Origin: Pocillopora verrucosa
Lineage: Eukaryota > Cnidaria > Anthozoa > Scleractinia > Pocilloporidae
DNA: 64,000 nucleotides
NCBI RefSeq assembly: GCF_036669915.1
Contig: NC_089312.1
Location: 11,527,209-11,591,208, forward strand
Reading direction: 5' to 3'
Shown in pieces: positions 1 to 64,000 of the stretch (its first letter is position 1; each line of letters starts with the position of its first letter). The position numbers and the translations under genes are program-made. The notes beneath the pieces are model-generated. The model made no database searches. It saw only the letters and a program-made list of their open reading frames with translations, and was not told the origin of the DNA.

Positions 1-430
1 TAATACGGAGGTACTGATAAGGAGCTACTGATACTCTGCAAGGAAAAGGAGTTACTAATACGGAGGTACTGATAAGGAGCTACTGATACTCTGCAAGGAA
101 AAGGAGCTACTAATACGGAGCTTCTGATAGGGAGCTACTGACACTAAACTACTGAGCTAATGATAGGAGCTACTAATACGGAGGTACTGATAAGGAGCTA
201 CTGATACTCTGCAAGGAAAAGGAGCTACTAATACGGAGGTACTGATAAGGAGCTACTGATACTCTGCAAGGAAAAGGAGCTACTAATACGGAGGTACTGA
301 TAAGGAGCTACTGATACTCTGCAAGGAAAAGGAGCTACTAATACGGAGGTACTGATAAGGAGCTACTGATACTCTGCAAGGAAAAGGAGCTACTAAAACG
401 GAGCTTCTGATAGGGAGCTAAAGATAGAGA
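1..430. repeat. Tandem array, 55-bp unit
   Basis: Near-identical 55-bp units start at about 1, 56, 174, 229, 284 and 339, each opening with TAATACGGAGGTACTGATAA. A variant unit sits at 111-173 and another at about 394. Within a unit the CTAC/GTAC landmark recurs at offsets 14, 14 and 27, so the unit looks like a higher-order repeat built from about four copies of a 13-14 bp motif resembling GGAGCTACTGATA. The array runs off the left edge of the window, so its true length is unknown. No open frame or transposase is associated with it. Confidence 0.95.
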
Positions 431-960
431 GGCAACTAATAAGGAGCTACTGAAATGGAGCTGCTAAAAATTGGCTAAGGACACAAAGCTACTAATAAAT
501 TAGCTAGGGATCGAGAAGCTACTAATAAATTAGCTAAGGATACGAACCGACTGATATATTGGCTAAGGATTTTGAAGCTATAAGTAAGTTAGCTATGAAT
601 ACGGACTAATATGGAGTTACTAATACAGGGACTACTGATACCGAGCTAATAATTACGAGCTATCGTTACCAAGATATGAATAAGGGATCTAGTCAAACAG
701 AGCTACAAACGCAGAACTACTGATACTGAGCTACTGTTACAGGGGCCCTGAGACATTAGGTAGTGATACTAAGCTACTAATACCGCGCTACTGATGCATA
801 GTTACTGATGTGGATCAAGTAATATGGAGCTTCTGACACTAATACGGAGCTAGAGAGCTAATGATACAGAGCTACTGATATGGAACTACTAGTACAGAAC
901 ATACTTATACAGAACCACGGATACAGAGCTATTAATGCTGAGCTACTAAAAAAGAGCTAC
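431..960. repeat. Degenerate continuation of the GGAGCTACTGATA-type satellite
   Basis: Short motifs such as GAGCTACTGATAC, GAGCTACTAATA and GAGCTAATGATAC keep recurring every 12-30 bp but without the 55-bp period. This is the decayed edge of the array at 1-430. The gradient from near-identical to degenerate copies fits homogenisation inside the array and mutation at its border. Confidence 0.8.
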
Positions 961-1142
961 AAGGCATCGTTGACGCAAGTTTCTCGTAAAATGCAGAGAG
1001 AAAGAGATTGTTAAGGGTGACTACTTACTTATTGGAGCTGACTGTCTCAGCTCTCAGTTGCAGCAAATCGTAGCATATTTTTCTCGCCTAGTGGCAACAA
1101 TAAAGAAACACGGCTCTTTGGCCTGTATTGCTCAGCTGGAAA

Positions 1143-1424
1143 TAAGAAGAAAAAGTTTTGAATGAAGAACAGACAAAGGAACTCGAGTGTGACATTTCAT
1201 GTAAAAAAGAAGCGGTATTCAGCAACCTACAGCTACGACATCTGATCACATACATGTCATACAACTTGTGCCAGCTAACTGCGGATGGAAAATTAAGCAC
1301 GAAATTTAGCATTACGGAACTGAAAAGCATTTGTGACTTTTTGGACATTGAAAAGGAACATTTCAAGCGACGTAAAACTCCTTGTAATGAGGCTTGGATA
1401 ATTTTCCTGAAGAATTGCTGATGC
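1143..1424 (+). other. Unrecognised short ORF with protein-like composition
   Basis: An open frame follows the TAA at 1143-1145 and ends with the TGA near 1422. It encodes about 91 residues with a plausible helical composition (segments ELKSICDFLDIEKEHFKRRK and NEAWIIFLKNC). The first clear ATG is well inside, so if it is real it is more likely a terminal exon or a decayed fragment than a complete gene. I do not recognise the family. The helix-rich C-terminal stretch could be a small helical domain, but that is a guess. It directly borders the satellite, so chance or pseudogene origin is also likely. Confidence 0.25.
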
Positions 1425-2731
1425 ATTGCAAAGTAAAGTGTTTAGGGTGTGTGTTCTATTTTACTGCCCTGAGGCACTTTCTCGATTACGCGTCTATGTT
1501 TTTGGGAATTTTTCTGCTTCATATTTATGCCGTTAACAATTCCTGTTGCTTTTGGATTACTTGCAATGTAACTTTAATCACTTTCTGAGGTTTTAGACAG
1601 GCAACAACTTTGACATTTACACTGTCCCCATTCAATCTATGCCGAAATGAAAATTCCTTCATGCTGGAGAAAAAAATGCAACAGTGCAGCAGTTTATAAG
1701 TCACGAAGAAAATAAAAAATCCCGTTTAAAAACTTAGATGCAAGTATTTTCACATCACTTCCAATGCTGCAAAGCAGGTGGCAAAAACTCCGCAATCTTG
1801 CTATGACACCTTGATTATTCTCTCTGGCTTCCATGATGGGTAGTTAGCCCCTGAGGTACGAACGTTTTAGTAAGCTTCATCAGCTTGAAAACAATTAAGG
1901 AAAAAGAAGGTGGAAATGTAAACTCTCCGCTATAAAAATAAAAAAAAAACAACAAAAAAAGACCAGAAAACAAAACAAAGGAACCAGGCGAAAGTTTAGT
2001 CATACGTGTTACGAAATTTTGTCATGGTACGTTGAATCGGTTCCGCGATGTACAATGATAAACTTCTATTACAAATATTTATGTATTACACCCTACAAGT
2101 AAAGCGTTAAGCGAGTATTGAGTAAGAGAGTAGAATAAATAGCCTCAGAAGAATAAAATTTAAAGCACTCATAAGAAAGCTTTTACATAATTATTAATTA
2201 TACATGTAAATGTATAATGTACATGTACAGGTGAACGCTGAAAAAACATCAGAAATGTACTGTGTAAACATATTCAATTATTTACTGTGATCATAAGAGC
2301 TACATACAGTACGATGGGCGGATTGTTGATGTCGGCTTATCTTTAAAAAACTTGACTTTTTGGGAAATTAGCTTTCTTAGGGTTCAGAACGCTGAATTAC
2401 GAATTCTTTTGAATCGACAAACTTTACGTGATATTAGATGACGTCGAGTAATAGAATGATTTACAAAAATATGTATAGGCGTTCTTAATACCGACTCACA
2501 GATGTTCTCAAATGACCAAAGTTTATTGTGTTCTCAACAGAAGGCGAATCCTGATTCACAATGGATCTTTAAGTATGCGTTTTCAGTTTTTATGAAGGCT
2601 GATCTTATTAACATGGATGTAACCCCAAAGCTCAAGCACAGCTCTATCATCATGCGATAGTTGATTCGGTGATTCTCTTTCTTCCAATATAAAGCCAAGG
2701 GTAAATACGACTTTTCAGATTTCACAGTAGT
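1425..2731. other. No recognisable gene
   Basis: AT-rich sequence with only short ORFs in all frames. I see no domain, splice-consistent exon or strong repeat here. Confidence 0.6.
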
Positions 2732-2980
2732 CTAGTCTCTCGCCAAAATCCTCATCTGCACAAAATGTCGATATGTTTGATTGAGATTCTCCGCTGGTCG
2801 CGTATCAGGTCTTGTGTTCGTCAAGCGACTGTTGCCGAATGACGGCTTTCCAATTCTGACCGACGCTTTCCTCATCTTTTCATATGATTGTTGTCCTCGT
2901 ATCCTCACGCCAGTGATAATTTCGTAAATTAACGACAGATAAAGAAGCACAACAAGGACTTCAGGCTGTATTCCGTCCAT
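2732..2980 (-). CDS. Possible small secreted peptide (unrecognised)
   Basis: An 82-residue reading frame begins with a signal-peptide-like N-terminus (MDGIQPEVLVVLLYLSLIYE, then ITG) followed by a basic, Cys-free tail rich in Arg, Ser and Asn. One NQT sequon lies near residue 68. The ATG has a favourable context (GAAATGG) and, reading the minus strand, a pyrimidine-rich TTTTCTTGAACAG acceptor-like sequence lies about 17 nt upstream, as expected after a 5' UTR intron. No family is recognised. It could equally be a chance ORF, since the tail contains no clear dibasic-flanked repeated peptide. Confidence 0.3.
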   Translation of the reverse strand: MDGIQPEVLVVLLYLSLIYEIITGVRIRGQQSYEKMRKASVRIGKPSFGNSRLTNTRPDTRPAENLNQTYRHFVQMRILARD

Positions 2981-4137
2981 TTCAAGTCAGACCTCACTGT
3001 TCAAGAAAAGTGAAAGTTGATTGCTCTTCTCAAAATACACATGTAAGTCTGCCATTTAGCAGTCGACAATCGACGACACCGGATGCAGAACACATGTACG
3101 GAACTAAAGATAATTTTGATATGCAAATTACTCACGTCAGTCGAATTCAACTTAAATATATTATAACAATTAAAGAAGAATGACAATGTTGCTAAGTGAT
3201 CGCTGCTAGTCACTTTAAACGTAAACAGCATGTTTAAGAAGGTATTGAGAATACAATTTCTTAAATCATTAGGCGTATTTACATTACTTAAAGAAAAACA
3301 TAAATTACTACCTGACATGTTTATGTTACACCATATCATACATTACCTGAATGGACTTGACACTTTACGGTTTATATCAGCAGGTGACAAGGTTTACTCA
3401 GATATCAGACTTATCCTATACTACTGCATACATATTAATAGGGCAGGAGAGGTTTTATCTTCAACATATCATGAATTGTTTCACACTTTTTTTTTTGCAA
3501 TCCAATAAATTTCTAAAAGAAGTTCAAAGCAATTTTTTTTAATTATTCTGAGCCTCAGGTTTGCCCTTGGTGACCATTGCTGTTCTTATCGTTAAATTGC
3601 GTTCTTGTTAAGGTGAACTTCCCACCTTCAAGAAGCGTCTCTACGCTCAAAATTGACATCTTTTTTTTGTTATTTATTTGATCGTTTACTAAGCAAGTTG
3701 TCATTTCGCTGCCGTTGAAGCAGATGCGAAGAATGTTACAGGAAGCGTTGCGGCATGGAATAATTGAACTAGTTCTGCGTACAGTGATGTATCTGATCAG
3801 GTATTTTCAGGGTGTTTAGTGCGTAGATTGTCAGACAAATGACAAAAGAAAGATGTCAATTTTGAGCGAAGGGACGCTTCTTGAAAGTGGGAAGTTATTT
3901 AAGAAAAATTTCCAAAGCCGAAGTTCAGACACATGTGTTGCGAGCTCAACTCAATGTCCGAACTTTCAGGGTTTGTTTACATCAAAAGTCACGTGATACT
4001 ACACGTGAAATCTAAAACCCAAAAGGTGAATTGGAGAACCTTAACTCTGAAAATAACAACACTCGCAAAGTGAAAGGTCTGGTTTTCAGAAAGTTGCTTC
4101 ATCTATATTTTTCAACATATATAATTTTTCAGTTGAT
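2981..4137. other. Likely receptor 3' flank, no gene seen
   Basis: AT-rich DNA lying downstream of the minus-strand receptor. It contains several T-runs and minus-strand AATAAA-like words (for example around 3670). It may include the receptor 3' UTR. No coding domain is seen. Confidence 0.4.
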
Positions 4138-5139
4138 CTACACAGCATCCTCAAGAGACCTTTCACTATTACCATCGCTATTTCTATCAGACGACCCAAT
4201 GCTTTCGGCTGCTCCAGTGTTGGTTGCAGGGCCTAGGAAAAGATTACGTGCTGCTTTTCGCATGTCTCGGCTCCTCCAAAAGTAGATGAGTGGGTTTGCA
4301 GAAGAGTTTATCAGAAGAGCTGAAATGGCTAAGTTCAATTCAGTTTTACTCTGATTGCTACTGGTGAATCCCAGAACAATTTGCACAACAACAGCGGGAA
4401 GGAGGAAAACCAGGAGAGCTAAGAAAATGTAAACAATGGTTAACGCAACTCTTGCTTCTCTTTTATAGGCGATATTGGCGGTGTTTTCCTCTGAATGCAG
4501 GGCATGAATACTGTTTCGCTTGATGCTGATAATCAAGGCTATCTGAGCAGCAAGAAGATACAGCACCAGAGTGCCGGCGATGACCGAGGTAATGGTTTGA
4601 TTGGTTTCTTCGTCAATACCCGAGTAGCGGAGCACAACGATACCAATCCATACAACCCACAATATGATCATATTACGCGCGGCCTGTGTTGTCGTAACTT
4701 TAGCGCGATAATGCAAAGGCTTGGATACCGCCAGGAAACGGTCGGTACTGAGGTATGCGAGACATAGGAAAGAGCCACCCGTGCACAAATGAAGGAAAGC
4801 TTCATACAGAGAATGAACAACTTCGGAGTTACAGATGGTTGATGGGTAGTGCAACATCAAGCGCCATGTAACAAACAGAGGCTGAGTAATCAAGCCAACT
4901 AGTAGATCTGTTACGGCCAAACTAGAGAGAAGAATGTTGGCAGGGACTCGAAGTTCCTGAGACTTACAGATTGTGCTTATCACCAAAAGATTGCTAAGGA
5001 CTGCAAATATGGCAAACGGTGTGTTTATCACGATAATTGAGATGTTTAGATCATAGTGATAGGACTCGCCTTCCAGTATTTCTTGACCGCAGCTCAATTG
5101 ACTTGTGCGATTTGAAATCATAGTTGAGTTATCTGCCAT
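4138..5139 (-). CDS. Rhodopsin-like class A GPCR, intronless coding region
   Basis: A 333-residue seven-helix receptor in the plasma membrane, expected to signal through G proteins; the ligand is unknown. From the chosen start, N-glycosylation sequons NST and NRT are in the first 12 residues. TM1 has LSNLLV (N50), TM2 LAVTDLLVG (D78), a TM3 Cys103, then STDRFLAV with DRF at 133-135 in place of DRY. TM7 has SANPLIYFWR, the NPxxY motif. TM6 has FLLP instead of CWxP. A longer reading starts 13 codons upstream (5178). I prefer the inner ATG because TTTTTCTTGCAG ends 3 nt before it, a strong acceptor for a 5' UTR intron, and the context AAGATGG is good. The tail after TM7 is short and Ser/Glu-rich. 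It resembles the adenosine/melanocortin-like orphan receptors expanded in cnidarians. Confidence 0.93.
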   Translation of the reverse strand: MADNSTMISNRTSQLSCGQEILEGESYHYDLNISIIVINTPFAIFAVLSNLLVISTICKSQELRVPANILLSSLAVTDLLVGLITQPLFVTWRLMLHYPSTICNSEVVHSLYEAFLHLCTGGSFLCLAYLSTDRFLAVSKPLHYRAKVTTTQAARNMIILWVVWIGIVVLRYSGIDEETNQTITSVIAGTLVLYLLAAQIALIISIKRNSIHALHSEENTANIAYKREARVALTIVYIFLALLVFLLPAVVVQIVLGFTSSNQSKTELNLAISALLINSSANPLIYFWRSRDMRKAARNLFLGPATNTGAAESIGSSDRNSDGNSERSLEDAV

Positions 5140-5145
5140 CTTCTG
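5140..5145 (-). promoter_or_regulatory. Predicted splice acceptor in receptor 5' UTR
   Basis: On the minus strand the sequence reads TTGGTTTTTCTTGCAG, with the exon beginning at 5142, just ahead of the ATG at 5139. The long pyrimidine tract supports a non-coding upstream exon. I could not place that exon. Confidence 0.6.
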
Positions 5146-5179
5146 CAAGAAAAACCAACGCAATGTGTTTTGTTTCAAT

Positions 5180-7880
5180 AGCTCTCGCTATCTATGAAGA
5201 AGCACAATTGAATTTGAAATAAATAGGCAATAACTCTGATAAATGTCACAAGTCACTGGAAGTAACTTGCCTGAACGTTGCATTTATAGTTCAGCCTATA
5301 AAATTCTTCAGAATTACAGACTGTACAGGTTCCACAGAGTTGGGAAGAAATTTAGGAAGATTTTACTGTACAAAGATAGCTCTGTGCTATTCCACGAGGT
5401 TACTCTGATTCATTTATATTCATTCAAACCATGGCATTGTCTGCACGATATTGAAAGCTATCTTACACCTCTTTCAGATAAATTTAAATCTCACCATTTA
5501 ACATGTTTCTGTATATTGGATAAAATAATTCTTCATGACCTCCTTAAAAGTTTTTATAAACACGATATTTTCTAAAAATTACTTTAACACGTCTCGGATC
5601 TATAAAAGGCTAAAAGTGAAATTTACTTTCACCAAAAAACTCAATATTACTAAGGGCCCAAATCTCACAGTCTTTCATGGTTTGATTATTTCTTCAAAGC
5701 CTTCATCATTGTCAAGATGTATTAAGAATGAAAACCTGAAAAGTTTGCACGTCATATTTCGCAATGTTTCCATATCTGCCATTAGCTCTTATTGAAATGT
5801 CACAGTTTGTTTTCCCCTATCAAGAAAAAGCTTTCAGGATTTACTCAACCACAAGCTGGATGTCGGCGACGCCTTTTTTGTGCAATTTCCACTTTGATGT
5901 AAATGTCAAGATAAAAAACCTAGTCGTGAAACAAGAGCAATCTCTTCATGAAATGTTCTGTCAAAATAAAATCTGAAATTATTCAGGACTTGGAATTTTC
6001 ACCGATCAACCAGCCTTTTAATAACATTTTCTTTCTAGATCTCAAATTGCTTCATAAAACCTTACACAGAGTTGAGTCAGCCAAAAGAAGAGGCAACACT
6101 GAGTAAATTTCGAGAAAAACAAGAGAAATGATATCGAGGTTTATACTCTATGATTCAATGACTCGCAACCCATCTGAAGTACTTGTATACAAGAGAATTC
6201 CCAAGATCTCCTTATTTTAAGTGACAATTTCCCTTGGTCTAAAAGCGTCTTTGCATCTGTCATTTAAGGCTCCATAAGTCTATAGTACTATTCGATTAAT
6301 TTTTTTTTTTTTGGGGGGGGGGGGAGGGAGGACAACTGAAATGACTCCAGAGAGTATTTTTTTATCCGGCGAATGAAATCGTGTACGCAGGCAAATTTCA
6401 ACAAGAACAGAAAACATCCTCCTTACCTTCAGTCTGTAGCTTCTAAGACTTTTCTATTTTCGAATGCAACTAATTCGTAACAATTGTTCAGTGGTCAACA
6501 TTTCCTTTAATTTTTCTCTAGATTATCACTTCCGTCAATTAAAAATTTTCCATTAACCTCAAAACACTAGAAAAACCTCAAAGCCATCTTGTCTCAATAA
6601 ACAGCTGCGACTTTGTGAAACCAAACTTATTGAAATGAATAATTAGTTCCATCGTTTTTTACTATATACACAGCTACAAACGTCTTTCTTCGACATCTGA
6701 GTTTTATAGTAGGTGTCATCCCATGATCTAAGAACACGATATGAAAACTGAAAAACGAATCCAAACTTTGATAATAACTTGCAATGCGTGTCTTTTAGTA
6801 TTATTAACATGCATACAAAAGTCTTCATCTATAATGGATCCGTTGGGACTCATTTCACCTTTTCGTTTTTGTCTTCTCATCAGATATATAATCGAAAATT
6901 TCCGTGTGACCTTTTCCCAAGAGGTGTGTGTTTATATGTTTTCGAAGATATGTTTTTTCAAATCGTTTTTCACACCATATTTAAAAAACATCGAAAAATG
7001 ATTCCAAAAAAATAATAACTTCAGTTTTCCAGACTCCACCATTTCGAGAGTTTAAATCCATACACGTTCGCGTGTTAGATGTCAGATGACCGAATTCACA
7101 CTGCTGAAATAAGCTTTACGTACCCATACATTACTTATTTGGGTAGACACACAGCCTTATGAAAAGTATTCTTTTCATTTTGGCTAAAAAACAGATTTTG
7201 TAAGGCGGGTATCAACCCGCGAAGGTGGGAAAGAAGGAATACATTGAGGTAAAAGTTATAATCTATATGTAGTAACTTAATTCTCCGTCAAACGTTCGTT
7301 AAGAATATCGTATTCCCAACTGCAGAAGCTTCCGAGCTTAAGGTTAATGAGGGGCATCGACCTTGGATCGCGAACCTTCATATTAAAATATAGAGTTTTT
7401 ATTTTTTTCCCATTTATTTATGTTCTTATTTATCTAATAATTTGCATGTAGGTTTATTAAAATTCAATAAAAATTTGTGTACTTTCTTCATTTCATGGTT
7501 CTTTTGTAATAAACATTTAAACTAAAAAAGGTATGATAAAAGGGAAATATAAGACAAATATTCTTTCTCTCTCGCCTGACTATTAATATTAGACAAAACC
7601 TTTTAACAAAAGTGCGTCAAAATCATGCAATGACTACAATTACAGTATGACTGAGAGATCAACTTACCCCTCGAAAATAAGGACACGAATGATATCAAAA
7701 AATGATCACCAAAATTTTTATTTTTATCTCTGTCACTTTTGTTCACGAATCTTCGATGAGTCCTGACAAATTTGATGAGTGAACAAACCAAACGCGGTGG
7801 TTATTTTGTGAGTGATACTGCTCTAAATCAGTAGTTCTTTAGCAAAAACATTTTAATTCTTTTTTCCTCTAGCTGCTGTT
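5180..7880. other. No recognisable gene; low-complexity tract near 6300
   Basis: AT-rich non-coding sequence with only short ORFs. A T-run immediately followed by a G-run at about 6300-6325 is the only notable local feature. The first receptor exon or promoter may lie in the leftmost part. Confidence 0.55.
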
Positions 7881-7884
7881 ACTG

Positions 7885-8130
7885 AATCAACAAAACAGAG
7901 CACAGTCAGGGCTTCTCTATTTGTTTCATAACAAAGAATCCGTTAAATTCCCCATGTATTACTTTCAATTTTAAACAAACTTTAATTTTAAAGCAAACAA
8001 CAGTGTCGTCAGCATGCTCTATACTCTCATAGAGCTCTATACTCTCATAGAGCACGCTACAATAAGCCAATCAGAAATCTTGTTAAAATAGTTAAAATAA
8101 TCTGATTAGTTGAACAAGACACTGAAGTGT
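7885..8130 (-). repeat. Dispersed element copy, inverted relative to 37900-38310
   Basis: The sequence from the AACAGAGCACAGTCAGGGCT motif through the AATTCCCCATG and AGCATGCTCTATACTCTC blocks to AATAAGCCAATCAGA is the reverse complement of most of 37960-38160. The palindromic word CTCTATACTCTCATAGAG is present twice in a row here (about 8017-8055), a local duplication absent from the other copies. No coding capacity is visible, so it is a non-autonomous element. Confidence 0.8.
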
Positions 8131-11100
8131 ATACCGCACAGATACCAGATTTTCTTTTATTATACCTACACATGGTCGAAAATTAAACTTGTGACACGCA
8201 ATTTTGACTCTTTGGCTACTCGGGGGTGAATATTCTCAGCTTAACAATCCAGAATTAAAAGAGGAGATGGGATCACCCCAGAGAGGGCATGAAAAAATTC
8301 TAAGTTCCATTTATTGCGAATAACTACTAATTTTAAGAGGAATGACTAATCTACCCGAGGACATTACGTTATAAAGCAAAAACAGATCTTGAGGGTGTTC
8401 TGTATTCTGAAACAATTTTAAAAACCACTGACGAAAACTTCTTGTTGGTGTGATATTTAAACGCACACAAACTTGCTCATTGGCGGACATTATTTGCACG
8501 AACTTCGGCACGTCTTTCCTATTTTTAATGAAACGTAATCTTGTTGCTTCCCGTACAACAAGTTGGGATATAATTGCTTAAATATAAAATTGCGAATGAG
8601 CTAATAATCAGGATTCCGAAAAAACGTTCCTGCGGAGAACAATAAATGATAATTTCTTTAAAAGTCTGCGAACTTATATAATTCGGCAGAAACGCCAAGC
8701 ATCAAGGCTGTGGATTTTGATGTTACACTAGGAAAAGAAACCGAATAAAAGACATTTTAAAATCACCAGGAGGCAGCCAAGTTATTTCAAGGATTTAATT
8801 ATATTTCATTGAAAACATCAATTTATTAACTTAGCCTAGTTGAAGTGCTTGAATAACAGTGTTGTTTCTCTCCGAGGTAATGGGAATGAAATGTATATCT
8901 GAAAATCAACGGACAATCCTTGATGTATTATTAATGAATGGTGTCTTTTTCAATGCAGTAAACTTACCAGCTCCATTACACTTTCTTTTTTATTCTTTCT
9001 GGCGTATTTTTTTCCAAGGGCGACCCAACTCTGGTGTCAGCTGTTCAAATGCAGAGGCTTTGTTCCACTCACCAATATACCAATGATCGAGGAAGCCAAA
9101 GTGCGCTTGAACCCAAAACCAAATCAAAATTCTTATCACCCTGGTTTTGCAGCTGAATATTCAGTGCTGACCAATGTTTATCTTTCACCTTTCACGACTA
9201 CTTCCCTTGATGTCAATTTTTTTTAAACTACACAAATACCATTTTTGTGTTGTATTTCGAATTTGTTTGGTGAGGCGGTTTGACATTACCGGCCAACCTG
9301 CTCAAAGGGCCTGCCTTTCATTTTTCAGATCATTATATGGAAAAACTTTTGCTGATTTGATTAGAGAGTTTATCTGATTTAGAATATGCCAGCTTGTGGG
9401 AGTTTAAACAAATGAAAACAATTTACTTCAATTCTGAATTTAGCGCAGAGGTTTTTTTCTTTTCTTACTACACGAAATTCTTTCAGAACGCGTACGTTTC
9501 TGAAATGTTTGTCTAGGAAACTAATCACTATACTGACAAGTTTACCGCCTGCGTTCTTTACACATGAATGGCATTATACTTGACACCAGATGTTCTGCTG
9601 CTGACTAAATTTTAATCCCTACTGAAAGTCACACGCGCTAAAATCAAAGCGAAGAAAATACCAGAAGAATGCGTTCAGATTTTTCCTTCCTTTACCAATT
9701 CTCATTCTTCATGGTTAATCATGTGCATTGCAAAGTTTCTGAAAGCTTCGATCAAGAATGATATGTTCCTTTACAAAAAAACATGTGCTCCCCATCTGCC
9801 AATCTATCATTCATTTTGATCTGCGTAACACGGGTTAATTTTTTAAGCTATTCTTAGTGCAAGAGATATCGATCATACGTGAAATTGGTATAATGGATGA
9901 AATGAGTGATAAATAAATTTCACGGGAGAGATGAATATTTTATTAGAACAAACGGAGAAAAGTAACAATAAATATGCGTTACTGACCAAGAGTGGGTCAA
10001 GATGGCTAATATCAAGCCGTCCTTAACCTAGAGGCTCGGTCAACAATGGATTTCTTAGGGCAAAGAGATTTTGCTCCAATGAGGATCGAGAATGACTATG
10101 TTTGTAGGACATGAAACCCACGAGAGTCTTTTTTCTCTATTGTTTTTACTGTCTTCAACCATATTTTGCGACTTCATCGCCGACATTTTTCAAAACTTAC
10201 GAACTCTGTGAGTCCTCTCTATACACTTTTTTTTCCTTTCGCGTTGAATCATTACAAAAACAAACAATGGGCGTAACTTTTAATTTACAAAATTCAAAGT
10301 TATTGACTGTTTCTTTACCGACAGAAGGAATCTTTTCAGTTACACGGCCAAATTGGCTTGTGGCAAATCATCCAGTTGTCTATTTTCGTACTCAGCCACG
10401 AGAAATGCCATTACCAAAGCCGCTGAGAAAGTAACTTTCGTTTTTTTTTTATTTTTTTGGGTTTTTTATTTCCTCCCCCTCCTAGAAAATTTCTCTCTCT
10501 GTAAGCGATACAAATTGCGTTTTAGCAGCCATAATCCGAAAAAATTTCGACAAATGACCTTGAATTGAGAATGGTGAAGGCTTTGCCATTCATTCATCAA
10601 CAAAAGAGAGTGAAGGAAAAGGGGAATGACGTGTTAGCAGCTGATTGGCTATGTCAAACACACATGAAAAATTATCGTATTTTTTCATGGGTATTGGTAC
10701 GGCTTTTCTCATGGCTGGGAATCCTTGTAGAACACCGTAGTTTATATGATAAATAACAATGCGACATACGGCTTTGGTGCGTTTCACTTTAGTGTTAACA
10801 GATCATGCGTCGTACCTCTTAACCACAATCACATAACTAAAAAGCTAGGGAGACGTCTTCATTTTAGTGCGTTACTAATTCCCGCATCAGGAAAAGCTTT
10901 TGATTTGAGGTCATATTTTTCCGTAATGGACAAATGACCAGTGTGGTTAGCAAAGCATTTCAATCCTCTGTTATTATAAGAAGCCGTCAGTACGGAGCCG
11001 TCGCTTAACAGTATTATGATGAACGAAATTAACACAGATTCCCACTTACCTAAGATGCTGAATACCAATTTGTACTACAAATATATTAAGCTTCTGCTGA

Positions 11101-11220
11101 GGAGAACTAACTTTGTTGCAAAACTTGTGGATACCCAACAAAGCTAATACTTTAGACTACACATTTGATGGCAATCTCGAGCAATGTTAAGCTCGTTTAA
11201 TTTCTTTTGATTTAGCTTTA
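8131..11220. other. No recognisable gene
   Basis: About 3 kb without an ORF that resembles a protein domain. The longest frame (10111-10434) has irregular composition and no homology I recognise. Confidence 0.55.
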
Positions 11221-11325
11221 TAAAATAATTCAAATAGTACGCGCGCTCTGATTGACCATAAAACCATTTTACATGAGCGTATGTAAACACGGTTTTCGTT
11301 CCTCTTTCATTAGTTATTTTATAAA

Positions 11326-11510
11326 AGAAATGTAAAATGGTTTCCGTGTTTACATAGCCTGATGTAAACACTTGGGAGGTTGGGAGAACACTCGATAAGC
11401 TGGAAACCACTTTGCTTCGCGTCGTGGTTTCCTACGCTTATCTCGTGTTCTCCAAACCTCCCGCGTGTTTACATCAGGCTATGTAAACACGGAAACCATT
11501 TTACATTTCT
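11326..11510. mobile_element. Foldback (hairpin) element
   Basis: Two arms of about 85 bp face each other around a short centre near 11411-11424 (TTTGCTTCGCGTCG). The left arm begins AGAAATGTAAAATGGTTTCC and the right arm ends with its complement at 11510. Both arms carry a GTTTACAT block and a GGGAGG/CCTCCC block. The arms match almost throughout with a few mismatches. There is no coding capacity. A GCGCGCTCTGATTG word lies just upstream at about 11242, similar to the border words of the elements near 37000 and 17410, so they may be one family of foldback MITEs. Confidence 0.85.
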
Positions 11511-13269
11511 TCAGTATATTTCACACCAATATAGAATATGTAAATAAAAGATTAGAGAAAGTTTTTTTGCAGTATTTCAGCCTGTAACACCTATGGGAAG
11601 TAGTTTTAAAAAGTTTTAAAGCTTACTTATTTCCATACCTAACTATAATTGAGATTTACACGTCCAACCATTTTCAGCAGCTAGCGTTGTTTAAAATTTC
11701 ACAAATGCTTCTGTTAAGTATGACAAAATACTGGTGCCCTAGTACACGCAGTAGGTCAATGAGCCATTTCAACCAAGTGCTATTTTACCCGCTAGCATGT
11801 CATTATACACGGGTGTCCTCCCTGAAAAACTTCGTGTGGTTCCTTTCAAAACGCTTCTGTGTTCTTATCGTCCCTTATAAACAAGAGCGAGGCTGCAGTG
11901 TCATTTCCCTCACTTCCCATAATTAAGCCTGCCAGATTGTCTTTACATTCACTTTATCACATGTTTCTCGTGACGAGTCGCACATTTTATTCTTCAAGGA
12001 AATCAAAAAGCAAAAGGTATCGTTCGTTAAAGTTTGACATTCTTAATCTACAACAGTAAACCGTAGTACACCTTGATACGTCGAGTAGGCAGTTTCAGAA
12101 TGACGAAAATACACGTGGAAATCATTTAATAACGATGGGTGAAACCGGATATATTTTTCTAAACCATGTGAGTGTACCTGTCTTCAGTTGAGGTCGTTTA
12201 AGGTTCCTCGTTTTCTTTGTGGGATTTTGGCAATGGAGTGTCTTCGTCGACATTTATTCACAACGGAGTAACGTGTGGCCTTGTTGTTGACTCCGAATAC
12301 AAGCTGTACAGATATTCCGATTAGATAATTGCCTTCTGTTAGTTTCATCCAGGTAAGTGAAATTTTGTACAATTTTTACCTTTTATTTGCAAATAAAGTC
12401 GACATGGTCGGTAAATATTTAATAACCTTAAAGTAACGAAAAAGTCAATTAACCCCTCAGAAACTATGACAAGCACTCAAAAATAGTGAATAACCAAAAA
12501 CCAAGAAAAGCGAGTGATTCAACTTCTTATGAGATCATTATGAAACGCCCATCAATATTTTTCCTATCCATGCATTTTCTCATTTTAGGGCAGTAGATGG
12601 GATACATTAAGCTTTTATACTTTAATTATTTTCTCCTGTCGGCCCCGTCAGTGAAATGTTGTACATCTTTTAAGTTGAAAAGGAGTTAACTTAACAAAGA
12701 CCAAAACTACGGTGTTCTCGTTATGTTTCGTGAATTAAAGATTAATTCTTTTGTGAATATTTTTCGTCGTTATTTTTACTTTGGTAGCCTTCTTTTAACA
12801 GACGGTTGGTAACAAGAATTACAGTTTCGTCAGTACAAAATAATGAAAAGAGCGTATGAAAGGTTGGATGAGGCACGTCATTCTTTCTTGTTCTAATTTG
12901 TGATGGTATTATTTGAAAACATTCTTACAGTTCTCTTTTGAATTGTTGCTTTTTTAGTACTAAGTAATTTCATCGTTCATGTTTTTTCAAGATATCAACG
13001 ACGGAGAATAAATTAAGTTTTTCTCGCGAACCCAATATTTGCTTTCTCTACGTCGTTTTGCGCAAGTTTCGTTTGGACTTCTGGTCATGGACTTTTTCAG
13101 TTGTTCAATTTGTTTACTCAAGGTATTCCAAAATGTAGCCAAGGAAGCACAAAGATGTATCGTGAAGTTCCCTTCATCTACAAAGGTCACTAACTTCCTG
13201 CACAGTCATTTTCATTCGCTGAGAATCATTTACGTTCCACTTTCACTTGCACAATTGCTTTAACTCTGA
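11511..13269. other. No recognisable gene
   Basis: AT-rich sequence with short ORFs only. No exon-like segment was recognised. Confidence 0.55.
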
Positions 13270-13464
13270 CATCTGGGCCAGTCAGAAACTGGCATTCCAA
13301 TACAAGTAGGACAGGTCTTAGCTAAAGTGCCACCAAGTCATATAATCATACCAAACTCCATGTGGACATTGGTTTGTTTTGTTCAATCAAACAGTAACGT
13401 TGTAGGTGCTTTTGCCATAATTGGTAATAATGGGCAAAAGAGTGAAGTCAACGTGAAGCACTAA
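13270..13464 (+). pseudogene. ENDOD1-like nuclease fragment (decayed paralogue)
   Basis: An open stretch of about 64 codons ends at TAA 13462-13464 and aligns with residues near the C-terminal half of the intact nuclease gene downstream. It has IIIPNSMWTLVCF against NIAIPRSMWTAGCC, and NVVGAFAIIGNNG against GVVGAFAVIGNNL. The frame is blocked by TGA at 13267-13269. The active-site exon equivalent and the signal peptide are not found nearby, and the end is early. I infer a truncated tandem duplicate of the gene at 14444-16974. It could instead be one exon of a rearranged gene, but I see no acceptor or partner exon. Confidence 0.75.
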
Positions 13465-14443
13465 AAGATAAGACAATTAAGTGAACAAAACAAGCAAGCG
13501 ACAATCATGAACGCTCAACTGCAAGCCACCATTATAATAGTTTAACATTCAGCCATAGTTTTCATTTCTTGGTATAATATCCCATTTTGGTACAAGACAA
13601 AGACAACTAAAAGCAGACTCTAGCCCTTCTCACTATGCAAGATCAAAGAAAAATAACTTTTGAAGACTGAATAATGACTTGTATTCGAGAATTTCGTTAC
13701 CATTATTCTGCCCAGGTTTCCCTGCCAATCACTGCAGTAAATCATTTTAAACTTTAATTTTTGCATAGGGGCATTTACTCGTCCCTTTATTCGGTTAACC
13801 TTATCGCCCATTATTTTTATGAAATGGTGGAGATTTTGTAGAAGAAGGTGTTGCCTACGCGAGCCCATGTTGTCTTGATTTATGTATCTGTGTGCCAATT
13901 AATCAATGATACTTAGTGTTAGAGAGGTGGAAGGACATTTATATATATGTTATGAGAATTGGAAGGGACGGTACGGTTTAAAGTGATTTAGAAATCGAAC
14001 GCCGGTAACCAGACCGATATATGATATGGAGATCATTGACCGTGGTGTCGCTTCATCCTCTTTTTCTCTTCTGAGTTCGTGCGAACCAGGTATCTTTGGA
14101 ATTCACTGGACATGATATTGTATCCTGATGAAAAGCTTCAAATATGAAAACTCAAAAAACCGAGAAATTTGCGTTCAACGTTGATAGAGTATTGAATAGC
14201 CTTGTCTTTAGCGAGCCAATTATGATAAAACATATCCGACAGGTTAATCACCAGTCGCCATTAATGGGAAGTTGGGTGAGTTCATCGTAAATGAATTGTG
14301 GGACATGCGCTAGCATTTTGATGGGCGTGACTTCACCGTGTCAATTATTTATAATGTCGAGTATCTTTAAGCTAAGTCTCTTGACTTGAAGACACAAGAG
14401 AAAATTCGCTTTCAACGGAACTGTTCTAGACAAACCGCTTGAG
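13465..14443. other. Upstream region of the nuclease gene
   Basis: No coding sequence recognised. It should contain the promoter and any 5' UTR of the ENDOD1-like gene. No clear TATA box was identified. Confidence 0.4.
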
Positions 14444-16974
14444 ATGAGTTTACTTACCTCAGTTTTACACTATTTGATTATCACAACTGTTTTCCAGACC
14501 TACACTCGTGCCAAAACGACAACAAGTCTCCATAACATCCAGATTAAAGGTAAGAATTAATGTTTACTTTTATTGATATATTGAGGAAGTTACTTCTATA
14601 TGACAATACAAATAAATCTCTCACTGCGGAGATCAGATCGGCTCAGATCGGTTTTATTCCAATTTCAAAGCAACGAACTTTTAAACACATCAGAGTTCTT
14701 TGTAAGTCATAAAGAAACACTTCAACGGTTTCGCTCGTATTGTTTCCGTCTTTCATGCAGACCATAAATAATTTGATCGATACTACATTCAGATGGACCT
14801 TAGGATGTATATTTCACAAACTAGAAGCCAAAAGACTACGAAACGAAATAGTAGTGGAATGTTAAATCCCTTATTCAAAAGTTTAACATGTTATACAAGC
14901 GGACATTTTGTTCATTGGTCGTACGGGGCTCGGAAAAAAACTACACAACTCGCAAAATATCCGCCCGTATCATATGTTAAACTATTGATTACGTGTATAT
15001 ATTATCAGTGCCGTATTTTAGAGATCCTTAATACAGATAGCTTTTTATCTGTTTTTTTATGTAATTAGATTTTTTAGTTTGTTAAATAAATTGTCTAAAC
15101 AATGTTGATATCTCTCAAAAAGATGGCTGGGATTGGAGCAAGGAAGCGGCTGGAGACATTCATAACGAGCATCAGCTTATAAGACGTCGAAGGTCTAAGG
15201 TTTCTGGAAAGATCGAAACTTGCTATAAAACCTTTTTTGCCAGCAGCCTACCTCCGTCAGGATTTCGCAAAGACCACACAAACATCAGATACATATGTCA
15301 GCAAGTTCCTGGAAAACCTGCTTACTTTTATTCAACCATGTTTGATCTCAAGTATGGAATCCCGATCTACTCAGCGTACGTCGTGAAGCAAGCACAGGCG
15401 AGCCAGTTCGGTACTGCCCATAGAACTAGAGACGAATGGCGGCAGGAACAACCAGGTGAGCAAAGTAATGGATTCTCTGAGGTAATGTTCTCTTGAGTTA
15501 ATACGTAAGTTTCCACTATTTATTCCAGTATTTTATTGGAAAAGTAAAACGACATTACGCACGGTCTTCCATCCGCCATTTCAAAGCTAACAATTTCTAT
15601 CAAATTACATGGAATCATGCGCGATACTTATAGATCCAATACTATGACTCGTGAAGTAAAAAAACCACACATGCATTCCACATCATCAGACATTTACAGA
15701 TATTTCCTTTTTTCTGTTTTTTTTTTTTTTTGCGCTGGCATGCACTGGGTTCTGAAGTCGGTTATCATGATTCAGGGTTACTCTTTCGCCTTGGATATTT
15801 TTACCTCAGTGTCATTTTAAAAAGTCATGCTTTGGTTTGTCTAGGGGTGCATGGACTCGCGCAGATACCATGATCGAAATGTAGGTGGAATGCATCAGAA
15901 GTTTCTCGCTACACAATGGGAATAATAAATTTGTCGTTGATTAATTTTTCCCTTCTCACGAGAATTAGGAGAATGACCACAATTTTGCCGTAGTGCAAAC
16001 AAAAATTTTCCACTAACAATGACAAGACCGGCAGGTCCAACAGCTTAAAAATATGTATCTCATATTTTCTCCAGAATCGTGCGAAAAAAAAACATGGAGT
16101 TATAGATTAAAACTCTCAAATCAGCTTTGCCAACGATTTACAAACCGAATGAAGACACTTTTCGTGCCGTCAAGAGTGACTTCTTACTCCGGACTAGAGA
16201 AGAACTCAGAGATGGGCTTTTCAATCATCATGCCCGTGTGGGAGCTATGTCTTTTTTTTCGATGAACAAATAATGTTTTTTGTTTGTTTATTTTCAAAAA
16301 GAACACTTTTCTGAATTCTAATGTAAAGTGCATGACCCGTAGAATAAGTTTTTCTCTGATTTTTTAACTTTCCAGCTGTGATCACTCATCAAGCCAGCGA
16401 CAAAGCGTATAAAGACCAATCCACCTATGCTAAGGGCCACCTTCTTCCCGCAGAAACATATTCCTTTACTGACGATCACCTTGCTTCAACTTTCACGTAC
16501 ACAAATGCTGTCCCTCAGAAAACGAAATTTAACAGCGGAGCATGGTTACAGTATGAAAAGGAAATAAGAAATTACGCTAGCCAGACGTGTAGCATAAAGG
16601 GCGGGGACTTGTTCCTGATCACAGGCATCTCGGAAGCTCACATCGAGAAGGAAGCTCTGAGCGCAACCCAGAAGGATCTTGAATTCATGAAACCGTCCGG
16701 CGACAACATTGCTATCCCGAGATCCATGTGGACAGCCGGATGTTGCATCGTTCCCTCGACGGGTGTAGTGGGAGCCTTTGCTGTGATAGGAAATAACCTT
16801 TTCAGTAAAACAGCACCCAACATGTTTCAAGTGACAGTTCCACAGCTTAAAGGCTTTCTTCTTACTGGTGTCCAAGGCTTTGGTGGATCGGCAATCGCCT
16901 TGTTTCCAGGAAATCCTGGATGCTCTAACCCCGGAAATAATGTCAATTTTCGGAAACGGCCATTGCCTCCTTAA
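14444..16974 (+). CDS. Secreted ENDOD1-like DNA/RNA non-specific endonuclease family protein
   Basis: Three exons join in phase: 14444-14549, 15123-15455 and 16376-16974 (345 residues, all junctions phase 1). Exon 1 encodes a hydrophobic signal peptide. Exon 2 holds the N-terminal part of the NUC fold (Cys near CYKTFF, then IRYICQQ and AYFYSTMFD, IPIYSAYVV). Exon 3 has the active-site region YAKGHLLP, TNAVPQ and FNSGAWLQYE, followed by LFLITG, IPRSMWTAGCC and VVGAFAVIGNN. The His of the usual DRGH motif is kept (H168), as are the downstream Asn190 and the NxGxW block, but Asp-Arg is replaced by Ala165-Lys166. Family members cut nucleic acids or, in ENDOD1, act near membranes; catalysis here is uncertain. 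AATAAA signals follow at 16972-16990. A broken paralogue lies 1 kb upstream. Confidence 0.9.
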
Positions 16975-16993
16975 TAAAGATGCCAATAAAGGG
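16972..16993 (+). terminator. Polyadenylation signals of the nuclease gene
   Basis: AATAAA occurs overlapping the stop codon and again about 14 nt later. No other gene end is near, so these are the likely cleavage signals. Confidence 0.5.
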
Positions 16994-19424
16994 AAGTTTA
17001 AGGAAGGTCGAGAATGAAATAATGAAATGTAATTCATAAACAATTAAAACGAATAAAAGAATAGTTTGGATAGGCTGTGTTTTTATTAATTCTTTATTTC
17101 ATTTATTCATCCAATAATTCTGCCACTTATTCACCATCTTACTCATCTTTGATAAAATGCTACATTGCATTAACTGTGCACTCATCGACATTTGTGGCAC
17201 TTGGGAGTTTTCGGAGGGCTCTCAAGAAGCTAGCTTACGCAACGTTCTTGCTCTCTATATTTTCTGTGTCTTCATATCGCGATGAAGCCACGCTTACCTA
17301 TCTTTATACATAATTAATACTATTTTAATTCTGCTTATGGTCGTGGTAATAATCATAATAATCGTGATGGCGATAATAGTAACCATCCGTATAATTGTTC
17401 CGCTGAGATTCGCGCTCCCTGATTGGTGGGGATTGCTTCATATCTCGCTATAATCACCTTGCGCGAGGTGATTATAGCAGGAGCGAAACATAATGGTTTC
17501 AACATCAAAACGATAATTTTCAACTTAGTTCTAAAGCTCCTAAGCAATTATACTAAAAAGAATATTCAGTGAGCCTGAACCGATTATTGATCAATCAATC
17601 AATTATTGACTATAATTGTACAAATGGTGCATCTTCCACCTAAAACTCTATCAATATTAAAAATTAGTTTTAAGTTCGTTTATTTTCTTGGTAAGGTACA
17701 GTGTAAAGATAGTTATGAGGTTGTTGAACCCAACACAACAAATACCGCGCCCTAGCAAGTAAGTTTGTTACTCTATTGAAATCAAGGTTTAATCGTAATA
17801 AATTTGATTGTAAAATCATCGGCCAGTCGAGCGAACAGGTAACACATCTATTGTTTCCTAAGGCGTATGTCCTACAAATTTCACTATGTATGTATTTTTT
17901 AACTTATTCTGATTGGTTTCATATGTAAAGTGCTTCATATGCCACACAGGTTAACGGTGGCAGATACTGGTTTAAACACCCCGTTTGTTGTTACGCAAGC
18001 CCAAGACCTTACTCGGAAAGAAATAATTGTATCTTGTGAAATCACTTGGTTGATTTCTGTTGAGAAATTCGCCTCAGCATTGTAGATGCGAAATTTATAC
18101 TCTATAATGATATTTGATAAGAATAATAATATTTGTTGATTTGTATTTCGCAAATATCAATCCAGGAAAAGAAATTTTCATCTGCGCATGTCTACCCTGT
18201 CCAAAAGAAAGAGCTCAATAGATAGTTCATAGTAATTACATAAACGAGAATATTAAAAATAAAAATCTTCTTAGTTTCTGTGTCCAGTAAAGATGTTATG
18301 TGAGCCACATTTAAAATCGATGGGAAATTCAAATCAAAAGTCGCACAATAGACTCCAGAGCTTAGAGCTTAGCTTCCACGAACCCGGATCTCTTTTTTCA
18401 TGATACAAAACTTTATCAGAAATCTTGCTCATGAATAAGACATGTCCTTGATCCAACACAGCCAGCAAAGAAAAAATTCCAGTATGATTTTCATTCACTC
18501 GTATTGCCAGCGTTGCTCTTCAGTGTCTCTGAAAGAGTGTTAAATTGACTCAACAGATCTACTCAATTCCCTTCTTGTTGCCGACCGATATTTCATCAGT
18601 AATATACTTAATTAGTCATCTATAACCATCTGGAAATAATCTAGATCTTCTCTTCTTCTCTCCGCCACGACTCATAGTAGATTACGCGGAAAGGAAATTT
18701 AACACTTTTTTATAGTTTTTATTTTTTATTTTTACAGTTATTCTAAGATTGAATAAAAAATAAAAGAAAAAGTAAATCAAAACTGAAAATAAGATGGAAC
18801 GTAAATGCAAAAGAAAGGAAAAATAACGATTGAAAGTAAAATGAAGTAGAAATCAAATTTACGGTGTGAACCAGGTCCATGCCACAACGTCCTGCATATT
18901 GCGAGGATAGGAATTTCGAAAGTTAATGCCCATGTGCAATGATGATCTAAGTAAAGTCATGCGTGTTGATTCAAGCTAAGAAATATTTTTATTTAGTAAA
19001 TGAAAGAGGCATACTCGGATAAAAAAGAAAACTCCAGTATGATACGAACCTACGATCATTTGATTAGTATTTCGTTCTTTATTAATAAGGGGCGCGTGTT
19101 AACTGGGTCGATCGTAACAATCGTCAGATCAAATCATGAGTTATTTTGTAAAGGATACCTAAAAGGAAACGTCAGAGGTTATCCTCATTGACGACCGAGT
19201 AATAATGAACATTTACTCTACCGAATGAATGGATAGTTGGACCCTGTTTTGTTATAACAATGAAATTCAAAATAATCACCACAGTTACGGCCAGTTTATG
19301 CCAGCATAATAATAAGTTCAATGATAATAATAAGTGCAAGCTATGCAGCAGATTCTATTTATTGCATAATTTGTACTTATTGCAACTGAAAAGTTAGACT
19401 TTGGTGAAATAGGAAGACGTCTGG
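16994..19424. other. Non-coding; short perfect hairpin at 17447-17478
   Basis: No gene is seen. GCTATAATCACCTT and its near-perfect complement flank a GCGCG loop at 17447-17478, preceded by a CGCGCTCCCTGATTGG word that resembles the border of the foldback elements elsewhere. A segment at about 18880-18960 with CGTCCTGCATATTGCGAGGA resembles 20630-20740 and is probably another copy of a short dispersed repeat. Confidence 0.5.
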
Positions 19425-19800
19425 GTGACCGATTCCGATAACACCTTCGCGACGTCTAAAGAAATGACAAGGACGCATCCAGACCAGTCGCTTGATCTCT
19501 CTAATCACTTCAAGAAGCTTATGGTAGTTTACGGCCTTTCCCTACATCTAGGCAGTTCGGAAAGCCGCAAAATTCTATCAGAAAAATTTATCTTTCAAAT
19601 AGGCACTCTTAATCCCCACGGTCAGGTATCAACGAGCACCTTTCAGCTCCATTTTCTGCACAGACAACCCGCAATACCTCCATTCGCTCTGAGGAAGGGC
19701 TAACGCTCGAAACGTCAGCTTTTAAACTCTTTACAATGGCTAATTTACGTTATCAGTCCAGTCGATAATACTTAATTACCTTGTTATACTCTCTTACTGA
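19425..19800 (+). mobile_element. Penelope-like retroelement 3' end remnant
   Basis: The frame at 19425-19703 contains VVYGLSLHLG and KFIFQIGTLNPHG, typical of the C-terminus of the reverse transcriptase plus GIY-YIG proteins of Penelope-like elements, from my knowledge of the family. It is followed by the tail CTGAGGAAGGGCTAACGCTC then GAAACGTCAG and a TAAACTCTTTACAATGG block. Matching tails occur at 30541-30642 (inverted) and 59481-59580. The upstream catalytic regions are absent, so this is a 5'-truncated dead copy. Confidence 0.7.
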
Positions 19801-20289
19801 CCCAAACATTGCCAGTCTTTCTTCGTAAGGTGAGTTCATAGATGGCAAAGGGAAAGCGTTCACTAACGCCCTTCGGTGTATCAAGAGCGTCAATGTTCTT
19901 TAGAAATAGGGTGGTCAGAAAGGGAAATTGCAAAATGGGTATAACCAGAGCATTGTTCAGACCAACACAACAGCCCGCTTCCTTCGCTTCCTCCGCTTCC
20001 TTCGCTTCCTACGCTTTCTAAAGACCTTTAGTAGCTCACCTTTGAAGTCGGTTCGAGTAGCCATACTATCGGTTTCTTCCGTTCGTTGCTGCACGGCAAA
20101 ACATTTGAAAATGTGCACAACGCTTCAGTATAAGCTTGAGGTTTGATGAGTTTATGTTTTACTCCTAAATACACTTTAAAAATTGCGAAGTGGTCAACAG
20201 AGAGCAGCTAATTATCACCATGGTTCCATGGCCTTGAGGCAAAATTAAAAGTTGCAAAAGCGTTAATATTGAGTCTGTTTTATGATTCT

Positions 20290-20410
20290 GAGAGGAGTTT
20301 TGCAAGCTTGCGACTGTGTCAATGAAATTCTTCTTTAATACTTCAATATTCTTCTTCTATTCTTCGTCCTAATTATGGCCAGGAGGGTTCTTGGCTTTTC
20401 TTTTTCATGA
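20290..20410. repeat. Dispersed repeat, copy 1
   Basis: It shares TGTGTC(A/G)ATGAAA, TTCTTCTG/TTCTTCTA, CTTCGTCCTAATTA and CAGGAG(G/A)GT blocks in the same order with 22085-22200. About 1.8 kb separates the copies. No coding capacity. Confidence 0.6.
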
Positions 20411-22084
20411 AAATAAAAGCCAGAGCGGAAAGAATGAACACGAAAAAGTGAGAGATATTTAAGGGACGTCCATGCAAGAGCTAAATCCCTTAAGCTTTAA
20501 AATAAAAAGCCATTTTAATTAATAATAATAATACAGACTACTCTATTTACGCAATGTTCCCATCAGAAAAACCACTACAAAAGAAATAAAAGAAGCTAGT
20601 ATCAAGCTTGGTTGTTTAACTACGTCCAGGGTGACAATCATCCTGCATACGGCGAGAATTTATAGGAATGGTGACAGACCTCCTCCATACGGCAAGGATG
20701 GAATGTCGCTATGTCATGCGATGCTTATGCGCAATGATGACGTTATTGAGGGTTGGTATACTATGGATCAGAAAGGTAGAAAGTCCGAAGTAAAAGTCGG
20801 AAGGTCGTAGGTTCGGCTTTTATTGGGAGCACTTTGAGTGTTCTTTTTCTTCGAGTACGCGTTTGTCATTAGCATTACATTACATTACATTAGCATCTTT
20901 CTTCACACAAATGCTCACGCCTAAAATTTACCATCTTTATTTCTATCGTCATTGCGCATAAGCATCACATATCAACATAGGTATCCTCGAAGAATGCAGG
21001 AAGTTTGTCAAAATGAACCATGTGGTAGAGAGTCCTAGGTACCAGCTTGATTATCGTAGTTCCTACTCCTATTGTGAGCACTAGGGGTGTTCTTTTCTAT
21101 CAGGCTTGTGCATTGAATTTATGTCAATTACTTCAAAACCCATACATTATAAAAAAGCTTTTATATATTCCCAGCCGAATGCTACATCGTTCCTATTAAG
21201 GGTGTATCTAAAAGAACTTGGATGCTGACCTGACCTCATAAATCAGGTCAGTTCAGGAAACGGCTTGCAACCAGTGAATATAGATGCCGATGAAGAAAAG
21301 AGAGATAAAGAAGGACAAAAAAGTCGAGATGGAATGCTACTCATGCAAATGATTAGGGACCTTTAGCAATCAGGACGAAACGCCGAGGGGGACGGTGATT
21401 AAGAATAGGTATATATTTTTAGTTAGAATTTTGCAAATGGCTGGATGTGTTTACCGTCTCTAACGCGGCCACACCTCAACCTCAACACAAAGTTTATGAG
21501 CACTGTGAGTTGTACATAAATACTTAAATAATTTGTCGTTCTAAGACCACGCAAATTTCGGGATTTCACGTCGTGGTTTTGCAGGGAACGGCTTAGAATG
21601 AACAAACTTTTAAACACACGTGATAAGCTATTGTTCTTTTGCTTTTCTACGTCCTCGTTGCCATCGCCTTCGTGGTTTGCTTAACTTCCCTAATAAACGG
21701 TTGACAATGATGGACAAACGCTCTATCTATTTATTCGTTTATTAAATCATTAATCTGTTCATTTAACCAGTCATTCCCTACTTTATCACTCTAAATTCAT
21801 GTTCAAGACGAAACTCGGAAAGTAAGCGAGCCAATAAGTTCAAAGGTGAAAGAATCAATAATCATTACTAAAAACCTAAAAGAGACGTACTATTAAACTG
21901 GATTCCTGAAATATCTATTTTTTTAAATAAATTTTCATAGATTTGGTAGCCTGCGGTGCCACCTGAAAAAAGCCAGATTTCTCCAGTAGAAACGAAGACA
22001 TACAATCATTTTTTCGGTCATTTAGATGTAATTTATGTGGAAGACGGTACATTAAAAATTACATTAAAAAAAAAAAAACTGTGT

Positions 22085-22200
22085 CGATGAAAGCCATGGC
22101 CAATGTTCTTCTGTTCTTCATACAATCTTCATCTTCGTCCTAATTACTAGCAGGAGAGTACTTCACATTTGTTTTAATGAGAACAAAACCCTGTTGACAA
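22085..22200. repeat. Dispersed repeat, copy 2
   Basis: Same ordered blocks as 20290-20410, here preceded by a 12-nt A-run. The A-run would suit a retroposed element or be incidental. Confidence 0.6.
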
Positions 22201-22630
22201 AGAAAGTACATTATGAGGTAAATTGTGGTTGATTTTTATGTGCATTAAGCATTAAAATGCCTTTAACAAAAAGAAAAATCAAACTCAATTTCAATTTAAA
22301 TATAACTGATTCTATCTTCACAACGTTCCACTTTAAACTTAATAGTTGAAGTCTGAAGATTAAACTGAAATTTGAGAAAGGAATCATGTCAGTTTCTCTC
22401 GTTCAACGCCAATGATTGGTCTTTTTTCGGAAAGAGTCCGTCACTAGTCTTGCATTTTCAACTTCCTTTAGAAAAATGTCCTTAGTTTCTATTTCTTTTT
22501 GTTTTTACTAATCGTTTCATTAATCTTGAAATACATGTGTTGAATAGCAGAACGTGTCCAACTAAATGATGAAAATCGCTGCAAGAAATTGGAATGTAAT
22601 CATTCTCAATTTCACAAATTCCTACACCAT

Positions 22631-25600
22631 TTATTTGCCATCATTTTGATCAGTGCTCAATGATCCTCTTAACAAACAAAGGAATTCAAACTGTAAAAGA
22701 AAAGTGAGAGCGACCTAACCAAAGTAAAAAAATTGGCCACCCATAACGGGCTGAAGCGAGGTTAACCCTCCCCCCTCCCCCTTCAACTCGAATTGGGCCT
22801 GAGTCCCCCACTATTTTAAAGAAAGTACTAAATGTACCTTTGGATGTTATTTCGGATGAGACTGAATTTTTGATTAATCTATTTGAGACCAACAATTTGC
22901 CACCGGCCCAATCAAGCATTGTCCGTTCGTTACATTTCGTTGTTTTCCTGGACAGTTTGTGTCGATTGATGAAATAGCTGCTTTACCGAACCCTAAGCGA
23001 CCCTTGGTGTAACCCTCTGCAATGTCACGGCAATGCTTGAATCATTTTGTTAACATTATTCGATCCTACAGATCTCATTGCTTGAGAAAACAAGACATAT
23101 TTGACTTATCGAGCTAACTGCAGCAAACTGACTACACCGCAATGTTGTAGTGTAGTGAATTTGAAAATGAGCTTACGTAATCAGAAAGCTTAGGATAATT
23201 CAATGGTTACCTGTCCTGTAGTTACTTCGGTGTCCTCCCACTTCAGTTTGCGAAGCATGGGCAAGGGAAACCCTCTTTCCCCAATTACTAGGGAAAAACA
23301 GTGCATGAGACGATTGACGAGTGGGTAATAAGTCCCCATCAGCTTACTGGCAAATTTTGATTATCTTACGACAAACGTTTTACTTTTGCCAGCTTAACAT
23401 AACTACATTTACTATACGTTTAAGTTCAAGAGTTTTTTTGTAGCATTGCCAAGTTCCATAAATTCGCTATCTTATAAGTTAAATAATCACCCCCGTTCGA
23501 TAAAAGATAAATTCGTGCTTTAGCTAAGATAATTACTTAAAAATTTTAGCGAAGGAGCTAAGTTATGCCATTATGAGATTAGAAACGAAGACTATTTCTT
23601 TCAACTAAAGCTTTTAAACGGGTGCCTAGCACCATAGGCGAACCGTAAACCAAATGGAGACGAGGCTGGTTGATGTTAGCAAAGGTTTACACTCGACGTT
23701 ACCCAACTAAGTTTAACAACAGACGTAGCCGGTATAATGCATACCATTAAGCTTTTTCACAACTTTTCCAGACTCTACACCGTTCAGAAACCATTGGAGC
23801 AATCCAACGTTTGCCTGTTAAAAAAAAATGTGAACTGAATTATCACCCATCATTTTTTGGCGCGCGATTAACTAAGCGCATCAAATTACCGAGCTAGCCC
23901 CAACTGTGGAAAATCGACATCACCCGCGCTGTAAATGATCATAGCCAAAATGACCAAATTTATAAACTCATACCTCAATATCACCAATAGCAGAGCGGAC
24001 AACATGTAATTTGGTTCTAGTTAAAGAGAAAACAATTAAAAAAAAAAATGAGAAGAAAATACATTAAGTGTTACGAAATTTGTGTTCACTTTTTTTTGGA
24101 CGACAAAAAGTGTATGAAATATAGCCGATTGAAGTATCTTACCTGAATGAATTGATGTGAAACGTCAAGTTGCCTTGTTTTACACCCACAGATCCATGAA
24201 CATTAACTTTCTATGATACAGAAGTAAAGATTAATAAAATTTAGTATCCAACAAAAGAACCAGTACTTCCGAGTGAAGGCATCAGTACCGTCATTAGCAA
24301 AGCGTCGTGATGGCTGTTAAACTTTCATAATGCAAGCTAATCTATGTGTCACAAACAACAAAGAAAGGTCGTATCTGTTTCCAAGCTAAAAAAATAGACC
24401 AGCAACGTGAGTGCAAAGGGTGGGGAAACCACTTTCGATAGTGTTTTTTACGTTGTTCAAGTTATGAATTAAAACTAGAGCCTTCATTTAGACTAAATGA
24501 TTATATTGATCACATTACTTACCACACCTAGTGTTAGGGCATATATATTTGTCCCATTTTTAGAAATGACGTACACTTCAATATTACCGGCCACCGTCAC
24601 ATTGACGTTGTTAGGACTTGACACGAAAACAGGAGCCTTGCTTGTGTAGGCCTTAAGAAACACCGGTCGATCGGGGTAAAGTTTATACAGCTTCAAAAAA
24701 AATCAAACAGAAAAAAAACCGTAATTAGCAGCAGTGTAAGTGAGAAGTAGAGTACAATGAGTACAATGGGGTCAACTGACTAGCGACAATAAGCGAAAAA
24801 TTTAACTAACTACTATTAATACTAAACGACAACTGACAAGGTCCGACATTATCGATATTTGTGTTCAGAAAGGACAGCATTATTGCTCAGGAAATAGACA
24901 CTTTAAATTAAATATTCAATTAATTAAAGCATTTCCTTACTTTATGGCTGGTTAGGAGCGTGGGCTCATTTCTAGAAGCGCCTAGTGTTCGAGCCCCCGA
25001 ATAACTTAACGAATATGAATAATTTATTTGCATTTTTTATCGTTAGCTGAGATTTTACCGACAACCGATAAAGATCAGAAATCTTAACAAACTATCGACA
25101 CAGTAATGAAATTCTAACCGACAACCGACAACCGACAACCGACAACCGACAACCGACAACCGACAACCGACAACCGACAACCGACAACCGACAACCGACA
25201 ACCGACAACCGACACGAGGACCCTTTAAAATCAGATGATATCATACATGTATCATTACACACCTGGTATAGGAAGTTCTTGAAAAACTTTGTGTTCAACT
25301 GATACCTGGCAGAAGGAGGTAACTTCGCATCGAGACGATTGAGGAGAAACAGAGGTTAAGAATAAATATATTGATAAAAATATCTTTAGGTCATTGTTTG
25401 CTGCTCATGTCATCTATCACTTAACTATTTTTCTATATCACTTAAATCATGGTAATAAATTTTTACCGTAAAAGTACACAACTTAAAAAAAAATCGACAA
25501 ACAATGGCCGTTTATTTGTAAGCAAGGTTCTTAACTTACATCCCTGGGTCTAATAGTGGTACGTAGTTTTCCTTCATGGTGAAAAACAAGGCTCGCCGTG

Positions 25601-28600
25601 TTGAAAACATAATCCGTAAGCCATATGTAAACCATTTTATCAACTTCCGCGAAGTCTGGGATTGTTTTGGGAACTAACGTTGCTGTGGCATGAGGGTATC
25701 TGCGGGATTTAAATTCACCCTGCAAAAAGTAATAAAAGATATTTGCCGCTGAGGGGTTTCGTGAATCATTTACATCTGAATGCAAAGCTTAGCTAGGATC
25801 AGGTGACCTTCGTTATAGTGTGATAATAGTATAATAATACTCGTAAATTGAAAATGCCAGAATCGTCCGACTTTTTGGAGCAAAGCAGAAGCATTGCAAG
25901 GCTGAGACTGGAAATGATGGCAGATATAAGGCTCAGCTAATATATTCGCCTGTAATGAAGAAAGATGTTTCAATATCCTTTCCATAGTCAAGATAATTTG
26001 TATGTCTTAGATCTTTTAGATAGAGCAAGTACCACAAATCTTCTATGCAGGAAACCCACTCACATCAATAAACCACGAGTTCAATCATCTCAGAATGGCT
26101 GCGTGGGTAAAATGATTTTTTGTCAGGGAGTTAGATTTTGTATTAGCAACTTCTAATTGCGTGGAGTGGATTTCCTCAGGGTAATTTGAGACGATGCTCA
26201 TACAAACCACTATATGCAGAGATTGAATGGGTCATTTAATGATAATTTCAACCCAGCTTTGTTGCTCCAACAAACATCGAGTACCTCTGTGACAGAAAGC
26301 CATTGTTTTTATGGTTAACAAGTATTGAATGTTCCGATTTCGTAACCATTTTTCTCGATCTCAATAATCTACTTTATACCTACTGCGGGTGAACCAAAGT
26401 AGAAGGTTTGTTACCTTGGTTTACAAACAACATATTTTCTATACTTAAGACACCTTCTAACCCAAATGCTTGGAGGTCTGAGTTTAAAACAACCAGACTT
26501 ATTCTAATAGCACCTTTCCTCAGTTCTGTACCACACCTATTTGTTTAAATACTACACGGTTCTCAATTACATTCCCAAATACATGATCATGACTCAGGAA
26601 GAATCAATAGATATGGCATTTTTTTAAGTGGGTTACACTGAATTAGCTGTCAAGGATTTCAATTCAACCCCCGTCTGCTTTCATACAATGGAAGGAGAGG
26701 TGGAAAACAGCAAAACTTCTCATTCAGCATAGCTTTGCTCGAGATACTTGTCCTTTTTCTGGGTGATGAGTAAATTTTTTGCGACGAAGATAATAGACCA
26801 ACCCAGTCAAGCGTTTCACAAGAAACAACATTTATAACATACTTAGTCCAAAGTGAGTCTTATTGACATCCTTTCGTTAGAGCTTTCGTCGAGCTTTTTA
26901 ATCATATCATAAATGTAGTTTATCTTTTCTACGATATCTGTAACAGAGCTCGTAACAGTACACTAGACAGAATGTGTCAGTAGTGATAGGACATGGTAAA
27001 TGCTGAGTGGGTGTAGTCTGTGGTGATGAGCTGCCTTGCATCAACATGTCTCGTACGCTTTAGAAAAAACACATATAATTGCTCACCTTAAGTGGCACAT
27101 CCATATATCGTGATGTAAATGTAGGGTTTGCGACAAGGGTATAGTCAATCTGCGCCACATCACCAACTTTCCGAAGAACTATGAAAAAAAGTAACATTTC
27201 GTAAAAGTATATTAATTGACATTTTTCAAACGTGCCCGCACGGCAAATCCTCTAAACCAATGGGGGCAAGGAACCCTTTGGCCTATGGCAGCACTGCTTT
27301 AACATCCTGACATGACTGGGACACAATCACGAGGCTTATCGACAAAACGAAAGCGCCTCATCACTTGAGTAATACAATACACATTCTCTATTTCAAATGA
27401 TAATAACAGACTTTCTCTCTGTGACTTCTGACAGCATTTAAACAACCAGCAGCCTTCCATCTGCTTCACCATGGAGACAGAGAAAGACAACAAACTCGCC
27501 TTCCTAGACACCGCAGTTTTAAGAGAACCTGACGGCCGACTCACCACAAGCGTATACAGAAAGCCCAAGCACACCGATCAATACTTAGCATATGATTCAC
27601 ACCACCCTCAATCAGTAAAACGCGGTATTGTTAAGTGCCTTTCCGAGCGCGCCAAACGTCTCGTAACAAAACCCTCTGTCATCTCCGAAGAGAAAAAGCA
27701 TCTGTCGTCTGTTCTGGTTTCTAATGGTTATCCTTTTTCTTTCTTGCAGAAAATTATCAAGACCGGAAAACCAAACAACAGTGCTGAACCCGCCAACGAG
27801 TTTAAAGCTACTGCGGTTTTACCTTATGTCAAAGGTCTGTCGGAACAGCTTCGCCGTTGTCTACAACAACAAGGCGTACGCGCTGTTTTCAAGTCGGAGA
27901 TTACGCTAAAATCTCAGTTAGTACGACCTAAAGACGCTGTCGACCAGGATCGAAATGCACCAATCAGAGCTGTTGAAAAACAACAAATCACAGCAGAGCA
28001 TCATGCTTTGTAAGATCACGCATGACCAGTCGACCTCATCGCCTGAAAAAGACTAGCAGTATACAGCCGAAACGTCGCGATCTACATCACACGTGACTAC
28101 ATCGTGAGACAAATGAAAAAAACTTAGCTTTTATTGTTATTGTTAGACTTTCTAACAATAAGACTTTTTATTATTATTGTTAGACTTTCTCTCTCTAATA
28201 ACTTCTCCTATTTGAGAAACAATAGCCTTCCTCGCCCCGTAGCTCCTATGACTAATCAACCCCTAACTTCATTCTTTCGCTCTTTATGTGTACAATTGGA
28301 CCGGTTATGTAAGCAAGTAATGAAGTTGCTTTAGTTTAACACGATGAGAAAGGGAGCATTATAAGCTTAGGCATTAGATATCACGTGCATTACGTGCTTA
28401 GGCCTTGGATGTTTTCCTTTATTCGTTGGAGTTCTCAGTTGACGCATAGGCGAGTAACAAAAACTATGGGAAAAGGTGGAAAAAGGGAAATAGATGCTTC
28501 TAGATAAACGTATTACCTGGATATGTTGCCAAGTACTTTGCTGCGTCTCTGTTTATGGCCTCTTCAGCCTCCTTGCAGATCTTGCGAAGGGGAAAGTCAA

Positions 28601-31600
28601 GAATTATCTACAAAAGCTATAAAATTACCTATTCAGTGACCAGTTAAAGAATATAAACCACAATAAGAGTGTTCCAACCGTTTCTCTTTCTGTTCATACA
28701 CCAAACACTTGAAATACGAAAAAAATGATTTGAAAGCAAACCATTGATCAAGTGAAGTCTTATTTACAGCTCAGTTTCAAAAATAATGATCAGGAATAGC
28801 CACTAAATTCAATTTACCTTTTTTTTGAGAGCATCCTTGATTTTATCTGCAATCCTCCTTTTAAACAAGTTGTATATTTTCCTACACGAGTAAAAGTCCA
28901 GTTATAAGAGAGAAAATAGGGTTTTGATAAATTGAAAAAAATACGGGTAAGTTGTTAAGATAAGAGTCAGCTTTCACTGGTGAAATTAAAGTAAGACTAG
29001 AGGGACAGTTACTTTGCACGACTGCCACTGAAATGAACATCAACTGATCGAACTTGCGAGGAGCAGTCCTGCTCGTGCGTGAAAATGGTGGGATGACCAG
29101 TGGAGTCGACACCTAGAATTAACAAGCACCATCACCGTGAGTCAGATAAGAACAGAGCCACACCCAAAGCCTCGAATGAGAAACTAAAGCAATAACCTAT
29201 AATTATTCATAGATAATGATCGTGCTTTGTCCATGTGAGTCAGATGTACATAACATAATGTTCCAGCAGAGTCTGTCTCCTCTTTTTTGGCGATGCATTT
29301 GGATGAAAATTGAAGAAAATCAAGACAATGATATTTGATGATTATTCAGTTGATCGGTGTTATCTGTTAACTCTAACTGCTAATAGCTAGTGCCCTTGAA
29401 CAAGAAACTTTTCGATCAAACATGTCTGTGTAGAAATTGAAATTGTTATGTATAAGTCTCACCAATTCGTGTTTTCAGGTTAAAGGCTACTCCTCGAACT
29501 TTCAACTCCACATTGACCTTGTCCTTAACGTGAAACCTGTAATAATTGAATATAATTAACTCCACAGGAGGACAATGACACCAAATCTTTTAAATCTGTG
29601 AGGACTCCGCCAACTAAAGCTACATCCCCAAGATGTTCGTAGCAGGAGCTCCTGAGTCCGGCGACCAAAAGGTAGGTGTTGAACGCAATTTCCTTTATAT
29701 ACGTGTGTTAAAATCAATAAATTTTTGATGAAGTTAATGGAGTGAATTCTTTTCTGTACATTATGCGGTTATAATACGTACCACAGGACTTTCTTTTTAT
29801 AACGTAAGAGCAATGCGATATCAAGGTCAATCCCAGTTGCTTGTAAACGAAGACCCTCTCCTGAAGCAGTCGAAAGCGAAGATGAAGCGATCAAACACTT
29901 TTTAATCTTGATGCTGGAACCAAAAGTTGTACGTGTTCAAGATGTTAGTAGCAGAAACCACACGATTTGGGGTCTTGCCAAGTGGAAATAAAGCCAAACC
30001 TGGCAAACTTGTGGATTATTAAGAACGACATATAATGATAGCAGAAACCCATTCGTTTTTGGTTGCCTTTGTGAAGAGTCAAGACTACTTAGGGCTAAGG
30101 TAGAGTTAGGTGTGTCGCAGTTTATGTGGAAAAGCAAGGTAGTAAAGTTTTCGACTAATGTGTGTTACAAACCATCTTAATATAAAAACAACTTACTCAG
30201 ACAAAGTGTATTCAAGGCCCCTCTCTTTGCGACTGATGTCTCTTATTTTATCTTTCTGGAGTTTTTCCAACAACGTTGGGATTCCCACATCGTTGTCAGC
30301 TAAGAAAGGATTCAGAAAAACAAACGGCATATGAATTGATACTATTTGCGAGGGACTGATAAGCATTAAATTCTATGAATTGACACTTCATATAGTGAGC
30401 CCAACTAATAAAGAAAGCCTTTCAAAATTTATACTGAGCAGCAAGATGCTGAGCTTTTTATACCCAGAAACTAAAAGTACATGTACAATGGGGTAAGTTT
30501 TCATAGAAATTGTGGTGCTACGTTGGTGGGAGAGTATAAGAAGGTAATTTGATATTATCAACTGAGTTGATAACGGAAATTGGCCACTGTTAAGAGTTTC
30601 AAATCTGACGGTTCGTGTGTTAGCCCTTCGTCAGGGCGAATGGGAATTTATGGGTTGTGTATGTGTGTTTACATGCAGAAAATGGAGCTACGCTATAAGT
30701 GGGACCAGGGTAACGAGGAAAACAAGAATTAGTCAGGTTGAATGAAAAGCGTTCGTTTTTGCCGTGGGGATTAATAGTGCCAATTTGAAAGACAAATTTT
30801 TGCTCTAAAGGTTTGCAGATTCATAGTTATTTGTTTAATTAATCTTCATATCCATCACAAGTCAAGAATTCCATTCCTTTTTCGCAGTTTCTCAGTTTTC
30901 GTCGTTTAAGAAGTGCGACTCTGATTTTTCCGACAAATCAGGGGAAATATGCCAGTTTTTGGATAAACGTGGTTATCCTATTTCTGTCACCAACAAATTG
31001 ATCGACAGTCAGCACTACAAACGACACAGAAGGAAAATACCAATCGCGTTCCATTCAATCTCACATTTTACCCTCACAACCACGCACTTAAACGAGTCGC
31101 AATACAAAAAAAATTATATCCGGCTCGTAATACAAAAAAAAATTATATCCGGCTGTTATGAATTAAAACTTTCGCAAGCCACCGAGATAAATTTCTTTTA
31201 GAAATCTGGCTTGTGGTGGTATGAGTACGACCTGTTTTCTAGAAATGCCACAGTGATGGATCTCAAATTGGAAGCCTGCCGAAATACTTACATTGTAATC
31301 CGCTAATAAGGGTGTTAAGCTCATTAACTGCCTTTGACTTGTCAAAGATGTACAGTAAATTTGTAGGAGATTAAGCAGCTTTAACTATTTAGGAAGCCGA
31401 ACGACACTCAATAAACAGCATCCAGCCAGCGGATTAGAGTTAAGTTTGAGTGCGGAAGATCTAATGTAAGTTACTCAATGAAAGCTTTGAGCAGTAATAA
31501 ATTCAAACTCTGCTTATGCATTACGATCTCGCTGAAAACTAGAGAACAAAACCAGACAGCCATATTACAAAAATACGATCCCTCTCGATCATAATAAGAT

Positions 31601-32149
31601 ACTGATTGAAAATAGACCCTCGTTAAGTATTGTTTTCCCTGAATTTCTTCATTTCCTGTTGTTATATTTATCATTTTTTAAACCTCTCTACTTGGATTTT
31701 TCAGCAGACTTAAAAGGTATTATTACGATTTCAAAATAACATCACTTGACAGAACCAAAATCATCTCTTTTAGCACAAGAATTTAGATCACGAGTTTAAT
31801 AAAAATTGAAATAATCCGAAAAGGAAAATGCATCAAAAAGGGAGACACCTCCGGCAAAGAAAAACTCGACAAGAATTAGCTAAGTTGGAATTCGAGAGAA
31901 CATGCCGGGCAGAAAAGGATCCTTCCCCAAATGGTGCTTTTCTACTCCATGTTTAGCAACCCTCCACAAATTTCTTGGCTACAAACACCTTTAAATAAAC
32001 GGTACATCGTAGTGCCTACCATATTGAAGTCCTTTGTTTGTCACTCGCACGCGGATTCCAGGATGAACAGTTTGGCCTTGAATGTCATAGAACTCGCAAA
32101 TAAGAATGATTATGGCCGACGTTAACAGTGTGTCAGGCATCAGCTTCAT
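22631..32149 (-). CDS. BPI/LBP-family lipid-binding protein, gene B
   Basis: Sixteen exons on the minus strand: 32149-32020, 30299-30197, 29913-29782, 29536-29463, 29112-29013, 28881-28818, 28580-28517, 27178-27087, 25719-25540, 25322-25263, 24690-24523, 24210-24143, 24016-23974, 23814-23745, 23287-23211, 22690-22631 (about 494 residues). All phases close. A signal peptide precedes HPGIRVRVTNKGLQY, the family N-terminus. Cys163 (EQDCSS) and Cys203 (KKICKE) match the family's single disulfide. IWLTDYVFNTASLVF marks the C-terminal barrel. The tip loop aligned with the LPS-binding loop of human BPI reads LRYKKKVLW, clearly basic. Family members are secreted and bind bacterial lipopolysaccharide or other lipids through two lipid pockets. 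The last exon is the least certain: I chose it for its TTTTCTTTTACAG acceptor and a FEFL start, but a shorter alternative lies near 23000. It is head to head with gene A. Confidence 0.9.
25116..25214. repeat. Heptamer microsatellite (AACCGAC)n
   Basis: About 14 head-to-tail copies of a 7-bp unit, AACCGAC, in intron 10 of BPI-like gene B. A lone pair of copies (ACCGACAACCGA) sits about 50 bp away near 25056, as expected from an expanding seed. The copies are almost uniform. Confidence 0.95.
27360..28090 (+). mobile_element. Penelope-like retroelement fragment in intron 7 of BPI gene B
   Basis: The frame 27471-28013 contains METEKDNKLAFLDTAVLREP and SVYRKPKHTDQYLAYDSHHP, followed by LPYVKGLSEQLRR, the RT thumb and linker of Penelope-like proteins. 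Upstream in the same frame LCDF-stop-QHLNNQQPSICFT shows a stop codon inside the RT, so it is dead. The frame then jumps from KDAVD to a segment (QDRNAPIRAVEK) that I would expect much later in the GIY-YIG region, suggesting an internal deletion. The tail CCTGAAAAAGACTAGCAGTA through GAAACGTCG (28042-28078) matches the usual 3' end. It lies opposite in strand to the host gene. Confidence 0.8.
30541..30820 (-). mobile_element. Penelope-like 3' end remnant (inverted) in intron 1 of BPI gene B
   Basis: Reading the minus strand, KFVFQIGTINPHGKNERFSF ends at a stop and is followed by a CCTGACGAAGGGCTAACAC tail and a GAAACTCTTAACAGTGGCC block. This is the same family as 19425-19800 and 59481-59580. 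It is truncated. Confidence 0.7.
30860..31070 (+). mobile_element. Reverse-transcriptase N-terminal remnant
   Basis: A plus-strand frame reads SDKSGEICQFLDKRGYPISV followed by a basic HYKRHRR stretch. The FLxxRGYP motif is common in Penelope-like RT proteins of cnidarians, from memory. Only about 50 codons remain. It abuts the inverted tail at 30541-30820 in opposite orientation, so two insertions are nested or rearranged. Confidence 0.5.
31098..31155. repeat. Short tandem duplication
   Basis: CG(C/T)AATACAAAAAAAA(A)TT then ATATCCGGCT occurs twice back to back in about 58 bp, differing by one A and a C/T change. It is recent and simple, inside intron 1 of gene B. Confidence 0.85.
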
Positions 32150-32425
32150 AGCGCTTGATGATGCAGTCTTGCACAGGATTCTCCCTCGATGGAGTTCTTT
32201 TCGATCACTTCACTTCACGTTTGTTTAATCTCGGTTGATAACTCTCAGTTGATATGTCAGGCGATAATTAATGATTACCTCAAGTATCAAATTAGATCTG
32301 TTTACTCATTGGCATATTTGATACAATGCATATTAGAAGCTATCCTTAAAAGGTCATCCCATAACGGATCGTACTTTCGACCGTGTCTTTCAAGAGAAAG
32401 CTCGGAAGAAGCGTAAAAGACAAAG
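32150..32425. promoter_or_regulatory. Shared bidirectional promoter region of the two BPI-like genes
   Basis: Only 276 bp separate the two divergent start codons, so both 5' UTRs and core promoters must fit here unless upstream untranslated exons lie inside the opposite gene. It contains GATAA words (for example near 32237) and a CTTAAAAGG word at about 32343 that might act as a TATA-like element for gene A. I see no convincing NF-kB site by eye. Coordinated induction of both genes is an inference from the layout. Confidence 0.6.
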
Positions 32426-35400
32426 ATGAAGAGGTTTTGGAAAATCAATATATTTACTGGGTTTCTAGCATTGTTCTCTGGTTTGTTAACTACTAATGCA
32501 AACCCAGGGATACGCCTTCGCTTTACTGACAAAGGTCTCCAGTTGGGTGAGTGTCTACTCGTTAGTTTTAAATTGTTTTCTTTACACTCTTCTACAGGAC
32601 ACGCTAGGCGCTCAAACTCACTCTATCAACAATTCTGTGGCTTCCGTAAGTTCTATCGTTGAACAGAAGGGTTTACGTTTTTATATATTTTTCATTATTA
32701 CGTTCAGAATCACTCAATCGTGGGTTTAGTTTAGAAATCAGAGCAATGCGTCAGCAAATTTCAGTTTCACATGTAATGCACGAGTTTGCGGGAATTGCTT
32801 ACGGGAGCAGAACAGCATGAAACGGAAAACATTTATTACCGAATTCATGACACCTTCAACCTCAAAAATGTCACTTTTATTTTTCTGGTGTGCATGATGA
32901 TTAAATTCCTCCTGATTAGTAGAAAATACAGCTGTTTTCACAGGCCATTCATAACGTGTGTTGCGTTACTCGATTCCATATGGTTTTGCAATAGGCTTTT
33001 ATAGGTTCATGCTTGACCGAGCAGGTATGGAGTACCTGAATGAATAATATGTTAATGAATATAAAAGGAACTAAGTTATCGTAGAAGACAGTTTAGTTCC
33101 TTCTGAGTTGAATGCATAAGAAAGTAAGAAAGATGAAAATTTCTAAAATTGAAGACACGACCGGACGGGTAGTGTCTGAAGCCACAACAACTCGGATCAC
33201 CTCGAAATCTGCAGATTATTAACATGTCTAGGCAAGTCTTTGTCATCAACACTTCCTGTTAGGACGTTTCAGTTTCAAGACTCTTGTGAGTAGAGAAAAA
33301 TGCTTCCAGGTGCAAACTGGTACGGATCGGAAGTTAAGTTTCGAAAAGTTAAATTTCAAAGGCAAAGATTAAGTTTCGATGGCTTTTATCTGAATGTTTT
33401 CACATTCTTCTTCGTTAATTTATCTCAGAATTACTTTCAAACAACTAATTAGGTTGTTTATTATGAGCGAATATGAAGTGAAAATTTTCGTCGTTCTTGA
33501 TTTTGCTGTTAGCCTTGTTATATTTGAATTTATAAATGACCCATTGTTTAAGAGGCAGTGTTGAACTGGTAAATGAAGGCTTAATTATTTCAGGTCTCAT
33601 ATGGATTCAAATCCTTGCACGGATTATATCACAGACTCTAATAAAAGGGAAACTAATACTTTTAACACTGGTAGTCTAAGGTCTCATTCGAATTCCAGTA
33701 TTGTTATCCAACTGCTGCTGAAGAATATTGTGTACAAACAGATAAGGGATAAAAGAAGTTTTGATTAATAAGAAATAAGTAGGTAACTTGTTATATGTAC
33801 ATCATCGTATCATAGAGCCGCATTTAGATCAACTTCCCGAAACAAATACCAACCGATACTCAAGTTGACCAATTAAAGGGAAAAAATTTATTGGAAAGAA
33901 TCGATAAAACTGATAATAATATACAACAATCAATGAAAATCTATCGCAATCGATCATGTCAGCTGTCACCATTTGTGATCTTACTGTCTCCGTATGCCAC
34001 CCCATTAGTAGATAAACAGCGATCGATTGTAAATTCCCTAAATCCAATCTAATCGATTGTTCATTACGATAAATTTCACCAGGAGAAAACTCAGTAGAAC
34101 GATTCCTATCAATTATATGCAGTCGTTAGTTTCTGATTTTCCTTAAGTGATCTTTCTTGTCTGCTCTCCCTCGTTATGACGAGGTGCCATAAAACTGCCG
34201 TAGAAAAATGGGCAGTCCTTCTCTCACAGCGTAAGCTGTTGCGCGAGTCAGAAGAGAGAGACAGAATAGAAAGAAAAGCTGCATCCCGTGAACTGTATTG
34301 ACTCACATTAGGGATTTTATGGGAAAATAGCGACTGGTCAAAGCCAAGTTCCAACGTCCATATTCTTGTGAAGATTGTGCCTCAAGTAAACATGTACACG
34401 ATACTAACATAGTGGAGTGAAGCTCTCTTGAGGCCCCGTATATCAATGGTGAGGCGGGAGTCGATGTCATTGCTACTTGACCACTAACGTTTGTGGGAGA
34501 AAAAAATTGTAATGGAAACTCAAGCCTCTTATTTTAATTTGACCATAAGAATAAATTAGAATACTGAATCCTATCTTTCGTTATTTGAAAGTGGACACAG
34601 TAGCGATCCAACTTCTGAATGAGAAAGTCAAGACAGCAACGATCCCTGACATATCTGGAGATGCTGATACACCGGTCGGCCATATCTCTTACTCTCTGTC
34701 AAGGTATGTTCAGTATGACGCAACAAATAACGGGTGTAACCTGAGATGATGGTGGACTGAGACCTATGCTAGTACTGCTAGCATTTTGTGTGATTAATGA
34801 GAGAGTGTAATAGGTTAAAATTAGTAAAAATAATTATTGATCATTCCCCTAGCGCTTGGTAGTCGGATGACCATCACCTATCCATCACCTATCAGTTTTT
34901 TCTCTTTAAAAAAAGACTCTCTTTTTGTAATTTATGACGTCTGTTCTCTCTCCATCCCTTTCTTAATTCTGAGATAGTTGTTAACTGCCAGACGATAGTT
35001 TACGTGAATTTTCTCTCCATCATTTTAAGCGTGCACTTCAATTCTCTCTCAATTCCTTCGTCGACTTTCAAGACGAATCCAGGCGTGGGACTCACCCTCC
35101 AGATCTCAAACGCACAAGTGTCCTTGAGCGGGAACTGGCACTATCGCAAAGATCACTGGTGAGAACTATCGTAGTGAGGCAGTTATTCTTCCAAAATTGC
35201 GACGGACCACTCATTTTTAAGGGCGTCAGCTCAGTAACGAGTCAAAACATTCTCGATGCAATCATGTGGTTGGTTCTTCTAAGAATACCCTTTTGCGATT
35301 AATTCATGTACTTTTTCTCATTATCGAAAACATTTCATTCCTTTATCTATACATTTCATACATGTCTATTCGTGTGCTCACTCCCTCGTGTCATTGTTAA

Positions 35401-38400
35401 GATTTGCATGGTTGAACTGAAATTTTCAAAATTTTCAAAACTTCATTTATAATGTCTTCCTTCTATCTGGGCTTCAGGCCGCATATTAGTGACAGTGGGA
35501 GTTTTGACTTGGATGCAAGCGGGCTAGCTTTGTCAGTTAGCGCAAAACTTGGTGAGTTATGTAAATGAGTGCGTATTAACGAGTTTTTTTTTTTTTTTTT
35601 TTTTTTCGGTTAACATACTACAAATTTCACACTCCTTCAAACTTTTCTCGATGGTTTGTTGCCATCGGCTGAGGTGTGCATCACTCGCATCATATGTCAA
35701 AGCCGTAGGCATCAAGATGGTGCTTGCACCAACTCGTTCAGGATCTCCTGAAAGGAAACTTCTCAGCCATAAATTATTTCATTCTTGCCTAACTTTTTGT
35801 TTATATGTTCTCTTTTTCTGTTTAGGTCAGTTCTTTTTAAAATTTGCCACATTTACTGTACCTTTTCTGCAGAGTGATTTTTCTGTAAAGTGAAAGCAAG
35901 GACTCCTTCGCATTTTCAAGTGTATTTTTGCCTTTTCTTTTCAGGCGCAGATAGCACTGGTCACCCAACCATTGCCACATCCAGCTGCTCTAGTTCAGTA
36001 GGAGACGTGAATATCCATTTTCATGGTGGTGCAAGGTGACTGATTTCCTTCATTTTGCTCTTATGTTTTGATGTTAGGTAAATGAAGACATTTCACGTGC
36101 GGGGGAATCGTCGCATACGATGGCTTATGATTTCAAAGAAGACGAGGCTCCTTCACTGTGCAATAATACCATCACGACCCATACATAATCATGGTATTCA
36201 TTAGTCGACCCGATCACATCACTAGTATTCTTTGACCGAAAACTGATAAATCAGCTCACCTACCCACGACATAAGGGGCTCCTTTCGTCCCAACCGTTTT
36301 AGATTCGATATCCTTTCAAATAACATTCATATGAAATTAACCTTTCCTGTGCACAACTTGTACAGAAGCTCCCGACATGTACGATGGTCTGTAGATACTG
36401 GCGAAGAGGGAATGATTCGAAAGCATACAGTAGGTTTCCCTGTACTAAACCCGATCTTATGAGCACTGAATGATATCGGCCATCTGGTTTATCGGCCAAC
36501 GAGTCAGTGATGCTTGTTAACAACTCCGACGGCTTATCGAGCAGAATTTTATGGAAAGAAAGTCCACATTATCACTATTGTAGGTTTCAATATTCCTTCT
36601 TCTTCCCAGTTGGCTTTACAACCTTTTTGACAGCTACGTAGCAGGAAAAATTAAAGATACTCTGCAAGATAAGGTTAGTAGTAGTCTTACTAAAGGTATG
36701 TTGTCCAAAAGTTGAAAACTCTGAAAAGAATAAGTGCCGTGTTTACAGTGGTTTTTTTTTTGTTCAATGTTTTTCTGATACTTTGAACTAACCTTCAGCC
36801 GATTCGTTTAATTCTTTCGAAAGCTTTGCCAAGAAGTATCAGAGGTTATAAACAACAATGCCGAAAAGGAGCTTTCAACGTTTCCAGGTAACTCAAAAGA
36901 GGCAGTTTCTTGAATTTGCTTTGTCATGTTATCATGAAACCTCAGGAAACAACTTAATTATTGATCATAATTTACTTTATAATAAAGTTCGGATATAACG
37001 CGCGCTGTCATTGGTTGAAAGAGCGTGCTCTATGAGAGTATTGAGCATAGAACTGAGCTAAAGCTGTTACGCCATCTGCCAAATTGTACTATGTTCGACC
37101 TTTTCCGGGACTTCTTTTTAGCTTTTTTCCGATAATTGAAAGTGAAATTCGGAACAAGCGAGCCGGCAAGTAGCAACAGATGAACCAAACAAAGGTTTGT
37201 AAACATATCAGGCGCCGTAATTTACATTATTAAAACGTGAGCAGATACAAAAATCCTCAAAGGAAAAACAAAATAGACATTCCGAGTTTTAAAGATTTTC
37301 ACGCTCAGGCTTACGTACGGTAATAAAAATCAAACACAGCTAACACTCGTATAGTATATAAAGTTCAGAGTTCAAAAACAAAACAGAACAAAACAGAAAT
37401 TATGAAAAATATAATCAAACTGACATAACTGTCAAAATTCATACTAATCATGACGGTGTCCGAGCAAATATGATCATGCTGAAGTCCATCGCGGCTCGCT
37501 TAGTATGGCGATCTCCGGTCATTACAGTAAAGCAAGCCTCAGAAACTACATCGGCCGGCCTTCGAGTGAAAAAATAAGAGCTTGCTCTAATATCCTTTCC
37601 GATACGTTTAGCAGAAAGTCACTTCAGTCACTGCAGTCGAGTTTTGCGGCGCTGTCATCCCGAGCGATCTTCATGTTCGGTGAATTCGGCTGTCGTTCAT
37701 TTAAAAAATACTCGCCTTAAACAGTTTGTTTTCTACCTTGTCATGTGAAAAAACTCGCGTGTTTTTTATGAGGCATAATTCGGTTGAAGTTCACTGAACA
37801 CTTCACTTCAAGATTCTGTATGAAAAACTTTAGGCAAAAGCGTTAAAATCGACTTGCCGAACTATTTTACTTTGTAAACTATCGCAGATTGTGAACTTTG
37901 ATGGTTTTTGAACTTTGATGGTTTGACACTTTTGACAGCTTTTGTTTTGTAGAGCCAATCAGATTATTTGAACCATTCTAAGAGGGATTCTGATTGGCTT
38001 ATTGTAGCGTGCTCTATGAGAGTATAGAGCATGCTGACGACATTGTAGTTCGCTTTGGAAATAAAGTTTGTTTTAAAAATTGAAAGTAATGCATGGGGAA
38101 TTTGACGGATTCTTTATTATAAACAAATAGAGAAGCCTTGACTGTGCTCTGTTCTGTTATAAAGCACTTAGGAAGCGGCTAGAGCACTCAAGAAGTGGGG
38201 AGAAACACTCGACTACGTCTCGTGTTTCTCCCTACACTTCTTTCGCGCTCTAGCCGCTTCCTAAGTGCTTTATAACAGAACAGAGCACAGTCAAGGCTTC
38301 TCTATTTGTTAAATTGGGTTGTCTTAAACATAGTAGAGTAAAAGCACAGGAAGAAATAAAATTGAAATTTTCCCTGAATTCTTACGTGTATGTGACCACC

Positions 38401-41400
38401 GTGGTTACCGCAACGTTTTCAATGGTTGCTAAATTTGGTTCTAATTGTGTATTTAGCTCAGGTAATTAAAAACCGACCAGTGGACAAGTCATATTTAATT
38501 ACTTATTTTCCTTGTTGTATTTTGCAAAGTATGGTCTATTTTATTTAGAGAGAGATTAAACTTTCTTCGTTCATTAGCAAGTCAATAAAAAATGAGTTTT
38601 CAGTCAGGCATTGGAGATAAAAGATGGCTATTGGGCGCTTTTATAATTAGTTGCCGTCTTTTGCAATATTTGAAGTGCCGTTAACTGGAAAGCCTCCATT
38701 TACACCAAACTTACTTAACACTGTTTTATTCATTCATAAGTCTTGTGTTCGAATGAAGTAAACGTTGTTCTCCTAAATTTACAGCTCTCTCACAGGCTAA
38801 GACATTGGATTCCAAGACCAAAGCTTTATCCTTGTTTGTTTTCACATTTCAGTAAAAAAACAGATCGATCGATACGCTCTTATAAACTATTCTCTGGTTT
38901 CAAGTCCAGTCTTTAATGAGTCTTACCTGGACGTTTTCATTAAAGTAAGTGACAGTTCATCATTTTACATATCCTATGTTTCTTATTCTATGTAATCACT
39001 TGCGCTTTCATAAGAAGATTAGACGTGTTCTTTATTTTAGTGTTGTTCGTAAAGTTCTCGAATACTTCCCCTACCATTTCACAAAGAAACTGCTGGGGAA
39101 TTGGCCAATAAGAGGCCACTAAAGCTGATTTCTCTGGAAGTGTTAACTCCGCCAATATCATAAGTGTTTCCCTCAACAAATAAATTCGGTAAAGCACGTT
39201 GCACTCCCTTACCACTCCTTCGACGGTAGAAAGTGCAAGAGCATACCGAGGTTTTTTAAGAATTCAGGAGTTACCTGGGTAACAATGCATGTCCTGTTAA
39301 TGTCGCTAAACATCTCTTCCATAAACCAGGTCGCTTAGCTTTTTTAAAATCAAAGTGCTCATTGATAAATAATTGAAAGCTCTAAGCACTTGATTTGGAA
39401 AATTAAAACGCCCAGGTTGTTTCAGTTTTTTCCTTCTCATCTTTATGTCCATTTTGATGTCTTAAGGGAGAGTTTCAGTCTGCAACAGACCCAAAAGAAG
39501 CTCCATTTTCGCCTGTAAGCCTCCCTACGGATTCAGAATCAGCAAAGATGGCGTACGTTTGGTTAACTGACTACGTTATTAACACAGCCGGGCTCGTTTA
39601 TCAAGATGCTGGTTTTCTGAACGAAACTGTCACTCCGTCGATGGTAGGTGTAAATATCTTATTTTACGCATTGTGTACATGACAGGCGATTACCCTTCAC
39701 TATACAGACTGATGAGCTAGAGTTTATTTTCAAACTCATCAATGACTTGTTTTACGAATCTTCTCCAACCCCATTGAACGATGTTTTACATATATATTGA
39801 TATACGGAGAGTCCTAGTGGCAAGCATCGCCCACGCGCTGCTTCTCCAGCGTTAATGTTTTTTTTAACACAAAGGTAGTAAAATTATTCTTGGTTTTCGT
39901 TGCAGCTTCCTCCAAATTTTTCTTACCCTTTAAACACGTCGACATTTAAATTGATCATACCAAAGGTGAGTGATCGCTTATCCCATTTGATTCTTTTGAT
40001 GATCATGGTTTAGGGCTCATGGTCCAAGCTGATGCACTTAAAATTAAGTCTTTGGTGTCATTTGCTTAAGAATTTCTCAGAATGACGACGTAACCGTTAA
40101 AAAATACAGGTATTCTACTTACATGCGGCAGCACCTTCGAGAGTTAAATGAAATATGTCGTCTGATCTGTTTTACAACTTTCAAGGCTTTCAAGTTCAAT
40201 TACGCTAGAATTGACGATTCGACTGAACAATCTTACAACTTCGACTTTTTTTCAACTTTTTATAATTTAGTAGCTGTTACTATTTCTACGAGAAGTTCAG
40301 TTATTTTGTTGAATTCCTTTCACTAAAACAATGAAAGGTCGTCAAAGTGTTTTTCCACTTGTTTATTTATCAGTTATACCTGATGTACCCAAACCGTCCA
40401 ATGAAGCTGGTTGCACACTCCACTTTGCGCCCTACCGTAACCACATCCTCATCAGGAATAGCCTTGACAATGACTGGTCAGGTGGAAACTTACGCACAGT
40501 TAGAAAATGGTTCATTTGTGTACACCTTCACAATGGGACTGGTAAGAGAATCAGACATACGACTAATTGTTTCCAACTTGCTATTTTTCCCTTGTTTCAG
40601 ATAGGTACTGTCTCATTATTAGATGCTATGACTTAAAAAAAATGTTTTTGTTTACAGCGCGATTCCCTTTGGAATTAAGGCAAAGATTAATAAAAAAAAA
40701 AAAAAGGGTCGCATCATTTTGTTTTTGTTTGTTTTTTTTTTTTATTATTTGACAAGGGTGGCTAATTTTTATCAATTGACTTATATGGTTTTCCATTTGT
40801 AGAACATTTCTGCCAGCGTGAAGGTTGCAGTGAGACAAACAAACGTCACCGGTCATGTGGATTCAGTCAAGTATGTATACCTAGAAATATATTTAAATTT
40901 TCCTCCGCGATCAATTATACGTTGTCAAAGGAAAGTAATGGGTGATAAGGAGAAGGAAAGGTTGTTATTTCAATAAAGAGAAAGAAAGTTTGTAACGAAT
41001 CCCTCCTTTAACGGAAGACATTTGAATTTAACGTCCAACGAGCCTTTTGGGTGATAAAAGTTGTGGGTTTTTCATCTTATTTCTTAAAAAAAGGAAAAAA
41101 GCCATAAGTTTGTTTTATAAAGAATGCTTATGATAAAAGTTTCCTTTCCTTAAAGTTAGAGTTTGATTTTCAGTTGTGTCCATTTTTCAGAGTGAAAGTC
41201 AGTCTGATCAAGTCTGCCATTGGAGACATATCGGTAGGAAACTAAAAATGATGTATCCTCACTCTCATCAACCGCAGAACTGTAGAGTTTCTGTCTCCGA
41301 ATACAATCATTAACTGATGATAATAAAATCCCTAGGGAACTGTTATAATTTACTGTCGGTGATAAAAAGAAATTTTAAAATACAATAAGGAGTGAACAGC

Positions 41401-43530
41401 GCATAACGAAATCAGGAATAGCTTTGATTGGTCCATTACTCAGGGGGCGCAGAGGCCTTCTATTTTGTATGGCACAGTTATGACGGAAATGTTCTCCTCT
41501 TTAAGTTATTGTAACGAGGAAGCAAATGTGTTGAAAGGAAAAATTCAAAGTGCGTACAAAACTGTTACTTAGGACGAAAACTACTCTGAAAACAATGGCT
41601 CGCGGAACGTCGTAAGAAGATTATGTTACTTTTTCCAAAAGTTAAATATTGCACTTTTCCATATACTCGGGACTTCATACCTATCAAACCTCTTTTTCAA
41701 GAAATGGTTTTAAAACCCTTGCTTCTACAAAAGACACCATAAACCGATGGAATAAAGCGCATGATTTTGTTTTTCGAAGTAAAGATTAATCGGAACATTC
41801 AAGGAAATTTTCGATGAGTCATTTCCTAGGAATCAACCAATCACGTAAGAAATTTATTTATTAAGAGTTTCATTTTGCTGAATTGCAGATCAACATGAAG
41901 CTTCTTCAATTCGCTTTGGATGCTTTTGCAGACCAGATAATTGCCAAGCAACTAAACAGTGAGAGAAATTTTCATGTCATCTACTAACTAGCGATAAACA
42001 ATCAATCAAAAAGTCTCTATGGTGTTTGCCGTCCAAGAAATATTATTCTGTTTCGGTTTAGCTGGGAAAATGCTTAGCCATCATTAGAGAGAAATTTTAA
42101 GACATTGCTGGCCTCCATCCTGAAAAATATGAGCGGTAACCAATCAAACCGAGCATAACTTAGTTGTAAAGTCATGACCCAACGTGCATATGTAGGCCAT
42201 AGAAATAAATTTATAATGCTTATACAATGCTTACTTATGTTTTATCTCATCAAGTTACACAGTTAACAGCTCCTTTTGAAAAGTAAGCATGTCGAGGAAT
42301 GCTCAAACCTCCATGAAATAAATGTCTCAGTCTAAGTCAGAGGGAGCTTCCGACCAAACGAGAAAAGTTACCTCTGAATTCATTTTGAATGCTAAGGCTT
42401 CATTGGTTTTTTTTTCTTTTCTATTCTTAAATCTTCTGTGAGCGTAATTTTTATTTAAAGATTTTGGGATCTGGGAAAGTCTGAAGAAGTTTTGGAACCT
42501 TTCACCCTATGGATTTACCGTGGAAGCAAGTGAAAATAATAAGGAGTCGAGAGCGAATTATATGCGATTTTTATTAACCTGATTTACAGTTTTAAAATCA
42601 GGCTGTCCACAGTGTTAAAGTCAAATCCACTCTCTAGAATATACGCATCACGATGAGTTTCTCAAAGTCACCTGTAAACTACATACCCTGTCCAACGGGG
42701 GCTGACATCTAAGATCGTGATTGGTAGCCTTTACTTTCAAATTCAACCATACCTGTACATTACACTTTCAACTATTGCATCAAACTTTGTCAGGTTGGTG
42801 TTAACTTATTGCTTGTTTTCTTACCGTATAGAAATTGGCGACGTTGGCTTTCCTTTGCCAGTAGTGGACGGAGTTCAGCTGGTAAATGCTGAAGTGACGC
42901 CCGGAAAGGTAGGCTACTATTTAGCATAATCAATGCCCAGTCCTCAGTAATTTCTAGAGAGGCAGGCCTCTTACCTCTCTTCCTATTTTTTTATGCTACT
43001 TCTCTTCTTTCTTCCGTTCCTTCCTTCCATCCTTCCTTCCTTCCTATCTTCTTTAATTAGATCATTCGTTTTTTTCACTGGCGTTGTCCGTTCCTGCCTA
43101 CTTTGCATCTCTGCTTCGATCCCTTGATTCATCTGCGTTCCTCCTTTCCATTCTTCCGTTTCTTGCTTTTTCAGTTCGTTCCATTTTTGTTCTTCTTCTT
43201 TCTGACTTCTTTCTCATCCATTCTGTCATTCAGTGACTCGTGTGTTTGTTAAGTCATTCTATAATTATTTTTTCATTAATTTCAATTCGTAAAGTACGTA
43301 TTTACTCGAAGCTCGCGAACAGTCGAGCAGAATAGCGTGTGTAGGAGCTACGTCGTTCTCTAATATTTGCAACACATTTTGACAAGACCTGTGGTGCGCT
43401 ATATCGTTGTATCTTATTTTTCTACCCACAGGGCTTCAACTTGATTGCAACAGATGTGAAATATTCTCCTAGTAAAAGTGATGCTACTGATAACCGTCCA
43501 CGAGGAAGAAATAAGATAGTCATAGTTTAG
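32426..43530 (+). CDS. BPI/LBP-family lipid-binding protein, gene A
   Basis: Sixteen exons: 32426-32546, 34592-34703, 35030-35158, 35478-35551, 35945-36035, 36610-36673, 36824-36887, 38853-38944, 39467-39643, 39906-39965, 40374-40541, 40803-40870, 41191-41233, 41889-41958, 42832-42908, 43432-43530 (502 residues). Every phase closes. The signal peptide ends near Ala25 and is followed by NPGIRLRFTDKGLQL. PDISGD and a VGHISYSLS strand follow. The family disulfide is Cys160 (TSSCSS) and Cys199 (KLCQE). YVWLTDYVINTAGLVY and YPNRPMKLVA lie in the C-terminal barrel. The tip loop is NWHYRKDHW. At least seven N-glycosylation sequons are visible (NES, NET, NFS, NTS, NGS, NIS, NVT), more than in gene B. 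For exon 6 I chose the GTTAGT donor over a downstream GTATGT because only it keeps Cys199 in frame, as in gene B. AATAAA follows near 43808. Confidence 0.92.
35584..35608. repeat. Poly-T tract
   Basis: An uninterrupted run of more than 20 T in intron 4 of BPI gene A. It may be the reverse A-tail of a retroposed fragment, but no flanking element is recognised. Confidence 0.8.
36990..38310. mobile_element. Repeat/foldback insertion in intron 7 of BPI gene A
   Basis: It begins near ATAACGCGCGCTGTCATTGG and ends with a long foldback. The word GCGTGCTCTATGAGAGTAT occurs twice in direct orientation (about 37025 and 38005) and in inverted orientation at 7995-8065. The right end, 38122-38310, is a near-perfect inverted repeat with arms of about 90 bp (left arm begins AACAAATAGAGAAGCCTTGA) around a very short centre near 38215. 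No coding region is recognised, so the element is non-autonomous or a composite of several insertions. Confidence 0.75.
38122..38310. repeat. Long near-perfect inverted repeat (foldback)
   Basis: The left arm contains AGCACTTAGGAAGCGGCTAG then AGCACTC and GAGAAACACTCG; the right arm repeats these in reverse complement through CTAGCCGCTTCCTAAGTGCT to CTCTATTTGTT. Only a few mismatches separate the arms. Transcribed as part of gene A pre-mRNA it would form a hairpin of roughly 90 bp. Confidence 0.92.
43011..43052. repeat. TTCC-type microsatellite
   Basis: Repeated TTCC/TCCTTCC units in intron 15 of BPI gene A, within a longer pyrimidine-rich stretch to about 43210. Confidence 0.8.
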
Positions 43531-43799
43531 TCTTCGACGAGTCGCTTGAAATTTAGCAGTTCTCCCAGAGTTAGTCAAATTGACGAGCCAAAATGGAATG
43601 GGTTTTAAATAGATGATCGCCGCTGATTGTGTCAAGATTCATAATTTGAATCAAAAGGCTGTAATAAGTAAAGCCACCATCCTTTAGTTGTTGTGACCAA
43701 TTGCCTGTTAATGTGGACCGATGGCTTTTGCCTCTAGCTGATAACAAACTAATGGTGAATATTCTAGTTCATTGTGAATAATCATGAATCAGTATCAAC

Positions 43800-46700
43800 G
43801 AAAAACAATAAACGTTTATATGATATTAGGGACGTGTGTTTTAGTCAACTTCTTCAACATGTGGTCAGTTTTTGATTAAGCTGCTACATGAACAGATGAA
43901 TCAGCACTTAAGGTTTAAGTAATTTTATTGTCACCTTTACAGTTATTATTGCACAAAAGAATAAGAATCAATTCCCCATAAACCTTTTTTATTCGTTGGG
44001 AGCTCTATCTTAAGGCTGGACAAATAATAGAGGACTTAAGTGGTCAGACAGAACCTATACCTATAGTGTTTAGACATTTAATCGAAAGATTCACAGTCAA
44101 ACACATCACATAGATGAAATAACGAACAAAGACAGTGGAAATTCTGCGAACGAAAAAAGTGGAAAAGGGCAGAGCCTGCCCAAATTCTAATTTCTAGACA
44201 ACAGAGAACTATACACAACTTTACATTGTCGCAGGTAGCCAAAGAGTAAAACAAACACTCCAAAAAGGTGCACTTCTTACTGGAAAGTCTTAACAAGTTT
44301 TTTAAAAAGCAGTTCTGACATGTTCAACAACTCGAAGTCATTTCATTGGTTTGTTCGATCGATCTTCAGGCTCTCACCTCTGCGAAGACCTGATTTCTAT
44401 AGCACCTGCCATTTAAATCAGCACAAAAACTAAATTCAGTTCTGAAATCCAAGATCCAGTTAAAAATCCTTCAATAAAAACTTAATTCATCGTCCATGGT
44501 GATTGCTCTGACGACCGAGTTCGAAGAGCACATGCTCAAAACTAGTGCTCAGGCCCTATTTCCGTATCGCTACCTCCCGTTTTAATCCTTATGCGGATTT
44601 TAATTTAGGAATTGTAACAGTAGTTCTCCTCTTTAATGTGAAAAGAGGATGGATTTCTCCAGGAGGTCTTAACGCCGTCAGCAAGAGAATGAAGTTATGT
44701 CACCCACGTCCCTCAATTCTTGTGTCATTGAGGTCAGCAGTGTTCCTAGATTAAACAACAATAGAGGTAATCTTTTGCGAACAAGCCCAAAACTGGCTGA
44801 AAATCGTGGCTGCTTAGAATAGAGGTTCTAACACACTAATCGTGTAAGCATTATGCAGGTGAAAAGTACCAGTATCTCATTACAAAAGGCAAGTTATAGA
44901 TAACTACTTTAATTTCAAATTTGTTTCTTCTTCACCATTGCCAATACTCGCTCCTTTGTTTGCCTCTGATGCTTTCAGTTTTCCTTTGACAAGTATTGCA
45001 TTGTAATAATTGTAATAATTGGTGCTCCCTGGTAAGTTTTGAATTATTTCAACCTCTTTTCAATTGCGTTATACCGTATTATTCAAGCTAAACAAACGAA
45101 AAGCATTAAAATCGATAAAGTTGAAACTACAATGAGTCGCCTCTTATGGCAGAGTCAAGTTCTAACCCACACTGGGTGTTATTTTGGAAGTTACTTTCGT
45201 GAAGGCCGGAGGTCAACATAGACAGTAAGTTTTTACTAAATAATGCATAGAAATTTTTAATTTTGGCTTCACCAACTGTTGGAATAATCGTTCAAATTGT
45301 TACGACGCTGCCTGAGATGGATTTCCCTTCTTATTACTAAGCGGATAGAACCCTTTGCTCTTTGTGTGCTATTACAAGCACTACCGTCTTTTGGACCTCC
45401 CGCAGGTTGATGTTGCTCGAGATTTCACCCATTGTTTCTGTCTTTCTTTCTTTCTGTCTAATAACTTTATAAATATTCCAAAGATTAGCAGCGGCTGGAC
45501 ATGTTACCTTCTGGGTTGGGAGTCACTCCCTCTTGATCAAATAAGACTTTTGTTTCTAAACAAAAAGAACCCGGAACCTTTTAGTTTTTTTGTTGTTATA
45601 TTCACGAAGATCTTGCTTCTGGACAAAAGTCACTTTGAGGCTAAATTATCCAAGAGAAAGGTGGTCTGTTTTCTTAAAGAAAATATGTGGTCTGAAGTGT
45701 TCAGCCGAATCTCGACTTTAAAAGTAATTACTTTTCATTAGAGGGCGTGGGTCCCGATATTCTATGCTCAATGAAGCATCAGTTCAATGCAAATGAAAAA
45801 TTGTGGTTGAAACTCAGGGGTTAAGGCTATAAATGAGGAAATAACGAATCAAAGAAAACAAAAACAACAGGATAATCGCAAAAATGGTAAAAACATTTGA
45901 AACTCACGTGAAGTTTAATCAAAAGAGGTACGGTTATCACCACTTGTTACTGCTGAATAACAACATACAATGTTTTTAATTTCTCTTAAACTAATTGTTA
46001 TCATTGTTGTATTTACCATCATCATTACATGAAGAATGGGGTAACATGGTCGCTGTAAGATCACCATTCGTGGGTCGCGAGAATCCTTCATAAGGGTTCT
46101 CTTCATATTTTGTCTTTCTATTTTGCACTCTGCTTTTTTCGCTTGGTTTGAATGACAGAACCTTTGAAGCGTCAAATGAATTGACAGGTTGATTGAGTCA
46201 TCAAATAGCACTTAGGGGAGAGGTAGATAGTCTAAACAAAACAATCACCAGTCTCACTTTTATTATCACGGTCAAATGACTAATCGTTCTATTTTATTCC
46301 TCGATTTTGGACAGAAGTGACTCATAATATATTATTGACCATATGCCATAATTCCCTTTTCCTCCTGTCCTGGGAAATATTGATATGGTTTTACGAACAC
46401 GACGCATCTGACCAGCTCTTCGATTCATGGTATCTCTTGTTTGGAAATTCGTATCTTGGATTGAAAAGGAAGCCATCACAGCAACAGATATGAATAATAA
46501 TGAGTGAGAACAGGTATGGTTATTTGCTTGGTGAGCCTTAATGTCATTGTTATTACTGAGGAGACAAGGACAGAAATAAAATATAAAAAGACTCTATCGG
46601 TGTCTCTTATCTTAAAATTTTTTCACTAAGGGTTACAGAGTACATAGCTAAAACATTGATTTCAAAGATGACCAATGTTGTCGGGACCTCTTTCGCCTAT

Positions 46701-47020
46701 TCACCTAACGTAGTCTTTAAAATGAACTCCAGATGTAGAAAAACATTAATCGAGTAAATGACTGTCATTGAAATTTCCATGACAAGAGCTTGAATATTCG
46801 GCGCCATATGCATATACACACCTATTTACCCTGGTTGCCCACATAATTACAGCTATCTTTAAGGCGTTTTTTGCTCATCTTTACTTAAACTTCATTAAAA
46901 CGCCATGATACAAAATCACTTCAAGTCTGCGCTAATATTAAAAAAAGTCTTGCTTTTGTCTTACACTCATTAATTTCGATAGTTTTCATTTAGCAGGAGC
47001 ATTTTACTCTTCTCTTACAG
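43800..47020. other. Intergenic, no recognised gene
   Basis: The left part holds the gene A 3' UTR and polyadenylation signal. A 128-codon ORF at 45355-45741 has a Phe/Leu/Lys composition typical of AT-rich chance frames and no domain. A pyrimidine-rich TTCTCTTACAG acceptor-like word near 47020 probably belongs to the first CAP gene. Confidence 0.5.
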
Positions 47021-47041
47021 CGTTTCAATTCTGATGAACAA

Positions 47042-49813
47042 ATGAATGAAAAGTTGTTGGTCCTGGTCCTTTCATTAACCTTGGTTCCTAACGCCTTTCA
47101 CTCAGGTAAGATAATCCAAGAGTACTAAAAATATTCAAATATTTAAACTGGCCATAGCAAGTGAACTTTAGATACTTCAGTACAAATGATTATTCCAATC
47201 TTAAGCAGATAGCCAATTGATTGTGCATAACGTCATGTTTGTGTTACTTGTGTAGGCCTGAGTCACAAACACAAGACCAAACACCATGCGTTCAGGAAGG
47301 AAAGGAACTCAACTGATTTCGTCAAGCGAACGTCAGCTCACCTTCGAGACTCGAAAAGAATTGTTGAAATGGAGAAGAAAGATACATCTCGAAAGAGAAG
47401 ATTATTTCCTCCTGCAAAAAAAGATGAAATAGCAAAGAATGAGATTTTAGTGAGGGAACTGGCTTTGTCATCTTTCGCTGGAGACGTTAAAAACTCTATG
47501 AAGAGAGACAAGAAACACAAAATTACGAAGAAAATTTATCCAAAAACAAAAACAAGACTTGCTTTACGAGCTACATCAACAGCGAAAAGCACTCAGAAAA
47601 GAACTTCCATAATTTTGCCTTCAGCTACAGGAGATAGATCTCAGCCTGAACACGCACTTCCTATTTCTCGCACTCTCTTCACTGCATTGGGGCTGTTGTT
47701 GAACGAAAAGAATCATTTTGTTAAAGACTCCAATGCCCTGTCCCTGGCTAAAGTGCTTCTTGACAATGACAAAGCAGTAAGTCAAGAGCACAAAACTGTT
47801 GGTTCTGATCCTCAAAACTCTAAAGCTGAGTATCCTCAAGATTTTGGGAGCAAACTATTACGTCTTTTGAACGTTTCATCGTTTCGGAACAGTCCATCTG
47901 GTGAGCGGAAGTCTACTATACATACCGAGCTTATCAATCCTACAGAGTTGGGAATCTCAATATTGAGACTGTTGTTTGGGCGCAAGGCACACCTTGTAAC
48001 CAAACCCACATACAAACCTTTGCTCCGGTATAATCCAACCGATTCAAGTTCACGAATAAAACTTTTACCTCAAACAAGACAGTTAGATAAAGGGAATGCA
48101 ATGATAACGAATAGGAAACATCACAAAAAGTCATTTTCTTTTGCCCTAGCAAAAGCTGTTAGCGATCTTATCAAGTCTATGGCTAAGGAAGAACTAAAAA
48201 ATTACTTGCGAAAAATGAATGACGATCCCAAATTTACAAAGGGTGCATCGTTGTCAAGGGTACCTGACAGTTTTTGGCCCTCGAAGAAAGTGGTGGACGT
48301 TCAAGGGAATCGGAAATCGTGGGTTCTTTTAAAAATTCCAAAATCAGGAGAATCAATGGTGCCTAATAAAGATTTCTCCGATGAACCTCTTCAAGAAAAG
48401 GAAACCGATGTGGACAATGAGACCGAATCTGAAAAAAAGCCGACAGGTATTGTGGATACTTTAGGGAAACTTAACGATGCTCAGCCTTTATCTCAGGAAA
48501 ACCTCAAAAAAGATGTAGGTGAACCCTCAAAAGACACAGCGAATGAAAACACAAAAGTGCGACCGACCACCAAGGCTGGTTACAGCGTGAGGATTCTACC
48601 CTCATTAAAAGGGACAGCTGAGAAACAAACTGATAGTTACCACACAAATAGGAAGCCTCAGTCTGCCACACAAACTACAGCTGCATTCGCCGAAGCTGTC
48701 CAAAAGTTATTGCAAGCAGTACAATCCAGTATCAAAAGTCTCCAGGGCAAACACGTGATAAATTATCCTTCGGATCTAAGCCCAACAGAAGAGAATCAAC
48801 ATATAAACATTCCGTCCACAAGAACTGGAAGTGTAAGAGCCATACAAAAAGACCCAGTTTCTGTACATTACGTTGAACCCACGATAAAGACTCAATTTAT
48901 GCAAGATATTCCTGTCCATGGGAAAGCGAACTCCGTAGAACTGTCCGCTCTAATCAGAGAAGCTGGGCAAGAAGATCGGAAGCCTCAAAAGGATCGAGCA
49001 AATGCGCTCTTTGACCCATTGAAAGACCTAGAAATATCACCATCTGAACCAATTACAAAATCAAATTCCCCGACGAAAGCGCTGGCTCCATCTGACAATG
49101 TCCTTTTTGAGTCTGCCACAGAGATCGGAACTCCTAGAGACAAGCAAGAATCCTCCACAGTACAGCACATCAAGGAAGGTAACGTTCAACCGTTTTTGCC
49201 CTTTTAATTTATGTTGTTGCCATCCTTTGTCTTTTTGATATTGATGCTGTCGAGGTCTGGTTTAACCGCACTATTCTCTTGTTGACTAGATCTTGAAACT
49301 TTTGCTGAGAAGGGCCTTCAAGCTCATAATCATTATCGTCAAGAACACCACTCTTCTAATCTTCGTTGGTCAGACGTACTTGCTACGCAAGCAGAAAAAA
49401 TGGCATATGATATGGCCATGAGGGGAATCGTCGAACGCTCAGAATTAGCAATGTCGATGGGTTATGGAGAAAATGTGGCAAAAATCACAGGCGTCCCATT
49501 CAACGACGCTGGAGAAGTGGCAACTAATCTTTGGTATAGCGAATCACGTAATTATAGTTATTCGTATCCACGAGTAATTCCACAGACTGACGCATTCACT
49601 CAACTGGTCTGGAGAGGAACGAAAGAGATAGGCATGGGATGCGCCAAGGATGTCGCTACTAATGATTTGTATGTGGTGGCTTTGTATAAACCTCCAGGGA
49701 ATGATCGGCGACGTTTACGAGATAATGTACTCAATAAAGGAACTATGACAGAGGACGTTTACGCCACAATATTTAAGAGGGCAAAAATGCTACCAAATAC
49801 AACCCTTAATTGA
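47042..49813 (+). CDS. Secreted CAP-domain protein 1 with basic disordered region (no TSP1)
   Basis: Three exons, 47042-47105, 47256-49178 and 49290-49813, all joined in phase 1 (836 residues). Exon 1 is a signal peptide (LLVLVLSLTLVPNAFHS). Exon 2 is a single 1.9-kb Lys/Arg/Ser/Thr-rich low-complexity segment with a furin-like RKRR at about residues 67-70 and spaced Leu-rich helices (FTALGLLLNEK, LLRLLNVSS, ISILRLLFGRK, AVQKLLQAVQ). Exon 3 is the CAP domain (SCP/PR-1 fold, about 663-836): HNHYRQEH, GYGENVAK, LWYSESRNYSYSYP, DAFTQLVW and VVALYKPPGN. It is closest in length and low Cys content to the GAPR-1 type. The usual His before FTQ is Ala here. CAP proteins are secreted and bind lipids or receptors; the role here is unknown. 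First of three tandem paralogues. AATAAA lies at about 49840. Confidence 0.9.
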
Positions 49814-51345
49814 TATACCTTGTTTATTAAAAGCTTGAAAATAAATACTTTTATTTGTTTTCATGTTTGTTTATGGATGAAAGACTTGGTAACAGTGAGA
49901 CGAATTTTTTCGAGAATGATACAGAAAAAGGTAAACGCAACGGTAATTAAGTTGTAACTGAAATGTAAAATAAACTTTTCCTCAATAACCAAAAAATGCA
50001 GAATATTCTCATTGAAACACCTAATACAGCTTATTTCCACGATATAATTGGAGCGCGTTCTTTACATGCTTAGGTAAACTATTTTTATGATTGAGTTGAA
50101 AAATAACGACTATAGAACCACCCTCTTTTCTTTTTAAATTCGTCACGTACAACGTTACATTCTGTCTTTCATTATAATATTATTCCAGGAGAGGCTTAGA
50201 GACACACTCTAAGGTAAACCTGTAGAGGAATACTCCGGAAATTCGGATGCTTTCTAAAACAATCAGACGAGCCTTTCATTTCTGCGAGGTATTTTGGGAT
50301 GTCTTTTTGTACATGCCGCGTTTTATTTACCCTCAGCACCGATTATTTGTTGTAGCTCCGGTTCTACACTTGTCGAGGAATCGAGGGTTTGACGAAGATA
50401 TTTTACGAGCCTTAAAAAAACCGTAAGACCGAATGTTACTCCTCGGACCGTAAATTTTTTTGACACGTAGTTATGTAATGAATAGAGCACCTGCCCAAAA
50501 GACTATCTCTATTACTAATTTAACCTGTTTTCTCGGTGAAAATCAGATCTTTTGCAATGGCCAAAAATAATGTATCTGCCGCTTAAAACAAACCTGGTAT
50601 GTAACTGGTAAGTGAGTTATTGTGCCATTTTCATTATTTTATTATTAGGTTGTGTGCTCCGGTGTAAGATATGAATCTCACTGAATTTCCAAAAGCTTTA
50701 CAGCCGAGCATATATGAACCGGAAGAAGGAAAATTGACAAATCCTCGCTCGTCCAAGTCGAGATGCGAGAAATATTTTAGTGTTTACTACCAAACGACTA
50801 ATGGATCAAGAAAGCATTTCAGCCATCGTAACCAATAACCACTTTACATGTCTATCAGACACAGAGATCGACACATGATATCTTATTTTCATTTACCAAG
50901 AATCACGGAAGATAGGGACCTCTGAATCAAACATTTAAACAAGAGGATGACATTTACATTTATGCGACTTCTCGACTAGGAAGAAATTACCAGAGCATGT
51001 CATATCTGGACCCAAATACCGATGATTCTATATTCAGTTGGAGGGAGCCAAAATCGAGATCTTTTATTACTCAAAAGGGCCCGAAAAGTTTCCCATTCAT
51101 GTCCCCGGTAAACTAAGTTGCCAACTCAGATGAATGTCGTAACACGCGCGTTTGACCAAGTCCATTTCTATAATTCGTTGCACTCTTTTATTCTTGAATC
51201 ATACTTACCTAGTTCAATCATTTTCACATTTCTATAAGGTATTTAATCTCGCTGATTTATTTGTTTGTTAACGGCATTTTATATGGTTTTAAAAGGAAAT
51301 TACAGCCATGCTCTTGGTGGGCAGAATTGTTTAACAGCTGAGAAG
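49814..51345. other. Intergenic between CAP genes 1 and 2
   Basis: Contains the polyadenylation signal of gene 1 and presumably the promoter of gene 2. No further coding sequence is recognised. Confidence 0.5.
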
Positions 51346-54300
51346 ATGACCAAGGCTTCCATTCCCACGCTGTTAATACTAGCGTTCCTGTTACTTATAG
51401 TAAAAGGTATGTTTTGATGCATATTTTCCTGTCTTCTTTTCAAATCCAACTCAAGGACTGTTTGCAAACTTCTTTCCTCAGGTTCTCGGGAGAAGATAAC
51501 CCGGAAAAAGCATGAAAGAAAAATACCTGCGCTGCCATTCGAGAAAATTACACGATCAGCTCTTATCGGATTAAAACCAGAGGATGTTTTTAAAGTGACT
51601 AATGCAGGTTGGCAAGAAGTTTCTCTGTTGTCTAATAAAATCATCGTCATAGACCTTTATAACGGTATTTTGTTATGTGCTAGGGTCAGATACCGAGGGC
51701 ACAAGAAAAAATAATGTAAATTCTCTACAACAACTTCCAGCGATTAAAGGTAATTGTTTATTTATACGTTTTGTTATAAATTAAGTTTCATAACAGCGTT
51801 CCTTCAGATCACATTGAACCAAGTGCACATTAAAGCGAATATACCTTGTCTCCCAACAGTGACTAAGCAATTTACTTTATCATAAAACCCATTTGCTGGG
51901 ATAAGAAGATAATTGTCTGTTTAACTCTGGGGTGATGTGAGTATTTAATATCATACCTACCCACCAGTAGTAGAGTCATACTTGTCCCTAATTTGACCTT
52001 TCATCTTTTCCTTTTTCCTTGGACTCAGAGGAACAAAGTTTGACAAACAGTGCCCTATTGTATTCTGGACAGCTGTCATCACTTGACCAACGATTGGTGA
52101 ACCAATTTGACAAAGGTAATGTTTCATTAGTATTCAATGTAATTTAATCTAATAGAATAATCAAGATTATAACATCACTCAGCTATTATTTTGAAATAAA
52201 ACAACTAAAACTTTTCCTAGGACATATAAAATTATCCAGGTTATACTTCCTTACGTTAGCTTTAACTCTGTGTAGTGTGAGCTCTCAACGATGCTACGGG
52301 GAAAGCCGTGACCGCTTAATACAGGTCAACCGCCTTTTAAAGGTTCCACAGATCGTGCATACAATAAAAAAAACACAAAACAAGTCGTTTTATGCTATAA
52401 TGTACCACTTAATGCACAAAAGCTCCCTTAAAAATAATTTTTACATTGATTTCGGGCGATAAAAATGAATTCAACTTTACAAAGAAAATCATTCTCAGTT
52501 TTATTTGAGTGATTCTACTTTATGTGACCGAAAATGCAAGTAAAAGTAAATACAAACAGGCCGTTAGGACACAGTAAACGGTGTCCACGACCGCTTCATA
52601 GAGGTGACTAGGGCTCTGGTAGTATATTAATCCGAAGTTTCTTTTGTTCATCTTAACACTAATAAGGTTACACTTTTAAAATATTCAGGAAGGGTTACCC
52701 ATCAAATTAACCTTGTTTTTTTCTTTCTCTATTTCTGTATTGGGTATCTAGTATTTTTTTGACAAAATAGTTTTCCCTCTCAAAAGAACTTACAGGAAAT
52801 CATGAGGATTATTTGCATGGCACAATGTCAAAGACTGAAGACGGTTATGTGATGGATCCTTCTCATAACAAGTCACCAAACGGTAACTTATTAGAAATTT
52901 AGAGTGGTGTGTAATTTTTAGACTTTTGAGGTCCAAGGAATTCGGAAAGAAGCGTAGGAAAACTAAGAGAATACAATTGCCCCGCTTATGACAAAGCTAT
53001 AGAGCAAAGATTAAACTCTTGGTGTTCACCATTGACTTCCAAATATTGTTAGAAAGAAATGGTTTCTTTTTTCCTGTGCATGTGCTTAAAGAGCCTATTC
53101 AAAATATTGAAAACCATTTGGGTAACGCTAATTTCTTCTTCTTCAGATTTTAGTAAGAGTAGTAGGAACTTCGTTGAGAAGGTAACAAGAGATGAAATGG
53201 GGAGAACTGAAGATATGAGTAAGCACCCACGTCACTTCTGCACGTGCATGCGACGACCGAAAAAATGCACGTTTCATGTATAAGGTTCAGGTCTGTTGAC
53301 CACCTGTTCTGGGGTCTAAAATGGTATCTGAATTTGCGACAAAAGCAATGGTTTCCTTCTTTCCTCTTACAGCTGCAGTTTCTGTTTGAGAAGTATTAAG
53401 AAATAGGTTGAATTGTATCCAGCCTCTTTTCCCTCTTTGTTGCAACATTTGTAAGTGGATAAGGCGTCAAATTGGGTAAGAAGTTTTCAAACCGACAGGA
53501 ACGAAACTGAACTGTCTGGAGGCCTTGCATAATCCGTACTCTCGTTTGCAGGTACTGTTCGTAATGGAGGGCTGGATAATGATTTCTATCGCCAAATAAG
53601 CCAGATAGACAACGATCAGCCACAAGCTTCTGATGCTGGTAAAGTCAGTGACATGTACAAAGATAACCCTTTACCTGAGTACAGCTACAAGGAGTCAGAA
53701 TTCGACAAAATGCCTGATTACAATTCTAAGTTTGGAAACAATCCGTTCGAAATGCCAAAGAATTATTATCAAGAACTTGATACCCAAGATAAAGAACTCT
53801 TTGAGGGCCTTAATACAAATCAAGAACACCACCAAAACTCCCCATCTGATAACTCGGATCTTTTTTCTGCGATTGGTAAAAAGGTCATTCTTGACTTGCT
53901 GAACCATCGAAACGACTCAGATCACCAGAGCGAAGACCATCTTAAGCAAGACTTTCTCAAGAAAGTGATAGGAGAAAAAATTGAACAAAATGATGCGGCA
54001 ATTGGCTCTTTGCTTGCAACTAAACAAGCAACAACTCTGTCACCTTTTCACAGTCAAGTGAAAACACTGATGACGGCTAACCCTAACGTGATCAGTTATC
54101 ATTTGCCTACATTACCATCGCAAGGAAACGTTTTAACGTCAGGGAAGATATCTTCGAAAAGTATAATGATCAATGAGCAACAACCACCAAGCACGACAAA
54201 TGAAGACAACCTACATATTCAAGGACAAGTTTCTCGAGGTGGTCCTCCTACGCCATCTCGAATGATGAAAGATCAGTCCGCAGATATCCCAAATAGCAAA

Positions 54301-56457
54301 ACGCTATTTAGAAACGCTTTGCAATCTAAAGAAACAGACTCACCAAATGATAGTTATGTGACACTTAAAATATCTGGTGCTGGAAAACCTGTTAGTTTTA
54401 AAGCTGGAACTAGTAATGACGGATCGCTAGTTCTTAAAATACCTGGCAATGTCACATTAACGGAATCGGATCCAAAAAAAACCATTAAAAGTGGAACGTT
54501 CCCCAAAATGAAAGAATATAACAACTATAACCCACAAATAGCAACAGATGCTGACGAAATGAACCGTTATCTCTGGGAAAGCCAAACAGATCCAGGAAGA
54601 GAATTCTCTAAGAAAGGAAATATGATTAAAGGTTTTGATGACGATTTGACAACAAATATGCTTAGCTGGCAGATTCTGGGGAAAACGAATTCCAAATTAA
54701 ATAACGGCAATGATTGGGAACATAATGAGGGTCTTTTTCACGAGGCAGATCTACCCTCTGTGAGCCCAACCAGAGGTCGCAACGTTGGCGAGAATCAAAG
54801 AAGTCCGACTGCAGTGCACGGTTTTAAACAAATATCTCCAACCAAATACAATGAACTAGACAGAATATCATTTGCCGGGGTAGGACAATCTCCCCCACCA
54901 GATATATTTCCTCTAAGCTCAAGACTGCGGGAAGGAGAAGAAAAGCACAAGTTTTTGTCCTTGAAAAGCTTTTTGAGGCCATCTAGGTTTTTCGAGGACC
55001 ATCCTGAAAACAGGGCAAGACTCAGCTTTAGACCGGACCACGACTTAACGAGATCGTCCACCAATAGGAAGTTGGAAAATGGTTAGAATCAAAAATATTA
55101 ACTACCATCATGTAAATGTGCCGGCAAAAAATATCCAAGCTATTTTCATCAGAAAGTTGTAAGGTTTTGAAACGACTTAAGCTTCCAACTATGCCGGTAA
55201 TCGGAAATTTTTTTAATCAATCAGCATGTATGGAAAACTACTACTTCATCGGGGGCTACTTCTGTAATTTCTGCCAAAGCAAAATTAAAAGGTCAATCAA
55301 ACCTAAAAAAATATACAAGGCGTCTTTGACAACTTAAGGGAAAAGGTGAAGACTGTTTTTGGTTTAAATTACACGGGAAAATTCCTTTACTTTTATTAAA
55401 GTCCAGGAACGTAGCCATAGAAAACTGATATGGTCAAACTTTTGAACCATAGTGAAATACTTTAACTAGTACAGGTTTTGGTCACAGGCCACGATAGATA
55501 GGCTGTTTTCAATCGAAGGATGCTTAATTCTATACTTTCTGCACAGGTGTGAAGGATTCTTGGTCGCCATGTTCAGTGACCTGTGGTCAAGGTATTCAAG
55601 CTAGAGCTCAGTTCTGCCAGGGAAGACAGTGTAAGGGATACAGAACAGAAAGCAGGGCTTGTTTCATGCACCCATGTCCCGGTAAGACTCACTTCCAGGG
55701 AAAAAGAGCAGGAAACCGGTAATGTCAAACTGCTCATAAGCATTTGGATTATACATCCTTTGCTAACATAATTATACATATAAATTAGATTATAATGATA
55801 ATGAGGTATACAAAATAAGACCGGATAAATTTAAAACTGATTCATTTTTCATCTCTGAAAAAACACCGTAATTTATCTCTCACTTTTTTGCTGTCAATCT
55901 TAGGCTTTATTTTCCTCGGTCGATTTAGAATGATATTACGCCATTTCGGAAGAAAGATGCTGCATGAGTGATATTTAATCTTAAATGCCATTTCTTGAAT
56001 TTTGTCAGAGCAACTAGGGAGAGCTGGTCTTCGTTTACATAACAAGTTTAGAACATGGCACGGAAGTCCTCCTCTGAAGTGGTCCAAGCGTTTGGCCTCA
56101 AAGGCTCAGGAAATCGCTAAACATTTAGCAGATAATTCAATCCATTTAACGGACTTGAAAAAGGAGCATATCGGTATTAACGTGGCCCGCCTGTGGCACA
56201 GTTACGACATCGCTGCCGAGAAAGCTACCGCTGACTGGTATAGCGAAGTCAAGAGCTACAACTTCGACGATCCAATGATCGACAAGTCTACCAGGCACTT
56301 TACTCAACTTATATGGAGAGATTCGAAGTGGCTCGGAATTGGGGAAGCAAAAAGCTTGGATGGAAAGCACACTGTTGTGGTTGCACTTTATGATCCACCT
56401 GGAAACTTAAGACATAAGGAGAAAAGCAACATCCATATACCTGAATCACAGAGTTAG
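51346..56457 (+). CDS. Secreted TSP1-CAP protein 2 with mixed-charge disordered region
   Basis: Nine exons: 51346-51406, 51482-51607, 51684-51749, 52029-52115, 52796-52882, 53147-53218, 53552-55081, 55547-55681 and 56009-56457 (870 residues). Every intron is phase 1. Exon 1 is a signal peptide (IPTLLILAFLLLIV). Five short exons and then one 1.5-kb exon encode a polar Asn/Ser/Asp/Lys-rich region with a helical patch (AIGKKVILDLL). Exon 8 is one thrombospondin type 1 repeat with six Cys and the core WSPCSVTCGQG. Exon 9 is the CAP domain: LHNKFRTWHG, LKWSKRLASKAQEIA, DWYSEVKSYNF, RHFTQLIW, VVALYDPPGN. The GEN motif reads GIN, losing a Glu usually in the CAP tetrad. TSP1 repeats bind glycosaminoglycans and matrix, so an extracellular-matrix location is likely. 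The short-exon boundaries are supported by phase only, so they are less sure. Confidence 0.88.
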
Positions 56458-59176
56458 GAAAGCAGGGAAGCGCTGCTAATCATATTTGTCTGAGCTAGTC
56501 ATATTTAAATAGATATCCGCCAGTGGCTTTTTGCAGCTTACACGTTTGGATTAGGTGCTGCACATTGAAAATGTCTTTTACATGGACCCTAAAGGCTCTT
56601 TATAAGAGGAAATGTACCACAGTTTCCATAAAGGAACTGAAAACGAGATCATATTCAGTTTGATTGAAGCGCGTGTGTTACTTTTTACATACCACTTGGA
56701 ACTGACAGTTGAATTGAAAGTTGAAGATCCGTTGCAAAAAAATTGTTTCCTTATGTCTACAACACAAAACCAGTGTCTGAATACCTCAAACCTTAAGCGC
56801 TTTTATGGCCACGTGCTCGTCCAAGTTTTCTTTAAACTCTGTTTAAGAAGAATCTTGCGACAAGAACACAAGATTGTTCGTTCTCTTAAAGTTGTTCTCC
56901 TCGCAGTTTACCAGGTACTATATAAAACCGTCGTCAAAGGCAAACCATTAGTCAAAGTATTTTTCTTTTGGGTGGTCGTCGAATTTCTCGATTTCGTCAA
57001 ATCGGGAGGGTTGTTTTAATTGGTCCCAAATGTTATCACTATTGCATTTTATAAGCATCAAAGCCAAGCGGCCTTGCGCTGACTCTACATGTCAGTCACA
57101 TCTTAAAAAATATTAGCGTTGCCCCTTTTCAAGAAGACGAAGCCTATCTCTGACCCCACTTACACGCCTCAGTGACTAGCAGACGTGAAACACGAAAAGA
57201 AGACGAGTCGAGAAGTGATGCGATGAAGAGGAAGTTAGTGGAGTGGGATTTTATTTCTTCACTTTCTTGTCCGTTTAATTTAACGTCTGCTACACAGCTC
57301 AAGGCTCGCTGAACAGTATCTCGAAACATAAGAAAAAAAAGTGTCTAGGATACATTGGTTGGCAAGAATAAGGAAAATTAAGTATCTTGAAGAAATCAAG
57401 TAATAATTAACTTTAATCAACCATTTGAAAATAAAATGTTACTTGCTGAAAGATTGACGTCTATGGTCATACCCTTGCAAGTCTAGACATATCAGTCCGG
57501 GCGAGTAACATCTCCAGTATCCTACCGGCCTTTTCAGGTATCGACACTTTTACAATACTCTTACCTACCTAATTTTTTTCAGGTATTAGGCGTGCGAAAT
57601 CACCTTAGAATTATTATTTCACATCAACCAAACACGGGATTTGAAATCGCCGCACGTCTGAAATGGCTGCATTAAAACTCTCTTGATTTACTCATATCCT
57701 ACAGGAATGTTAACAACAGCCAATGTAATTACGTGCTCATGTCATTGCTATTCCATCATAAGCAGTCCTCACCTCTTTAAAAATCATTTTCAAGCTTTAA
57801 CATGTGGTTAAGGAAGTTACCGTTATATTTTGCAAAATTTAAGCAGTTCATCGTAACCTACAAAAGATCCCAGAGATCCGTGGGACTTCTAGCAGTGTGA
57901 CAGCCATATCCATCGTAGTCATATAATTGGCCACAAAAATGTAATGCAATGCGATGATGTCTCTGCGAAAAACTAAAATAAGTTTTCATACTGAAATCTG
58001 CATGCAAGCTGAAAAGGAGGCGTTCATGGAATAATATACCCGAATCATGTGTGCTTGACCTACTTTTCTGTTATAAGGGCGAAAATCCCATGAAGCATCC
58101 TTCATTTCAGCTATTCACATTTTTTAAAGGAAACCATGCGTTAAAGTGAATCAATTGGAAACCCGTAAAGGAATTGCCACCGTCAGGTGATTAAGCAAAT
58201 TTAGATGAAATTCGTCAGGATGAGGTTCCCACGAATCGGTAAAATATATATACATACCATACAGTGTAAGTTCAAATACACATCCTCATAAAATTAAAGT
58301 GTAATTACAAATCTCCCTTTTCCACAAATTCCATCAACTATTCATCACTGGAACACTTTCAGGTATTCAAACTCTATCATCTGCGATTTAAACGTCGTTA
58401 ATATCGAAACGCCTCAACACTTGAAAATGGGTTAGAGAATTAATTGCAAGACTGACAAAGGTAAGGATGTAAATAATTTGGGAAGTATTAATTTTATGTG
58501 TTCATGATGGGCAGCTGTATTTGTTTTTATGTCATATTAGATTTGGTATTAGGGTTTGTTTACGTGTTTAGTTTAATTTTAAGTTCGAGGGGTCTCAAAC
58601 CTTGAAGCCGTCGATATTTAACTGAAGGGTGTACACTTAAAAGCGTTATTTAACTGTACTGTTAAACCGTGTTCACTGTGCGAAATGTTTTACATGAAGC
58701 AACTGAACAGAGAGACCTTTATGTCGCCTAATTCCCTACTTTTTTGGTTATCGTTCATATCAACCTTCATTTTAACTAGCTGTAAATCGACAAGAAAAAT
58801 TATTGAAATAAGTGCACAAGTTGCAGTTCCTCTGTATTACCCTAAAAGTCCTCCATCAGTATGCATATTTTCCAGACTGTTTTCTATAGTTTTTCAATGT
58901 TCCTAACAAGAAAAATTTAGGACATGAACTATGTTCGTTTGTCTCACGATTTCACGACTTCGTGACTCAAGGTGAATTTGTTTAACACTCAAGAGCTGCT
59001 TTCGTAAGCGATTATTTCTTTCATGCTCATGACCTTAATGTTTGATTATAGATGCCTGCCACTTCTAGCGGTTAAAGGGTCTAGTTTGCAGTGCAATCGT
59101 AAACACAATTTATTTGTGAGACCTCCATAACTCTCAGTTCCCAGTTTCATGATGCATGTTAAATTCTCTCAACAGC
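56458..59176. other. Intergenic between CAP genes 2 and 3
   Basis: Contains the gene 2 3' UTR and gene 3 promoter. A 135-codon ORF at 56612-57019 has no recognisable domain and starts inside the probable 3' UTR. An ORF at 58685-58906 is similarly unsupported. Confidence 0.5.
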
Positions 59177-62100
59177 ATGGCTTACAAATCAATGTTAATG
59201 ATTTTAGTATTTGCTGCTATCGGGCAGGACTACATACTGGGTAAGTAACATTTCGAAGTCGCCTTTTTGATATACCTTTATGACGAAAATTGGAAACATC
59301 AACTACTGTTCCTTTCACACGACAAAATTACCTCGGCAGGTATAAAATTCGGTAGAAACAAGGTGGAAGTAATTCACAGGGGAAAACAATTACAAGGTAG
59401 GGACAAACCACCAATCAAACACATTTGATTTCAAGTGAATGAAGGGGGAAAGTTTCTAAAGAAACTGTGGTGCTGAGTCGGTTTGACGAAGGGTTAAAGT
59501 TCAAAACGTCAGATTTCAAACTCTTTACGGTGGCCAATTTACGCTATCAACTTAGTTGATAATGCAAAATTATCTTGTTACATTTGATTTTAACGTGGCA
59601 TTTTGAAAAGATAAAAATATTTCTAACGCCGTTTACTTTTAAGCGGTTATAAATCTTGTGTATGTTGCATGTAGATCTGGTGATGCTCGACAGTCGCGTA
59701 GCTCCGCATGACCTTGACAACTTACACGCATTTGTGCGACCAAAACTGCTTGAGGACAGTAAAGATGAGGGAAGTAAGTAATGGTTATCATAGGCTTAGA
59801 CCTACAAGTATGTTAGAGTGGACGAACATGTGGGGCACATTACACACAGAGAGAAATCAAGTACAGTAAAGCAAAACCCTGTTCACTGGTGCTCATGTCA
59901 ATGAGATCAAGTTAAACTGTGAGCACTTAGTCCTTTTTCCAGTAGTATGCCCATACCAAAGATCTCCTCTGATCTCTGTCCTCTTCGTTAGTGATGCTTC
60001 AGGAAAACGGAATTGAAGACTTCCGTCCGTTAGACGTTACTATTGAAACAGATGAAGGGCCACACAAAGAAAAAAAGCACCACAAAGAGAAGGACCAGAT
60101 GTTAGTTTCCCATACTGGAGATAACGATGAAGGATACAACTTACAAGATATGCCCGAATATAAGATGGAAACCAAAGCAGACTTCGAAGAGAACCAAGAA
60201 GCAATTGATTGGCTAATGAAAGATCCTAACGAGTACAACGCAAAATCTTTTGAAGATAGCGATGCGTTAGAAGACACAAACAATTTCGGTTTAGATATGG
60301 ACTTTCCCAATATGGAAGATCAACATCGGACAACTTTTCGTCAAAGAAAAAAGGGGAAAGAAAGACACAATGACATGTCTGGGAAGGGTACAATTAAGCT
60401 TCCTGGTAACCCGCAGTTACTTCAGGATAGTGACCAAATTGGAGATGATACAGACTTGTTATCGAGTGAAATGGACGCTGAAACTGGCATACATCGTGCT
60501 AAGTTAACAAAATCGACAGATAGTGACAAAAACTTCCAAAATTCCGAATATTCTGAAAATGATAACTTGGATCACAGTTACAAAACTTGGAATGGTAACA
60601 ATAACGATGTGAATGACGGTACCACTGATAGATGGTTTGACGAATACGACAGCGATAAAGACGCATCTTCCAGGAAGAGTCTCCAAGAACGAATAAAAAA
60701 CCAAGACGCAAAACTATTCCAAGAAATAGACAACTATAATAAAGGAGATAACTATGAAACTTCTGATTATATGGATAATTTTGATAACTATGGCGATGAA
60801 TTAAAAAATACTATTGACCCTGAAAACAAAGACATGGCAGATGATAAGTCTGACGATGAGGAAGATACTGCCCGGGCAAACGACGGAAACTCTGATCGTT
60901 ACCAGGACGATGATGCTCCTGAAAACAAGTATGCATGGAACAGTGAGGAAAGCTCACATGTAGGTGATAAAACCGACACCGAAAAGCTAGAGGACACAGA
61001 TAATGGGGAGAACTCTGACGCTAGTGGCATTTTATCTGGCGATACAGACGATAGCCTACATGGTAAATTGGAGGACGAAAGTAGGGAAAACGCTAAAGCT
61101 ACAAACAATAATCAACAAGTTAAAAATAGAAACAGTCACAACGTAGATGGCGATAGTAAAGTACAAGAAGCAGAGGGAGAAGTGACAAATAACCAAAGCA
61201 ATAATACTGTGATACCAACAACTCAGAGTATAGGTGATGGAGAGGAGAATCATTTGGGCAGAAGTAAAGATGTGAAGATTATAAACAAAGGCCAACACAC
61301 ACAAGCTGTTAATTATAAAGAAAACGAACAGCCTGCCAACAACAAATTTTTACACCAAACAACAACTAATTCCAGCAGCGGCAAAGATCACCATTCGAAA
61401 ACCGTGAATCCTGAAGAAGATAAAATTGGCACCACTGCTAAGAGTCTTTGGATACCTGCCAAAAGTGAAATCAAAGGTTTTCAACATTCAAATTCAAGTG
61501 AGCAAGTGGTGTCACTTTCAGACCCTGAAGTCATCGGTGAAATTAAAAAAGGTTCAAAAACTGAGCAGTCTCATGAAGAATCTCAGAGCCAAACAAAAAA
61601 ACTTAAATCAAAACAAAGTGATGAACAATGGCTAATCCTTCAAAAAGTGAACGATCTCTTAAGAGAAGCAGAGGAAAGTCCTCATGCACAAATCAGTGCT
61701 GCTCTGACGAAACCAAAACTTGACCATAGAAAAGAATTTCCCCATCATAACAGCCGAACGCGATCCCAAAGAAAAAGTAACAAGCCAACGTCAACTGGAT
61801 TCCGAAGAAACTGGGAAAATTATCGTCCATCACCGCCTAGTGGCTACTCAACACCAGACCTAAAAAAAATGGAACAAGTAATCTCCTTTTTGCGGGGAAC
61901 AACATCCTCTTTATCGCTTCCTACAAGATCCTCAAGGCCATCTGATGTTTCACTGAAAAGTCTTTACTATTATCCACTTCATCCAACGCCTCAAGATCAG
62001 AATGATGGAACCTCTGCTGATACCAAAGGTAAGTTCCAAAAGTTAACTTCAAATAAACTGAAATACAGATCGTGCAGGTAACAAGTAATGAGGTGAAACT

Positions 62101-63030
62101 GCTTCTTTTGAAACTCAAAATTCTAAAACAAAAAATGTATTGAAACTGCATTTTTTTAACCTAACATTCTGTGAAATGGGGTGTTTAGCAGTATTACTGA
62201 ATAATACGTACATGTTTGAATTGTGATTCCACTACAGCAACCCTCTTTCCCAGCGTCTATACATTTTATTAAGGAGTGCAGTGGGCAATCAATGAATATC
62301 GGTTTTCTTTAGATGCAACGTTCGGTGAATGGAATGACTGGTCCTCGTGTTCAGTAACTTGTGGTAAAGGAGTAACCGTTAGAGCCCGAGTGTGCCTCGT
62401 GAATGCATGTCCTCAAAAAGATTTGTTTCAATCGAAAAGTTGTCATGAGGATATCTGTGCAGGTACGTGGTGATAACAATTACTGTACGGCTACTTCTAG
62501 TGAATTTAGCATCATAATTGTCATTAATAATTTTATTATCATTAATCTTATGATTCCTAGATGAGGTGGAAAGGGAAGCCTTGAAGGAACACAATAGACT
62601 CAGAGCCAAACATTTCTCTCCTCCATTATCCTGGTCAGCTTCCCTGGCAAGGAAGGCTCGAAAAATTGCTCAGTCTCTCGCAGGCAAGGATTTCCTTACT
62701 CTGGATGATCTTCAGGAGCGACAAGGGGAGAGTATTGCTCAAATAGTCTACACCGGGGAAAGTACAATAACAAAGACGATAGATAAATGGTACAAGGAAA
62801 TGGGGTCGTACAGTTTTTCGTATCCAAAGATAAATAGCAAAACACGACATTTTGCGCAAATAACATGGAAAGGAACGAAAAAGATGGGACTCGCTATTAC
62901 TAGAAGCGGCAGTGGAGAATACGCTTTTGTAGTTGCTCTTTATAATCCACCTGTTTCCAGTGAGAGACACTTACAGCAAAATATTCTTCCTCCTGGTCTC
63001 AGGCACGATTTGTACTCAACGTTTCGATGA
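59177..63030 (+). CDS. Secreted acidic TSP1-CAP protein 3
   Basis: Five exons, 59177-59240, 59675-59773, 59992-62028, 62313-62462 and 62561-63030 (939 residues), with all introns phase 1. Exon 1 is a signal peptide of the same 64-nt length as in CAP gene 1. The 2.0-kb exon 3 (residues about 55-733) is extremely rich in Asp, Glu, Asn, Ser and Lys, with runs such as DDKSDDEEDTA and DSDKDASS; its last 150 residues turn basic (RKSNKPTS). Exon 4 is a canonical TSP1 repeat (FGEWNDWSSCSVTCGKG, six Cys). Exon 5 is the CAP domain: EHNRLRAKHF, WSASLARKARKIAQ, GESIAQIVY, KWYKEMGSYSFSYP, RHFAQITW, VVALYNPPVS. The acid-rich middle resembles, in composition only, matrix proteins that bind calcium. No homology to a named matrix protein is claimed. 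AATAAA lies at about 63320. Confidence 0.9.
59481..59580 (+). mobile_element. Penelope-like 3' tail remnant in intron 1 of CAP gene 3
   Basis: The blocks TTGACGAAGGGTTAAAGTTC, AAAACGTCAGATTTCAAACT and CTTTACGGTGGCCAATTTAC match the tails at 19687-19790 and, inverted, 30541-30642. Only the non-coding tail remains. Confidence 0.65.
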
Positions 63031-64000
63031 AGTTAAAGTTCAGCTATAATTATGTTTGGGTTATTCAGATATACCGTGTGGAACGCTCCCACTTTCGAGC
63101 TACGTTGGTTAAGAAAACTTTTGAATATAGAATAGGAAAATGTTGCCAACTCGACTAGATTGCGCTGCAAGCTCCCTGTTTCCAGAAACCTTGAGATTAT
63201 TTTGCGTGTGAAGAATCAATAGGATTCGTTAATGATTTATCCACACTCTTAAACCCTTGTGAGATGTCTTTGATGTCTTTGTTACATAGATTCTGTTAGA
63301 AGTGACTGACGTGCTTCGAAAATAAAGAAGTTCATGCATTTTAAACATACGTTTGACTGCATACCTTGCTTAATCTTTGTGGACTGTCGAACTTTCAAAA
63401 CGCTGAATTCAAATTTTTGGAGAAGGCAAGAATTTCTTGAAATGCCTTCAAGTCAAATGAATATATAGTTTCAAAATGAATATAAGGCGCGTAGTGTTTG
63501 AAGAACTTGGAAAACCAAAAATCTATAGAGATGACACTTCCTGAAAAACTATAGAAAAAGACATGCATTGTCACCTGCCATACAATGTGGAAGGCGGGGT
63601 GATATGTCCAAAACTAAAACCCGGCTGGTGCTCAAATAATGTAATGCAACTTCTTTGACAATCTTTGAAATTATTTCATTTGGAAATGAAGCCCCGAAGT
63701 TGTTTGGATTCACAAAATTTGTAGACAGACGTCGACAGTTTTGAAGGGAAACCATTAGAATTATTTTGCAAAAGAAGAATATCATCTTGCTTAGAGATCC
63801 AAGCAGGTATTTTATTAAGTGAGCAGTTGGGAAAACGAGTAACATCTACTCCATCTAAGAAAATAACTTCAATAATCGTTCATCTGTGAATTACAACCTG
63901 TCGTTGGTCGTCTTGCTAATAACACCAAACCAAAAAGGTCATTTAATCGCTTCCCTACTGGCTTACAACTTGTTCTAATGCCATTTAACATACATTTTTT
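63031..64000. other. Downstream flank of CAP gene 3
   Basis: The 3' UTR of gene 3 probably ends after AATAAA at about 63320. No other gene is recognised up to the window edge. Confidence 0.45.

What the first reader, a model, noticed from the sequence alone, without database searches (positions are those of the whole stretch)
47042..63030. Tandem family of secreted CAP proteins with giant disordered exons, a candidate new extracellular system
Three consecutive same-strand genes share a signal-peptide exon, one very long low-complexity exon (1.5 to 2.0 kb), and a terminal CAP exon; two also have a TSP1 exon. Every intron is phase 1, the hallmark of exon shuffling of extracellular modules. I know CAP and TSP1 domains separately in cnidarian secreted proteins, but I do not recall this disordered-TSP1-CAP architecture as a named family.
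Basis: partly seen in the sequence, partly recalled or inferred. Interest (0 to 1): 0.8.

Follow-up and report, generated by a model that had tools for sequence, protein, structure and literature searches.

The report
Secreted CAP proteins with disordered tails
This is a row of related genes for secreted proteins that end in a common CAP domain but carry long, apparently unstructured front parts of very different charge, a new arrangement of familiar animal protein modules rather than a new kind of system.

Summary
Three same-strand genes (47042-49813, 51346-56457, 59177-63030) each splice in frame as signal-peptide exon, 1.5-2.0 kb exon, TSP1 exon (genes 2 and 3) and terminal CAP exon; phase 1 scores best at 8 of 8 junctions. 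CAP and TSP1 pass Pfam cut-offs. The long exons exceed chance, lack cysteine, score as disordered, differ in charge (pI 9.85, 6.00, 4.80) and show no detectable mutual similarity. "Low-complexity" is too strong.

The array continues past the window: a fourth gene has small charged exons and CAP but no giant exon. C2 relatives show no giant exon in the DNA read. The CAP is GAPR-1-like, but 0 of 6 clade members keep the His/Glu tetrad.

CAP plus TSP1 is already known from red-coral skeleton, in the reverse order (PMC7853314); this genome has that order on C7. I read the cluster as extracellular-matrix proteins with fast-changing charged tails. No expression or cross-species evidence was available. 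New variant of a known kind.

The parts
47042..47105 (+). gene 1 exon 1, signal peptide (MNEKLLVLVLSLTLVPNAFHS), ends phase 1
   Evidence: GT donor at 47106
47256..49178 (+). gene 1 exon 2, 640 aa disordered by composition, basic (pI 9.85, net +37, no Cys)
   Evidence: sole match in own genome at E<=0.01
49290..49813 (+). gene 1 exon 3, CAP domain and stop
   Evidence: (PF00188 6.6e-16)
51346..51406 (+). gene 2 exon 1, signal peptide (MTKASIPTLLILAFLLLIVK)
52796..52882 (+). gene 2 candidate small phase 1-1 exon (weak)
   Evidence: in frame, chosen by eye, not listed at the threshold
53147..53218 (+). gene 2 candidate small phase 1-1 exon (weak)
   Evidence: in frame, chosen by eye, not listed at the threshold
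53552..55081 (+). gene 2 long exon, 509 aa disordered by composition, near neutral (pI 6.0, no Cys)
55547..55681 (+). gene 2 TSP1 exon
   Evidence: (PF00090 3.7e-11)
56009..56457 (+). gene 2 CAP exon and stop
   Evidence: (7.7e-20); model fold
59177..59240 (+). gene 3 exon 1, signal peptide (MAYKSMLMILVFAAIGQDYIL)
59340..59396 (+). gene 3 candidate small phase 1-1 exon (weak)
   Evidence: in frame, chosen by eye, not listed at the threshold
59675..59773 (+). gene 3 candidate small phase 1-1 exon (weak)
   Evidence: in frame, chosen by eye, not listed at the threshold
59992..62028 (+). gene 3 long exon, 678 aa disordered by composition, acidic (pI 4.80, 20% D+E, net -52, no Cys); a start at 60052 scores somewhat better
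   Evidence: sole match in own genome at E<=0.01
62313..62462 (+). gene 3 TSP1 exon (a start at 62274 also fits)
   Evidence: (PF00090 1.5e-10)
62561..63030 (+). gene 3 CAP exon and stop
   Evidence: (1.4e-19)

Best explanation
A tandem array of at least four paralogous secreted CAP proteins (three in the window, one just beyond). Shown by sequence: signal-peptide exon, Cys-free charged part that looks disordered (one giant exon in genes 1-3, several small ones in gene 4), a TSP1 exon in genes 2 and 3, and a C-terminal GAPR-1-like CAP domain whose His/Glu tetrad is broken, joined at phase-1 introns. Inferred: they are structural proteins of an extracellular matrix, most likely the skeletal or another secreted organic matrix. 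TSP1 and CAP would dock the protein to other matrix proteins and sugars. The disordered tail, basic, near neutral or acidic by paralog, would set which polyions or mineral ions it binds. The CAP has probably lost its metal site and would work as a binding or assembly module. The 0.45 below is for this function; the gene structure alone I would put near 0.9.
Against: No transcript, proteomic or localisation data for these genes. Only gene 3 is clearly acidic; gene 1 is strongly basic. The order differs from CR_3-4, and a CAP-then-TSP1 gene sits elsewhere in this genome (C7), so the matrix role is borrowed by analogy; that C7 CAP keeps the tetrad, so a broken tetrad is not needed for a CAP+TSP1 protein. 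Term searches of the main text of five coral or octocoral papers on skeletal proteins found no CAP-superfamily protein (only CAP-Gly), nor did one of a stony-coral cell atlas; their supplements were not seen. Disorder rests on charge-hydropathy alone; in the same test the gene 2 and 3 CAP exons score about half disordered, so it is a weak test.
Confidence: 0.45

Rival explanations
1. Nematocyst, venom or mucus component: the genes belong to the large cnidarian CAP set used in stinging cells or surface secretions, and the tail is a packaging or pro-part.
For: PMC3627010 (section 13 read): 60 CAP gene models in Nematostella; NEP-16, -17 and -20 were released from nematocysts and NEP-16 is expressed in nematocytes; the paper adds that many Hydra nematocyst CAP proteins have further domains. 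73 CAP exon matches in this genome.
Against: [quoted passage not shown] toxicity was untested there. TSP1 and a 500-700 aa disordered tail suit a matrix protein better (inference).
Confidence: 0.25
2. The disordered part is a propeptide or separable chain: a furin-like cut releases a charged peptide and a small CAP protein.
For: Gene 1 has one RKRR site at residue 45 of the long exon.
Against: No R-x-K/R-R site in the long exons of genes 2 and 3, so it is not a family trait; the gene 1 site lies near the N-terminus, leaving most of the tail on the CAP side.
Confidence: 0.12
3. The modules belong to separate genes, or the long exons are untranslated or pseudogenic.
For: No transcript was available; gene 2 has a 2.1 kb first intron in the minimal model.
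Against: Open frames two to three times longer than any in 40 random sequences, one frame and one phase throughout, and one phase-1 signal-peptide site per gene with no other on that strand.
Confidence: 0.07

Closest known systems
CR_3-4 CAP-like protein of Corallium rubrum skeleton (PMC7853314)
   Same: Extracellular CAP domain of GAPR-1 type combined with TSP1; anthozoan
   Different: There CAP comes first and two TSP1 follow; no long disordered part is described in the text I saw (figures are not held). The same order is found in this genome at C7:2.475-2.481 Mb, not in the window.
GAPR-1 / GLIPR2 (PDB 1smb)
   Same: Best sequence and fold match of the gene 2 CAP domain
   Different: GAPR-1 is almost only a CAP domain (PMC6900432) and has H54, E65, E86, H103; here a signal peptide, long tail, sometimes TSP1, and a broken tetrad
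Cnidarian nematocyst CAP proteins NEP-16, -17, -20
   Same: Secreted anthozoan CAP proteins
   Different: Short, single CAP domain by PMC3627010
Coral acidic skeletal proteins (SAARP/CARP)
   Same: Gene 3 tail is secreted, acidic and disordered by composition
   Different: 20% D+E only, joined to TSP1 and CAP; gene 1 is basic, gene 2 near neutral

Membership tests
CAP superfamily (PF00188) | CAP domain over curated cut-off | tested here: met
   59.7, 72.3, 71.5 bits against 21.1
CAP superfamily (PF00188) | alpha-beta-alpha CAP fold | tested here: met
CAP superfamily (PF00188) | His/Glu tetrad (conserved, but not strictly required: 9 of 20 rows here keep it) | tested here: not met
   Broken in genes 1-4
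GAPR-1 subfamily | almost only a CAP domain; no signal peptide (the latter recalled) | tested here: not met
   Signal-peptide exon and long tail
CRISP family | C-terminal cysteine-rich domain after CAP | tested here: not met
   CAP exon is terminal; 1, 0, 0, 0 Cys in the CAP exons of genes 1-4
TSP1 proteins (PF00090) | TSP1 domain over cut-off | tested here: met
   Genes 2 and 3: 43.5 and 41.6 bits against 21.6. A two-sequence query over the window and loci L009-L027 found TSP1 only in genes 2 and 3, so genes 1 and 4 appear to lack it.
CR_3-4 type CAP-TSP1 skeletal protein | CAP followed by TSP1 repeats | tested here: not met
   Order is TSP1 then CAP
CR_3-4 type CAP-TSP1 skeletal protein | presence in the biomineral matrix | not testable with these tools
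   No proteome data
Acidic skeletal proteins (SAARP/CARP) | highly acidic Asp-rich tract plus conserved non-acidic region | tested here: inconclusive
   Gene 3 pI 4.80, 11% D; the conserved region was not compared

The most novel reading that the evidence does not exclude
One locus makes a charge-graded set of CAP-ended matrix scaffolds: the same signal-peptide and CAP frame carries basic, near-neutral or acidic giant disordered exons of unrelated sequence that arose in this array, so that phase-1 exon gain supplies lineage-specific polyelectrolyte tails to a conserved docking domain. A separate acidic exon of about 2600 codons in front of a CAP exon on C4 would show that CAP exons have taken on such tails twice.
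Probability: 0.25. Interest if true: 0.6.

Novelty: new variant of a known kind. Interest (0 to 1): 0.38.

Why it matters
If the proteins are in the skeleton or mesoglea, the array is a clean case of a conserved domain gaining unrelated disordered tails of opposite charge in neighbouring genes. It could help to explain why skeletal proteomes differ between coral species. It also warns annotators: CAP genes in such genomes may be named GAPR-1-like with their long 5-prime exons missed.

Tried and rejected
Shared ancestry of the three long exons: pairwise blastp without filtering gave nothing better than E 0.059. Relation of these to the C4 giant exon: best E 0.55. A clade of the four cluster genes alone: not supported; gene 1 groups with two C2 genes (99/98) and the label needs 3 changes; the wider group of six has open support (86/84). 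Automatic splice scoring: too weak to call small exons; one search did not list my four candidates of genes 2 and 3, and listed two others in gene 2 (51684-51749 and 52029-52115) that I left out; of the four small gene 4 exons it listed two, the other two are by eye. Genome-wide TSP1 next to CAP: only 150 of 803 TSP1 candidates were scored and the window's own were not among them; the pairing used 62 CAP places (61 of the 73 rows, or close to it, and one more) and 56 of the 150 TSP1 rows, typed by hand (lists counted), so the C7 pairing is a lower bound. Paper searches on Hydra nematocysts and on SCP+TSP1 listed no paper, and one on pedal-disc adhesion listed 8, none of which I opened. Pfam on window 60-2000 with stops as X: none. 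My errors: one search prints intron phases 1 and 2 swapped; searches used a wrong frame or wrong ends for gene 4; searches used wrong frames; one search stopped on a one-base error; hold wrong ends for gene 3 and for the small exons, corrected.
Full report
What is there. The window is G000:C1:11527209-11591208 of a 353.4 Mb genome in 52 contigs. No name is given; the size recalls a Pocillopora assembly, which is recollection and not a test. Three genes lie head to tail on the + strand. Gene 1: 47042-47105, 47256-49178, 49290-49813. Gene 2: 51346-51406, 53552-55081, 55547-55681, 56009-56457. Gene 3: 59177-59240, 59992-62028, 62313-62462, 62561-63030. Spliced, they give 836, 724 and 906 aa with no internal stop, and 8 of 8 introns are GT-AG and phase 1 (genes 1 and 2, gene 3). 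I had picked these boundaries by eye, and my first automatic list favoured phase 1 by its thresholds. With the three phases scored alike, phase 1 is best at 8 of 8 junctions and gives my coordinates at 7 of 8; for gene 3 the long exon may start at 60052. Genes 2 and 3 can each take two further small phase 1-1 exons without losing the frame, but one search did not list them and they remain candidates.

More than chance. The longest stop-free run in 40 order-2 Markov sequences of window length was 233 aa; the three long exons lie in runs of 658, 517 and 702 aa. A scan for ATG, hydrophobic stretch and phase-1 donor finds 3 forward-strand sites in the whole window, one at each gene, and 1 on the other strand.

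Modules. Pfam finds CAP in the three terminal exons and TSP1 in the exons before it in genes 2 and 3, all over the curated cut-offs; the long exons hit nothing at E<=1. The long exons have no cysteine, pI 9.85, 6.00 and 4.80, and 69%, 75% and 97% of 51-aa windows on the disordered side of the charge-hydropathy line, against 18%, 53%, 50% and 28% for the CAP exons of genes 1-4, so this test separates gene 3 well and the others moderately. They are not similar to one another (best E 0.059), and the exons of genes 1 and 3 match nothing else in the genome at E<=0.01; the gene 2 query did not complete. SEG-like masking covers 3%, 0% and 12%, so 'low-complexity' is too strong.

Family. A fourth gene begins 0.4 kb past the window edge, its CAP exon 3.4 kb past it (L009). 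Its model, signal peptide, four small phase 1-1 charged exons (two listed, two by eye) and CAP, gives 423 aa, no stop, 5 of 5 introns phase 1; signal exon and CAP alone would also join in frame. A two-sequence TSP1 query over the window and 19 loci (L009-L027) hit only genes 2 and 3. In a 21-row tree genes 1-4 and two C2:19.64 Mb genes group together (86/84, drawn open), with gene 1 beside the C2 pair (99/98). In the part of the C2 locus listed, one gene has a signal-peptide exon close to its CAP and no long open frame lies between; for the other no signal exon was found. A further gene 1-like CAP on C2:19.56 Mb was not read. So the giant exons look like gains in this array or losses elsewhere; the data do not decide. 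The genome has 73 CAP exon matches at E<=0.001.

A second case. On C4 an open frame of 2614 codons (22218682-22226523; the 2507 codons measured are 27% D+E, pI 4.15) holds a phase-1 donor 194 bases before a CAP exon with a phase-1 acceptor, among other CAP exons (this junction is by eye). I did not find its start or a signal peptide.

What is known. Corallium rubrum CR_3-4 is a GAPR-1-type CAP followed by two TSP1 domains; by the text it comes next after scleritin in abundance and is one of 11 matrix proteins with homologs in stony-coral skeletomes (PMC7853314; passages and section 13; figure 6 is not held, so I cannot say which part is homologous). At C7 a CAP exon is followed at 3.5 to 5.7 kb by five TSP1 exons on the same strand, which is that order; that they form one gene was not shown. 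Nematostella CAP proteins occur in nematocysts (PMC3627010, section 13). Transcripts with an 'SCP domain' appear in both the planula and the post-settlement pool of a coral settlement study (PMC3204972, passages). Two CAP-superfamily proteins lie in sponge spicule matrix (PMC12419799, passage). I saw no paper in my nine searches that describes a long disordered part + TSP1 + CAP; most hits I saw only as listings.

Reading. The gene structure is secure short of transcripts. The function is inference: secreted matrix proteins whose CAP and TSP1 modules dock and whose tails bring charge. Nematocyst, venom or mucus use is the main rival. It is a new variant of a known kind, of moderate interest.

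Noticed in passing
G000:C4:22218682-22226523 (L017, L030): Open frame of 2614 codons, very acidic, apparently joined at phase 1 to a CAP exon inside a cluster of CAP exons.
   Followed up: partly
G000:C7:2474848-2480731: CAP exon followed by five TSP1 exons on the same strand, the module order of the red-coral skeletal protein CR_3-4.
   Followed up: partly
window 4141-5187 (-): 349-aa open frame matching the rhodopsin-type GPCR family, 7tm_1 5.8e-25.
   Followed up: no
window 16360-16971 (+): Exon-like frame of a DNA/RNA non-specific endonuclease, Endonuclease_NS 1.1e-19.
   Followed up: no
window 25116-25214: About 14 perfect copies of the 7-mer AACCGAC.
   Followed up: no
window 1-420: Array of a 55-base unit at the left edge.
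   Followed up: no
L009:690-830 and window about 59480-59600: Near-perfect inverted repeat in the first intron of gene 4, and a related-looking stretch in a gene 3 intron, MITE-like by eye.
   Followed up: no
G000:C1:18269904-18271253: Eight TSP1 matches inside one open frame of 1523 codons.
   Followed up: no
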